Source of the DNA: Pestalotiopsis fici W106-1
Taxonomy: Eukaryota; Ascomycota; Sordariomycetes; Amphisphaeriales; Sporocadaceae
Direction of reading: 5' to 3'
Assembly (NCBI RefSeq): GCF_000516985.1
Contig: NW_006917092.1
Location: 124,001-188,000 of the forward strand
Length of the DNA: 64,000 nt
Shown: positions 1 to 64,000 of the stretch, in pieces
Layout: each line of letters opens with the position of its first letter
How positions within the stretch are numbered: the stretch's first letter is position 1
Translations under genes and position numbers: made by a program
The notes under the pieces: generated by a model
What the model was told of the DNA's origin: nothing
What the model saw: the letters and a program-made list of their open reading frames with translations, nothing else
The model's database searches: none

Positions 1-1031
1 GAGATACTTTTGGGGATTCTCGGCCAAGATCGTCTTTTGTTTCTCCGAATATGTAAAGTTGCTCCCATTCTTGCCTGCAAATCTTTGGCCAAAGCCAGCC
101 GTCACCCAGCCGGGGCTGCGAATGAAACACTCCATCTCGCCAACAACTGATTTCACCAAAACGTCAGCAAGATCGAACCGCGCCGAAATGTAATAATCCA
201 TTTAACTCACTCGGTTGAATACTGGGCACAATTTGAACTGCTGACGAGCCCGAACCAATGACTCCCACTTTCTTTCCCTTGAGGTCAACCGAGTAGTCCC
301 AGTTGGCACTATGCAGCATGGGGCCCTGGAACAGCTCACGACCCTTGATGGCAGGCCATTTCCACTTGTTGAGAACGCCGGTGGCATTGATGAAAACATG
401 CGCCTTATCCTCAATGACATCATTTGGATCGTCTCCCCGTTGGATCTTTACGTGCCACATTTTTTCCTCTTCATTCCAAAATGCCCCGACGACACGATGT
501 GACAACTTGATGTAGCGCATGAGGCCATACTTGTCGACGATGTTTTGAAAGTAAGCCAAAATCTCTGATGCGCTTGAGTAGCTGTGAATACCCAGTTAGT
601 AATGATTATTGCTTGTTTCGCTTTCTTCTCGATTGGCTAGTAGGGAGGACATACAAGGAGGACCATTTTGTCGAAGGCGCCCAGGACAGTTGATAGTTTA
701 CTGATGGAATGTCGCAGCCGCAGCCAGGGTACTTGTTCTCGTACCAGGTACCACCAATGGAGGGATTCTTTTCGTAGCAGACAAGATCCAGATCCAGGTT
801 ACTCTCCTGCACCTCGTGAGCAAAGTTGATGGCGCTTGCCCCAGCACCGACGCAGAGAACACGCAATTGCCGTTTAGTTCTGCTAGGTTCTTCAATGATT
901 TTATACTCTGCAGTAGGCGCATCGTCAGCCATGTCGGCTGACTTGACCTGAACCTGAATATCTGCGGTTGACTTGGCGTTGGCCAGCTTGCTAGTGGGAA
1001 CAGCATCCACAGTGATGCCAAGAGAACCCAT
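1..1031 (-). CDS. Baeyer-Villiger-type flavin monooxygenase, 3' part cut by window edge
   Basis: FAD- and NADPH-dependent monooxygenase that would insert oxygen next to a ketone. Exons 655-1031, 211-581 and <1-146, with introns 582-654 and 147-210; reading phase is kept across both. The first dinucleotide-binding motif GAGASA lies at residues 62-67, followed by the FAD-region GGTWYENKYPG at 93-103. Exon 2 carries the type I BVMO fingerprint F-Q-G-P-M-L-H-S-A-N-W-D and the second Rossmann motif GSGSSA. The start at 1031 (MGSLGI) is the first ATG and leaves an N-terminal extension of about 55 residues before the FAD domain. The C-terminal part lies outside the window. It resembles the BVMO at 33367-35359 in keeping W-D in the fingerprint and in its extension. 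Substrate unknown. Confidence 0.9.
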
Positions 1032-1974
1032 GTCCGCGAATCTGTATGTGTGTCTTTCAGTTGTCTGTTAAAAGATCGAGCAGTTCTTAGTTTGAAGTGC
1101 ACCGCGAAGAAAATGTTTCAATGAAGATAGAAATCTTCGTGAGACTGCGGGTTGGACAGATGCAAGATACAAGAAGGCAGTGATATCCTGAAATTCGCTG
1201 TTGCTACCTGGCTATAAACTCTAGCATTGATATGTGCATGTAAAGCTACCATTCCATTCAATCATCGGACGACAGTACGAGGAACCGCAAAAAGTCCAGT
1301 GCCTGGCCGTCACTCCCCCTCCACTTTCATCATTGTCCACCTCCACCTCCACCTCCACCTCCACCTTCCCCAGCTGCTTGCGGCGTGACTCGCTCGTGCG
1401 ACGCCACGATGTGGACTGCCCCTATCTAGGTACCCCAGACTTAGGTATCGAGCGCTAATTTCTGGAACTAAATCAGTAGGACTTTGATAGATTGATTTGA
1501 CGTGTTTCGATTGATGGAATAATGGCATACAAATCCTTCCATCTCTGGACCTGGGGGTGATGCCGAGAGAAGCATCCTGGCTGGCTAGCCGCCTACACGA
1601 TCCCACAAATTTCAATATTTTGAAATCTGAGAAATATTTTATCGTCCGTGGAGAAAGAGAGGCGACGGACCTAAGGAGAGAGAAAAGAGAAAGAAGACGC
1701 AGTGCTTGCTGTCGACCCCGCACATATCGAATGTTTTCAATATATACGGACAATCATCTACATACATGATCAATTCATTGAACTACGCAATTATAGCATT
1801 TTTCAAGTTAATTGTTCAATACCTATGTACGCGTTGATAATGTCCTGTGTCCTTCACTCACCCTGCATCGTGATGATAAGTTTTAAATTTTGCTGTCAAG
1901 CGTGATGTTCTAATGTTAAAATGTCGGGGTTCATAAATGGTGAGACGTAAATAAGGAGCCAAATCATCTTTGTA
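1032..1974. other. intergenic region with (TCCACC)5 repeat
   Basis: No gene seen. It holds the upstream region of the BVMO, a hexanucleotide repeat TCCACC x5 at 1336-1365, and a CTAGGTACC motif near 1427. Frames on both strands are short or low-complexity. Confidence 0.6.
1336..1365. repeat. (TCCACC)5 simple repeat
   Basis: Five perfect tandem copies of TCCACC. The arginine/tryptophan-rich frame it makes on the minus strand is an artefact of the repeat. Confidence 0.9.
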
Positions 1975-3023
1975 TCAAGCCAAAGAGGACTTTTCCAAAT
2001 CTACAAGGGCGGTAATGGGCCCCATGATTTCTTCACTTAAAGTTCCGACACTGGCTGTACCCAAGGGCCGTCGACCCTTGCCAGTACCATAGCCAAAAAA
2101 GTGAGAGACGACCGCCTTGACACCGGCCACTCCAACCTTTTGCAGCGCGCCGTCGGCATTGCTCAACTTGGACTGCAGCTGTCGGGCCTCCTGGACCTTG
2201 CCATCCCTCCACAGGCTCAGTAGTTGGACATGCGTCCTGGGCACAACGTTCGCAAGAGCTGCAATGACACCGTTGGATCCAGCTACCAATCCTGGAAGCA
2301 TGAAATCCGACTTGCCGGCAAAAGCGGCGAAATCATCTTCTGGTAGATTCGACCACACGCGCTGCAGTTTGCCCAAGTTGCCACAAGTCAACTTGCATCC
2401 GACAATCTTGCCGGGATATTTCTGGCCCAACGGGATAATACAGTCCGAAGAAATGTCAATGCCAGAGGTTACCGTGGGGAAGTTGTATATCAAAAATGGA
2501 AGTTCTGTCACTTCAGCAACCTGTTGCATTTGATTCAATATGAGCACCTATTCCACATGATGAAGGTTGAAAAAGAAGGCAATCATCGACTTACTGCTCC
2601 AAAGAAGTTCTCAACGACCGCAGGGGTCATAGCAGGTGCCCAGTAGGCCGGGGGCAGGACCAACGCAAAGTCAGCTCCAGCGGCATTTGCCTCTGCAATA
2701 TATTTCACAGTCTCCCGGACGCTGGGAGCGCCACAACCAACAATGAGTTTGACTTGGTTATAGCCGTTGGCGTCGAGGATTGCGCGGGCCTTGCTAATAA
2801 CTGTCTGTCGCTCTTCGTGGTCCAGGTGTGGCGCCTCGCCATTGCTTCCCTGTAGCACAAGACCTGCTACTCCAGCTTCAGCCATGCGCCGCACATGGGA
2901 CTCCATAGCACCAAAGTCGATGGACTCATCTTCTGCAAAAAAGGTAACGAGTGGCGTATACACGCCGAAAGGCGGCTTGGTGGCAATGCCGACAGTCATA
3001 TTGGAAGGCGCAAGGAAGATCAA
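1975..3023 (-). CDS. DapA/DHDPS-family aldolase (4-hydroxy-2-oxoglutarate aldolase-like)
   Basis: Class I (Schiff-base) pyruvate-type aldolase of the dihydrodipicolinate synthase family. Exons 2595-3023 and 1975-2547 with a 47-bp intron (2548-2594, GTAAGT..TAG); total 333 aa. Visible family marks are GSNGE (the GxxGE box that binds the keto acid), the tyrosine of LIYNFP and the Schiff-base lysine in GCKLTCGN. The start at 3023 is the first ATG; an internal Met eight residues later (MTVGIA) is also plausible. In fungi such proteins are usually 4-hydroxy-2-oxoglutarate or 2-keto-3-deoxy sugar-acid aldolases rather than lysine-biosynthesis enzymes, since fungi make lysine by the aminoadipate route. 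It is divergent from the aminotransferase at 3510, 486 bp away, which suggests shared control. Exact substrate unknown. Confidence 0.88.
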
Positions 3024-3509
3024 AGGTTCTGATGAATGGAAGAGGATATTGACTTGCTTGGCTACGGTCGAGACTTTGGCAGATCATTACCTGATGACGG
3101 TGGATGACTTTTATGGCGTCGGTTGAGGCTGGGTTTTCATAACACGTCGCGGGACCTATAGACCAACGATTGCACGTAGTGCATTCTTTCCTGAGCCGTG
3201 TGCTACCATGGTAGTCAGTCAGTTCTCGTAATCGAGGACGAAGATGGAATCGGTGATGCAAGTGGAGGTGGAGCGCCACCCGGAGCATTGGACTAATCCT
3301 CTGTCCATCTGCATGGTAATCCTAAGATACTGAAATCAAAGCATATCAAATGCTTGGTAAAAATTTGAAATATCTCTTATACTCACCATAAAACTCGAAC
3401 AGCAATTAGGTACATCGCTGGTTGTTGTATTTCATTGACTTGCTGAGCTTTGGTATCCATTTATCAGATTGAGCTTCAAGCACTGCGAGGCGTGATCAAG
3501 ACCGCCAAG
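3024..3509. promoter_or_regulatory. shared upstream region between aldolase and aminotransferase
   Basis: A 486-bp spacer between two divergent starts, with no convincing ORF. It probably holds both promoters; I see no clear TATA box or operator. Confidence 0.5.
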
Positions 3510-4820
3510 ATGGGCTCCATCGGGTTGCCGCCTTGCGAGTTTTTCCAGGACGTAACTTTCATACCGCCTGACGCGATATTTGAGCTCACCAAGCATTACA
3601 ATGCGGACCGTAGTGCCCAAAAGGTCAATCTCGGCCAAGGCACGTACAAGGACGAAAATGGTGACCCATGGATTTTGCCAGCAATTCAAGGCGCCAAGGA
3701 AAAGATCAGGGACGCCAACCACGAATATCTTCCAATCTTGGGTCTGGCCAGCTTCAGAGGCCTGGCGACCGAGCTGATGTTAGGCGAGTCTGCGCCAGCA
3801 GTGACCGAGGGGCGGGTGGCCTCGTGTCAAGCGCTGTCCGGCACGGGAGCCTTGCACTTGGCTGGTTTGATGCTCTACCAGGCGCTGGGCCCGTCTCACA
3901 CGGTCTACATCACAGAACCCACTTGGTCCAACCATCGTCAAGTCTTTGAGGCTGTCGGTTTCAATGTGCAAAGCTACAAGTACTATGACGAGGCAACGGG
4001 CAAACTGGACTTTCGCTCTGTCGAGCAGACTCTTGAAAATGCCGAACCTGGCTCCATTTTTGTGCTACATGCGTGCGCTCACAATCCCAGTGGTTGCGAT
4101 CCAAGCGAGGACCAGTGGCGGAAGATGGCAACAATCACTAAACGGCGGAAGCTGTTCCCGCTCTTCGATGCAGCATACCTGGGCATCACCTCCGGATCTT
4201 ACGACACGGACGCCTTTGCTATCCGGCATTTCATCAACGACATGGGCATCGAGGCGGCCGTCTGCGCATCCTTTGCCAAGAATATGGGCCTCTACGGTGA
4301 GCGTGTTGGGTTAGTCAGCTTCGTCACACAGACACCCTCCGCCGCAATGGCCGTCGAATCCAGGTTGGCCCAGTTCGTCCGCAGCGAAATATCCAACCCG
4401 CCGGCCTTTGGCGCCCGCATCGTGGCGGCTGTTCTTGGCGACGTCGAACTCCGCGCCGAGTGGCAAAGAAATCTTCAAACCATGAGCTCCCGAATCGCCG
4501 GCATGCGGCAGGGGCTGTACGATGCGCTTGTAAAGTTAGAGACGCCGGGGCAGTGGGAGCGCATCATTCAGCAAAAGGGGATGTTTTGTATCCTGGGATT
4601 GCCTCTGGATCGCGTGTTGAGCTTGAAAAGTGAGTTTCTTCGTCTTGTTTTCCTTTCCCCTCCCTATCTTATGTTCAGAACAGACTGCTGACCATTTCAA
4701 TGAAAAGAGAGCTTCCACGTATACATGGCCGATAACTCGCGTATCTCGCTGGCAGGACTGAACCACAACAATGTGCAATATACGGCAGAGTCCATAGACA
4801 AAGTGCAGAGGTCCGGATGA
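3510..4820 (+). CDS. aspartate aminotransferase-like class I aminotransferase
   Basis: PLP-dependent transaminase of fold type I. Exons 3510-4629 and 4708-4820; 410 aa, the normal length for the family. The start MGSIGLPPCEFF is chosen over an in-frame upstream Met at 3450 because aspartate aminotransferases begin just before the F-x-x-V segment. Seen: HNPSG at 191-195, D220 and Y223 (PLP ring contacts), K257 in SFAKNMGLYGERVG (Schiff-base lysine), and in exon 2 the terminal YMADN..RISLAGLN, typical of aspartate aminotransferase. Without the spliced exon the protein would lose this C-terminal helix. There is no clear mitochondrial presequence, so it is probably cytosolic. Next to a DapA-type aldolase it may supply the 2-oxo acid that the aldolase cleaves. 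Confidence 0.92.
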
Positions 4821-5312
4821 GCTGATGAAAGGATGCGATCGGTGGAAAAAAAGAGGAGTGACGACGATTACTTGATTTTAGCAATGGTCGCCCCGCACCA
4901 CAGTCAAGTCATGTAGTACCCGTGGACTCTGTAGATTCCGGTGACTAAAATACCTGGAGTCAGGAAAGCCTTATCGGGATTGGGCCTAAGTTGATTGGGT
5001 GGGACGCTCAAATTTCAGCGTAGATACAGGTATCTAGAAGCGGCTATTAGTCGATTGGTGGCGCACTCTCCAGGGATGTCCAGTGCCTACCGGTGACAAC
5101 TATGTAGGCTGCGAAAGCCGCTGGGAGACTTCCAACTGTGCTGTGCCCAGCTCCGTGTTCTCCAACTGCCTCCAAACCTTTGAATGCCATCGCAACCCAT
5201 TCTTAGCATATCCTGTCGATTCCAACGCACACTCGATTGAGGTCTGCTCGCTAGTAAACACTACTTTCCGCATCGGATTCCGTTGGGTCAGCAGATCTTG
5301 TTTCGCCTTAAA
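4821..5312. other. intergenic region
   Basis: Upstream region of the C2H2 regulator gene. A few short frames lack family features; nothing else seen. Confidence 0.5.
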
Positions 5313-7816
5313 ATGAGTTCCAATGATCGGCCATTTAGCTGCAACATCTGCTCCAAGACCTTTACAAGAAGTGTAGGTGGGACATATTACCCAGGCTGCC
5401 AAAAATCGAGACTGACCCTGTTCAAAGGAAAATTTACAACGACACAAGAGAACTCGTATGTTGATCTGGTGGCCTGTCCGTATCGGCATGCTGACGCAGG
5501 GGCTTGTTCGGTTTCCTAGGCCACGGCGGCGAGACTCGCAGGATATTCCAATGCCAACATTGTCTATGTCGATTCTCTAGGAGGTACAAAATGACATGAT
5601 ACCCTTGAGTTGTGTAGTCATGGTGTGGTTTCCCATCACTTGCTGACCAATTCCCCTGTGTTACAGAGATGTCTGCAAGCGCCACACTGAACGCTGTTCT
5701 ATAACGCACCGCAACCCGGAGCCCGTGGGAGATGTTGGTAGTACTCAAGTGTCCCCAGGTACGATTTGTCTGGCCTCAAACAGTGCAACGCCAGCACCAG
5801 CGGCAGCAAATGTGACGTCGGCTGCCGGCTCCATGCCGACTTATATGGATGATGCACCAACCGTTGCAAGGACTGCTTTCGACTCTGTCACATCCCCGTA
5901 AGTCGAATAACTTGTCAAGAGAGTCGAGCCAGCCCCCATGTATTGCCTAGGCTAATCTTGTACGAATCAAGGGACGGTATGTCTTCAACAGACATACATG
6001 TAAACGCCTACTTTGAATATTTCCACCCAGCGCTGCCTCTTGTACATCGTTCGACATTTTTGACATCCTCACCACCAAAGCTTTTAGTGGACATTATCGT
6101 CGCTATCGGCCTGTTGTACTCGGCTGAGACACCCGGCCTCGGACATGCCAAAGCCGCTTGTGTAAAGAAGAGTCAGAGTCTCTGGCGTCAGGGCGTTGAT
6201 GAACTCAATCGTCGCGTAGGTTTCCGGTCCTCAAGTTCATCAGAGCATTCCCACCCGGTAAGAGTTGAATAGATTGCTCACAGTCATCTAGGCATCTTAT
6301 GACTGGCGAGAGCTACGAAAGACATGGATGATGCAGTCATGGCTTTTGCACATTGTCTATGGTGCATTTATGGACAATGCCTCGCATGCAGAGAGAGTTC
6401 GGAAGATGCTGAGATCGCTGGTTGATGTAAGTGCAGCATCCCACCATGCCGAAATTCCGTATCACAGAGACCAGACACTTATCTAATGTTCATCAGGCTG
6501 TAAGAGATCTTGGCCTTCTCAAGCAAGTCGTCGCTACTTCGGCAAACTCCCCTGTGTGGCCGCAGATGGAGGCAGAAAGTTCGGAAGCAGCTCAGGCTGT
6601 GGAGGCGTACGAGCAGTGGCAAATCTACATCAGTGAAGAGTCATTGAAACTCTCCATATACACGCTGCTCCTTCTAGACCATCACGTTTTCTCGTGCGCC
6701 AATATCCGACCCCTGATCTCAACGGTCGAATGTCTCTGGGAACTGCCTCTAGCCGAGTCGTTATGGGAAGCGGAGACGGCCGAGGCTTGGTATGAGCGTC
6801 GCTGCCAACATGACTATAATATGATCTCTGGCTCGCCTCGGGCCACAACTAGCTCCTTCAAGGGCTTCCTATCCACAGCTACGCAGTCACTCCTATCAGA
6901 GACACAGGACGCCAGCTTGCTCGCAATGTTGGCCCGCTCATCATTTGCTATGATGTGTGTCTTGAGCAATCTTGACGCGCTGGTCAAGGACTTTACGCGA
7001 TGTTACTACCAGCTTCCGCCTAGCCCTGCTGACCCGTCTGCATTTCACATCCTAACACAAAGCCAAACGCGGCAGATTTGTTCTGCTCTCAGCGTGCTCT
7101 CTGCCGTAGTAAAGGAGAAGGTGGGTTCAGCGACGCTTGAGGCTGATCAGTCAGTCTGGCATGCCTGTCAGATTTTGACTTGGTCGCTCAAGCTGAGTCT
7201 CTGTCGACCAGACGACCTTCTAGTCGGCGGCATCGTGGAGAACCGAGTGTTTGCTAGTCTGGTTACCGCCACGCATCTCACCGTGGACAGCTACGTCACG
7301 TTTAAACGCACCACGCATGCAGCCAAGCAGCGGAACGATGAAGGCGATGGCATGATCGCTGTCATTGACGATCTGACTGAGGCATTATCTGCCATTGCTG
7401 CGCTTGATGCAAGACTGGCATTACGCGAATCACCTTGGATTACGGCAGCCAGCTATCGACTGCTCCTGACTGTCTGGCGTACGCTGCATGTGGCAACTGC
7501 TGACATTTATGAAAAGCTGAACAAATGCAATGGCACGCTGACGAGCCGCTCCTTTGGTTCGAGCATCCTTATTTTGAATTCTATCCTGGAAACAGTGACA
7601 GAGAGTAGCAAACAGCGATCCCTTCATCACAGCCCAGGGTCTGCCTCCCGTCGCTTGTGGTCATTTGATGCGGATATGCTCAACCTGACATTGGCTCAGG
7701 GCGAGACTGATCTAGTGAATCTCATTGTGCAGATTTGCAAGAGTCGATCTGTATGGGTGATTGGGCCATCACTAGTTAATGCAGTTCAAGATGCCATGGC
7801 GAACGCGGCAAGATAG
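5313..7816 (+). CDS. C2H2 zinc-finger/Fungal_trans transcription factor
   Basis: Nuclear DNA-binding regulator. A model that keeps phase uses exons 5313-5370, 5520-5583, 5667-5897, 5951-6215, 6292-6426 and 6497-7816 (690 aa). The second finger is rebuilt perfectly across intron 5584-5666: FQCQHCLCRFSRR joins DVCKRHTERC, giving C-x2-C-x12-H-x4-C, the usual fungal form. The first finger starts with CNICSKTFTR but its two histidines are not found in the joined exons, and the intron after it needs a weak GTGTAG donor, so the 5' end is either mis-modelled or eroded. Downstream is the helical Fungal_trans domain, with W-L-L-H-I-V-Y-G-A-F-M-D-N shared with C2H2 regulators. A second donor at 6258 would also stay in frame. 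It lies between the aldolase/aminotransferase pair and the dehydrogenase, so local control is likely. Target unknown. Confidence 0.8.
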
Positions 7817-8496
7817 AATCGTGTAGATGCAACCAGCAATGGGATTACTCCTCTACGTGTGCCTAGGTGCTGCCCTACAATAGACTTGGCCGATAAGAAA
7901 GATGACATTGACATGGCTGGGCCGACTTGGTCCAATTATTTCAGTGAGGTGGGTCTGTTACCTATAGAAATTACACTAGAAATTCATAGGTTGGCCAACA
8001 AAGACAAAAGACCTTCCTCGAGGAAATCTATCTCACTTGATGCGGCAAGCCATCAATGCATGCATCAGTATCGTATTGGATGATCACCTAGTACCTATTA
8101 TGGAATACGAGTTGTTATGTGTATCAAGTGGCTTGAGCTAAATTGAGTGGACAGCACTGAGTGCCCCTAGAAATGATCTGGGGCATGTGGACAATAGCGG
8201 AGCTCCACCGCCGCTGCCGCTCTTCTTTCGCAAGCCACGTTCAGCCAACCTGTAATAGTGTAACCTGTAGGAAGTTCATCCCCTCTCTCAGGTGCCTGTT
8301 TGGATACAAAGGTTGAATATAGAATGCTCGCACTGGAAATGAAAACATTGATCAACATCAAAGCGAAGATTTACCTCGGACAGGGACAAGGTGTTACACT
8401 TGTTTGGTCTTAGCACTCTTAAATATTGCTGGCATCGCATTTGAAAATCGGAAGATAGAATTCTGAAAATTTCCTGCCTATAATTTGTTGGGAACC
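7817..8496. other. intergenic region
   Basis: 3' end of the C2H2 regulator gene and promoter of the dehydrogenase. A 74-codon frame at 7859-8083 shows no known features and is not called. Confidence 0.5.
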
Positions 8497-9571
8497 ATGT
8501 CTTTACCAAGGATTGGATGGGTACGTTTCCTTTGGCAAGACAAATCGTGCCTGGATTTGCTCCTCCATAGAGACTGACGCGATCGAATAGTACGGCCTTG
8601 GGTCGATGGGCATCGGCATGGCCCTCAACCTCCAAAAGCACCTCACAGCTATCGGTTCTTCACCACTTGTATACAGCAACCGCACATTGGCAAGAGGCGA
8701 TCCCCTCAAGGCCGAGGGCGCCAGCCCCGTTGATGACTTCAAGACGGTGGTCAAGTCGACTGACATTATTTTTACCATGGTATGTCGGTTTAGAAACCCT
8801 CAACCACTTTTTACGGGATACTGAACAGACGCGGCATGAAAGATCTCGGATGACAGCATCCTGGACGCTCTGGTAGAGGAAGCCACCTCGCTTGAGAACA
8901 TCCAGGGTAAGCTGTTCATCGACACATCAACAGTGCATCCGTCAACAAGCTCCGCCGTAGCCAAGGCCCTGAAAGTCAAGGGCGCAGAGTTTATTGCTTC
9001 CCCCGTCTTTGGCGCAAGCCCCATGGCGGCAGCAGGCAAGCTCATCTTTGCCATGGCGGGTCCCCATGAGCAAATCACACGAGTATCACCATTCATTCAG
9101 GACGTGATGGGCCGCCAAATTATCAACATGGGCGCCGACGTCCAGAATTCAAGTTTACTCAAGATTTCGGGCAACATCTTTGTCATTGGCTTCCAAGAGT
9201 TGATTGCCGAGGCTCAAGTGTTCGCCGAGAAGACGGGTCTGGGAACAGGGCGCATGGAGGAGTTTATCGGCAGCATGTTTGGTCCCGTTCTCGAGAGTTA
9301 TTCCAAGCGCATGACGTCCGGGGCCTGGGCGCCGCCGCTGGGCACGCCACCAGGTTTTGCCGTCAGTCTGGCGTCCAAGGATGCTCGCCACGCCCTAGCT
9401 ATTGCTGAAGAAAAAGGGACGCAATTGCCTACACTGGCAACGGCCCTCAATCGTATGACCAAGGCCCGGGAATATGCCGGCGAGTCATTGGACAGCGCGT
9501 CCGTGTATGGCATTGCCAGAATGGAGGCGGGTCTCCCATTCTGGAGCGAGAACAGTAGACAGAGCAATTAA
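8497..9571 (+). CDS. 3-hydroxyisobutyrate dehydrogenase-family (beta-hydroxyacid) dehydrogenase
   Basis: NAD(P)-dependent dehydrogenase of the 3-hydroxyisobutyrate/6-phosphogluconate family. Exons 8497-8520, 8591-8779 and 8843-9571; 313 aa. The first exon codes only MSLPRIGW; splicing to YGLGSMGIGMALNL restores the GxGxxG nucleotide-binding loop, which fixes the start. Other visible marks are the F-I-D-T-S-T-V-H-P substrate segment and the catalytic-type lysine region NSSLLKISGN (K-x3-N). The C-terminal helical half is complete. No targeting sequence is evident. It could reduce or oxidise a branched short hydroxyacid or a tartronate-semialdehyde-like product made by the neighbouring aldolase. 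The family is certain; the substrate is not. Confidence 0.92.
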
Positions 9572-9681
9572 TCAGATGCACACTTCAAATCAAAGTAGTT
9601 AATTAGAGACCTCATCCCAAGCCACAGTGAGCTGACGATATATGGGATGGAAATACCTCGTCTTGTTAATTTCTGCCTAGT

Positions 9682-12411
9682 TTATGCCATCATCCAATCA
9701 CTAGTAGGTGTTGCGAATAGTGTATCCGTGAATCCGTCAGGCTCGTGAAGCTCCAGAGGCAGCATCATGTTAAAGTGAGACTGTGTGCCAGGTATGTTGA
9801 CAGAGCAATTCGAAGCTGAAATCTGTGGCGCTTCAGGATCTGGTGGTAGCGAACCTCCAGCCATATCAGTCACCATGGAAGAAGCGCTATACTCTCCTTG
9901 GCCATCGTCATGGTGGTCAATTGCTCTGAGGGCCGCATGCAGGCCTGGACGGAGATTGGTGATTGCCCGCCGAGGTTCGTATTGGCCCTCTTCAATTGAG
10001 TCTAGTACCATTTGCTTGATTGACTCATAGACGTCTCGATACTTTCTTGCACCTGGCCATCGCTCCGTGATGCTGTGACACTGTTAGACATTATTCGTAG
10101 AGTCAGTGTAGGTACACTTGCATGTATAAAACAATGCTACAAGCATTCATGTCGTTGCTGGTGCTGATGCTGAAGACCTCCTTTGGTGCAGCCCAAGCGC
10201 AGTATATAAGTGTCAGGCCTAATGATGATTAGCAGAGCCTCACATCTTAATTCACTTGCACCGAAACATACCAGCCAGGAATATCGAGTGAAGAGCCATT
10301 ACGCTGAATCCAACCGGAACAGACTGATGGAGCTTCTTGTAGGTTCTGCATACTCCTCCACAAGCTTCTGCGCATTTGATCAAATATTTCTTGTCCGACA
10401 ATTCTGCAGACAGAATGACTGGATGCAGAAGGAAGCGAAGACATTTGTAGTAGTAAACCATCTGCAACACCGTCAGATGAAGATCCTGGCACGAGATCAT
10501 AGTATACTTACATAATTGTCATATCCATCTACTATCATGGCTTCGGGGTTTGTAGATGCAGCATCTATGGGCATGCTATCTGAAGTTAGTATAGGCGCTC
10601 ATTATACAACTATTCAATACTCACCTGGCTTTCCAGTCTTCAAGCTGCTGAATGAAACGCTCGACTTCAGCTTCCGTAGCAGGTGCGGATTGGTCGACCC
10701 GATAGATGGATTGTTGGATATTCGACTCCAACTTGCGCAATTTGCAGATGTAGATGAAGCCTGTCATGGATGTTGATTTAGGTGTGGGACTGTCTGGGGT
10801 TTCAACCGTGGCAGCCGCCGCTGCTTTCTCGAGTACTTCCATATCTTCGCAAGATTCATCAATGTCCAAAGGAAGCTAATACCAGGGTAAGCATTCCATT
10901 TCTATCAGTACGGGGGTGATTTGCACGAACAGGTACGTCGATATCTCGATCTGCAATGGCAAATGGCCTCCCCAGTATGATGGAAACCTGCCTGTCGAGG
11001 CAGTAGCATGTCCAAAAGACTCTCTTGCACATTTCATACTCGAGAGGCGGCCTCTTCTTTTGTGATTTTCTATGCAATCCAAGGTCCTTGATTCCTTTTG
11101 TAAGTGAAAGTGCATGTGAAGCCAGTTCGAAGACTCACAATACAGGTTCGCATGGCCAGACCCGTGTATGTCCATGCCCCAGGACCCCTTGGGGAGCGCA
11201 GGCTGAATATCGAGAGCAGAAGAAGGAATTGCACAGATCGTATGTCATGAAGCCGTAGAATATCGTCAAGGCTCTTGAGAGCTTGGTCGTAATGCTGCTC
11301 GGGAAAGAAATCTCCCGTCTCGCCAGTGGTCTCAAGAAACCTGCCGCCTATCGCATATATCAAATGCAAAACACTCGTGCTATATATGTTTAATTGGACA
11401 CTGTGTGAATCTAATTGCAAAATACAATACTCACAAGAATGCGTCGGACAGAGTATGGCGCTCCGTATGCAGCAGGCGCACGAACGGGGTCTGTATGACT
11501 GGCCATCGGGTCGATATGTGGCGGACATAACCATAAAGTAGCTGCAAAATGTGAATCAGTCGTTGGAACGAGCCTTCGTTCATGACAGGCGGCAGCACGA
11601 TACCTTTTCGGCAATTTCATGGGGTACTTGTGACAGCTCTAACCCAGCAGTCGTCGAAGCGGATGCAGTGTTTGCTGATTTGGGGCTCAAATGCTCCCAC
11701 CCCCTTTCCGTGGAGCCGTTGACATTGTACTCTCTCGCCTGGACTATCGAGCTAATCATTCGCCCCATGGTGATCTGGGAAGACGCCCCGATATAGCCTC
11801 CGGATGCTTCTATTGAGAGGTCGCGCAGGATCTCGACAACAGTGGTGACTGCCATTCTCTTTGGTAATGGCGATGACACATCGGACCTTGCATCCGTAGG
11901 TGCTGGGGAAGGCCGCCATCGTTTCCCTGGTGGCGCCTCAAAGGCGGAAGGCGACTGTGTATAGCAGCCGTCGTCGTCGGCTCGCTGCTTGCGTTTCTCT
12001 CCATGCGGGCCGAAACCTTCCCTTCGAAGAATAGATTCGAGCTCGGCAACTCGATCTTCTACCGCCTGAACTGCCTGGACAGATTTCTGTTGTTCTCGAT
12101 GTATCATTGACTTTGGTGGGAGATACTCGCAAGTAGCACCAAAGTCTTGACAGTTGGCGCATGGCCTTTTCGTACTTGATTAGTATAGTTGATTATAATC
12201 TAGAAACTTTTGTACCTACTGTAATCCATTGCACTTGTAAATATAAGTCAGCAGTTGATTCAGTAGATATGGAAAAGTCGGGACGTATCTGTTTTCTAGT
12301 CTTGCAACGCTTGCAAGCTACAGCAACACGAGGCCGTTTAATGGGACGGGGTCTCGTCGCTGGCGTGGCGGCGCTGGCTGCTTCTGCCTGTACCGCGACT
12401 GCGACAGTCAT
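9682..12411 (-). CDS. Zn2Cys6/Fungal_trans transcription factor
   Basis: Nuclear zinc-cluster regulator with at least six exons. The N-terminus at 12411 (MTVAVA) leads into ACKRCKTRKQ, and the cluster is completed by two further exons carrying TGCAATGGATTACA (C-N-G-L-Q) and P-C-A-N-C-Q-D-F-G-A-T-C, i.e. C-x2-C-x6-C-x5-C-x2-C-x6-C. The intron after RKQ has no clean GT donor that keeps phase, so that junction is unresolved. A coiled-coil linker (VQAVEDRVAELESILR) follows, then ILRDLSIEASGGYIGASS and LELSQVPHEIAEK, which open the Fungal_trans region. Later exons give VYYYKCLRFLLH..CAEACGGVCRTYKKLHQ and the C-terminus ending TPTSDWMMA. It lies tail-to-tail with the dehydrogenase. Probably a pathway regulator for this block; target unknown. 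Confidence 0.85.
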
Positions 12412-13663
12412 GGTGCTGTTATGCTCGAGTTTCGACGGATTGGCAAGTTGGGCTTGTAAGGTTCTTGAAACTCTACTACTTCATATTCTACCAAAAAGTC
12501 GCCTTGGAGTTTGACAAATATCCGCCTCAGCAACGTCCACGGGGCCCCAACTACTCTTGTCGACTGCTCGCTGATGAATTAAAGACCGAAGATCGGCCAT
12601 TTTGTCTCTTTTTCAGAACAAGTCGCTGCAACATGGTCCCCTACCTACCTAACGACCCCAAAGCTATGCCGTCAAAGGGCGGGCATCCTTGTTAGAGGTC
12701 GACTTTAGTGCCGAGAAAGCAAGCGTCATGTAATGTAATCCAAGTGCCTGGGACTGGTTGGCCAAAATGGACAAGGATGTGTGGCTTATTTCCGGCAGTA
12801 TTGAATACGATAAGGCAAAAGTAACGGGGGAAAAGACAATCAAGCATATCAAAGAAATCCAATGTCGTACACAGTGAATGCCCCCTCCCTTCTCGTTCTC
12901 TCTCCAGAGTCCACGGTTGTCTGGGTCTCGAATCGGGGGCCTTATCAGACCAACGCTAAAATCGCGGCGACGTTGGGCGGGTTCAATCGCTAGACAGGGG
13001 ACCGGTGGTGGCCGAACTGATATAGTCAGTCGCCAATCAGCTGCCGCGTACGCTGATTTTAGTGGCTTTGCTAGCACTATGGAAGCCAAAACCGCCCAGA
13101 ATCTCGCCCGCGGAGGAGACCGACTTATCCTACACGACCAGTGCCAGAACTGATAAGGAGAGACCATCGAGTCATTTTTGGACACAAGTTCATGAAATTG
13201 CCCACGGCAAGACAAGTGGTTCAATGGGCCAATCTACTGTCCCGTATGTATCTCTTTAAGCAAGACTATCGAATCAGCTTGTAAGCTCTGCACTCCCCCA
13301 TTGACATCCACCATCAAAATTTGGGCTTATATGGGTCAGGAGGCAACCTGTGCTAGTATAGCATCATCCAGCGATGAAGCAGGCAACAATGGGTATACAA
13401 ACTGATGAATACTTCAACACTGCCGGCCGTAAGGCTGCTGTCCCAACACGGTACAAGATAGCGATCGTCGTATTTTCGTCAGTCTTCAGATTTTCCCCTT
13501 CATCAGGAATTGTACAGGCATATCGACTAGCCGGCATCTGATAAACTCGGCCAAAAACCTAGGAGCTTGCATTAGCCTTGACCTGTCAAAGAATCAACTG
13601 CACGAGTGATTGTGTGTATTGGAGCAGTCTTTGGGGCGCTCGCCATTGAACGGTTGATACGAC
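12412..13663. other. intergenic region
   Basis: Upstream region of the Zn2Cys6 gene and 3' flank of the AtuA-like gene. It contains TACCTACCT at about 12641-12650. A 186-codon minus-strand frame (12664-13224) shows no family similarity and is not called. Confidence 0.5.
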
Positions 13664-15740
13664 TCACTTTCCAAGAACATCGTAGGTTGCATTAGCAGTA
13701 ACGCCACGGTCGAGAAAGTCTTTGACGAGGAAATGGACAGCCCACAGATTGGGAAATTCCATACGGTCAATGGTTTGCCCTTGGTATCTGCAGTTCCGAC
13801 TTTAGCACAAGTAATCCATTCAAGCGTTGGTAGTTGCAGTACTCACTCCTCTCCCATCAACTCGGTAAAGGTGTTGGTCGTGAGGAATGATTGCAGCCAT
13901 GGCCACTCATTCTCGTCTCGGACAAAGAATCCCACATTGCAGTTTGACCCCTTATCCCCCGCTCTTCCGAGGACGCGGTACCCAAAGGGAACTTGGACAG
14001 TGGGCCCAAATGTCTCTAGAGGGATGGGATTTGCTGTCTCGTATGATGGCTGGATTTCGGGATGCTCGATAGTAATGTCAGGTGGAGGTATGCTGATTGT
14101 CTTTTGTGCCGGGTTTGAGAAATGAACTTTGATTGTAGGCTGAGCAATAAGGGTAGGAAAATATTCTTGGTACTATTTTTATGTCAGTTGAACCTTTCAC
14201 AGGACGTTCATAGCTTCATGGCACGGAAAGACAAGACTTACAGCTAGAGGGGTGGCAGTCCGCTTGTCCGGATGGAATGTTGCAGCGGGAAAACTTGACA
14301 TGATAATGTCAAACGCGGGTCGAGCAAAGTTCTCGTCTGACAAGTCCTCCTTGTTCTTTGCCTGTACCAGCAATCTCAAGTCCACGGTGGCAGCGTTCAT
14401 GTTGGTCGGATTCTTGGGGACAGAGCCATATGTGGTTAAGCTGAATGTAGTGAATCTCTTGAGTCTCTCCTCCCCGAATGATGCCTTCATCTGAATCTCG
14501 AGCATTTTCACCTTTTCGGTTATGTCAAGACCGACCAGAGCCCAGTGGACCTCGGCCTTGTAGCCTCCGAGAGCTGTCAAGCCGACTTTTGTGGTTCTCG
14601 GTGGTGGCCTGCCAGTGATTCCCGACAGTCTGACTCGATCCTTGCCAATTTGTTCGAATTTCGCCTGCTCTATTACCGCTGTCACGTCAGAATTGAGATA
14701 CCACTTGCCCTGTATCTCATAGAGGAGCTGCTCCTTGCATGTTTCAATATTGACCATGCCGCCAGTGCCCCCGGGTTTCGTGATGACAACATCCCCGTCT
14801 GGTCCAATCTCAGCAATCGGATAGCCCAAATCGTCCAAATGATCCCAGTCCAGGCTCTTGAAGCCAGTATAGTTGCCGCCAGTCACGTAAGTCGAACACT
14901 CGATGAGATGACCGGCGATGAGTGCTACCACAGCAGTCAGTCAGTCATGTTTTTTGTGCTTAGTGTGCACGCTTACATCTTGCAAGTTGGTCAAAATCCG
15001 ATCGACTCCAGTCATGAAACCATGCAGCGCTTCCAACAATGGGTGCCGCGTCTGCAACTCTGCCACAGATGACAATGTCCGCCCCAGATCTGAAAGCCTC
15101 GGCGATACCCATGCCTCCGAGATAGCATTGTGCGAATAGAGGCGTGTACTCCCATTCGTCTAGCATCTCACCAGTGGAAATATGCTTGAACTTGGTGCCG
15201 TTTTCCCGTTGTGCTTGAACTTGGTCCATGACCTACATTATTTTGAATATCAGAGCGAAGATGAATCTTAAGTGATAGTGGTTTCTTACAAGGTCACCTT
15301 CCACCCACGCGACTACCAGATCCAATTGTTTTTCCTCTACCATCTTGACGACGACGTCAAACAAGTCTTTTGCGGCCACTGTGCCACCGTTCTAGGATAT
15401 ACCAGGTGAGCCAAATGTCATTGTGATAAATCCCCTTAAACACCACTCAATCGGTCAAGAAGCTTACTGCAGCCAATTTGATTTTGCGTCTCGCTAGATG
15501 CTCAAGGGCTGGCTCCAGAGCCTCGAGAAAAGTCTCTTCATAGCCAACTCCAAGACCGTTGGCGACACTGTAGGCTCGGCTAGGCATGTTCAGCTCGGAC
15601 ATCCAATCGCCCACAAACACATCCACGGGCTCATCCGAGGCCGCGTAGAGCGCAAGAACATCTCGCCGGTCTGCTGGTGAGCCACTGATGTTCATGATAC
15701 GGCAAGGTCGCCGCTGTGTATTGATGGAAGCCATTTTCAA
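13664..15740 (-). CDS. AtuA/DUF1446-family protein with C-terminal ferredoxin-fold domain
   Basis: Homologue of bacterial AtuA (acyclic terpene utilisation) proteins, a family of unassigned chemistry. The N-terminus carries R-I-M-N-I-S-G-S..D-R-R followed by VDVFVGDWMSELNM, the family's opening. Later exons give SGADIVICGRVADAA, VTGGNYTGFK and KPGGTGGMVNIETCKEQLLYEI, all hallmark segments. The C-terminal small domain reads VLGRAGDKGSNCNVGFFVRDE and ends VTANATYDVLGK, stop at 13664. Five or more exons; the last join (GA/A TAC CAA) keeps phase. Start at 15740 or, two codons in, 15734. In bacteria atuA sits with geranyl-CoA carboxylase genes, but fungal members occur in many catabolic clusters. 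Cytosolic; no targeting signal seen. Confidence 0.87.
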
Positions 15741-16457
15741 CGTGATGCAAGAGGCGAAATCAATCAGGAAATCATGTGCAAAACAAGTCTATTGATCAAT
15801 AACTCAATGCTCAATTGCCTATGAACTCTGTTGCAGTTTTTGACTTTCAAAATGTTTTGAAAGAATATCGAGCAATCACTTGCCGACGGATAAGAGTATG
15901 CGATGGAACGACGCATTCATTCCATTGCGCCCGTTACTGTTGTTGCAGAAATTGGGGGATGAAACAAATGAAATGAACTCTCTGCTGCAGCCTGCTGTTC
16001 TAGGATTAGATACGCCAAGCAGAAGTGGATTTGTCAGTGTGGATCACTCGCAGGTGCAAATGGTTGGTGATGCGTCGGATCAGCGCCGATGTTTTCCCTC
16101 CGACGGCCGATAGTCGAGGGAGCCGACGGATGGTGCAATCTCATGCAATCTTGTCGTGACCACGGAGCGCCACACCTCCCACCACCAAATAGCCTAGAGC
16201 TGCGAGCTACGGGCGCAATGATAGGACAAGATGCCCTCCTGGGTGGATTAACGACGTCGGTGTTTATGTTCTAATCCGTGAGCCGTAGCCGGCCACCTCT
16301 GGGATCTGGGATCTGGGAGCTATGTGCCATCGACATCATAACCTCCAATGCCCAGCTTTACTTTTCTCACCTGAAAAATATCAATGACTTGAGCATAACT
16401 AGGCAGTGTGCCGTTGCAGCTTTCTTGTGGACAATCGTCGAGACACAACTGCTCAAA
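15741..16457. promoter_or_regulatory. divergent promoter region, AtuA-like and MDR genes
   Basis: A 717-bp spacer between divergent starts. An open frame runs from 16278 into the reductase, so a longer N-terminus for that gene cannot be excluded. No clear sites seen. Confidence 0.5.
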
Positions 16458-17715
16458 ATGTCCGAGGTTCGGTCTGCACATGTCTACAAGAGTCGCAACT
16501 CGTGGAAAACAGTTCGCACTCTTTTGCGCAAGCTCAAATCAAACGGCACATCAAAGAGTCAAAGAAGATCTTCAGACATCGTCCTTGATGTAGGGAAGGG
16601 CTCGGTTTCCACATCCGAGGGGTCTGTTGCATCGTCGGCTGCCGAAATTCTTCCCCAGGTCCAAAAAGCACTCGTCGTGGCAGAAAAGGGGAAATATGAG
16701 ATCAGACATGATTTTCCCATGCCCACAATTGGTGACGACGAGATCATGATTCGGGGTCGCTATGTCGGTTTGAACCCAATCGACTGGAAATCGGTCGACT
16801 TCAATTTCTGCCTCCCGCAATTCCCATGGGTATGTCGCTCGTCCATGCAAGTAATGGTCCAATAAGCTGCTGACAAATCGAAAGGTGACTGGTAGAGAGA
16901 TGTCTGGTGTGGTAGCTCAAGTCGGCAAAACTGTCTCTGGGTTCCAACAAGGAGAAAGAGTTTGGACAAGTACATACTATAGGGATGTCCGCGCCGGCTG
17001 TTTCCAAGAATACGTTGTTGTACCATCACATACCGTGCTTCCCATTCCAAGCACCGTTCCGTTCGAGGCCGCCGCCTGTCTCGGCGTGGCTGCCCTCACC
17101 GCAGGCATGTCGCTCTGGAAATGGTTGGATATTCCCACACCCTCTACCAGAACGGAGCCAACCGAAGACCAATGGTTATTAATCTGGGGAGGGTCGACAG
17201 TGACTGGGCAATTTGCAACCCAGTTTGCCGTCCATAGTGGTGTCAAGGTCATTACAGTAAATTCTGGAGAGACCAAAACCCTTTCGGAAAGCCTCGGAGC
17301 GACGCACGTCGTCGTTCGTGATGGAAAGTCGGAAGAGGATTTGGTCGAGGAGATTCGGAGTGTTACTAGCGGTAACATTACCCGAGCAATTGATCTCGTC
17401 GGGACCAAGACCGCTGCATTGTGCTTGAAGGCCGTTTCGACAGAGCAGCCAGTCCAATTTGCACCGCTTGCGATGATGTCGGGCTCGCAGCAAGTGCCAG
17501 AAAATGTCGTCGTGCACACGGTCGAAATGAAGCAATTCGTTCTCGACAAGACGAATGTTTGCTACACGGAGGAGCTCGGAAAGCTGCTTGAGAGCGGGAA
17601 GATTGTTCTGCCTTCACTACATCTCATCGAGGGCGGCTTGGAAGTTGTCGAAGAGAGTCTTGACATGTTGAAAAAGGGCAATATGAAGGGCAAGAAAATG
17701 GTGGTTTGCTTGTAA
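16458..17715 (+). CDS. zinc-free medium-chain reductase (trans-acting enoyl reductase-like)
   Basis: NADPH-dependent quinone/enoyl reductase of the MDR superfamily. Exons 16458-16829 and 16885-17715; 400 aa. The GroES-like half has MIRGRYVGLNPIDWK and G-R-E-M-S-G-V-V-A-Q-V-G. The Rossmann half has LGVAALTAGMSLWKWL, then I-W-G-G-S-T-V-T-G-Q for cofactor binding. The zinc ligands of alcohol dehydrogenases are absent, as in ToxD/LovC-type reductases. The first 75 residues (MSEVRSAHVY..) are basic and serine-rich and longer than usual; the true start may be elsewhere. No polyketide synthase is present to partner, so a role in reducing an unsaturated catabolic intermediate is as likely as a biosynthetic one. 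Confidence 0.85.
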
Positions 17716-18137
17716 CCATAGAATGGCAAAGTTAGCATTTGAACGGGGAGGGCGGCTGCACTGATTGGTATCAACATTGATAGGCGTTGGCAAAACATTA
17801 GAAGCATAATAGAAGTAAAGATTAAACATTCATCAGCTCAAAATTAGGTGAATGGGTCAATATTAAAGATTCCTATGCTTGCGACACGGTCGATGATCGT
17901 ACGACCTACCGGGGAGGCCCGCTTCCCTTTTGAAGCACTTGATGCGCGTTGCGGTAACTCCCTATAACGTTGCTAGGGCGTGGGGCATTCCACTGCTCTG
18001 GATCCCGAAGCCGACGACACATCCCGACGATCCGACAGGATAGAATCATATACATGCAGACATATAGTCTGACAAGACCATTAACGGTTCAAGCACAATT
18101 TAATCAGAAAATTACCAATAATCCTTAATCAGCAAAT
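17716..18137. other. intergenic region
   Basis: 422 bp between two co-directional genes; nothing recognisable. Confidence 0.5.
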
Positions 18138-19137
18138 ATGCCACTAATCAACATTCGCAAAGCCTATGCCGACTCCTCCTATGGTCAAGTGCACTACCGA
18201 TACGCCCTACCTTCAGTAGTCACTGGTGACGCGTTGGTGTTTCTGCACAAATCAGCCTCATCTTCAGTATCATACACAAAACTGATACAACATTACTGTG
18301 GCAAAGGACATACATGTTATGCATTAGATATGCCCGGCTTTGGCGGTTCATTCGACCCCGATCCAGCCACAATAGAGGAGATATTGAGCAAGGGAACCCG
18401 ATGGTATGTAGACTTGTTCAAAACTGTCCTTGCCAGCCTGGGAATTGTGAGCGGTTTCCATATCATTGGTCATCACTCGGGGGCAAGTTTGGCTACTGAA
18501 ATGGCTGCCATGTACCCCGATGATGTGAAGAGTATCTGTCTCGTGGGTGCTAGCATCATGTAAGTCCCCAAATGACCGACTTGATAAGAATTCCGATAAT
18601 GAGACATGTCATAGGAGCGCGGAAGAGCGAGCCAAAATGAAAGAAAAGTCAGTCAATATATGATGCACATGTTTGAGTCTTCAAATTGACAGATTGGCAG
18701 GTTCTTCGCCCCCTTCAACCAGCCTGTACCAGATGGATCGCATCTCCTAAAGACATGGGATTACTTGAGAGGTATGGGTGTTGGCGACGATCTCGACCTG
18801 TACCAGCGCGAGGCTATCGACCACGTCAGAGCATGGAAAGGTCGCAACCAGATATACGGAGCCTTATGGGATCAAGACAAGGAAAGGTACTTCAAGGTTA
18901 GTTATAAAATCCCAACCAGCCGGAGAAGATTGGTACTGACGAGTGGAAAAGATGGTCAAGTGCCCGATAGTGGTCATGTGCGCTAGAGACGATGTGCTCT
19001 GGGCTCATGCTGAGAATGTCAAGATGCATAGAGATGATGTACCACTCATTGAAATCAAAGGGGCTAATTTCTCACTGGATCGGGATGCCGAGGGAATCAT
19101 CAAGAGCTGGACGCCTTTGGTCGAAAAGGCTACATGA
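18138..19137 (+). CDS. alpha/beta hydrolase
   Basis: Predicted cytosolic alpha/beta-fold hydrolase. Exons 18138-18559, 18615-18647, 18701-18896 and 18952-19137; 278 aa with phase kept at all joins. The strand order is typical: LVFLHKSASSS (oxyanion region), YALDMPGFGGSFD, the nucleophile elbow GHHSGAS with serine in H-S-G, and VVMCARDDVLW carrying the acid residue. After the last strand comes EIKGANFSLDRDAEGI, where a catalytic histidine would be expected; none is seen there. Either the family uses a different geometry or the protein is not a classical hydrolase. It could open lactones or cleave esters made by the monooxygenases. Confidence 0.85.
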
Positions 19138-19306
19138 TGTGCGGGAAAAATCAAATAATTGGGCATGATTGGCAATGCTTGTCACTACATTGCGCATAGC
19201 CTACAAACTTGTACCTGACATGTTACTATCAAATGCATACAATGATTCGCCTTGAGGGGGCTACCGTGAGCGTATTTAATTTGAAGAAGTACAATTCATT
19301 TCCTGC

Positions 19307-20989
19307 CTATTCAACATTGGTGGGATCTTGCGCTGCGTGGGCCGCCCTCAACTTCTCAATCGACTCGCCCTCAAAGCCAGATCCCCACTTGAATTTGTGC
19401 CCATAGTGATCCTCTGGCAATTCCTTTTGTCCTGGATTCGAATAAAGGTTCTCTCTCAAGCTGCCGCCCTCAACTTCATAATCTTCCCACATCAGTCCTC
19501 GCCTCATCAACTCAGGTACAAGAAGTTCGACAACGTCTTCCTGGCTGCCTGGTGTTGTGATGTAGGCAATGTTGAAGCCATCTACGTCCGCCTCGTCAAT
19601 CCAACGTTCAAACTCGTCCGCGACGACCTCGGGCGTGCCAATGGGAAGAGGATGAAAACCTCCCAGTGCCATTTTCTCTCCAAGCTTCCGAGGGGTCCAT
19701 GGCTCGCTACTGCCTGTGGCCTTGTTGAAGTTCTCCAAAAAGGTATGCACAGCTGCATCACCGGGTGCATCCTTGAGCTCAAATACATCATCTAATGGAA
19801 AGCGAGCCAAGTCAATTCCAGTATATCCAGAGAATTGTGCAAGTCCGCCCACTATATCCGCATTCTCCTTGGCGACTTCATATTTGGCTTGGGCCTCTTC
19901 GTTAGTTTGGCCCAGTATGCAGGAAATTCCGACAAAGAACTTGAGCGACTTGGGGTCTCGACCTCTTGCGGCCGCGGCAGCTCGGATGGACGCAATCGAA
20001 CCTTTGGTCTGCGCAGGAACCAGGCCCCCAACGTAGATTGCCTCGGCATGTTTTGCGGCGAATGCACTACCTGCCTTGGAGGTCCCGGCTTGGAATATCA
20101 CCGGAGTGCGCTGAGGAGAAGGGTGAAGAGGACCGAGAGCAGACGCACTCAAGTATTTCCCTAAAAGAATGTAAGCACAGGTCTGAGGGGTGGTTTGCAT
20201 TTGACTTATACCCTTGTGCTCAATCTTTTTCACTTTTGCTGGGTCAAAGGCCGTGCGTGTTGCCTTGTCGAAGATTGCAGAGCCATCTGCCCATGAACTC
20301 TCCCAAAATTTGTACATGATATCCATGAATTCATCCGCGACTGCGTATCGCTCATCGTGAGGGACGACATCATCGTGGCCGAGAGCTTGGGCGGCGCTTT
20401 TACTCCAGCTGGTAACGACATTCCAGGCAACACGGCCATTCGTGAGATGATCCAGTGATGAGAAAGTCCTTGCCAGCGCGTATGGAGTCATGTAGCTAGT
20501 GCTTGCAGTGACACCAAAGCCAACAGTCTTGGTCGCCTTCATCCACAGTCAGCAAATCTCAAGACCAGCCTGCGCCGGCCGATATTCAAAATCCATGCCG
20601 TTAGATTGAATGCTTACCGCCGCCATTGCAGGTATGAGAGTGAAAGGGTCGAGAGTGGCTGTATGAGCCCCAGCTCGCAGCATGTAATCAGAACTCCCTC
20701 CATATATGTCATGGGTGTTGTAACTGTCCGCGAGGAAAATGAATGAGATCTTGCCCTTTTCAGCGAGCTTGGCAAGGTTGATCCAATAACTCAGTGTGTC
20801 TTTTGTTGTCCCTTGGTCGCCCTCACCTCTACACATCATTACTTAGCCGTAGCTGATATGAAAAGCTAGGTCTTGGAGAACAACGACTTACCGCCACTGA
20901 CCAGGAGACATATGAGAGCCCGTGCAGCCATGGTCAAAGAAGTTGAGGTAGATGCGCTTCTTCGAGGTCGATGTAGTTGGCGTAGACAT
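19307..20989 (-). CDS. LLM-class flavin monooxygenase (NtaA/SnaA/DszA family)
   Basis: FMN-dependent, reductase-assisted monooxygenase of the bacterial luciferase-like superfamily. Exons 20892-20989, 20618-20828 and 19307-20536; 512 aa. Marks of the NtaA/SnaA/DszA/SoxA branch: RIYLNFFDHGCTGSHMSPGQWR at the start, FIFLADSYNTHDIYGG, then GFGVTASTSYMTPYALARTFSSLDHLTNGRVAWN split by the second intron, and VIFQAGTSKAGSAFAAKHAEAIYVGG. The start MSTPTTSTS at 20989 is preferred over an in-frame Met at 21091 because the family begins directly before K-R-I. Members oxidise nitrilotriacetate, dibenzothiophene sulfone or similar small molecules. No flavin reductase lies in the window. Confidence 0.92.
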
Positions 20990-22414
20990 GATTATTGATG
21001 GATGGAGACCAAACTGATTCTTGTTTAGGTTCTGCCTAGAGGATTCAGCAGCATGCGCAGTACTTATGAACTTCAACAATCTCACCATCACTCCGCATCA
21101 TGACCTCGAGTTGAATGGAAAGCATTCCGACGTATGTTGCGAACCTCCCGAAAATGTGGGGTAGTCAGAACAGATTCATGGAAAACAGAAAGTAATATCA
21201 TATTCTGCCTTACCATGTTCTATTGGTTGGACTTGATGATATGATGGCTGAGCCCAAGGCTTGATGCATGATAGCATGACAAGGCCTACACGGCGACAGG
21301 GTCGGAAGTTGAGCCGTCGGAAGTACATTGGCGCTGGTGGGAGGCAACATATATTCTGCTGGTGCTCATTAGCTACTGGACGTGTCATGGATTATATACA
21401 ATATTGTAACCCATTCTTACATTCAATCGAACAGGCATTGGTCATTTAAAACCAAGCGTATTGTTTTCATACATTGATTGAATATTGGAAGACGTTCGGG
21501 GTTCTCTGGGAGCATGGTCAAGTTTAGTGTTTGATCCCTAAGTCTCCCAGTGCCTCTCCCCGCCAGATGGTGCAACGGCCACTGACTCCAGTGGTTCTCT
21601 AGGAGCGTTTCGGAGCTTGCGTGCGCTACCTTTAGGTACATAGGTAGGTATCAAGGCAAAACTCTAATGCTTGTACCATCATGATCATTCGATCAATTAA
21701 TTGCTTGTATAATACCAACACTTCAAAATTCTCTTGGATCGCTTTCTTTATGTAGTTATATTAAATATTTAGCTATCGCAAAGGCTCCCCCAATCATCTC
21801 TCTAGTATTTCATTATAGGCAGGATGTCTCTATCGTGAATTCTGCTAACAGATTCTGGACGCAGCAGGCTCTTATCCGTGTAAACAGGTAGGTACCGACT
21901 AGGTTAGGTAATCGGGCGGACTTGTATTCCTACATATGTATCATTCCATTTTACTTGGTCTGTAGTATTAAACTGTTGCGGGTGCAGAAGCCGGTTTATA
22001 CTCAATTATCACATATCTGGTCCCTCGCACAGTCGGCTACCTACACCCAGTTGACTAGCCTTCCCACCAAAACTACATCCCGGCGGTGATAACACATCAC
22101 AACTCATCCCGCGAGATTGAAAGTGGGAAAAAGATTAAAAAAAAAAAAAAAGAGAGTCATACTTCCGTGATTCTTATCGAAGAGAACCAAGTCTAATGGC
22201 CCAGAACGCTCATGGGAACTAGTAGGCATTGTCCCGTGGGCGTATCAAAGTTATTGATCACATCTTTGGACCAGGTCAACCACCATTCCCACCAGAGTGG
22301 AGCACTTCAGAGCAGTGTTACTACCAGACGTACATAGGTAGGTACATACATAGGTACTTTACTAATTCTATAACACTACAGGACAACCAACACAATCCGA
22401 AGTCAAGTATTCTC
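20990..22414. other. long intergenic region with TAGGTA motifs and poly-A
   Basis: 1.4 kb without a supported gene. It holds three clusters of the TAGGTAGGTA/TACCTA motif (21633-21650, 21886-21910, 22331-22357) and an A15 run ending at 22151. A 5' untranslated region for the monooxygenase is likely at its left end. Confidence 0.55.
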
Positions 22415-23254
22415 CTAAGCAGCTTTGACGACAATACAAGCCTCACTTAATGCGACTTGTAGTTTCTCGGCAATCGTTCTTGAGCCGGGGGTGTCTGCAT
22501 GAAGGCATAGAGAATCTGCAGCAAGATCAATCCACTCGCCATCCTCCGCAAGAACACGGCCGCGTAGAATAATGGATATTGCTTGCTCCACGGCTTCTTT
22601 AGCATCCACGATCAGGGCGCCAGGCAGCTTGCGGTTGAGGATTCTGCCATTGATATCATACCGCCTATCTACATAGGCTTCTCGGATCACGCGAATGCCG
22701 CATCCGCAGGCAGCCTCAATCCCCTTACTTCCCGCAAAGATGACGAGGGCCATGCTACTGTCCACTTGAAGCATGGCGCGAGCCATTGTAATGGTCACTT
22801 CTGGTTTGTAGGCAACATCGAATGCGAGCGCGCCGTGGCATTTCACGGCCTGGATCTGAGTCCCCGCAGCCTTTGCCAAAGCGCAGACACTCCCCAATTG
22901 GGATACGAGCACAGAAAACAGTTGGTCATTGTCGAGATTGCTTGGTGTTACCTGACCGAATCCGAAAATATCTGGATAAGACGGGTGCGCCCCTATTGCT
23001 TTGCCCATGGCGACCAACTCGTGAATGGTTTGTGCCATGACCACAGCGTCGCCTGAGTGGCCACCACAAGCAACGTAGCCAGTTGACACTATGTTGAGCA
23101 GCGCCCCATCTTGTCGTGGTGTTGTATGCCGAGGGTGCAGCTGTAGACCGGCCGAGTTTTTCAATGTACCAAGGATGTCAAGACTCAAACCACATGGTGG
23201 AAGATAGAAAGATTCGCCGAGCTCGGTCGCCAGATCAACGGAACGCCGCGTCAT
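22415..23254 (-). CDS. LamB/YcsF-family protein (5-oxoprolinase subunit A-like)
   Basis: Intronless 279-aa member of the LamB/YcsF family, whose bacterial form PxpA acts with PxpB and PxpC in ATP-dependent 5-oxoproline cleavage. Visible marks: DLATELGESF (family D-x-N-x-D-x-G-E region), ACGGHSGDAVVM (usually A-C-G-x-H-A-G-D), GAHPSYPDIFGFGQ, QLGSVCALAKAAG and VKCHGALAFDV. These fit the metal-binding barrel of the family. No PxpB/PxpC partner is seen here, and eukaryotes normally use a single large 5-oxoprolinase. The lack of introns among intron-rich neighbours is compatible with transfer from bacteria but does not prove it. The reaction in fungi is unestablished. Confidence 0.9.
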   Translation of the reverse strand: MTRRSVDLATELGESFYLPPCGLSLDILGTLKNSAGLQLHPRHTTPRQDGALLNIVSTGYVACGGHSGDAVVMAQTIHELVAMGKAIGAHPSYPDIFGFGQVTPSNLDNDQLFSVLVSQLGSVCALAKAAGTQIQAVKCHGALAFDVAYKPEVTITMARAMLQVDSSMALVIFAGSKGIEAACGCGIRVIREAYVDRRYDINGRILNRKLPGALIVDAKEAVEQAISIILRGRVLAEDGEWIDLAADSLCLHADTPGSRTIAEKLQVALSEACIVVKAA

Positions 23255-24064
23255 TTTGCAAATCCGCTAGGATCTGAAAGAGATACGGGTTAGTCCTTTC
23301 GATCATTCAGAGGTGGAGGTTCGCTGACAGTTGAAACAAACAACAAATTAAACTTTTCCAGGATGGCGATGAGTCTATCGATGCAGAGGCGTGCGATGGT
23401 ACGGCTTCTCTCTTGTGATCTTTCGAGAATCTTCACATGGGTAGAGGCAAAACTCACTGCCACGTGCCATAGGAAAACTGACATCCCAACACGGCCAATT
23501 TAGAATGAAATTCCATCGGAGATGCGGATCCTAACCCAGTCTCAATAGGTGGCATGATGTGTCCAGATCACAGACCCAACTACGCCAGTGATCATCTCGG
23601 AGTCTTTGAGCCAGGTATGCGCCGTGCAGCAAAGATCCACCTGGGTTTCGCTCATCGCCGGTGGACAAAAAAGTTGGTGTCGGTTGCCGCCCGTAATGTA
23701 CTTTGTAGTAATAATCAGCTATACCCAATCTAGTTTCGTTTTGCTATCCCGCGCGTCTAGCACCACTGTCATGTTTATAATAACCACATCTCAACCATAA
23801 AAATGGATTGGCTTCGTCGGAGGTGAGCGACGACCTTCCGCCACAGCACAAGCGATCTATCGAGCATACTGATGTATTCCAAACATTATATAATAAAGCT
23901 ATGAGACGACTAGTGTACCATTCGATGACTGAGTGTCCAGACATTGTTCAGGTTCGCCAAGGTCGAGTTGCCCGAAAACCCATAGTACCCTCTTTACCTT
24001 ACTGCTTATTTCTTCCCGCCTGTTGAGCAATTGTTCAATATAGCGCGGCAAAAAGGCTAGTTCG
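23255..24064. promoter_or_regulatory. divergent promoter region, LamB/YcsF and MFS genes
   Basis: 810 bp between divergent starts. Short open frames only; no convincing gene and no clear operator. Confidence 0.5.
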
Positions 24065-26402
24065 ATGGCGTCGCATTTGACTCAACCCGCGCCTAAGGCT
24101 GGCGAGACTGCCATCATAGAACCGAAGCCCGAATCTGCTATGTATATTGATGCATCACGGACGGAATTGTCGGTTGACTGGTCTGCAGCAGAAGAGCTGC
24201 GCGCCATCCGAAAGGTGGATTTCTTCATCCTGCCTCTCGTGATGATGGGATTCTTTAGCCTGCAGATTGATCGTGGCAACATGTAGGTCCCCAATATCTC
24301 TTTGGCTGAATCTTATTCCTCGGTCTTGTATTGATTCAATGTCACACTTGGTTCAGATGAGTTGGCTAATCTGCTCTTGCATTGATTAGATCTGCTGCAT
24401 TGACAAGCGGCATGCGTACCGACCTTAATATCACACAGAACACCATAAGCAACGGCCAAACAATCCTTTATTTGTGCATCCTGCTCGGGGAGCTCCCGTA
24501 CGTCCCATTCTCAAAAGTGAAAACTTGAGTCCTCATTTTGTCTTCTTGCCGGCCCCAATCTTGTGATGGATGCAGTCTAATCTTTGTCTTATACGCTTTG
24601 AAGATCAAATCTTGTTTTGCAGCGTGTCGGCGCCAAATTCTGGCTGCCTTGCCAGAGTAAGTGGTGGTTTTTCATGCCTGGTCCTACCCCTGCTCTACAG
24701 CCCTAAATATGATCTTGGTAGCCAGTATCATGTGCTAATTAGCCCTCAGTGATTGTATGGGAATTAGTAGCGACAATTCAGTGCGTCATCACAAACCAGA
24801 CCGGTTTCTACGTGTGCCGAGCGTTCTTGGGACTTGCAGAGTCTGGTTTTATCCCTGGGGGTGTTTATTACATTTCGACCCTTTCTACTCGCCAAGAATT
24901 TGCTAAAAGGTAAAGTAATAAAAATAAACGCAAAACAGAAAGTGAAGCATGACAGATGCAGAGAAAGGAGGGGAGTCAACTGTCTTCAGAATTCCATCAT
25001 GCTCTGTTCCTATGACTTGTACCTATCTATCGCTGACTTTTTAAAAGGGTCGGGTTATTCTGGATCGGAAATTACATCGGCAAGGGATGCAGTGGGCTTA
25101 TTGCTGCCGGAGTTCTCTCTTTAGGAGACGTGAGAGGCTTTGCTACCTGGCAATGGCTGTTCTTTAGTATGTGCTCCTGTCCGACAAACGACCAATTTGA
25201 CCCCTACTACCTATCTGTTTGGTGATGCTAATCAACCCGGCAGTTGAGGGCATGATGACATTGTTCATCGGTGTCCTTAACTTATTCTTTTTTCCTCGAT
25301 CGACTGAAGATTCGAGAACACTCATTCCAGGCCTTTGCATCCTCACCAATCGACAAGAATATATTTTGACCACCCGATTACTGGTCGATAATCCCTCGAA
25401 GAAAGATGCCCAGAAAATAAAAATCTCGCTTCAAGATGTAGCCAAGGCTTTATCCAACTGGCGTATTTACTTGATTCTTGTTTTTGCCCTTGCGTGGACA
25501 GCGCCCGTTTCGACTCTTGAAACATACAATGCTCAGATCGTGACAAGTCTAGGCTTCAGTACAATCAAAGGCAATGCTTTGAGCAGCGTTGGCTATTGGG
25601 CTCAAATTCCGATCATCTTCATTTGTGGCTGGTTTGCGTAAGTTCAATCACGACCCGCTAGGCATATTATCCATCCAGTTACTATTCGAGACCTATCACA
25701 GACGTGGAGGCTCATTACTGATATTATAGTAGTGATCGATTCGATATACGGGGTGTGGTCATATTCTGTACCGCGATTCCATTCATTGCCTTTTCAGCAG
25801 CATTCTACTATTTAGAGACTCTGGATAATGTGTACATCTGGATAAAGTATGCCATCTTTCAGATGATGGTTGCCTTTACTGGGTCATCCTGTAAGGATCA
25901 TATACCAATCATTGTTCAGTGTGCCAATGGCCTTGAAGCTTAACTCACTTTGCGTTTAGATTTGATGGGAATCGTTTGGGCGACCTTGAATTCACGAACG
26001 CCAACACAACGAAGCATTTATTCCGCAATGTATATCATATTTACAAATGCTGGGGTAAGTATTATCTCTTTTTTCTTAACATGAACGCAAAGCCGAATAG
26101 ATCGGTTCTGACATGGTCGTTATTAGCAAGCAATCGTAGGCCAAATATTCCGTCAGAGTGATGCCCCAAAATATCTTCAGGGAATGATTGCTGTATTGTC
26201 TTTAGAATCAGTCGCTGCTTTCCTCGCGCTTATTGGTATTTTGGTCTTTTGGTACTCTAACGAGAAAGGATTAGGCGAGACAGGTCTTCCGGATTTGAGT
26301 GCCGAGATTATGTTGCCCGAAGAGCGCGGGACTGAGTCGAAAACGCCCAAGAGCACGGCTGGAACGGTAATTATTCATGCACCATTTAGATATGCACTTT
26401 AA
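24065..26402 (+). CDS. MFS transporter, anion:cation symporter (allantoate permease-like)
   Basis: Plasma-membrane permease with the usual 12 membrane segments. Ten exons keep phase: 24065-24282, 24390-24497, 24576-24585, 24623-24656, 24750-24909, 25048-25166, 25244-25637, 25730-25890, 25960-26054 and 26127-26402; 524 aa. Typical Dal5-family segments are KVDFFILPLVMMGFF, DRGNISAALTSGM, FYVCRAFLGLAESGFIPGG, WIGNYIGKGCSG, the long central loop before NWRIYLILVFALAWTAP, and NAGQAIVGQIFRQSDAPKY. Exon 3 is only ten bases; skipping it would shift the frame. The C-terminus PFRYAL reads through a possible donor at about 26366, so the tail is uncertain. The family carries carboxylates such as allantoate, nicotinate or biotin precursors; here the substrate is probably the cluster's food molecule. 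Confidence 0.87.
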
Positions 26403-26648
26403 AGTTGAATGCTGAATACAATCCAACGGCTTATGCATTGCTGTTCGTTGCGCCCCTCGCCAAGTGTTGCAACAGCAGATTCTCCAGTGAGCGCTTCAGA
26501 ACTGTAATTGCTCGATAAACTTGGCTCGTACCATGATCATCATGGAAAGTTGCGATTAATCTTTTTCTTGTTCTGTTCAATTTCATTCGCTCCAGAAATA
26601 ATACATTTGACAGATATAATGGCTGTCAATGATTTTGCAGCAACGATT

Positions 26649-28768
26649 TTACAACTTGGCACCTGCCTTTCTTCTCCTCTCCTTCTCTCTATCCCGGAGA
26701 AGTCTCCTCAGGATTTTGCCACTTGGGCTTTTGGGTATCTCGTCTAGAAATTCTACTCCGCCTGTGATTCTCTTGTAGTGCGATTTGTGATCTGCGACAT
26801 GCTTCATGATGGCTTGCGCAACCTCCTCGTCTGGTTTGTTCTTGAATTCCGGCGACTTGACCACAAACGCCTTGGGAACCTCTCCGCTAGCATCGTCGGG
26901 GGTCTGAATGACTGCACAATCAGACACGGCGCTGTGTGCTAGAATATGTGCTTCAAGCTCCGCCGGGGCAACTTGGTGACCCTATGACAGTTAGCAGTCG
27001 TCTGTGAAACACATTCAAGCCGAAACATACCTTGACCTTGATCAGCTCCTTGATCCTGTCGACAATGACGAGATGCTCATTGCCTGCGGCTGACTTGGTG
27101 ATCACACCCTCGTCTCCTGTCTTTACCCACCGACCATCCTTGTCGTGGATAAAGGTTTCCGTCGATGCCTTTTCGTTGTTCAAATATCCAAGCACTGCGG
27201 CAGGAGATTGCACCAGTATCTCTCCGGGTGAGTCGTGCTTGGTCACTTCGTTGCCCTCGAGGTCGACAATCTTGACTCGGACGCTGGGCAGCAGTGAGCC
27301 GGATGACTTGTTCAAAACGTCATGTTCGCTAGTAGAGCTGACAACAACCGCTGTCTCCGTCATACCTGTGCAAAGTCAGCAAATGCCATATTCAAGCTAG
27401 ATGGGAAATGAAAGGCTTACCGTATGCCTGAGCAATGGTCCATTTGGGGTAAATCGCATTGAGCTCCTTGATGGTTTCCTCGCCCAGTGGTGCAGCTCCC
27501 GAGTATACGAATCTCACACTGCTCAAATCATACTTGCTACAGCAGTCCTTCATCTGGATCATGCGGATAACAATAGGCGGGACCTAAGAGGATTAGCAGG
27601 GCTATACGTGAAGGAAGGCCAAAAAGTCTTACAATGACGAGATGTTCGATTTTGAAGCGCTGAATCGCAGCAAGGTACGTCTCGAGCTCGAACTTGGGCA
27701 AGACAATAATCTCATCACCACGCCAAGGAGCCGTATGAGAAATGACGATGAGACCGTAAATGTGACTGAAGGGCATGAGGCCCAGTTCAACCTGGGTAAA
27801 AACTCCACGTTGTTTCCTAGCTACCGACTCATATGTAGCGTGTTGCAAGATGTTTGCAATGACATTTCTGTGTGAGATCATGACCGCTTTCTATTGACAT
27901 TTAGTTTCCTATCGAGGCACATGAGTGTTGGCGTCGATTGTCACATACCGGTAATCCTGAAGTGCCACTAGAGTAGCAGAGGAAAGCAGGTTGTCGTGCA
28001 CCTTGGCCTTCTGTCCATGACAAGGACTCGAGTTCTGGTAGATGGCTTCCTTCCGAAATGAGCTCTTCAATGCTCTGGAACGGAACTTTCTTCTCATTGC
28101 CCACCATGGGTATGATGAAGATTCTGTCATTTGGGATGCCGCTTGCCTTGGCGGCTTTGAGTGCCGTGTCCAAAAGTGGTACGCATGTGAAGAGGACTTG
28201 CGCCCCTGAGGATTTGAGCTGATGCGTAAGCTCAACATCTGTGTATGCTGCATTGGCAGGAGTAGCAATTCCCGAGAGTCTGTGGATGGAATATGCGACG
28301 GGAATATAATCAATCTACAAAATCCGTCAGCAGCGCACATTGTACCGGTAGGGCTGAATCAACCGGGTCTGGTCCCTCGTTGGGGGAGACTAATGCAGGT
28401 GATTGAAAACTTACCGTGTTCAACGAGAAGATACTAATAACCTTGTCCCAGCAGGTGCCCTCATTTGGCAGCCAAGCCATCTTCTTGCTGAGGGCCCTAG
28501 CGAGACATTCTGATCGCTGGAAAAAGTCATTGGTCGAGAACGACCGCCCAGTCAGGCCGCACGTGAAAGGGTTACGACTTTTCGAGATTGGACATCTTCC
28601 GTACTTTTCATTGCTCATAAACTCTGAGATTGTGATCGAGTCTGGGGGATCTGTGACGTCGTTGCTGTCAGCGCAAGGTTTGGCCGGATGCAACCTTGTG
28701 CGGGGATTTTGGACTAACCAATGGGGAGCTGTGGCACCCAACTTGGAGGATAAAACACCATCTTGCAA
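26649..28768 (-). CDS. acyl-CoA synthetase / 4-coumarate-CoA ligase-like, peroxisomal
   Basis: ANL-superfamily enzyme that activates a carboxylic acid to its CoA thioester through an acyl-adenylate. Seven or so exons. The P-loop LCYSSGTSGLP is joined to KAVMISHRN across an intron. Other marks are LMPFSHIYGL, FVYSGAAPLGEETIKELN, AYGMTET, GRWVKTGDEGVI, VDRIKELIKVKGHQVAPAELE and the C-terminal catalytic lysine region IPKSPSGKILRRLL. The last three residues are AKL, a PTS1 peroxisomal import signal. The start at 28768 (MQDGVL) is the first in-frame ATG; the next 30 residues may contain an unspliced intron from a GTTAGT donor. The gene converges on the MFS gene. It would feed peroxisomal beta-oxidation with the acid released after oxygenation and hydrolysis. 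Confidence 0.92.
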
Positions 28769-29453
28769 AGAAATCTGTCGACCTAAAATTTGTACTACAA
28801 GTGCAAAAGTTGAGACAGAGAACGGATCGTGGGATGAATTGTAGATTTGCAGCTTTTGAATTGATGACAGAAATGGAGCACAGATATGTTGAGATATCTA
28901 TTATTCAATCAGGATGACTTACCGCGGGCGTGGGCGGTTGTCGGCTTATCAGTCATGGATCTGATGCTCGCAATTCCGCACACGATCGTGACCTAGAACG
29001 CCCAGGGCGGTGCCTGTTTTCTGTGGGTACTTTCAGATTCCGCACTTCATGACTCGTCACCCGCGGGTGAATGTTCCCCATGATCCGTTACCCCAGAATG
29101 CCCCCAAATGCCCCTACCGAGAGAATCGTCAGAGCTTCAACATTTGTCCGTCCACTCCACACACTAAGCCTGCACGGGACTACCGAGGAGTAGGGCGGAC
29201 TTACCGACATCATGCTTTTCCTGCCCAGTTCCGTCCTCAGTCTCTGGCATGTCCACCACCATCGATGCTAGCACGACGCGGGGGCCGGGGCCATTCCCCA
29301 GCAATAAAAGAAGTGGAATCTTTGCATTGTGACGCCCAATAAATTGCCAGTTGATGCCAATCTCGTCGCACTATTTCCATTCAAGAACGGAATCATTCCG
29401 GATCCCCAGCATACCTAATTCACCAGTGCCCGGGGAAGCTCTCACTAGTCATC
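28769..29453. promoter_or_regulatory. divergent promoter region, CoA ligase and alcohol dehydrogenase
   Basis: 685 bp between divergent starts; no supported gene. GC-rich CCCC/GGGG blocks at about 29080-29300 could bind regulators, but this is only a suggestion. Confidence 0.5.
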
Positions 29454-30914
29454 ATGGAGTCGAAAATTCCACAGACCATGTTTGCATGGAGAAAGCACAG
29501 AGGAAATCCACAACCTGTAAGTTGGATTACCAAAAGGTGCAATGATTGGTCTAATAGAGTGAATGGGTCTGGGAAGAAGTGCCTGTTCCAACCACGCCTC
29601 CGACTGGCATCTTGTGCAAGATGCTTGCCTCTGGAGGTGAGCAAGACCAATAATCAGTGAGGGAAAAATAACACGCTGATGATTAAAGTCTGCCGATCCG
29701 ATCATTCTTTGCTTACTCTGGAGAAGCAAGCCTCGTGGTTTCAAGAAAAATGGATAATGGTAATATTGGGCCTATGTCAAGCTATACCATGCTTTCCAAG
29801 GCTAATAATCTGGTCAGGGACATGAAGGCTGTGGACGAATCGTCCAAATTGGAGACGGGGTCAAGGACACAACACTTCAAGTGGTGAGCCAAAGCATCAT
29901 ATATTGAATTTGTGTATTAGTCAAGAAATCGGGCTGACCATTCTCCAAGGGCGATGTCGTCGCCTTGCACGCGGTCCCAGGATGTGCTATGCCAGACTGT
30001 CCAGAGTGCTCCCGAGATCTAAGTCAAATATGTGAAAGGGGACACCACTCTGGTATAGGACAGGACGGATTCTATGCTCCATATGCAGCCATTGACATCC
30101 GTAGTGCCGTCCTTGTGCCACCGCAAGGTATGGTGCACGCCAAGTCTACCCTCTGTCTAGGATTTTCTAGCGTTCCGCAATTGTGACTGGGGAGACTAGC
30201 GAGGCAGAGCACTGACATGAATCAGGTATTACTCCAGCAGAGGCGGCAGTAGCCACAGATGCAGTCACAACAGCATATCATGCTATCCACCGTCGGGCTG
30301 AAGTCAAAGCCACAGAAACATGTTTCTTGTTTGGACTTGGGGGCTTGGGATTTAATGCCCTGCAGATTGTCCACAACATTGGTGCAAGAGTTATCGTGTC
30401 CGACATCAAACAGGATTGTCTTGACGCAGCTGCAAAGCTCGGGATTCCAACGTCTGATATAGTGCCGCTTGGAAAATCCCCTCAAGAATTCGTACTCGAA
30501 AATGACTTGAAGATTGACACTGTGCTAGATTTTGTTGGAACGCATCAAACATTCGAAGATGCACAACAAATTGGTGGGTGATTGACTTTGTTCCCCCTTC
30601 TTCCACTTGAGCTTACGAAGAGTCCATCGCTAATGATAATTGACAAAACAGTTCGTCGTGGAGGAAAGCTCTTGTGCGTTGGAAGTCTTGATACTGAAAA
30701 CACAATCCACATGAAAATTGGAACGAGGAAGAGACTGAGCTATATCTTCTCCTACGGCGGTCAAGTCCGAGATCTTAGAGAGGTGCTCCAACTGATTGCG
30801 AATGGAACCATCCGCCCTCAGGTCCAGCCTGCGAAGTTGAAAGACTTTCCTGATATACTACAAAAGCTGGAGGAGGGCAAAGTCGCAGCTCGTGTTGCTC
30901 TTATTCACGATTGA
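29454..30914 (+). CDS. zinc-dependent alcohol dehydrogenase
   Basis: NAD(P)-linked medium-chain alcohol dehydrogenase with catalytic and structural zinc. Seven exons; every splice join keeps phase. Seen in order: MESKIPQTMFAWRKHRGN, catalytic ligand region GVCRSDH, GHEGCGRIV (second ligand histidine and glutamate), the structural-zinc cysteines in CAMPDCPECSRDLSQIC, the cofactor loop GLGGLGFNALQI followed by VIVSDIK, and the C-terminus VALIHD. The acidic D after the second Rossmann strand favours NAD+. It diverges from the CoA ligase and ends 65 bp from the convergent BVMO. The likely role is oxidising a secondary alcohol to the ketone used by the BVMOs, an inference from the family and neighbours. 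Confidence 0.92.
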
Positions 30915-30979
30915 GCACATCAGACTTCAGTTGGTGTAGAGACTTGGCGCTAAATTGTCTATCGAAATATCTTAAGGCT

Positions 30980-32651
30980 TCAAGCAAGTACAAAATCAGA
31001 GTAGTGTCTCGACTTGACCTCGTCGCAGCGTTGTCTATATCCAGGAGCCGGGCCGTTGTACCTAGTCAGCGACCGCTTCTGCTTGTGCGACAAATTCTTG
31101 TTTACACCCGTCATCCATGAATCAACCTCATTGGCCAACAATCCTTTGCCACAATCTTCGACGTGTTGATACCACTTGTTCATGTTCTCTTGCGTGGCCT
31201 CCACGAACTGGATATTATTATTCATAGCATATTGGATAAAGTCGGCTGTCCAATTGACAGCATACTCGATGCTTCGCGGAATATTGCCGAACATTTGGTG
31301 AGGTCCCATGATCATAAACATGTTGGGGAAATCCTTGACTGTCAGTCCGAGAAAGGTCTGTATGCCGTGACTCCATGTTTCCCTGAGCTTTGTCCCATGA
31401 AGCCCCTCGAAATCGACGGCGTTGAAAGATCCAGTCACTGCATCAAATCCTGTTGCATAGATAATGACGTCAAATTCAATGTCTTCATCCTTCGTCTTGA
31501 TGCCGGTTTCTGTGATCCGTTCTATGGGGTTTTCATTGACGTCCACAAGGCGGACATGAGGCTCGTTGAATGCCTCATAATATCCACTTTCCAAGGGGAC
31601 TCGTCGGGTACCAAATCCATGATTTTTGGGGATCAACTTCTCCGCCGTGGCAGGATCCTTGATGCGTTGGCGGATTTTGTTGGCATGAAATTCGCTATAT
31701 AGGCGATTGGCCTCGCGATCTGTGGCAATGTCCTTTGACACACCCAAGACTTTGGCAAAGCCTGGCAATTGGTACAGCTTTTCCCAATGCGCAAAGAGCT
31801 CCTCTTTTGAGATATCTGTGGTCTTTCGTGAGTCGCCAACGTGGATGAAGCAAGAGTATGACTGTAGACATTGTCGAAAGATTTCAGGATAGCGTGCCCT
31901 GATCTCCACCATCTCAGCGGGGCTGATCTTGGTGTTGCGCAATGGTGCCGTCCAATTGGGCGTTCGCTGGAAGACGGTCAAGCTTCCCACCGTCCTATAA
32001 ATCTCTTGAATAGTCTGGATAGCTGTAGCACCGGTGCCAATGATGCCAACGCGTTTCCCCTCCAGACTGGAGTGGTTATCTGGCCATCTAGACGTGTGCC
32101 AAGATTGACCCTTGTAGTCGTTGACGCCGGGTATAGCGGGCAGGGTTGCCTGGTTGAGAATGCCCATTGCTGTTACTAGGTATCGGCTCTTGTATGTGTT
32201 GCCATTCTCATCCGTCAGTAGCCAGTGATTTCCAGGACTTTGGAAGTAGCCAGACTTGATCCTGGTGCTAAACTGCATGTCCTTTTTCAAGTCAAACTTT
32301 TTGGTGAGAAAGTGGATATAGCTCAGAGTTTCGGCTTGGGGTGCAAAATGCTCGGTCCAATCCCACTCGTCCAAAACCTCTTGCGAGAAAGAAAAAATAT
32401 ACGAGTAGCTTTCCGAATCGAATCGTGCACCTGGGTAATGATTCCTTTCCACACATATCAGCCACGCATCGAGAGACGGACGGAAATGCTCACCAATACC
32501 AAGTCCCACCTTCAGCTTCTCCTGCTTCCAGCAGCTTGACTCTGAGTCCCAGCGCTCGAATGCGCAAGAGTGAGTAGATGCCACTCAACCCACCGCCAAT
32601 GATGAGGACATCGTAGTCCAAGCTTTCATTAGCTTTTTGAAATGCAGACAT
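30980..32651 (-). CDS. Baeyer-Villiger monooxygenase (cyclohexanone monooxygenase-like)
   Basis: Type I flavoprotein monooxygenase. Exons 32494-32651 and 30980-32444, with a 49-bp intron; 540 aa. The N-terminal exon gives DYDVLIIGGGLSGIYSLLRI and GGTWYW, joined to NHYPGARFDSESYSYIFSF. The NADPH Rossmann motif is GIIGTGATAIQ. The fingerprint reads Y-K-G-Q-S-W-H-T-S-R-W-P, with Y in place of the usual first F. D-V-I-I-Y-A-T-G-F-D closes the FAD domain. Length and motifs match single-domain cyclohexanone/cyclopentanone monooxygenases, without the N-terminal extension of the other two BVMOs here. The intron removal is what fixes the start at 32651. It is divergent from the BVMO at 33367. Confidence 0.94.
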
Positions 32652-33366
32652 TGTTGAATTTACTGGATATCATTTCTCTGTACCTAGTCAGGATGTGGGA
32701 TTGTTGAAAACGAAGGCATTCAGACACCTACATCTGCTTCAAGGCCTTGGTGATATACTTTGGCGGCTGGTGAGCACTGGAACCAAGCTCAGGCTATGCG
32801 TGACTGCGAGTACACATCTGGTGGCGCATGGCTTCGTGGCAATAGAAGCTAGCCGCCGCCCAGCTCCGGGTCATTATTCCCATCTCGATGCCCCAGAATC
32901 CAAGACTGATACCCCACAAGATCTCGGCTTCCCCACTGCCGAGCATTGAGATCTGCTGGCTAACCATACTTGGCATGCCGAATACGTTGGTTGGCATATA
33001 CCGAAACGACTATGCCTTCGGTAAACGATTTCTGGCAATCGCCAGCGCTCAATCAGGAAACCAGATTTGTACAACGGGATTGATGTTCCCTTGCAAATCG
33101 ATTCATCATGGATGCAGCATTGTGAGATGACGGAGATCCTCGGCCCATCACACAAATGTTTACCCGCACTGAAATCATAGCTCGCAAGATTGTCGTTCCA
33201 GTCGCCGAGTTGTTGTGCAGGATGGTGTTATATCAACAAGACTAGTTTCAGGAGCCAGTCTAAATATCAATCATCTAGTCAAGTTGATACCCCTTGTTGT
33301 GCCTTATCATAAGCATTGTTCTCGTCTGATCAAGGCGATATCAGTGGGGCAGTACGAACATCAAGC
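32652..33366. promoter_or_regulatory. divergent promoter region between two BVMO genes
   Basis: 715 bp between the starts of two monooxygenase genes; no supported ORF. Likely a shared control region. Confidence 0.55.
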
Positions 33367-35359
33367 ATGACGGCATTAGTAGAGACTCCATTGTCAGCCG
33401 AAGACGTGATGTCTACAATGCGACATGCTCCCGCATCTGATGGGGAAATCCCACGTCTCGAAGTGACGGATTTTGCAGACGTCTTTCGAAGTTCTCGGGC
33501 AGTGCATGCTATGCCGCCAGAAGTCCGCACGGGTGAACCAATAGCAGATGATCCATTCAAACTCTCCTCGGATTATGCGTATACGCCACGGAAACTGAAA
33601 GTATTCACCATTGGTGCCGGGTTCTCTGGCTTACTCATGGCGCATAAATTCCAGCACCGCTTTCCAGAAATGCGGGACATTGTCGACCATACAATATTCG
33701 AAGCTTTGCACGATGTTGGTGGGACTTGGCTCGTCAACAATTATCCGGGCGTCCAATGTGACGTTCCAGCGCATATATATGTACGTCGACTGAGATAATA
33801 TTCTCACAATAAAAGCTTCCTTGGCCGCATAAGAAGAGCTAGGTACTGACGGAATTAGGCATTTCCGTTCGACCCAAACCCTGATTGGCGTCGCTTCTAT
33901 GCCAGCGGTGCCGACATTCTTGACTACATTAAGAGAACTGTCAGGAAATGGAATCTGGATCGTGATCTTAAACTGAACACGAGAGTTGTCGGCGCGCAAT
34001 GGCAGGAAGCCCTTGGACAATGGAAAGTCACCGTGGAACACGAGGGCACGCAAAGAGAAGAGTACTGTCATGTCCTGATTTCCAGCCAAGGGGTGCTTGT
34101 TCATGAAAACTGGCCCAGTGTCCCTGGCCTCCGAGATTTCAAGGGACAAATCACACACTCGGCGCGATGGGACCACAGTTACGACTACTCGAACAAGCGG
34201 ATCGCAGTCATTGGAAATGGTTCGTCTGGAATCCAGATCGTACCCCAAATGACCAAGCTCCCAGGCACCACGGTCAAGAACTTCATCAGGGGCCCAGCTT
34301 GGGTGTACTATCGTGCTCCCCCATCCAAGCATCTTGGAAGGGACTTTGATGATCCCAACCCCGAGTACACAGAGGAAGAGAAGAAAAAGTTCCAGGACCC
34401 GGAACAACATCTCTTGCATCGCAAAGGCATCATCTCAAGAACCAACAAGTCATTCTACATCTTCATGAAGGGAGAAAATAATAAGGAAGGCATGAAACTA
34501 GCTGCGGCGCAGATGGCCGAGAAGTTGAATCACGACCTGGATCTGTGCCAAAAGCTGATACCCACGTGGGAGCTTGGCTGCCGGCGTATCACACCAGGAC
34601 CTGGATACCTAGAATCATTCCTCCAGCCAAACTGCCACTTGACCAACAGTCCGATTACCAAGGTGACCGAAAATGCCATTCATACAGCCGATGGCGAGGC
34701 GTTTGAGTGCGACGTTCGTAAGTATATGTGACATCACCGAGTATCGATGTGCATAATGCTGACTATGACTAGTCATTTGCGCAACGGGATTTGACGTGTC
34801 GCACCGTCCACGATATCCCCTTGTTGGCTTGAACAAGGAGACGGATTTGCGAACGCAATGGGCTGACGATCCAGAGTCGTACATTTCCGTGGCCATTCCC
34901 GAGTATCCCAACTACTTCATGATGATGGGGCCCAATTGCCTTGGTGGTCACGGCTCACTGGTTGAATCCTTGAACTGGACCGGAGACTATTTCGTCAAGT
35001 GGATAAAGAAGATGGCGACCGAGGACATCAAGTACATTCATCCAAAGAAATCGGTGACCAAGGCTTTCATAAGGTACGGTGATGAAGTCCACAAGACGTT
35101 GGTCTGGACGGGCAACTGCAGCAGCTGGTACAAGCGAGGCAAGGTCAACGGCAGGGTGACGGCGTTGTTTGGTGGCAGTGCGCACCTCTTCCACCGGATG
35201 CTCAGCGAAATTCGCGCCGAGGATTTCGAAATCACCTACAACACCGCAAACCCCTTCAGATTCATGGGCAATGGGTTCACAGCGTTTGAGATGGATGAGA
35301 GTAGCGATCTCTCGTGGTATGTGGAGACAGCCGAGGTGCCCGAAAGTGGGATCGAGTGA
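33367..35359 (+). CDS. Baeyer-Villiger-type monooxygenase with N-terminal extension
   Basis: Type I flavin monooxygenase. Exons 33367-33780, 33859-34717 and 34773-35359; 619 aa. An extension of about 75 residues precedes the FAD motif KVFTIGAGFSGLLMAHK. Then come GGTWLVNNYPGVQCDVPAHIY/AFPFDPNPDW, the fingerprint F-K-G-Q-I-T-H-S-A-R-W-D, the second Rossmann motif IAVIGNGSSGIQIV, and LICATGFDVS. The W-D ending and the extension are typical of 4-hydroxyacetophenone monooxygenase-like fungal enzymes. The ATG at 33367 is the first in the frame. The C-terminus is complete. It is the last gene before the assembly gap, so whether the cluster continues without interruption is unknown. Confidence 0.93.
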
Positions 35360-35475
35360 TGGAAGTAATCTAGAAGGAGATGCGGCATGCGGGATCATCA
35401 AGGTGAGATCATGACTTACATATCTAAAGCATATGCGAGCGAGCTGAACTCATATGCATTTTCACAAGCTAGATA

Positions 35476-35487
35476 CTAGGTACCTAG
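35476..35487. repeat. 12-bp perfect palindrome CTAGGTACCTAG
   Basis: Reads identically on both strands. It is one instance of a CTAGGTA/TACCTAG motif that recurs in intergenic parts of this window. Confidence 0.75.
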
Positions 35488-35662
35488 ATACATAGGTAGA
35501 AATTCGTGCCAGGGGAGGTGCGAAACAGGCTGACTCGGATCATATCGTGTCGTTTGAGGACTTTTTCCATCTTTTTGCAAATACTGACATGCATGAACAA
35601 TCTTGTTCCAATGAAGTCGTTAGACTTAGACTTTGATGAAATCGAGCCGTTCAACTGTTCGG

Positions 35663-35762
35663 NNNNNNNNNNNNNNNNNNNNNNNNNNNNNNNNNNNNNN
35701 NNNNNNNNNNNNNNNNNNNNNNNNNNNNNNNNNNNNNNNNNNNNNNNNNNNNNNNNNNNNNN
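35663..35762. other. assembly gap of 100 N
   Basis: Exactly 100 unknown bases, a standard placeholder length, so the true gap size is not known. Confidence 0.98.
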
Positions 35763-35805
35763 GTACTTAGTACTTTGTATGTAAATACGACGCCGTTCTA
35801 CTGTC

Positions 35806-35807
<2 letters not shown>

Positions 35808-35842
<35 letters not shown>
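35808..35842. repeat. poly-T run (T35)
   Basis: Thirty-five consecutive T, 45 bp from the N-gap; a probable cause of the assembly break. Length may be inaccurate. Confidence 0.9.
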
Positions 35843-36522
35843 CCCTGCGTTCTGTCTGGACTGCAATGTTCTCGGTGGCTGTACGCTTTTTAGGCTTGTA
35901 GTTCTAGACGAGTCCATTGGGGCTAGGCAACCTTCGGCGAAAGACGGCCACTAGACAGACAAGTGAAGCTAACTGAGCCCCTAAACTGATAGTTTACAGC
36001 CCTGGAGAGACGCACCTGGGCAGTGCTAGAGCCAAAGCTCCCTAGAGACGTCACTTGGTCGTATTGTGTTCAGCGGCCCAAGTCAAGCTTGGTTCAGATG
36101 AAGATGGATGGAGCTCTAAAGACTCTGTATTTCGCAATCTTCTAACAGTGATAACTGATCTGTCGCCCCTGCATGTGCAAGTGTGTTACGTTTGGAATCA
36201 TCGTCCAGAGTCAACAGCTGTGTGGCCACCTGCCTAGGAGCTTGTTGCCACTAAAGTATTTGCGGCAATATCCCCCTTGCGCATTGCAGGGAGGCTGCGT
36301 TGGGTCCGTCGGCGCGGGGTCTGGGGAGAATGCGGGGATCGCTTCAGGGACTCCAGCATTATACCAGGTCTCCAACTACCCACCTAGGTAATCACCTAAG
36401 TGAACAGCTTACATACATCGAGCTCATCCTGAGCGACAATCCATCGATAGTTCCGTCCTTGAGCCTCCCTGTTTGTTAAAATAGGGGCCCTCGAGTGGTG
36501 AGAGTCAAGAAGTCACGAGAGG

Positions 36523-38505
36523 ATGACGGAACATATCGGCGAGTGGCTGCTCTTTGATCACAACCAGCCAAAACGGAAACGGGCAGAATTGGTCTGCTCT
36601 GCTTGCCATGGCAAGAAAATCAAGTGTGATTTGCAGAGCAAAAAGGACAGCCCGGGAGATGGAAAATGCACAAACTGCCGTGCAGGCGGCAGAGAATGTC
36701 GTATAAGGCCATCAAAGAGGAGAAGAAACGCAAACCATGGCGTACAACAACCTCAACACGCTCGACCGCCTCCATCTCCGTCGTCGGCCGACGAAACACG
36801 CACCGAGTCTGTTGTGTCACATCCTCAGTCATCTGGAAGCAATCCACCTCCCCGTGATAGTCCAAGGTCTCAGCGAGACAGTGGGCTGCAGATCATAAAA
36901 CCGCCAATAGCTTTGCACACCAGCAGAAGCAGTCCCACTGATGTCGATACTGGGTTTCTGCAAATTTATGGTCCTGAGAATCAGTACGATGCGCAACAAC
37001 AAGAGATGAAGGCTACTGTAGACCGTGACCACAACTTGTCTGGGCCCCGGCAATTAGAGCTTTTGCAAATATTTGCAGAAACTTACATCGACTATGTGTA
37101 CCCTTGGTGCCCAGTTCTGGATGTGGGCACTATCCTAGAAGACTGCTTGCGCTCTCCTCTGCTCGCCAATGCCATGGCGCTTGCCGCAAGCCATATACGC
37201 CCACCATTGATTCCTCATGAAGGACCAGCCAACTACTACGACAAAGCTCGAAATATGTTTTACAATGACGAAGAGGCCGACGGCGTGACTACATTACAAG
37301 CTGTATCGCTCTTTTATTGGTGGGCTCCACGTCCTCCAACGGTCGCACACCGACACTCGTCGTGGTGGTGGACATCGGTGCTTATTCGACATGCTCAGCA
37401 GATGAACTTTCACCGTGAGCCGACTCCTCCTCAACCTGCTTTGGTTGGACCGGTACTTAGTCTCCGGCGTCGAATATGGTGGACCGCCTTTGCGCGAGAG
37501 CGCCTCACGGCCTTGTGTCAGAGCAAGCCCAGCATCATTGATCCTCTAGACTGCAACATACAAGAGCCCAGTCTCTCTGATTTTCCTCCAGAACCAAGAA
37601 TGCAGCGGAAAGGAGAGATATTTATCGCCTGGGTCCGTCTTTGTGGCATTATTGGTGACATAGCCAAATGTCTTTCCCGATCAAAAATGGAGCAAAGCTC
37701 TCCCTTTCCTACACACCTACGGCAGAAACTCGTGGACTGGGTCCAGTCGCTGCCTCCACACCTGCAGCTTCCCATCGGATCTCAGACGACAATAAACTTT
37801 GATCGCGATGTGCATCAATTATATCTGCCTTACCTCACAACAATTGTCATACTCCATCTCAAGCGTTCCGCTCAATCGCTGCCACAGGCGCTTCCTCCAG
37901 CGATACTAGCAGCTTCTTGTATAGCCCGGATTTTACGCGACATCTTGTCCCGGGGCGACACTCGGTTTTTAATGGCCATTACTTGCTGGTATTCCGGTAC
38001 TGCATTTATTGCTCTCCTACAAGCCAGCCGGATTGAAGGATTGTGCCAAGAGGCAAATGCCGATTTGGATGTTTTAACAAATTCTGCCAAACAGTTGCAA
38101 CGCATGTGGGGATCCGCAAATATCCTGTGTCAAGGTTTCGACCGGCTAAGAAGCCAAGCTGGACCGACTGGCGGTGAAAAACCTGGCCAGCCACTGACCG
38201 AGGACTCTCGTACTGCCAACTCCAATCTTGGGGATGACGCATCAACTGTGGACGGGACAGATAGAGACCTTGAGAATAGTGGCGAGTTTGACTGGACAGC
38301 TCTGTTTCCTACTGTCACAAAGGCGACAAATCGAATAGCTGCAGCACTCCTACCTGGCAAAGAACCGGGAGCAGCAAGGACACGGTTCCCGTCGCCAGAG
38401 AATACATCATTCCATGAGACGCTCATGACCGAGTATCAAGACCTATTCGAGCCGTTCGCACAATTCGATCCACTGGATTTCCTGAATCTCGGACTGGCTG
38501 AATAA
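36523..38505 (+). CDS. Zn2Cys6/Fungal_trans transcription factor
   Basis: Single-exon 660-aa nuclear regulator. The zinc cluster has cysteines at 25, 28, 35, 49, 52 and 59 (C-x2-C-x6-C-x13-C-x2-C-x6-C), with the basic stretch HGKKIK between; the 13-residue middle loop is longer than usual. It is preceded by KRKR and followed by PSKRRRN, likely nuclear import signals. A proline/serine-rich linker leads to the Fungal_trans domain, with YIDYVYPWCPVLD, ALAASHIRPPLI, ISLFYWWAP-like text and RRRIWWTAFARERL. This layout resembles regulators of fatty-acid and cutin use (CTF1/FarA type), though not closely enough to name. It lies tail-to-tail with the MFS gene at 38885. Confidence 0.92.
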   Translation: MTEHIGEWLLFDHNQPKRKRAELVCSACHGKKIKCDLQSKKDSPGDGKCTNCRAGGRECRIRPSKRRRNANHGVQQPQHARPPPSPSSADETRTESVVSHPQSSGSNPPPRDSPRSQRDSGLQIIKPPIALHTSRSSPTDVDTGFLQIYGPENQYDAQQQEMKATVDRDHNLSGPRQLELLQIFAETYIDYVYPWCPVLDVGTILEDCLRSPLLANAMALAASHIRPPLIPHEGPANYYDKARNMFYNDEEADGVTTLQAVSLFYWWAPRPPTVAHRHSSWWWTSVLIRHAQQMNFHREPTPPQPALVGPVLSLRRRIWWTAFARERLTALCQSKPSIIDPLDCNIQEPSLSDFPPEPRMQRKGEIFIAWVRLCGIIGDIAKCLSRSKMEQSSPFPTHLRQKLVDWVQSLPPHLQLPIGSQTTINFDRDVHQLYLPYLTTIVILHLKRSAQSLPQALPPAILAASCIARILRDILSRGDTRFLMAITCWYSGTAFIALLQASRIEGLCQEANADLDVLTNSAKQLQRMWGSANILCQGFDRLRSQAGPTGGEKPGQPLTEDSRTANSNLGDDASTVDGTDRDLENSGEFDWTALFPTVTKATNRIAAALLPGKEPGAARTRFPSPENTSFHETLMTEYQDLFEPFAQFDPLDFLNLGLAE

Positions 38506-38884
38506 TGATCAGCCGGAAAAACGCGTTGATAACAGCGGTATGCTGTGCAATATATTTCCACAAGGTCCCTTGATGGGTATATGATTGATTGGTTTACTAG
38601 CAGGCATGAATCATAGAAACCCTCCTGTGTATGATACTATCAAATAATTTGCATTCATTGATGTGAAACTTTAGCCGTTGCTAGATGCCAAACTTGATTA
38701 TTCCAGTAGGCTGCAATCATGTCGCTCAAAATCTGCACCAAACATTATTCGAAGCTATGAAAGTGTCTGCAAATATAGAATATTTACTGGAAGTGAGACC
38801 AAGAGAATCACAATATATAACGAAATTGGGGATTCTGGTCACCAGATATTAGTGATTCAACTGCGAAGGGCTACTTGAAGAAAA
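38506..38884. other. 3' region between convergent genes
   Basis: 379 bp, AT-rich, no gene; probably the two 3' untranslated regions. Confidence 0.5.
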
Positions 38885-40499
38885 TCATACCTTTTTGTCT
38901 GTAGAGTCATCCTCATACGCATGGTCGTAACCTTCCAGAATGCCCGTCTTGTCTCGTCTATGGTTTGTCCACACACAGATGAATCGATAAAAAATGATCA
39001 ATAGAGCGGCAGCAATGGACGTAATAACCACAACAACAAATCCAGGTCCGTAGCGTGGTGCGTCCTGGGAGTGAAAGGCCAAGGGGCCGGCAAAGTTGCC
39101 TGTAAAGGTTTAGCAAAGCCCAGGAGACCGTTGCGAATAGTATAACTTACCGAGACAATATCCAATATATAAGCTAGCTGAACTGATTGATCTTTTTGTA
39201 TATCCGGCAGTATTTGCAACTGATAGAGACATGAGAACAGCGTAGCCGCCGCCCACAGATGGTAGGATAGTTGTGGCAAACAATAGGCCACCTCTTTCAG
39301 ACAAGGGCAGTAGCCAGAGAAGAAGAGCTGCGAGGGTTGTACCCATTTGCGCAATGAATATGATGTAACACCTGGCTTTCGGAAGTTTCATGGCCAAGAA
39401 TGGCATCAAAAGCTGGACGCAGCCAGCGTAGAATCCGGCGGGGATGAGTAGGAGCAGAGAGTTTAACGTGCTAAAGCCAAAGCCATTGATGATGATTGGG
39501 ACAAAGGTCGAAATCGGGCCATTGGCAATCATGGAAAGCAAGGCGACGGAGAACAGAAGCCAATTCTTGATGTCCAGGAGCAGCTCAGTGACTTGATCCA
39601 CCTTGTAGTGTGTATTGCGCACACCCGAGTTGTTTGTTCTCAGTCGGGCGACTAGAATATAGCGCTCGCGCGGTCCGAATCCCTTGGCTCGAATGGGATC
39701 GGACGGAAGGACAAAGTACAGGATCAAGCCCCAGGCAATAGTGAGACCGCCAGAGAAGTAGTACATGTAGCGCCATGACGAGACACCGCCGCCGATCTGT
39801 CCAAACCCAAAATTTATCAAGGGTGAAATACAACTGACATATCCAGTGCAGCTATACCATATACCCATTCTCATTGCCTGTTCATGTTTCTTGTACCACG
39901 ATCCGACGATAAGCATAAACATGGGGCTGATGCCGCTTTCCAAGACGCCGAGGAAGAACCGCTGCGCATATATGTCTCGATAGTTGTGGCAGACCGTCGT
40001 CAGGATAAGGCACAAGCCCCATAGGATGACTGTTGCGGATGCCACTCGCTCGATCGGAAATCTCTGGGCAAGGACCATCGAGGGATATGCGCCCGCGATG
40101 AAGCCAAGGTAGAATATAGATGCTGTCCAGGAATAGCGGTTGCCTGTCAAATCCAGCTCAGTTCGCAAGCCGAATAGTGCCTGTAGAATCATCTTGATTA
40201 GAATAATGGACGAAAAAAGCACCGAGTCTTCAGCTCCTTACGGCCTGCGATAACATGGCTTTGTCATAATACTGGAGACAATATGTCATGCAGAGGACTG
40301 GCATTAGCCTCCAGTCAATTTTGCGACGCAATTTGTCTTCTTCAGCCTCATTCCAGTGTTGATCTCCATCGTGGTTAGCCAAGACTTGCAAAGCCTCGTC
40401 GTCACGTAGAGTGTCGACTGTTTGAGTCTTCTTGATGGGATTGGCAGTTTCTACTTGCTCAGCCATCTGCGTAGCGTCTTTCTCGCTTGTGTCAGACAT
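38885..40499 (-). CDS. MFS transporter, anion:cation symporter (allantoate permease-like)
   Basis: Second permease of the Dal5-type family. Exons 40242-40499, 39151-40180 and 38885-39099; 500 aa. Features are the acidic N-terminus, KIDWRLMPVLCMTYCLQYYDKAMLSQA, ALFGLRTELDLTGNRYSWTASIFYLGFIAGAYPSMVLAQRF, ARRFFLGVLE-like FFLGVLESGISPMFML, RMGIWYSCTGY, and the C-terminal ILEGYDHAYEDDSTDKKV tail. The exon 1 join puts A at the end of S-Q-A directly before the first loop. Plasma membrane. It has fewer introns than the paralogue at 24065 and differs in sequence, so the two are not a recent duplication. It may import a carboxylic acid or another polar substrate of the cluster. Confidence 0.92.
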
Positions 40500-41419
40500 G
40501 ATTCAAGATTGGAGCGATTACAAAATCAATCAAAGATAGAAGCGGGTTTCTGAAAACTCGCCCGACATAGGTGTACGAGTCCTATCTCGGATTGAGAGGA
40601 TTGATATATGGTCGAATAGCGTTGCCCGTAGTATTGGTACGCTAGGCAGAGTAATGTTATTCTTCTACAGGCATAGTCAACTATACTGGCAAGTGGGGTC
40701 AATCATGGGGAAATCTGGGGAGTTGGGGATTCCTGGATCATTCAGCTTCATTCGCGGAATTGTTCTTGGCAGATTGGAGAGGCGACATCACTCGCGTGCT
40801 GTGTGCTCTTAATGCATCCTGAGTTCGCCTGTATACCTGGGTAGGGGTCCGGGCTGTATTGAGCAAGGACATTGCATTTGATCAGCTATTCCAATATTCT
40901 TGGGCCACATCATCATAGCCGAATGTCCTGTCGCCACGCCCGTGTCAATCGATAGCCGTCGAGTCTGGATACCGAAAAGCAGAGGGTCTAATCCCAAAAC
41001 AGCCTTTACCGAAATACCGAGATTCGCTACGAGAGGAATTAAAGGGACAGCCGACCGGGATTATTGTGCTATCATAATTGTTTCTCAATAGTTGGGAGAT
41101 GATGGGGGTGTGGATGGGGATATCCGTTGTATGACAATTCCCTATAGCATCCACGTGTTCCCCCGCCACACTAATTTTTTTAAAGCCAAGTCAGCTTGAC
41201 AGGGTGTGCCAGGTTACTGGGCTCCCCACACACAAGTGGACGACCAGGAAGCGAGGATTGGATGCCAACATTGATTATACTACCCCCCTGGCTTTCCTTC
41301 TGAAGAGCTGATATAGCAATGGGAGATGTGACTTGGGTGAATAGCAGTTTTACAGACACTCAACAAGTCTGATCATCCAAGCGACCATCAAAGACTGCCT
41401 ACCAACCTATCTAGACAAT
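40500..41419. promoter_or_regulatory. divergent promoter region, MFS and MBL-fold genes
   Basis: 920 bp between divergent starts, no supported gene. No clear core element seen. Confidence 0.5.
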
Positions 41420-42617
41420 ATGGCAGATGCTGTATTAGGGGTGGAGTTGCCAGCAGGGCAGCAGACAATCATTGTGAAGCTCATCAATCCGGTCAATTTT
41501 GGGCCAGCAATACTGAAACGCTTCATGACACCGCCTGTACCGGGACTAGAGACTTTTCCTACGTCGCCATCGCACTCCTTTCTCTTGGAACACCCATCAG
41601 GCCGCAAACTTGTTTTTGATCTTGGCATCAGAAAAGACTATCAGAATTATTCTCCCCGAATCGCAGCCTACATTCCGACCACTAAATATCATATTCAAGT
41701 CACAAAGAACGTGGCCGATATCTTGGAAGATGGAGGTATCAAGCCCACGGATATTGAGGCTGTCATTTGGAGGTAATCCCTGTAAGAGTCTCGAGACAAG
41801 AGACAAAATTCAATACTTACGTGAGATTAGTCATTGGCATTGGGATCATATCGGCGACCCGTCATCTTTCCCTTCAAGCACCGATTTGGTAGTAGGCAAG
41901 GGTTTCAAGGAAGCAATGCTGCCTGGAGCTCCTGCCAATCCCGAGAGCCCGATACAAGAAAGCGATTATGCGTGAGTGTTTCAAAGAGCTCAAATTTGAG
42001 AGTTCGCTTGACTGATAGTTTACAGCAACCGCGAGCTTCGTGAAATCGATTTTCAAGGTCCTCGCACTCTGAGAATCGGACGTTTCCCAGCGTATGACTA
42101 CTTTGGAGATGGATCATTCTACTTACTTGATAGTCCGGGACACGCAATTGGTCACCTATGTGGCTTGGCTCGAACCACGACGAGTCCAGACAGCTTTGTC
42201 CTTCTAGGCGGTGATGTATGTCACTATGCCGGCATCTTTAGGCCATCCAAGTACCTCCCGGTACCTGCTTCAATCAAACCTCACCCTTGTAAGCCCGAGA
42301 GCAGCTTACCGCTGTGTCCGGGTCATGCCTGGGAGGATTTACAACATTCAAGACAACGTAGCCCTACGGACACTCTATTCGACATAACTTTTGGTCGTGA
42401 CATCCCTTTGGCGAAACACACGGCAGGAAAACTGCAGGAACTGGATTGCCTCGATAACGTTTTCGTCATCATTGCTCACGACTCGACCGTGAGGGATGGA
42501 GTACCACACTTTCCTGAAAGTTTGAATGAGTGGAAAGCCAAAGGTTGGGGGGAAAGCCTCAAATGGTCTTTCTTTAGAGATCTAAAGCCAGTTTGGGAGT
42601 CTCAAGGGTTAGCATAG
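41420..42617 (+). CDS. metallo-beta-lactamase-fold hydrolase (lactonase-like)
   Basis: Zinc-dependent hydrolase of the MBL superfamily. Exons 41420-41772, 41831-41971 and 42026-42617; 361 aa. The metal motif is made by splicing: the first intron ends directly before S-H-W-H-W-D-H-I-G-D (H-x-H-x-D-H). Downstream ligands fit LLDSPGHAIGHLCG (histidine) and VLLGGDVCHYAG (bridging aspartate), and IIAHDST gives a late histidine. The arrangement suits the AHL-lactonase/AiiA-like branch rather than beta-lactamases or glyoxalase II. Since the BVMO products would be esters or lactones, ring opening is an attractive role, but the substrate is inferred from context only. The closest fungal relatives also occur in secondary-metabolite loci. 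Confidence 0.9.
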
Positions 42618-43341
42618 CTGCATATAATACGTGGATGGCTCATCCATTCCCTTACTTGCTACTTTGCAAGGGTCATCCTAAATCTAGCGAAGCCGTTTCG
42701 GCATTAATTCTATGATCGTGCAATCCACTTTCACCATCGCCAGGGCATTGACCTTCGGTATTCATCATGAAGTAGTAAGATGATCGGTCCATGTCCGAAT
42801 CGGCTCAAATGTCCAACGTCTCAGCTGAGGCCTGGAAGCGGTCTCATCAAATCCTTGTAGCCGCTTGAAGCTGTTTCGTGCATTCGAAAACAAGTGTCTG
42901 GCAACATGAAATGGTGGTCAGAGTACAATACCGGCGTATTCGGCATTGCTCACATCGTGGCACAAATGAGATCTTCGGTTATGGTTATCCTAAATGGGGT
43001 TGCCATGTTTGCCAATTCCCCCGCAAACTCCAACTGCGGAGATTGACAGGGGTTGTTGAACGGCTATTCTGACAACCTGACCTCAAGTTTGAACTACCAA
43101 GAACTGCGGAGCGAAAAGGAACTGCCCGTAGCCAATAGTGGTCAACATCACAGCATGCCCGATTGGCATAAGTCGCCTCAATCGTAAAAGCCGAGATCAC
43201 TGCTAAGATTGAGCTCGTAAAAATCACGACATAATACTTTTCCCGAAGCACCTGAAGTAGGTTCATGGTCGAGTCAAGTCATTATAGACAATCTACCGGT
43301 GGAATACTCCAATCTACCCCGTCAACCAATCAGCCGCCACC
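42618..43341. other. intergenic region
   Basis: 724 bp between co-directional genes; nothing recognised. Confidence 0.5.
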
Positions 43342-44475
43342 ATGCCACTCCCACGGTACGAATATACTGGGCCAATAGACCACACCATTGTGCCTGACCG
43401 TACACAGGCGCGCGGAAAGTCTGTTGTCATCACTGGTGGTGCAAATGGCATGGGCGAGACATGTGTTCGTGACTTCGTGGCGGCCGGAGCATTTGTGACG
43501 TTCGGAGATGTTAATGACCGAGGCAAAGAGATTGAGAAAGAGCTCAATGATACAAATGGCAGAGTCGTCTGTACGTTTGTCCATGTGGACATACGCGACT
43601 GGGACCAACAGAAAGCCATGTTCGAGACGGCACGCAGTAAAAGTCCCAGCAACAGCGTGGATATCGTGATTGCAAATGCAGGCATTAGTCGAAGTTCTGG
43701 GGATAGCCTTTGGAATCTGGATGGTGCGTCATAACTCGGGCATGCTTCAGCTATAGATGAATCAACTCACATACTCGTCAGACCCTGATGGAGAACCTAC
43801 AAAACCCAACCTCAATATCATCAAGGTCAATTTGGAAGGTTCGTTGTATACCTGGAAACTTGCCGTACACTTTTTTCGAAAGCAACCAGATACGCCGGAG
43901 CGCGATCGATGTTTCATTATCACTGGAAGCATGGTAGCTTGGATTGACTCACCGGTAAGTACGCACACCACCTAGGTCTACATAGATTCTTATATTTTGA
44001 TGACTACAGGGCAACTGGGAATATACAGCGACCAAGTACGGGCTACGGGGATTTATGCGTACAGCGAGGCGCTCAAGTTGGGAACAAGCAATCAGAATCA
44101 ATTACGTTGCACCGTGTTGGATCAGAAGCGCCATACGTACAGCCGAGTACGAGAAATGGCTCCTGGACAGAGGTGTTGAGTTTGGGGAACAGGAAGATGT
44201 CGCCAATTGCATGATGCGGATTGCGTGCGATAAAGGGATCAATGGTAGGCCGCAATCTTGAAGTCTTCTAACGATGAAACGCTGACCACGGGAAAGGACA
44301 TTCGCTCATGATAACACCGCGCAGTATTGCAGAACAAGGTTTCATGGACGTAGACAGAGATGACTATCAGGATGATGAAAAGGACGCATACATGAAGAAG
44401 ACCCAGGCTTCGCAGCTGACAATCATTCAAGACAAATGGCTTGATGACTACAAAGTTAGGATCTACAAGGAATAA
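43342..44475 (+). CDS. short-chain dehydrogenase/reductase (classical SDR)
   Basis: NAD(P)-dependent oxidoreductase. Exons 43342-43723, 43782-43954, 44010-44244 and 44297-44475; 322 aa, phase kept throughout. The cofactor loop TGGANGMG (residues 31-38) is followed by F-G-D-V-N-D, where the aspartate favours NAD(H). Catalytic set: N in IANAGIS, S in IITGSMVAW, and Y-T-A-T-K split off by the third exon (YxxxK). The C-terminal extension after N-G-H-S-L-M-I-T-P is about 45 residues and hydrophilic. Similar to 15-hydroxyprostaglandin dehydrogenase-like fungal SDRs that oxidise secondary alcohols. It could supply a ketone to the monooxygenases. Confidence 0.92.
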
Positions 44476-44664
44476 GCAGAGGAAGCCGATAAGTCAGTAA
44501 GTGAATAGTTCCAACCGTGGATTATGTACCTCACGTTGGAACACAATAATCGTCTCCGTGGCTGCGGACGTGGCCAAAAAGTTGATACTCAACGATAATA
44601 CTTGATGTGAAGAAGGCATGAATATTTACAAAGTCTATTTATTGCAGCATCACATTGTCCAAGC

Positions 44665-45028
44665 ATGCCAAACTTTGACTTTCAAAATATTGACACCCTT
44701 CATTATGTCGAGGATTTCCTAGAAGAGATTCCGCGCCAATACGGCCCCCTGTAAGTATCGCTTTCACAGGACCAAGAGATTCAGCTTACGAATAATTGCT
44801 GAGCGACTTCGCATCATCGCCAAGAAGCAGCTATCATGATCATTGATGGCATACATGTTCCCCAAGGGAACAAATATCGATATCGTACCAGCTGTTCCAA
44901 TGTTGAACCCATTGATAAGAGAGGAAATGGCCAACAAGACAGATCAGGCGCGGTGGGATGGCCTGACTCCAGCTCAGCGATCACCATTTGCCTCTGAAGC
45001 ATTCTATAATGGCTTTCGTATAACATAG
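44665..45028 (+). pseudogene. cytochrome P450 relic
   Basis: Remnant of a P450 gene. At 44855-45028 the frame reads FPKGTNIDIVPAVPMLNPL, then A-R-W-D-G-L-T-P-A-Q-R-S-P and A-F-Y-N-G-F-R, which matches the segment from the PKGT beta-sheet to the NGPR just before the haem-binding loop. The frame then stops, so the cysteine loop is missing, and no upstream I-helix or ExxR is found. A short open piece at 44665-44752 (MPNFDFQNI..RQYGP) followed by a GTAAGT may be a second fragment, but that link is uncertain. Not functional. It lies 190 bp after the SDR and could be a lost cluster member. Confidence 0.65.
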
Positions 45029-45448
45029 AAAAGAGGTACGTTCGTAAGTCCGCGCTCACTTAAACTTGGTGCATTCGTGTGCACACGGCCTGGCTTATAT
45101 CTTTTAATAGTTATGGACTAGGTAGTCGAGTTGATAAGTACTTATGAAGTCATAAGTGTGGAAAGGTCTTTTACAATCGAGGATCCAGGGTTCGCACTGC
45201 GGCCAAATAGACTGAAGATCAAGATCAAGAGGATGAAATGCTAAAACCACGAGGCCGAGGCTTCTCTGCCAGGCAAGAAATGTTATTATGAAAGCCGCTC
45301 GAGCATCTTATAGGTCTAAATCTTATCTACCTAATCATTGAATGACGAGAAACCCGGCGTTGTGATACCGTTCTCATTGGCTCCGTCGTCAAACGTCTAA
45401 TGTAATTTCTATTGCCCGTGTTCTTCTATCCGTTGTCTGGACATGTGT
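45029..45448. other. intergenic region
   Basis: 420 bp after the P450 relic; no further P450 sequence is recognised. 3' flank of the histidine phosphatase gene. Confidence 0.5.
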
Positions 45449-46335
45449 CTATTGTGCGTTCTTCAGACTTTCATCTGGCAAATTGTTACCAAGACCTACG
45501 GCGCGTTTATGACTGAGGCCTAGACCACCACCCTTCTCAAGTGTTTCATCAGATTGTTTGAGTGTGTAGGGTTCATCATCGCTTGCTCGCTCTTCAAACT
45601 CAAAAATACGGTAATCAGAGTTGAAGTACCAGAAACCCGAAATGCACTCCCGCAGGAAGCCCGAGTGGGAAATGACGATGATGACTTTTTCCGGTCGGTT
45701 GTAGAGTTTCCGTAGAGCACGCTGTCCACGTGCGAGTAGGGCCGTCTTGTTGTACGCATATTTTGATCCAGCTGGTGTTGACTTATCGGGGTATACAGGA
45801 TCTAGAGACGAGAAATCGACAACTGGGAATTCCTCGCCTAGAGCTGTAACAGGTGACCCAGTGTCACAGGGCTTAACAGAGTTTTCTGAGTCAAGATTAA
45901 TAAAAATGGAAAACATTCAATTACCATAAGCATGAGATGTTGTCTGTGAGAATCTCTGTATTCTGCACAGGATGGGGCCTAGGAGGAATCCTCGATAATT
46001 CAACAATACAACTTACCTTGCCAATCAGCATCTGCCTCCACTTTGACACCATTGGAAATCAGCCAGTCCACAGACCCAAGGGTTGTTTGAATGGTTCTGC
46101 GCATGGGACTGGTCACAATAAGACCGGCATTCTGAGCAAGCGGATGGGCCATCAGGCTTTCCCGGAGCAGCTTGAGCTGCTCAAAACCGAGCTCGGATAG
46201 ATCTGGGTCGTGAATGTCATATCGACCTTGACTGTTTCTTAGTATATATATAATGACAGTATTCAAATCTTCAGACTAACCTTCAATGTTGTGTAGCGCC
46301 TGTGCGTGGCGGATGAGGATGAGAGTCGGCGGCAT
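45449..46335 (-). CDS. histidine phosphatase (phosphoglycerate mutase-like) family protein
   Basis: Small phosphatase of the PGM-like fold. Exons 46281-46335, 46017-46226 and 45449-45885; 233 aa. The first exon codes MPPTLILIRHAQALHN, the R-H-x motif with the phospho-accepting histidine, which sets the start. Exon 2 gives DLSELGFEQLKLL and LIVTSPMRRTIQTT (second arginine pair), and exon 3 the acid/histidine region VIIVISHSGFLRE. The join at intron 45886-46016 (131 bp, long for this genome) keeps phase. Fungal members act on phosphorylated small molecules or are of unknown substrate; calling it a glycolytic mutase would be wrong. It is divergent from CTNNBL1. Confidence 0.9.
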
Positions 46336-46791
46336 CTTGGAGAAGAATCTGGTGAAGTTCTAAATTTGCTGCTTCTACCGCACAAGCAAAATAAGGTACA
46401 AAAATGCAACGACAAAACGGGAAAGGGGGCAATGGCCAGAAAAAAGACGATTCAATTTATGGAAAAGGAAAAAGGTACGTCTAACTATTATTCTTGTCTC
46501 ATGTTAGAAGTCATGCTGACCCGCCATCCAGACCGACTCATGCCTTCCGATTTCGCGGGACGCTGTAGGACCGCGGTCCTGCCCGCTAACTTGAAGTCAC
46601 ACTGTGCATTAGTCACTAATTGAGTCACTGTCATAGGTCTCGTCACAGTGAATGGCTCACTAGTGGAACCGTACACAGCTTTGGGGCCCGGTGAGTCTTG
46701 GAGCTCTCAATTGAAGCTCCATCGCAAACCACTGAATCCGCATCACGACTTTTGACTAGCCACTGAAGAGGCCCCATTGACCTCGCCCATC
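46336..46791. promoter_or_regulatory. divergent promoter region, histidine phosphatase and CTNNBL1
   Basis: 456 bp between divergent starts; no gene seen. Confidence 0.5.
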
Positions 46792-48687
46792 ATGACCAGC
46801 ATAGACGAGCTTTTCAAGGTATGCTTATTATCTCGCGATTGTTATTCAATATTATCTAATCATCAATAGGGCGCCAGCAGCAACAAACGCAAGCTCGAAC
46901 CTCTTCGAGATCCAAGTGAGTATCTGTCCCTCTCTGAAACTTTGCCTACCAATTTTGCTGACGCCCCTCGGCGCCTAGATGAGATTTACAAATCTGCACG
47001 CACAAATGGAAGCTCGAGCCGACATGCACATGTAGAAGACGAACCCTCGGAAGACGCCGACATCGAAGCTGGACCTGCACCGCCACCGGACGACGAAGAA
47101 GGCGACTATGGCCCGACTTTGCCGGCCGAAGAGGAGGAAGAAGGCGGAGATGATGAGGAAGGGCGTTTCTTTGGTGGCGGAGTCAGTGCACAGCAACGCG
47201 AGATCCTGGACTACTTCGACAGCGCTGAGGGACAGCTCCAATTCAAGGAAGAAAAGATTGACATTTCCTGGCTTCGACGGACAGCGCTCAACTTTGAAAA
47301 GCGGATCTCTAAGAATGCCGAGCTGAGGGCCAAGTTCGAGGACGATCCAACACGCTTCATTGCGAGCGAAGCCGACCTGGACGCGGACATCAAGGGTCTG
47401 AGCATTCTGGCCGAACACCCAAGCCTATACCCTGAGTTCGCCAACCTGGGATGTATTGCCAGCTTGGTCGGCTTGCTGGCGCACGAGAATAGTGACATTG
47501 CAATCGATGTGCTGGAGCTACTGAATGAACTTACCGACGAGGATGTGCCCGCCGAGGACGAGCAATGGAACGCCCTCGTGGATGCATGTTTGGACGCCGA
47601 CTTGCTAGGGTTGTTATTCAGCAACATGGAACGATTGGATGAGAAGGAAGAGATGGATCGAAACGGAATCTACCACGCTCTCAACATATGCGAAAATTTG
47701 TGCTCGAGGACGGGCATAGCGGAGAGGATAGGGGCACAGGAGAACCTGGTTAAATGGTTACTGCAGAGGATGCAGGCAAAAGAAAGTGTCGTCAGTCAAA
47801 ACAAGCAATACTCGGCCGAGATCCTGGCCATCTTGGTGCAATCAAGTTCCAAAAACCGGAGACAGCTGGCCGCGATGGATGCAGTGGACAACATGCTGCA
47901 GCTTATCGCTCCTTACCGAAAACGAGACCCTGAGAAAGGAGGCGAGGAAGAAGAGTACATGGAAAATCTGTTCGAAGCGCTTACATGTATAGCGGATGAA
48001 CCTGATGGAAAGAAGAAATTTGTTGAAGCTGAAGGCGTTGAGCTCTGCTTGATCATGCTGAAGGAAGGCAAAATGAGCAAGATTGCTTCATTAAGACTTC
48101 TCGATCACGCCGCTGGTGGTCCCTCTGGAGCCGACGTATGCGCCAAAATCGTCGAGGCTGGCGGACTCAAGAATTTGTTCACACTTTTCATGAAGAAGAA
48201 CGATAATCAGACGTCTGAACACCTCATCGGGATATTCAACTCCATGCTTCGACTGCTACCAGCCAATTCGCCCGAGAGGATACGAACACTGGCCAAATTT
48301 GTCGAGAAAGACTACGAAAAGACCACGAAACTAGTCAAATTACGCCAAGAATACGCTTCAAGAGTCAGTCTAGCGGACGAGGCCATCCGATCTGAACAGT
48401 CACGACTGAGTGCGGAGGAAAAAGAAGATATGGCAGATGAGTGGTTTTCCCGTCGACTAGACGCGGGGCTTTTCTCTTTGCAGATGATCGATCTCGCACT
48501 GGCATGGTTGATTGCCGAAGATGGTGGTGCCAGGAAGAAAGTCAAGGCCTTATTGGCTGAGAGAGACGAGACGCTGACTGTTATCAAGCAAACATTGGAT
48601 GAACAAATCGATGGCATGGATGTTGAAGATCAGGAGACAAAAGATACCCGCGAGATGCTCACAACGCTGGCCGAGTTCTTGCAATAG
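46792..48687 (+). CDS. beta-catenin-like protein 1 (CTNNBL1) homologue
   Basis: Armadillo-repeat protein of the Prp19/CDC5L-associated spliceosome complex, nuclear. Exons 46792-46818 (only MTSIDELFK), 46870-46915 and 46979-48687; 593 aa, close to the roughly 560 of animal CTNNBL1. An acidic stretch (EEEEEGGDDEEG) follows the basic KRK of exon 2. Then the N-terminal CTNNBL1 domain: SAEGQLQFKEEKIDISWLRR, FEKRISKNAELRAKF, and repeated helices such as LASLVGLLAHENSDIAIDVLELLNELTDED. C-terminal helices end in TREMLTTLAEFLQ. The long frame opens earlier at 46942, but that start would lose the conserved first residues. Housekeeping gene. Confidence 0.93.
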
Positions 48688-48959
48688 CGGTGCTGCCAAA
48701 GCAGTCTGCATGTAAAATCGAAATATCATGAATTGACCTGGCTAGTGCTGCATGCGCCAGGAATCCGTATCGTTTCTACCCGTTGCCCTTCGCCAATGTA
48801 GTTGTTCGGTGCCAGTTGTATCGTGTTCGTCGCGGGAAAGTGCCGCATATTCATCTGTACAGTATCGTAGACCGTTGCCCTCGAAGATCCCGCCACCTAA
48901 AACCCGATGGCTGCCAAGTCTAATTATCCTTTATGCCCGCAATTGTTGTCTTGAGATAC

Positions 48960-49521
48960 CTAAGCGGTGGTGGGGGGTACGGGCTTGACCTCGAACACAG
49001 CCTTGAGGAGATCGGCAACGACCTTGTCCTGGCCCTTCTTGCCCGCTGACTTGATCTCAGTGATCTTGGTCTCGGCCTCCTTGTTGGCCTCGTCCTCAGC
49101 CTGCTTGTTGCCTGCGGCATGCTCCGACTCGAACTTCTTGAACTCCTCCTCCTTTTGCTTGCGGTAGTCTTCTATCTCCTTCTTGGCCTCGTCGCGAGCC
49201 TCGCGCACACGCTTGGTGCGGTATTCCCTGGCTGTGACCAACATGTGAGCAGGAGTGGTGAGACGAGTGCGGAAACATATCGTAGAGAGGCTTGTCAACG
49301 AGAAGTCATGGCGACGCACCTTGTTGAACGATCTTGGAAGCATTCTTCTCGGCCTATTGATTGTATCACAAGATCAGTGGGTTGCTCCTCGGAAATACGT
49401 CAGGTGGCGGTCGTACATCGAGCAAGGTCTGGATGCCTTGGGAGTTCTGGGCCGACTGCGAGATATCATGTTAGCTGATTTCAACAGAGACGCCCATCTG
49501 CCGGGTGCACTATCGTACCAT
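48960..49521 (-). CDS. VMA10: V-type proton ATPase subunit G
   Basis: Peripheral-stalk subunit G of the vacuolar H+-ATPase. Exons 49519-49521, 49417-49455, 49320-49353 and 48960-49231; 115 aa, the normal length. Exon 1 is just the ATG: it is followed at once by GTACGA, and the next acceptor opens S-A-Q-N-S-Q-G-I-Q-T-L-L-D. Then A-E-K-N-A-S-K-I-V-Q-Q and AREYRTKRVREARDEAKKEIE, a near-perfect match to the family, followed by the charged coiled coil and VVADLLKAVFEVKPVPP. Acts at the vacuolar membrane with subunit E. It converges with CTNNBL1. Reading the longest open frame instead would give a wrong N-terminus (MLPRSF..). Confidence 0.94.
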
Positions 49522-50091
49522 CTTGACGTCTTAGGGAGGAATCCGGGGATTGGAGAGGTGAGTCGGTCAGGTATCAAAGCGATCGTGGTCACGGCGGGAC
49601 GAGAGGTGGGTATAAGAGGTTGTTTTGGGGTGTGGAATTATAGCTGTTTAGAGATGCCCTGTCGCCGAGTTGGAAGCTCCCTCAATGTCGGACCCGGTGA
49701 TGTCGTCGCACGGTAGCTGCCGGCCAGCTGGTAGTAGCGTCGCACTCGGTGATTGGCTGCCTTGGGATGTGGTTGCTGCGTCACGCGCCTGAAGCAGTGT
49801 CGCAACTGGGCTCGTTGCCGCCAAGGTTCAGCGGCCAAACCGCTATGCGCTAGGCGTCGAGATGCCCCATCGACGTCAATCTACAGTGGGCAGCTGCAGG
49901 GTCCAAGCTCCCAAAAGTCGAAAGATTGTCGCGATTCATTCAGGTGTTAGCTAATCCGGCGCAACCGATTATCGTATGTCTCAAAGCCCAAGCCATTCGT
50001 TCATTTTCTACTTTTTGCGAAGAATTGTGAACTTGAATACACGCACGAGACACTTCTCAATCATCCACTGTTATCTCTATAGTCCTTGAAA
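49522..50091. promoter_or_regulatory. divergent promoter region, VMA10 and PET117
   Basis: 570 bp between divergent housekeeping starts; no gene seen. Confidence 0.5.
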
Positions 50092-50478
50092 ATGTCCAGG
50101 ACATCCAAGCTTACCCTGCTGGGCACTTCGCTCTTTGCCGTCACTACTGTGGTTTTTGTGCACTTTCAGCAAAAGTTTGAGCAAGAGGTTCGTTAGGCCT
50201 GCCAGTCAAGGCACTTCTGAGGCGTCAATTCGAGATTGCAAACCTGCGATCAAGGCGATCACACACTCCCGACAGCACATGCGCTAAGATGTAAATCTAT
50301 ATAGGCAATGCACCAAGGCGTCATTCGCGACATGGAACAACAGCGCATCAAGAAGGAACGCCAACTCGACTTTGAGTTGCAAAAGGCTCTAGAGGAGGAA
50401 TACAAGAAGGGCCAGAGTGTACGAGACAGCGTCGTCGATCTAGAACCACCGAAACGAGCGCAAGGGCGGTATCATTGA
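50092..50478 (+). CDS. PET117: PET117-like cytochrome c oxidase assembly factor
   Basis: Small mitochondrial inner-membrane protein needed for complex IV assembly. Exons 50092-50187 and 50305-50478; 89 aa. The N-terminus MSRTSKLTLLGTSLFAVTT is basic then hydrophobic (one membrane segment), followed by VHFQQKFEQE, and after the intron AMHQGVIRDMEQQRIKKERQLDFELQ, with the family's H-Q-G-x-I-x-D motif. The tail is charged. The second exon has no early in-frame start, which makes the gene easy to miss. Length and layout match yeast and animal PET117. Confidence 0.88.
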
Positions 50479-51132
50479 CACCAATTGCCCGAGGGCATGT
50501 AGAAAATAAATGTGAAGTATCGCAACACGGCAGTTGCGCAAACTTGGGGGAAGACAGGAGCGCAAAATTTTCGAAGCATTGTACATTACGTCCGGAAATT
50601 ACACATCTCTGCATATACGGAGTTTGGGGCTATGGAGGATTTTGCATTTTCTCCGGGCTATATCGACAACAGAGTGAGGAGATTGTGAACGGTCACAGCC
50701 AGTTCACGCCCATTCTGTTGAGCAATACAAGGACCCGCAAGGTAATGCCTCCTTGATCGAGGGCTGACCTTCCGAGGTCTGTCTATGAAGATATTGTGGT
50801 GCCTGTTAGGGCAAGGTTAAAAGTGTTGCCTAATGCTACGTGCTCATAACGCGCAATCCTCGCCCATCGACACCGAATCAGTCTGTATTCAAGTCTGCGG
50901 CGTAGCACATCTGATATGCGGCGATTGGCCCGGCCTCCCCACCGCAACTCTCGCTGCTGACGTTGCTTCGACCGCGAGGTAATGATCATATGGTGCCACA
51001 TTTAGACGTGGGAAAAGGGCACTTTCAGAAAAAGTATAAATAGCAGAAAGAATCTGTTTTGCCAAGATTAAACATTTCTCAGATATCAATTCTCGTGCTA
51101 TCTTGACTCAAAGCCATTCGAAAATTTCAGAC
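50479..51132. other. intergenic region with TATA box for the GNAT gene
   Basis: 654 bp with no gene seen. It includes TATAAATA at 51035-51042. Confidence 0.5.
51035..51042 (+). promoter_or_regulatory. TATA box upstream of GNAT gene
   Basis: TATAAATA about 90 bp before the ATG at 51133; a plausible core promoter. Confidence 0.55.
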
Positions 51133-51886
51133 ATGGAAGGCGGCGGTCCTATAACAATCCGTCGGGCCACGAGAGAAGATATACCGGCAATGGTGCAGAT
51201 TCTCTATCGAGCATTCGGGACCAAGAATCTTTTTGCTATGCTCTGGCCGGAGAGCCTCAAGCATCTCAGACTCCTACCAGGTCACGGCGACCATCTGGCG
51301 TGGAGGACCTCGCGTTTCGAAAGCAACTTTCAGGACATGAAGCCCTGGATGCATTTCATTGTCGCGGTGCAGCAATCTCCGACTGGCGAGGAACTCATGG
51401 TTGGGAGTGCTGAGTGGATGGCCCCGGCCGAAAAGACAAACAGCACTCCAGACAAGGACAAAACAGAAACAGATCGCGAGACGGAGCTTCCAGCTGGCAT
51501 GGACCAGGCAGCCTTTAGGGAGAGTCAGGCTGTCAATAGAGCATTTGAACAATCCCTGGAGCAGGCTTTGGGTGAAGGCAGTCTGGAAAAAATGTGGTGT
51601 ACGTATTCTGTTCTCGTAACTTGCACAGTAGCCCCTGTTCCTATATTGACATACCACCCTAGATGCCAACTCGATCGCAGTTGATCCAACTTATCAGGGC
51701 AAAGGGATTGGAACGCTGCTTACAAAGTGGGGGATGGACCAAGCTGAGAAAGACGGTAGAGATGTCTACTTGTTGGCGTCCGAAGCTGGCGCATCTCTGT
51801 ACAGGAAGTTGGGTTTTACAGAAATCTGCGAAATGCAGAAATTTGGCATGAGGCAGTTCGCTCTGGTCAAGATGCAAAAAGCGTGA
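51133..51886 (+). CDS. GNAT-family N-acetyltransferase
   Basis: Acetyl-CoA-dependent acyltransferase. Exons 51133-51598 and 51663-51886; 229 aa. It begins M-E-G-G-G-P-I-T-I-R-R-A-T-R-E-D-I-P-A-M, the usual first strand and helix of the fold. Splicing joins M-W-Y to ANSIAVDPTYQGKGIGTLL, the acetyl-CoA binding motif Q-x-x-G-x-G; LLASEAGASLYRKLGF is the typical last helix and strand. A hydrophilic insert of about 55 residues (KTNSTPDKDKTETDRETELP) lies mid-domain, as in fungal acetyltransferases related to toxin or drug resistance. Acceptor substrate unknown. Confidence 0.92.
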
Positions 51887-52615
51887 GAACTAACAGATTT
51901 GGGTATCTGAGAATAGAGTTCACGCATTTCTCTACCTAGTATCTGGATAATACCAACGACCACAGGACCGTTTGTCCCTGATCTTTCGGAAAAGTTTCAA
52001 TTACATTTACTTGAGCACATTTTGATCAGCGAATCATGCACATTCTGGCACTATTACCATCCATTTCACGTATCCATGTGTCCGTATGTCCAAAAACCCG
52101 TGTCAGAGTCGTTGAGGAGGGGCATGCGATGTGCTCTCGAGATGCCGAGGATGGCAACTCATTGGACAGTGATGCATTGAAGTCCTTACCGAGCTGCAGA
52201 ACATGACCTTTCTGCACAACTTTCATGCATCGTCGCTCTCGGTCTCCAAATGCAGTGTTTCCCAAAAGATAATTCGCGAAAAGTCGAATGTGCTGGAAGC
52301 ACAAATAGGACCATTTCTCCACCCACGCACCTTTGAACGTACGTAGCTATACCACACTTAAGCGAGATATATTGGCTGTAGACGGAATGATCAACAAGGC
52401 ATGTTACTCTCATGCACGCATGTGGTTACTTCCAGCCAGATTTCGCCTCTGTTTTTGAAATCATGGACAGCGAGTGGCCAGATTTGCCTCAAGCACAAGC
52501 AGTATATAAGTCGCTGTTAGCCACACATCGTTCTCTAACGATTTCCCTGCGTTCCCCTTTACACTTTCATTTAAACCACTGCTTGCTGACGGCAAAGCGC
52601 CTAAATTGAGCAGTC
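51887..52615. other. intergenic region with TATA-like box for the PhyH gene
   Basis: 729 bp without a gene. It contains TATATAAG at 52503-52510, 106 bp before the PhyH start. Confidence 0.5.
52503..52510 (+). promoter_or_regulatory. TATA box upstream of PhyH gene
   Basis: TATATAAG located 106 bp before the ATG at 52616. Confidence 0.5.
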
Positions 52616-53793
52616 ATGACACAAGTGCACAACTACCCCTCAAGCCCATTGCAAGCTATTCAAGGCTCTAAACACTCCTCGCCTCAAACTGCTGCGAACC
52701 CTGAAATACTTAAATTACGTGGCACAGATAGTGATATCGATGGTGTGAGACCGCTTGTGCCTTGCTCTCTTGACACTCAACTCGAAGAGCTTCAGCGGTT
52801 GTATGAGCAAGATGGAGTCATATGGGTAAGCCTTACCTGCCTCCGCACATCCATCTGCCCCGTCCTCAGCTTTTCCAGGTCAAGAATCTGCTCCCCAGAG
52901 ACCTTGTGCTCAAGTGCAGAGAAAATTATATGCATTTCGTGAATGAGACCACCTTTATGCTAAAACCAGGAACGGATCCTGTCGAAGGCATTTTTGATCC
53001 CTCCAATGACTGGCGCGAGTTCCTTCCTCCTGGCGTTGTGCGTGTTGCCGCTGGTTTCAGTGATGATGGACCCTTTGTCGAAGCCGCAATCAAAGCCCAC
53101 AAGGCACCATTTTATCTCAAGTTCAAAGATGAGGTCGCAAAAATTATCGAGCCTTTTGTCGGCAAGCTACGCAAATTCAAGGAGCCATGGTGTCTACCTC
53201 GATCCCTTTTACGTTGCGCTGTCCCTGGAGCCGAGACGACTCCTGTACATTACGATCAGATATACCTTCGTGCAGGCCCGCCCACTAGTATCACGGGCTG
53301 GGTACCGATTGGTGACATTGGGCCAAAGGGGGGAGGGCTGGTATACCTCGACAATGCGCACGACATTGGAGTCAAGTATGAACAGGACTTTGACGAATTG
53401 AACAAGGATCTTCCGGATGAAGAGAGGCTGAGCGCCTTCAACAAGAATATGGAGAAGGGTGGCTGGCTTGATCGCAATGCCGGCCGGTTCGGGCAAGGCT
53501 GGAATCGTGGTTGGCTCGTGGTAAGTCATGATACCAGACAAGACACCGATTTCCATCGAGTGGAAGAGACTGATACGGATTGACAGGGAGACTACGAGGC
53601 TGGCGACGTCGTGTTCCACTCCCCATACTCGATCCACGCCAGTGCCATCAATGAGGACCCTTGCGGAAGAGTGCGCGTCTCTACAGACTTGCGGTTTGTA
53701 GACAAGACCAAGCCCTTCGACCAGAGATGGACAGTTCCTGCTTTCGACAAGAACGATACGGCTGTTGTTAGAAAAGCCAATCTCTCGCAGTAG
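52616..53793 (+). CDS. phytanoyl-CoA dioxygenase (PhyH)-family Fe(II)/2-oxoglutarate oxygenase
   Basis: Non-haem iron dioxygenase. Exons 52616-52825, 52879-53520 and 53587-53793; 352 aa. The iron-binding H-x-D is V-H-Y-D-Q (H194, D196) and the distal histidine is in VVFHSPYSIHAS (H301) of the last exon; R-V-R-V-S-T-D-L-R-F supplies the 2-oxoglutarate arginine. All three ligands are present, so activity is expected. The first 50 residues are low-complexity and serine-rich. Fungal members hydroxylate alkyl chains, amino acids or secondary metabolites. No neighbour gives a clear hint of its substrate. Confidence 0.92.
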
Positions 53794-54535
53794 TCACTTT
53801 GCTGAAGAGCCACGATGCCAGCAACGCATGTCCTGGCACAACCAGAGCTATGTGGTGGTGGAGGGCTTATCACGAAATGACCTTGTGCATCGGATATCGA
53901 AACTATATTGGGCATAGTATCACACCAATTCTCGCATTGATTCTTAGCTCTATCTCCCGTGACATGAGGGTGAGGATTCTTGTTCCAAGGTCGCCGACTA
54001 TTTGAGCGTTTCGAATAAATGGCAGTGGCGCAGGCAGCTTCTAAGGAGCAATCGTCGCGCCCAATATTCAACATGAGACGCGACCGAGTATATTTGCAGA
54101 CTGGGTCGGAATCCTGAGCATTGCAAAAGATGATCTACTTGTTGTATCTTTGATTGATCGCTTGTAGCACTCGCCTCCCATATCAAACATACCGGGCACA
54201 CGTGATAGTAAATAGAATTTGGTAACAAGGCCCGCCATCATCTTTCTGTCCACGCCATATCTCTCGTAGTAGCGGAACAAATCTCATATCGAACGGGTCC
54301 GTTCACCAACTATGTGAGACGTAGCGAGTCTGGAATCCTGTCTATGGGATTTCAGGGTCTGCACGGCCCGTTGTCAAGGACGGAAAGATCCTGAATATGC
54401 TTCAGGATCTTCCGGCGGAGTGCATCATGCTTCTCTCTGCGACTTCTGTCAATTTCTTGCTCTCCAGAAAGTTCTGTGTCGCTCAAAGACGTCTTTTTCT
54501 TTACAATATGCGTCCTATTGTCGAATTCTATACTA
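53794..54535. other. intergenic region
   Basis: 742 bp with no supported gene, between the PhyH gene and relics on the minus strand. Confidence 0.5.
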
Positions 54536-55338
54536 TCAATCTCGTTGAGTCGATCTCTCAGTTGATGCGTTATACCTAGCCATGTAGTTAGTCACAATGG
54601 ATTTCACCTCATCCAATGCAAAATAAGTTAATCCACGACTTACCTTCACATCAGTCTTCGGAGAGTCGCCTGTTCCAGGGAAGAACATGGACACCAGCCT
54701 CGACCACCGGCTGGTCTTCTGCAACACTCCTGTTCCATGATTCTGCCGTTCCATTATTTTGTCTACATCTCTCTCGACCTGTTTCAGCCTCTCTACCCAT
54801 CTGATCATGCAGAATGATCTATTGCGACCACCCACGTTCACGAATGAGTCTTCACATTTCTTGAATGCGTCGATCGACTCGATAGTAGCATCTCCCAGGA
54901 TTATGTCACAGACAAGACCCTTGAGGACATGAAACTTCTTCAAAGTTTCAACGCCTTTGACGGAAAACTTAACCTCAACATAGCCAGAAAGTTGTGCCAC
55001 CTCTTGATTTGCGAGCATGACACGACTCTGCTCTTGTCTCTGAAAGCGTAACGTAGAGAAACCAGATCCAGATCAGAACCAGTGTCTGCGTTTGCAAGCG
55101 CAGGCCAGGAGTCCATGGTACATGTCAGCTTCTAACGAGGCGTTTCTATGTGCATTAATCTGAGCATTCCTTTGCTGTTGAAACTTGAGCTAGATGTAGC
55201 TTTGATGAGATTGTGGCTGTAGCCAACCTTGGTGAAGATTTTGTTATCCTTGAGGAAGGAATCGCCCAGAACCAGTGGTTCAGCACATTGCTTGAAGACT
55301 GCAAATGTACTTTGTAGAGTTTCACCTAGATTTTCCAA
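54536..55338 (-). pseudogene. broken gene with retropepsin-like aspartic protease domain
   Basis: Three consecutive pieces on the minus strand form one broken gene. 55132-55338 reads CAEPLVLGDSFLKDNKIFTK; about 55040-55130 carries the active-site text A-D-T-G-S-D-L-D-L-V-S-L-R-Y (D-T-G-S); 54536-55018 reads EVAQLSGYVEVKFSV and FHVLKGLVCDIILGDATIE, the flap and the second half of a single-domain retropepsin fold. A stop follows HIETPR, and another frame change occurs at about 55040-55050 beside TTTCAG (which could instead be an intron end). Such domains are common in uncharacterised fungal proteins unrelated to active retroelements; no reverse transcriptase or LTR is seen. Not functional as read unless unseen introns repair it. 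Confidence 0.6.
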
Positions 55339-56734
55339 CAGGGAGGTCTCGGTTGATTCTAACTCCGATCAAGGCTGCATAATCCTCGGTTATGACATTG
55401 TACCCAACCTCGGTATCAGGCAGTGCCAGGGCTGACTCTCCCTCAAGCAGTATCGGCAAAAATGACTGTTTGTCGTTTCGCATAGCCGTATGAGGTATGC
55501 ATGCATTGCTCGCAGCTTTGAGTTTCTCCCAGAATGTTCCGCCGAAGATGCTCAGGATGCCCTGAAAAAGTAATTCGATGAGTCTTGGATGGAAAAAGGC
55601 GAGCCAGAGTATTTTCAAAACCAGGCTGATAATCCATTCGTGCTGTGCAATTTTCGGCTCGTTCATAAGGATCATCTTGATCTTGCCGTCAACGGAGTGG
55701 ACACCAGTGGCAACCACCAAGAGTGTGCCGAGTCCCTCTAAGACCGTGCTGCCGGATAGAATAATTGAATCAACTACACTGTCGCCTGGCATCAAATCAA
55801 ATAGAGAGATTTCGGTTGTTATGCTAGAACGGATAACCTTGGCGGGGCGATCTTGGCTCTGATTCAACAATGCGATCCGAGAATATTCCAGCCACATTTT
55901 CCAACTCGTCCAAGGAACAGCGAGGAGGACCAAAGCCATTGAGAGATGTTCCATCAGAGTGACTGCTTGAAGTGACTTGCGTGCTATACTGTCGTCCTTG
56001 ATCTCAAGACCACAAGTAGAAGCTCGTATAACAGCACAAAAGTTGTTGACCAGAATGATCAGCTCAAGAATATCGTGCAAGACGATATCGCTTTTAGCAG
56101 CCAGGAATAGTTCAAGCAGAGATTTCGACATCTTTGGGAGTCTGTTGTCCATAAAAATGCGCTTCTGATCTGCCAAAGTTGCATAGTGGAAATAGGCCGC
56201 GTTGCCATAAGAGCTTGGCTCATTCGGTTGATTGGGATCGTCTGCCCGAGATTTCGAAAATGGCAAGTTCGAAGCCTCTTCAAAGGAAGATCTGCCGAAA
56301 TTATTTTCGTCGATGCTGAGAGCCGAGTTGCGATGTGTCTGGAGACCTGCTTCGATGCCGCGTAAGCCTCCTAAAGCATGGAAAGCTGACATGCCTTTGG
56401 GTCCGAAGATCTTAGAAAGCTGGGCTGGGCTGAAAGCAAAGGGATTGTTTTCCACCATCTCACCAGAGCGCCTGCATTCAATTCTTGAGCTCGATGTTTC
56501 GATGTCGGCGTGCAACTCATCGCGTCGCCAATTCGCCGACGGCGGCCTCAAACGGGCCATGCGTAACAGTCGTCCCAGGTGAAGATGTTGCGATACGAAT
56601 GGCGGTACTTTCAGAGAGAAGATCTTCCTTTCGATGAAACCTGAAATGTGAAAATTGAGTTGATCCAGGGAGTGATCAAGAGGACAATTTTGGGTGCTTT
56701 CATGGGAGCCCGGGCGTCCCCTAGACCTTGCCAT
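55322..56734 (-). pseudogene. truncated P-type Ca2+-ATPase-derived frame
   Basis: A 470-codon open frame whose middle is clearly from a vacuolar PMC1-type calcium pump: FAFSPAQLSKIFGPKG, FHALGGLRGIEAGLQT, DQKRIFMDNRLPKMSKSLLELF, then VIRSSITTEISLFDLMPGDS and ILSGSTVLEGLGTLLVVATGVHSVDGK. About 50 residues between M-P-G-D and the I-L-S-G segment are missing, including the T-G-E-S actuator loop, and nothing after it carries the DKTGT phosphorylation site, so it cannot be a working pump. The last 80 residues and the first 90 have no match I recognise. The frame overlaps the retropepsin relic by 17 bases. The start is uncertain; M-V-E-N-N-P-F-A-F is a likely ancestral start. Confidence 0.65.
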
Positions 56735-57109
56735 TGATGTTCAGCTGCGATAGTGATGATTCTAAAAGAGGGAGGCTGTGACGTGTCTTGGCATCGCGCG
56801 GGACGCCCAACGGAAGTGCGCCTTCTGACGTGGCACCTCACAATGGCATTCAGCATAGCCTCACACCTGCAATCTACTACATCATCCATGAGCGTCGCCA
56901 TTTTCATGAAAATAGCCTCGAGTTGATCATTCCACCTGTCTATTTAATCAAGTTCATATCATAGATCACTAAATGACACTCCGAGAAGAGAAAGTCGGCA
57001 TGAATATAACTATATTCCTGGCTTTGGCTCACTTTCCGACTTCATTACAAGTGATGGAGACCATAGTACGTCAATCTACAGGCGCTTTGACAAGCTCGCA
57101 GCCCGGGAC
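56735..57109. other. region upstream of DUF6594 frame
   Basis: The DUF6594 frame stays open back to a stop at 56945 and encodes NYIPGFGSLSDFITSD and IYRRFDKLAARDLLYY at about 57007-57118, so its true 5' end lies in this stretch. Confidence 0.6.
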
Positions 57110-58012
57110 TTGTTGTATTATCAAAGCGAGCTGGTAGAGCTACAAGCGATACAGGACGAATACGATGTTGAAGACGTGAAGGATGTTGAGAACCCAGAGA
57201 AGCCGGAGGCCTGGGAATATGTTAGAAGTCACGCTCGGGACTGGGTCAGATTGAAGCATGGAGTGGATGAGCCGTATGGTACAGATGCAGCAGCTCGCTC
57301 TCGAAGCGAAGCAAATGAAACTTTTGAGCGAAGGAAGAAACGAGTGCGCCTAGCCATGGACATTCGAACAACATTGAAGGAATGCAGAGAACCGTTGATT
57401 CAGGAGTCAACATTGTTAAACATGCAGCAGCCGTCTCAGCAGAGCATGGCCGCGCTTTCGAATTATTTCCACATTCACATTACTTCATCAACGGAATCAG
57501 AACCGCATCGGTCGACTTATCCGATCTTGAGTGGCGCAAGCTCTTACCTATACCCTCACAACATGGACTCGTCGAGGATTCGATTCCCAGACTACGTGTC
57601 AGTTTCGCGACGATCAGAGTCAGATTTGCTCACATACTTTCTCAAGACCTATTGTTCCAGGCTTTTTGAGACGCGCCCACCCGTTGCCTTGCCTCAAGAA
57701 GTTGGCATATCTCACCTACCACGGCATCAGGTGGTTCACTACTCCATTGCGATGGTTCGATTTGTGGCATCGTTTGTTACGACACTGACTGCCACCTTGC
57801 TCTTGTTTCTGCCGATTTATACTCTTTATAATATCTCAACCTCTCGGGCAGCCCTCACGCTGGGCTTGATCGCCATGTTTACAGTGCTGTTTGCTTGCGG
57901 TATCGTGGTCCTGATAAATGCAAGGAGAGCTGAAGTTTTTGGCGCGTGTGCTGCATGTGCTGCAGTCCTTGTTGTATTTGTTAGTGGGGACTTTTCTGGT
58001 ACAGGATCATAG
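57110..58012 (+). CDS. DUF6594-family membrane protein, start unresolved
   Basis: Fungal-specific DUF6594 protein: a charged N-terminal helical domain (LLYYQSELVELQAIQDEYD, with R-R-F-D-K-L-A-A-R-D just upstream) and two or three C-terminal membrane helices (MVRFVASFVTTLTATLLLFLPIYTL, ALTLGLIAMFTVLFACGIVVLI, then NARRAEVFGACAACAAVLVVFVSG). The coordinates start at the first codon that can be fixed to the family; the coding frame clearly extends upstream to about 57000 but has no ATG before the stop at 56945. An upstream exon or decay of the start could explain it. Function of the family unknown; DUF6594 genes are numerous in plant-associated and soil fungi. Confidence 0.8.
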   Translation: MLYYQSELVELQAIQDEYDVEDVKDVENPEKPEAWEYVRSHARDWVRLKHGVDEPYGTDAAARSRSEANETFERRKKRVRLAMDIRTTLKECREPLIQESTLLNMQQPSQQSMAALSNYFHIHITSSTESEPHRSTYPILSGASSYLYPHNMDSSRIRFPDYVSVSRRSESDLLTYFLKTYCSRLFETRPPVALPQEVGISHLPRHQVVHYSIAMVRFVASFVTTLTATLLLFLPIYTLYNISTSRAALTLGLIAMFTVLFACGIVVLINARRAEVFGACAACAAVLVVFVSGDFSGTGS

Positions 58013-58097
58013 AAGCAATGAATATAAACGTCGCATCAGAGCTAAGGTGTTATAGATGTGATATTCATGATACCGCAGTCACTTATCTGGGCAAGTA

Positions 58098-59295
58098 TCA
58101 AGACTCGGTTCTTCGAATATGATCGAATACGTCCTTAGCCACTCCCCACTGCGTCGCCCAAATTGAGTTATGGTCTGCTCCGTCGATGACTCTACAAGAG
58201 AACTGAATACTATCGCTTTCCTCGCTGTCTCGTGCCCAGCAGCTTTTGAACCACTCAGGGCCAGCTGTGCCAGGGTCGCCAATCATGGAGTCTGTCTGAC
58301 TAAAAAGCAATCTACAACCAGGCACTGGCCATTCTCAGCCATGGCGGTCTTGAGACGCGGAACCAAGACATCGTAATCTACCCAGTCTGCCCATCCAGAC
58401 GTGCCCTGCGTCTTTTTCATGAGCACGATCGACTCATTGGATATTCCATGAACAGGCATAGCATAGATAAAGTCGGCCAATTTTGGGTCCAACGCCTCTG
58501 CAAAAGCTACCGCCGGATCGACGGCGGTGGAGGCGTCATCTCCAGCTGGCTGAGTGGCAAACCACGTCCCCAAAGCAGAGGTGAGCCCGAAACTGGTCTC
58601 CAATATGGGAGCGGAGACCACAGAGAATAAGGAAGCAAGCTTATCCACCTGTACCAGCAGGAACCTGGGAAGAGCGTTTGTTACTGACATGTACCAGATT
58701 CGAGAATGCGAAGGGTGGATCCATGGAGCCCCAATAGCAAGATAGGCATTATGCGAGTATAGCATTTCGGGATAATGAAGTATAAAATCCACGGCGTATA
58801 CGGTACCGGCACTCTGCGCGCCCAGATGCACGTGGCGGATCTGTAAGTGCTGTAATAATGCAAACAAAGCCTCTGGTAACAGGACGGTCAGCCGAGAGCG
58901 ATCCAAGAGTAAAGAGGGATCATTAAAGGTAAATATTTACTCCGCCAGAAAGCCAATCTCCCCTCTGCGTCCACATCCGGCGTGTCGCCAAAACCCGGCC
59001 GGTCGGCGTTGATGATACGGACTCCATATTCTTTTGCTAGAGCATCTTTGGCTATATGAAGCATTCGAGACCCCAGAAGAGGCCCGAAAAAAAGAAAGAC
59101 CTTTTCGACATTAGGATTTTCTGTATTACGGTACCCATAGTCGGCATATGAAATGCGAAGGGCGTTGGGTCGTCCCTGAGCAGGATCTGGGGGATACGTG
59201 AATACTTTGCTAAATCGTTCATCAGCCAAGAATGTTTCCACGTCTCGATCCGGGACTGCCATTGTGGATATAGGGAAGCCAACGAATTCCCGCAA
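58098..59295 (-). CDS. alpha/beta hydrolase with one-base frameshift
   Basis: Alpha/beta-fold hydrolase. Exon 58941-59295 gives FLFFGPLLGSRM, IINADRPGFGDTPDVDAEGRLAFWR; a 68-bp intron (58873-58940) joins it to ALFALLQHLQIRHVHLGAQSAGTVYAVDFILHYPE (nucleophile A-Q-S-A-G). The frame then stops after C-L-V-V-D-C-F-L. The expected end, T-D-S-M-I-G-D, P-E-W-F-K-S-C-W and the histidine-bearing VIDGADHNSIW, lies in another frame to 58098. The shift falls in an A5 run at 58302-58306 (T5 on the coding strand), where one extra base would restore the frame. It is therefore either a recent pseudogene or a sequencing error. The start is 59295 or, at residue 12, 59262. Confidence 0.75.
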
Positions 59296-59842
59296 AAGCC
59301 AGCTGCTATGGATTAAAAAGTCCGTTTGCGTTGTTGAAGTTCAACCTGAGGAAAGAGGAAAATTGGAAATAACGTTCATTTCGGTATAAGAGAAAGGAGA
59401 TGGACCTTTTTAGACGGGAAACATCACCACCAAGTGCTAGGTAATTACCTAGGTAGCAATCGCGGGGCACATTCCTAAACATTCTTGGTCGAATGGGCTA
59501 TATACGATCAATCCACCGGCTAATCAGGGTCAAGCTGTTGTATGCTCTACTAGTGACAGATCCCTCTTCTCGTGGAAAATAAAAACGAAATTGAAACAAT
59601 CTGCATACACTTTTCCCTTATTGTGATAGGATCAAATACGAATCTGGTGATGTCTCTGCTATTGGTCTACCTGCAATAGTACCTACCTAACGCCATGCAG
59701 GCGCTCGCTGCGCCCTGCTAGGCTCCCCAGTCAGCCTGCAGGCTGTCAGGCTCCCTCGCCATGGCATTTCCAAACGTTTTTGAAAAAGTCCTTGGAATAT
59801 TCTGTGAAGTCTAGTTGCTAACACCACTACACTGCAATCAAA
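59296..59842. promoter_or_regulatory. divergent promoter region with 16-bp palindrome
   Basis: 547 bp between the alpha/beta hydrolase and the NLR start. It contains CTAGGTAATTACCTAG (59437-59452) and TACCTACCT (about 59680). No gene. Confidence 0.55.
59437..59452. repeat. 16-bp perfect palindrome CTAGGTAATTACCTAG
   Basis: Identical on both strands; the longest member of the CTAGGTA family in this window, 391 bp upstream of the NLR gene. Confidence 0.8.
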
Positions 59843-62800
59843 ATGCCTGATCCCATCAATGATGCATTCGAGAGAGCGAAACGCGAATTCAAGGACGAAT
59901 TGAACGATGAGGAGCTGTACCGTGAGATACTACAGACAACGTCCATTGACCAAGTCTACGATGCGACAGATAAGCTCCAGGCGGAACAGCTAAAGACGGG
60001 TCACCTACGCCACCTAGCCAAAATCGAGCCCTACCTTGTTCGCCTAAGCGACTACTCCAAAGCAGTAGAGACTTTTGTTCAGGTCAAACCAGACATTTTG
60101 GCCTTGATATGGGGCCCGATTGTATTGCTATTGCAATGGGCCAGCGCACTGAAGACGTCGTTCGACGCAATCATAAACACGACAGAGGAAATTGGGCTCG
60201 CATTGCCAGAATTCCAGCAGGCCGGGCAGCTCTTTGGGGACAAGGAACAAGTCAAGGATGTGCTGCTGCTTTTCTTCCATGACATACTTGAGTTTTATCG
60301 CTTGGCTTTTCGTTTCTTTCGACTTACACGTAAGTAAAACTAGATTGATACCTCGAAGCGGACTTCCTTGACGATCACTGCGATTAACCCTGCACAGGTT
60401 GGAAATATCTCTTCGAATCGCTATGGCCAAAGCACCGCGATAAAATAAAGAAACTAGTTTCCATAATCGAGCGGCATAGGCTCATGATGCGAGATAAAGT
60501 CCTTTTCGAACACATCTTGCAGGAACATGAGGCCCGACGCCGTGATCTCGACTACTACGAGGCCAAGGAGAATGACGAACGACGGAAGGAGTACAACACA
60601 ATCATGACAAGAATAGCTCCTCAAAAGTATCACACCAAACTCAGCACTGTCCGCAGCCAAGTATGCAAAGGAAGCGGGGACTGGCTGCTAAGGGACTCAA
60701 CCTTTGCCACCTGGTTAGACCCTGCTGATAAGACCAGCAGGCTCTTATGGCTTCAAGGCATCCCGGGTGCAGGTATGCTGTGTTCTCAAGTGCTCCGGCT
60801 GTTTTGATCCAACCATTGACTGAACTTAGGCAAAACATCATTGTCAACTGTCATCGTAGACAAGACAAGGACTCTTGGTCGAGTCGCTTTTGCGTTCGTG
60901 AGCTATACCGCATCTGAAACGACGTCTGCATTGTCCATCATCCACTCCCTGATATTTCAAGTGGTGGCAGACGATCCGGATTTACAGACAATACTCTGTG
61001 AAAGTAGCCGAGAGAACTTTGAGGATAGCCATGATGCAGCACTCGAAATCTGGAACTCGATCCTTTTGGCATGTTCGGGGCCTGTATATGTCATTATTGA
61101 CGGGTTAGATGAGATTGATGAGCTTCATCGTGACGAATTTACTGAAGACATCCTGAAATCCTTGGAGGCTTGCGACAACTTGATGGTATGTTTGAGTAGT
61201 AGGCCTGAAAGTGACCTGCAGAATTTGTTGGGCCGAAAATCAGCAAACATTCGAGTCAATGAAAGAAACACCGAAAGCATTGCACAATTCGTTCACTATT
61301 GGACGAAAGATTGGTTCCGAAGATGTGGCATATATGATGAATCAAGGAAGCACATTGAGGGATGGCTCGCGCCACTGGCAATCAAAGCCAAAGGTGAATA
61401 TAACCACCATCAAAGCAACTTCAATAGTAACTGACCGCCAGGTAGGCATGTTTCTGTACGTCAAGGTTGTTTTGGAAAGCATTGAGTATATGGACAACAT
61501 GGTACAAATTGGCAAGGAACTTCAAGTTCTCCCTGAGAACCTGGACGCTGCGTGAGCTACCTATCTTCCTGTTTTTGAGACTTCAACAGGGCTAACTAGC
61601 GCAGTTATGCTAGAGTTCTTGGGCGCATCAATAGTTCACCAGCCTTTACGAGAGAAAAGGCAAGAAATCTCCTTGGCTGGATTGCCTGCTCTCCTGTTGC
61701 AATGAGAGTGCAAGAGATCCAGCAAGCGCTCTCTATCAACTTGGCCGACAGAGATGGATACAGTCAACCTTTCGGCAGACTTGATGTCCGAAGGCTTTGT
61801 GGACCCATTGTGGATGTTGCCGATGACTATGTTCAATTTGTTCATTTCACGGTCAAAGAGTAAGGGCCCTGGAATTGCCAAGCTAATAGTTCACTGACCA
61901 GTTCGCAGATATTTATTCAGTCCAAAAATAGAAGGCTTCATCAACGTTCAAGATTCCACATTGAGCCTGACACTCAAATGTATCGCGTATCTTTGTCAAA
62001 GTCATCACGACTCCAAGCTACCTACTGAGTCCATCTCCAAAGGGGTGCTTGCAGGAATTTATGTCTTACATGATTACGCGGTTTCGAATTGGCTGCGACT
62101 CATAGAGCAATACCTTCAACAGGGCTCAAAACGTTCAGTCCCAGATATCCTGGCATCTTTTCTGGAAAGACTGATCTCTGAAAGAATCAATGACAACTAC
62201 GAAGGAGAAAACAACGATCGAATGGAGGTGAAATTAGGAGACATGCGTGAAAAGCTACCAGATATCTACGCAACATTGTCCGACGTGGCCCACTTTCGTC
62301 ACATCTGTTCATCATCGCAGCACCGCATTGAACGAGGTAAGGATCCTGATCATTTAGAAAAGTCGTTCCGAGACGCTGACTCTGATAATGCTAGGGGCAA
62401 CATGGACAAGAGGCGACCCTTTGACGCTCTCTGAAACTTTGGTTTCGATTCGCAATGCGATTGACTCGTCGCTCAAATGTGACATCGCGATAATTGAACA
62501 TAATCAGGGCTGTCCTTGCAGCCTCGTTCGAAGACATTACGGAGAGAAACCTTACAAGTGTCGTTTCACGCATTGCACCTTTCGATACGAGGGTTTCGCA
62601 AGCCAGAATGAGCGGCGCTACCACGAACGCAACCACGACCGTCCATGGAAATGCAACATCCCAACCTGCGAGTATGCAGAGGGTGGCTTCCTCTCTAGAA
62701 AAATGCGAGACAACCACCTGGATCAATTTCATCAGGCAAAAAAGGACAGTACACATGACTTGTCCATTGATCAAATCGATAGGGCGGAGTTAGAGCTCAT

Positions 62801-63674
62801 GTGGGCCGACTTGATCAAAGCGAATGACTCCGATGCCGCAGAGTCTCTGCGAGAAACTTTCAAAAAACTGAAACCAGATACTGCAAAGTCGCTCTCTAGA
62901 CTAGCTGTCAATATCGGAACATCGAAATTCCTTGAAAGTTTCTTGAGAATTCAGAATAATCGCGATCCGGACTTCGATAACCCCATTCGTGTAATGCTAA
63001 AGGAAGCTGCCAAGAACAGAAATGCCGAGAGCTTCAAGATTGTTCTCAATGCGGCCACCCAAATCCGGCTCACCAAAGAAACGCACGAGATATGCTGCCA
63101 TGCGCTCGGCGAAGTCCTAGAATCGGAGTCCATTGAGATTTACGAAGCTTTTGAAACGGCTGCGCATTTCGAAAAGGATGTCTTGTCATCGTTGAAAACA
63201 ACCTCGAGAAACTATGCCTTTACTAATTTTACTTCTTACGGGATGAACATTTGCAGGGAGAATCAGCGGCGGCAACGACTTCTTTTGAGACTCTGGAGGA
63301 GTGTAGATTTGATTGGAAATCTCGATGCAAACGATCTGAATGCTACCTTAGGGAAGGTTGCCAAACGGTGTCAATCTGTGCTACTCGCTGAATACCTTTT
63401 ACAAGGCGGGGCTGATGTGAATTACCAAGCGCTGCCAACCTCCCTAACATATCTTCATCGGGTAGCCAAACTTTCATCAGCAGAGGCAGCCAACTTCATG
63501 CGACTTCTTCTGCTAAATGGGGCCGATCCAGAGAAAACAAGCTCAACAGCAAAATTACCAGTCAGAGACGAGAAAGGCGCAAAGCAGATATCCAAATGGA
63601 TAGGGATATCGTGGGATGAGCTGGTAGAACAAAGCAAGGCGGCACGAACTTCAAGTCAGGAAATTGCACAATAG
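59843..63674 (+). CDS. NACHT NLR-like STAND protein with C2H2 fingers and ankyrin-like repeats
   Basis: Putative fungal immune or allorecognition receptor. Exons 59843-60329, 60398-60772, 60830-61393, 61446-61551, 61605-61859, 61909-62336 and 62395-63674; 1164 aa, phase kept at all six joins. Order: N-terminal helical domain (residues 1-190; VKPDILALIWGPIVLLLQWA, typical of fungal NACHT proteins); NACHT with Walker A GIPGAGKTSL (about 284-292), interrupted by an intron between G-A-G and K, and Walker B VYVIIDGLDEID (around D378); S-S-R-P-E-S as sensor I; GMFLYVKVVLES and the winged-helix-like FVHFTVKEYLF; then two C2H2 fingers with ligands at 794/799/815/819 and 825/830/846/851; and degenerate ankyrin-like repeats near 1070-1125 (AEYLLQGGADVNYQ, LLLLNGADPEK). 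Mature and apparently intact. Effector function of the N-terminus unproven. Confidence 0.9.
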
Positions 63675-64000
63675 GCACATATGGTTGATAAAGCTGTTAT
63701 GAAATTCGAATCTGCATGTCGGGAACTGCCACTGGCAACTAGTTGTGATGGGAAACATGATCATTCCTATCATACAGCACACATTCATGTTTTCGGCGCG
63801 TCTTGCAAGCAAGCCTGGAACTTCTGTGAACTATGTCAACAACACAGGGCCATGTGATAAGAGGTCAAGTATAGACAACTTACTTTCCACCGCTCAATTT
63901 TCAGGTCTGTAAAGTCTCCCGAGGCAGAATTATTGATGGCATGGCTGATTAAATGTAGTTTTTCCATTTGAATTTCTCTGATATACTTTAACACAAGTCA
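63675..64000. other. 3' flank of NLR gene
   Basis: AT-rich, no gene seen before the window ends. Confidence 0.5.

Follow-up and report, generated by a model that had tools for sequence, protein, structure and literature searches.

Within the window, a 64,000-nucleotide stretch of the genome of Pestalotiopsis fici W106-1 (contig NW_006917092.1, here C2, positions 124,001 to 188,000), nine genes at about C2:148,000–168,500 form a candidate catabolic cluster in this plant-associated fungus. Gene models were predicted from sequence with a home-made splice-aware finder and by reading of the frames, and coordinates below are positions in the window. The set begins with an MFS permease (MFS1, 24065..26402, + strand), an approximate model with many introns that scored 98 bits against MFS_1 on hand-joined exon pieces, and which adjoins a CoA ligase (26649..28761, − strand) on its left. 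The ligase, of ~577 aa, resembles 4CL and phenylacetyl-CoA ligases (Pfam AMP-binding, 207 bits) and is divergent to a zinc alcohol dehydrogenase (ADH; 29454..30914, +) with a low codon score, split into several short exons; its start was taken from the frames, and its hand-joined model scored 58 bits for ADH_N and 59 bits for ADH_zinc_N. Two type I Baeyer-Villiger monooxygenases (BVMOs) follow: BVMO1 (30980..32651, −; 540 aa, FMO-like 45 bits, cut-off 22) and BVMO2 (33418..35359, +, start possibly at 33367; 602 aa, FMO-like 62 bits), which is of another group. The gap separating both models (32652..33366) constitutes their shared divergent promoter region. The right-hand part comprises a single-exon Zn2Cys6 transcription factor of 660 aa (36523..38505, +; Fungal_trans 52 bits, Zn_clus 22 bits), a second permease (MFS2, 38885..40499, −; MFS_1 113 bits, and 151 bits against the D-galactonate transporter profile TIGR00893, below its cut-off of 395), a lactonase-like hydrolase of the MBL fold (41420..42617, +) and a short-chain dehydrogenase/reductase (SDR; 43342..44475, +; adh_short 93 bits).

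Further left lie an LLM monooxygenase, AtuA, an alpha/beta hydrolase, a second zinc-binding dehydrogenase and YcsF. The LLM protein belongs to the NtaA/DmoA family, nearest to dimethyl-sulfide and alkane monooxygenases. A reading of it as a diketocamphane-type BVMO was dropped on the ground of this family, and it was left out of the proposed pathway. All genes that the sequence-only reading had named are present, with small corrections to their coordinates.

Type I BVMOs are defined by the motif FxGxxxHxxxW(P/D) together with a first Rossmann GxGxxG, and both features are present in BVMO1 and BVMO2. The motif reads FKGQITHSARWD in BVMO2 and YKGQSWHTSRWP in BVMO1, where Y replaces F at the first position; among the 120 BVMO1 homologs listed, 67 carry F and 47 carry Y. 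BVMO1 matches P0001 of Neopestalotiopsis clavispora at 95%. In a comparison confined to solved structures, hence without enzymes such as CAMO, BVMO1 came nearest to OTEMO and then to phenylacetone monooxygenase, both as a single sequence (460 vs 451 bits) and as a family profile (594 vs 572 bits), with a margin of 9 to 22 bits and only 41% identity to OTEMO. The best solved-structure match of BVMO2 scored 179 bits. The physiological substrates of BVMOs are largely unknown (PMC4498894, as far as excerpted). The start of the window cuts through a third BVMO, and a fourth lies ~36–38 kb left of the window. When the 56 BVMO/FMO loci were placed at random in 5000 genomes, two fell within 2.5 kb in 699, three within 35 kb in 189 and four within 73.5 kb in 19; the last is uncommon, but the intervals had been picked after the data were seen. 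BVMO density was set aside as cluster evidence, since randomization leaves little weight to two or three neighbouring BVMOs and the interval for four is post hoc.

The hydrolase is encoded by three exons (41420-41772, 41831-41971 and 42026-42617) giving a full model of 361 aa; its Lactamase_B score of 34 bits was obtained on a truncated 260-aa model. Lactonases of the MBL fold are defined by HxHxDH and further H, D and H metal ligands, and the corresponding residues H119, H121, D123, H124, H204, D228 and H316 are invariant in 19 sequences including that of the window. HxHxDH is found in 115 of the 120 homologs listed. The predicted structure of the Neopestalotiopsis homolog P0121 (88%) is nearest to AHL lactonases and 4-pyridoxolactonase, and resembles lactonases more than it does other enzymes of the MBL fold. 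The fold of this model thus bears out the lactonase-like assignment made earlier from sequence, and lactone hydrolysis is a putative activity. Identity to 4-pyridoxolactonase and the quorum-quenching lactonases AiiB, GcL, AhlX and AiiA is 16–23% among the matches listed, and the MBL protein is ~80–110 residues longer than these. One scan of bacterial and archaeal genomes with two peptide patterns gave only five relatives, all weak. Some homologs carry an MpaDE-like annotation, MpaDE being an enzyme that forms a phthalide lactone.

The start of the CoA ligase at 28761 was set by a short first exon, which agrees with MVF-PPSWVP in the 577-aa orthologs, and the protein matches P0241 of Neopestalotiopsis sp. 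37M at 98%. Its C-terminal AKL is a PTS1-like end, as found in 94 of the 120 ligase homologs among the matches listed, whereas none of the listed BVMO1 or MBL homologs has such an end. These C-termini predict a peroxisomal ligase and a cytosolic BVMO1 and MBL hydrolase.

BVMO1 and the MBL gene show linkage in 32 of the 37 fungi for which a look-up was possible, including Penicillium, Exophiala, Plenodomus and Sordariomycetes, and the CoA ligase is linked as well in a subset, counted over all 113 named entries among the 120 listed. We take conserved linkage of this kind as a mark of a catabolic cluster. Because of it, the core genes (BVMO1, MBL and, in the subset, the ligase) are not unrelated single insertions, an outcome that would have contradicted the sequence-only reading. 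The ADH, BVMO2, the regulator, both permeases and the SDR may belong to the cluster too, MFS1 by position only and the SDR by position.

The gene content, the linkage of BVMO1 and MBL (with the ligase in some fungi), the lactonase fold with its metal ligands and the PTS1-like tag of the ligase together suggest that the locus is probably a catabolic cluster whose target is a cyclic, or ring-bearing, ketone. In the pathway that we propose, the compound would be imported by a permease and, if an alcohol, oxidized to the ketone by the SDR or the zinc ADH. BVMO1 would insert oxygen to form a lactone or ester, and BVMO2 may do the same to another ketone or to an intermediate further along the route. 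The metallo-hydrolase would open the lactone to a hydroxy acid, which the peroxisome-tagged ligase could activate for beta-oxidation, with the Zn2Cys6 protein presumably controlling the gene set. Each reaction, their order and the compartments are likewise predicted. A far more speculative extension, which we rate as a long shot, is that BVMO1 and MBL constitute an undescribed ring-opening module across filamentous ascomycetes, i.e., a cytosolic BVMO with its own lactonase, joined in some lineages by a peroxisomal CoA ligase and directed at a plant cyclic oxo substrate such as a terpenoid ketone or a jasmonate-type cyclopentanone signal. The jasmonate-type ring, bearing an acetic side chain, is similar to the compound on which OTEMO acts. 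That a BVMO retains its lactonase-like neighbour across wide evolutionary distances offers a concrete handle, as the two enzymes can be assayed successively and the pair deleted; should the substrate come from plants, this would shed light on the way in which many fungi living on plants exploit ring ketones or render them harmless.

There is close to an even chance that the real unit is smaller, consisting of the BVMO1–MBL core with the ligase in some fungi, and that the ADH, BVMO2, the regulator, the permeases and the SDR are accessory genes that drifted in near a contig end. The window lies 124 kb from the contig end, a conserved CTNNBL gene stands directly right of the SDR, and BVMO1 and MBL, whose linkage recurs in distant genera and includes the ligase in a subset only, are separated by ~9 kb here. 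In addition, a search of five promoter regions for repeats of the CGG type and for 7- to 9-mers present in several of them gave no convincing common motif, and none was found in the region shared by BVMO1 and BVMO2; one 8-mer occurred in four of the five regions (shuffle mean 0.14, maximum 1) and was judged unconvincing. However, the ADH, BVMO2, the regulator and MFS2 lie inside a span whose ends, together with BVMO1, are also close in Neoarthrinium (ligase, BVMO1 and MBL at tags 2030–2039), and in the gene models three divergent pairs take up six of the nine genes.

Detoxification without growth, in which the genes would render a ketone or lactone from plants or microbes harmless, appears unlikely. 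In its favour, many homologs come from plant-associated genera, and the excerpted part of PMC8120277 places the BVMOs of G. clavigera under terpenoid detoxification; the peroxisome-tagged ligase, however, points to further breakdown. Still less probable is a tailoring set for a secondary-metabolite pathway with its backbone elsewhere, or an MBL enzyme that forms rather than opens a lactone. BVMOs do act in fungal biosynthesis, e.g., MoxY in the aflatoxin pathway (PMC6315744, in part), and the MpaDE-like annotations would fit. A paralogous MBL-SDR-BVMO set at C2:659–664 kb also lies ~37 kb from a PKS match. Yet two permeases and a peroxisome-tagged ligase suit uptake and beta-oxidation, and the backbone search, made with ketoacyl-synthase and Terpene_syn_C_2 profiles, brought up PKS matches on C2 only from 621 kb onwards (nearest ketoacyl synthase at 621,767) and no terpene synthase of the searched family below 5.0 Mb (only match on C2 at 5,024,210). 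As had been claimed, no PKS or terpene synthase of the searched family, by which we would recognize a secondary-metabolite cluster, lies in or beside these genes.

The Pseudomonas putida camphor pathway (CamD dehydrogenase, CamF CoA synthase, OTEMO; PMC4097962, as excerpted) shares with the catabolic cluster proposed here an alcohol dehydrogenase, an acyl-CoA ligase and a type I BVMO, whereas the lactonase-like enzyme and the peroxisomal tag are features of the cluster, and no equivalent of P450cam or diketocamphane monooxygenase was found in the window. A camphor-like route, with the ligase acting first and BVMO1, like OTEMO, on a cyclopentenyl-acetyl-CoA-type thioester, is very improbable: OTEMO is the top structural match, but at low identity and by a small margin, action on a CoA thioester is disfavoured because the predicted compartments of ligase and BVMO1 differ, which fits activation after the BVMO step, the LLM gene is of the wrong family, and no P450 match was obtained near the cluster among the 92 of 439 candidates scored.

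The earlier interpretation is therefore supported in part. Its core linkage, lactonase-like fold and lack of a PKS or of a terpene synthase of the searched family stand. Its terpenoid reading and the membership of the left-hand genes (BVMO3, LLM, AtuA, hydrolase, YcsF) are conjectural. The statement that no described fungal cluster has this set was too strong, since catabolic loci with BVMOs have been reported from A. terreus (PMC7842363) and two BVMOs, CMQ_6956 and CMQ_7007, are tied to limonene in G. clavigera (Wang 2014, via PMC8120277), as far as these sources were available; our literature search found no paper on the combination of BVMO, MBL and CoA ligase. Compared by description, the G. 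clavigera enzymes are likewise fungal BVMOs, there tied to terpenoid use, but the available part of the source lists both as peroxisomal, unlike the BVMO1 homologs listed here, which end without a PTS1-like signal. Also by description, ATEG_10004, ATEG_10005 and ATEG_10008 of A. terreus share a BVMO, an aryl-CoA ligase and an SDR in proximity; all three are reported to be upregulated by salicylate and are syntenic with a 3-hydroxyanthranilate cluster, and the excerpted account mentions no MBL lactonase (PMC7842363). In P. fici itself, an SDR stands beside a BVMO at two other places in the genome.

The 51.7-Mb genome is assembled in 20 contigs, and the position of the window on contig C2 (C2:124001-188000) places the cluster at about C2:148,000-168,500 (24065..44475 in the window). 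Predicted gene models were obtained with a home-made splice-aware finder and frame reading and compared with Pfam and orthologs; exons of the MFS1 and ADH models were joined by hand. From left to right, the order is MFS1 (+), CoA ligase (-), zinc ADH (+), BVMO1 (-), BVMO2 (+), a putative Zn2Cys6 regulator (+), MFS2 (-), the MBL-fold lactonase-like hydrolase (MBL, +) and an SDR (+), including three divergent pairs (ligase/ADH, BVMO1/BVMO2 and MFS2/MBL). Beyond the SDR lie a histidine-phosphatase-like gene and a conserved CTNNBL gene. BVMO1 (30980..32651) shares 95% identity with a protein of Neopestalotiopsis clavispora and 90% with its counterpart in Pestalotiopsis sp. 9143b, and proteins of Neopestalotiopsis sp. 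37M are 98% identical to the ligase (26649..28761) and 88% to MBL (41420..42617). These matches mark the host as Neopestalotiopsis/Pestalotiopsis-like.

While clustering of BVMOs taken alone is weak evidence for a cluster, linkage in other fungi is strong evidence. About 5.8 billion proteins were searched with BVMO1, MBL and the ligase as queries, and the best 120 matches were taken for each. The BVMO1-MBL count used named rows (85 BVMO and 98 MBL, best row per organism), with a shared contig read from equal longest-contig sizes of the two proteins. Among the matches listed, BVMO1 and MBL share a contig in 32 of the 37 organisms common to both lists vs. 2.1-2.8 expected by chance, where the 'longest contig' attribute is that of the 90% protein cluster and organisms are paired by name. 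On contigs below 0.7 Mb, 12 shared cases were observed vs. 0.14 expected. In the 14 organisms comparable on one contig, the locus-tag distance is 1 in nine, 2, 4, 5 and 7 in four, and 347 in one (Elsinoe batatas). In the other five of the 37 organisms the pair shares no contig (Exophiala viscosa, E. xenobiotica, Hortaea werneckii, Pyricularia grisea and Verticillium longisporum); for E. xenobiotica, Hortaea and Pyricularia, the two proteins come from different assemblies.

Seven of the 120 BVMO1 homologs listed start with an MBL part clearly like that of the window. These joined proteins (P0013, P0029, P0041, P0049, P0056, P0063 and P0067) are 858-940 aa long. Because an internal methionine directly precedes the BVMO part in several of them, some may be adjacent genes merged by annotation, not true fusions; P0013 and P0063, with their short linkers, could be true fusions. 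Whether merged or fused, the MBL and BVMO genes touch. The cluster is real; its core is the conserved pair of BVMO and lactonase-like hydrolase, and the outer genes are candidate members.

Linkage of the CoA ligase is narrower than that of BVMO1 and MBL. Counted over all 113 named ligase rows, of which lower-ranked matches may be paralogs, the ligase shares a contig with BVMO1 in 13/24 organisms and with MBL in 11/19 (among the matches listed). The 13 include Fusarium sambucinum, where ligase and BVMO1 are separated by 1563 tags and were not counted as linked; the 11 include, as a doubtful case, Neopestalotiopsis sp. 37M, where the tags of ligase and MBL differ by 318 on a 340-kb contig. Tags in Neoarthrinium moseri (ligase 2030, BVMO1 2034, MBL 2039) follow the order of the window, those in Stylonectria norvegica are 7811, 7815 and 7816, and one assembly of Pyricularia grisea has a distance of 8 tags between ligase and MBL. 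Linkage in other fungi shows that the pair and, in a subset, the ligase are not the unrelated single insertions that would have refuted the sequence-only reading.

That reading also held that no backbone enzyme is present and that the genes serve degradation. A search of contig C2 found no ketoacyl-synthase or Terpene_syn_C_2 match beside the cluster; the nearest ketoacyl-synthase match lies at 621,767 and the sole Terpene_syn_C_2 match at 5,024,210. These distances favour breakdown over biosynthesis but do not prove it. MBL-SDR-BVMO sets may also serve biosynthesis, since such a set at C2:659417-664213 (best segments 47% identical to the window's MBL and 30% to BVMO1) has a PKS match about 37 kb away. 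Elsewhere in the genome, an SDR adjoins the closest BVMO1 paralog (52%) at C1:653-656 kb (locus L038), where repeat-like open frames follow the pair on the opposite strand, and a ligase paralog lies at C2:278 kb (54-70% identity by segment). For the cluster itself, breakdown of a ring ketone, which would be opened and its product passed to beta-oxidation, is most likely, although not proven.

The ligase ends in AKL, and a PTS1-like tripeptide ends 94 of the 120 ligase homologs listed (the Neoarthrinium entry is without one) and none of the 120 BVMO1 or 120 MBL homologs listed. Because of this distribution, we infer that the lactone would be formed and opened in the cytosol before CoA activation takes place in the peroxisome. 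This proposed order is unlike the camphor route, in which, according to PMC4097962, the acid is activated ahead of the step of OTEMO, the BVMO of the Pseudomonas putida camphor pathway. Further reports describe conversion of cyclic ketones, terpenones included, by OTEMO (PMC5225235), list two G. clavigera BVMOs for limonene after Wang 2014 (PMC8120277), and place three A. terreus genes upregulated by salicylate (for a BVMO, aryl-CoA ligase and SDR) in synteny with the 3-hydroxyanthranilate cluster (PMC7842363). No description of a BVMO/MBL/CoA-ligase cluster was found in the open-licence literature searched, which does not prove its absence.

To the left, MFS1 (24065-26402, +) adjoins a YcsF/PxpA-like gene (22415-23254, -), which possibly forms a separate lactam-use set with a hydantoinase/5-oxoprolinase-like predicted gene (1319 aa) left of the window at about C2:104.7-108.9 kb; MFS1 might belong to that set instead of the BVMO cluster. 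Further genes encode an AtuA-family protein (13664-15788, -; 272 bits for one exon, with the model extending past that exon on both sides) and an NtaA/DmoA-family LLM monooxygenase (19307-20989, -; 369 bits), whose closest solved structures are dimethyl-sulfide monooxygenase and alkane monooxygenase. Outside the window, some 36-40 kb to its left (locus L009), a fourth BVMO is adjoined by a Rieske-domain protein.
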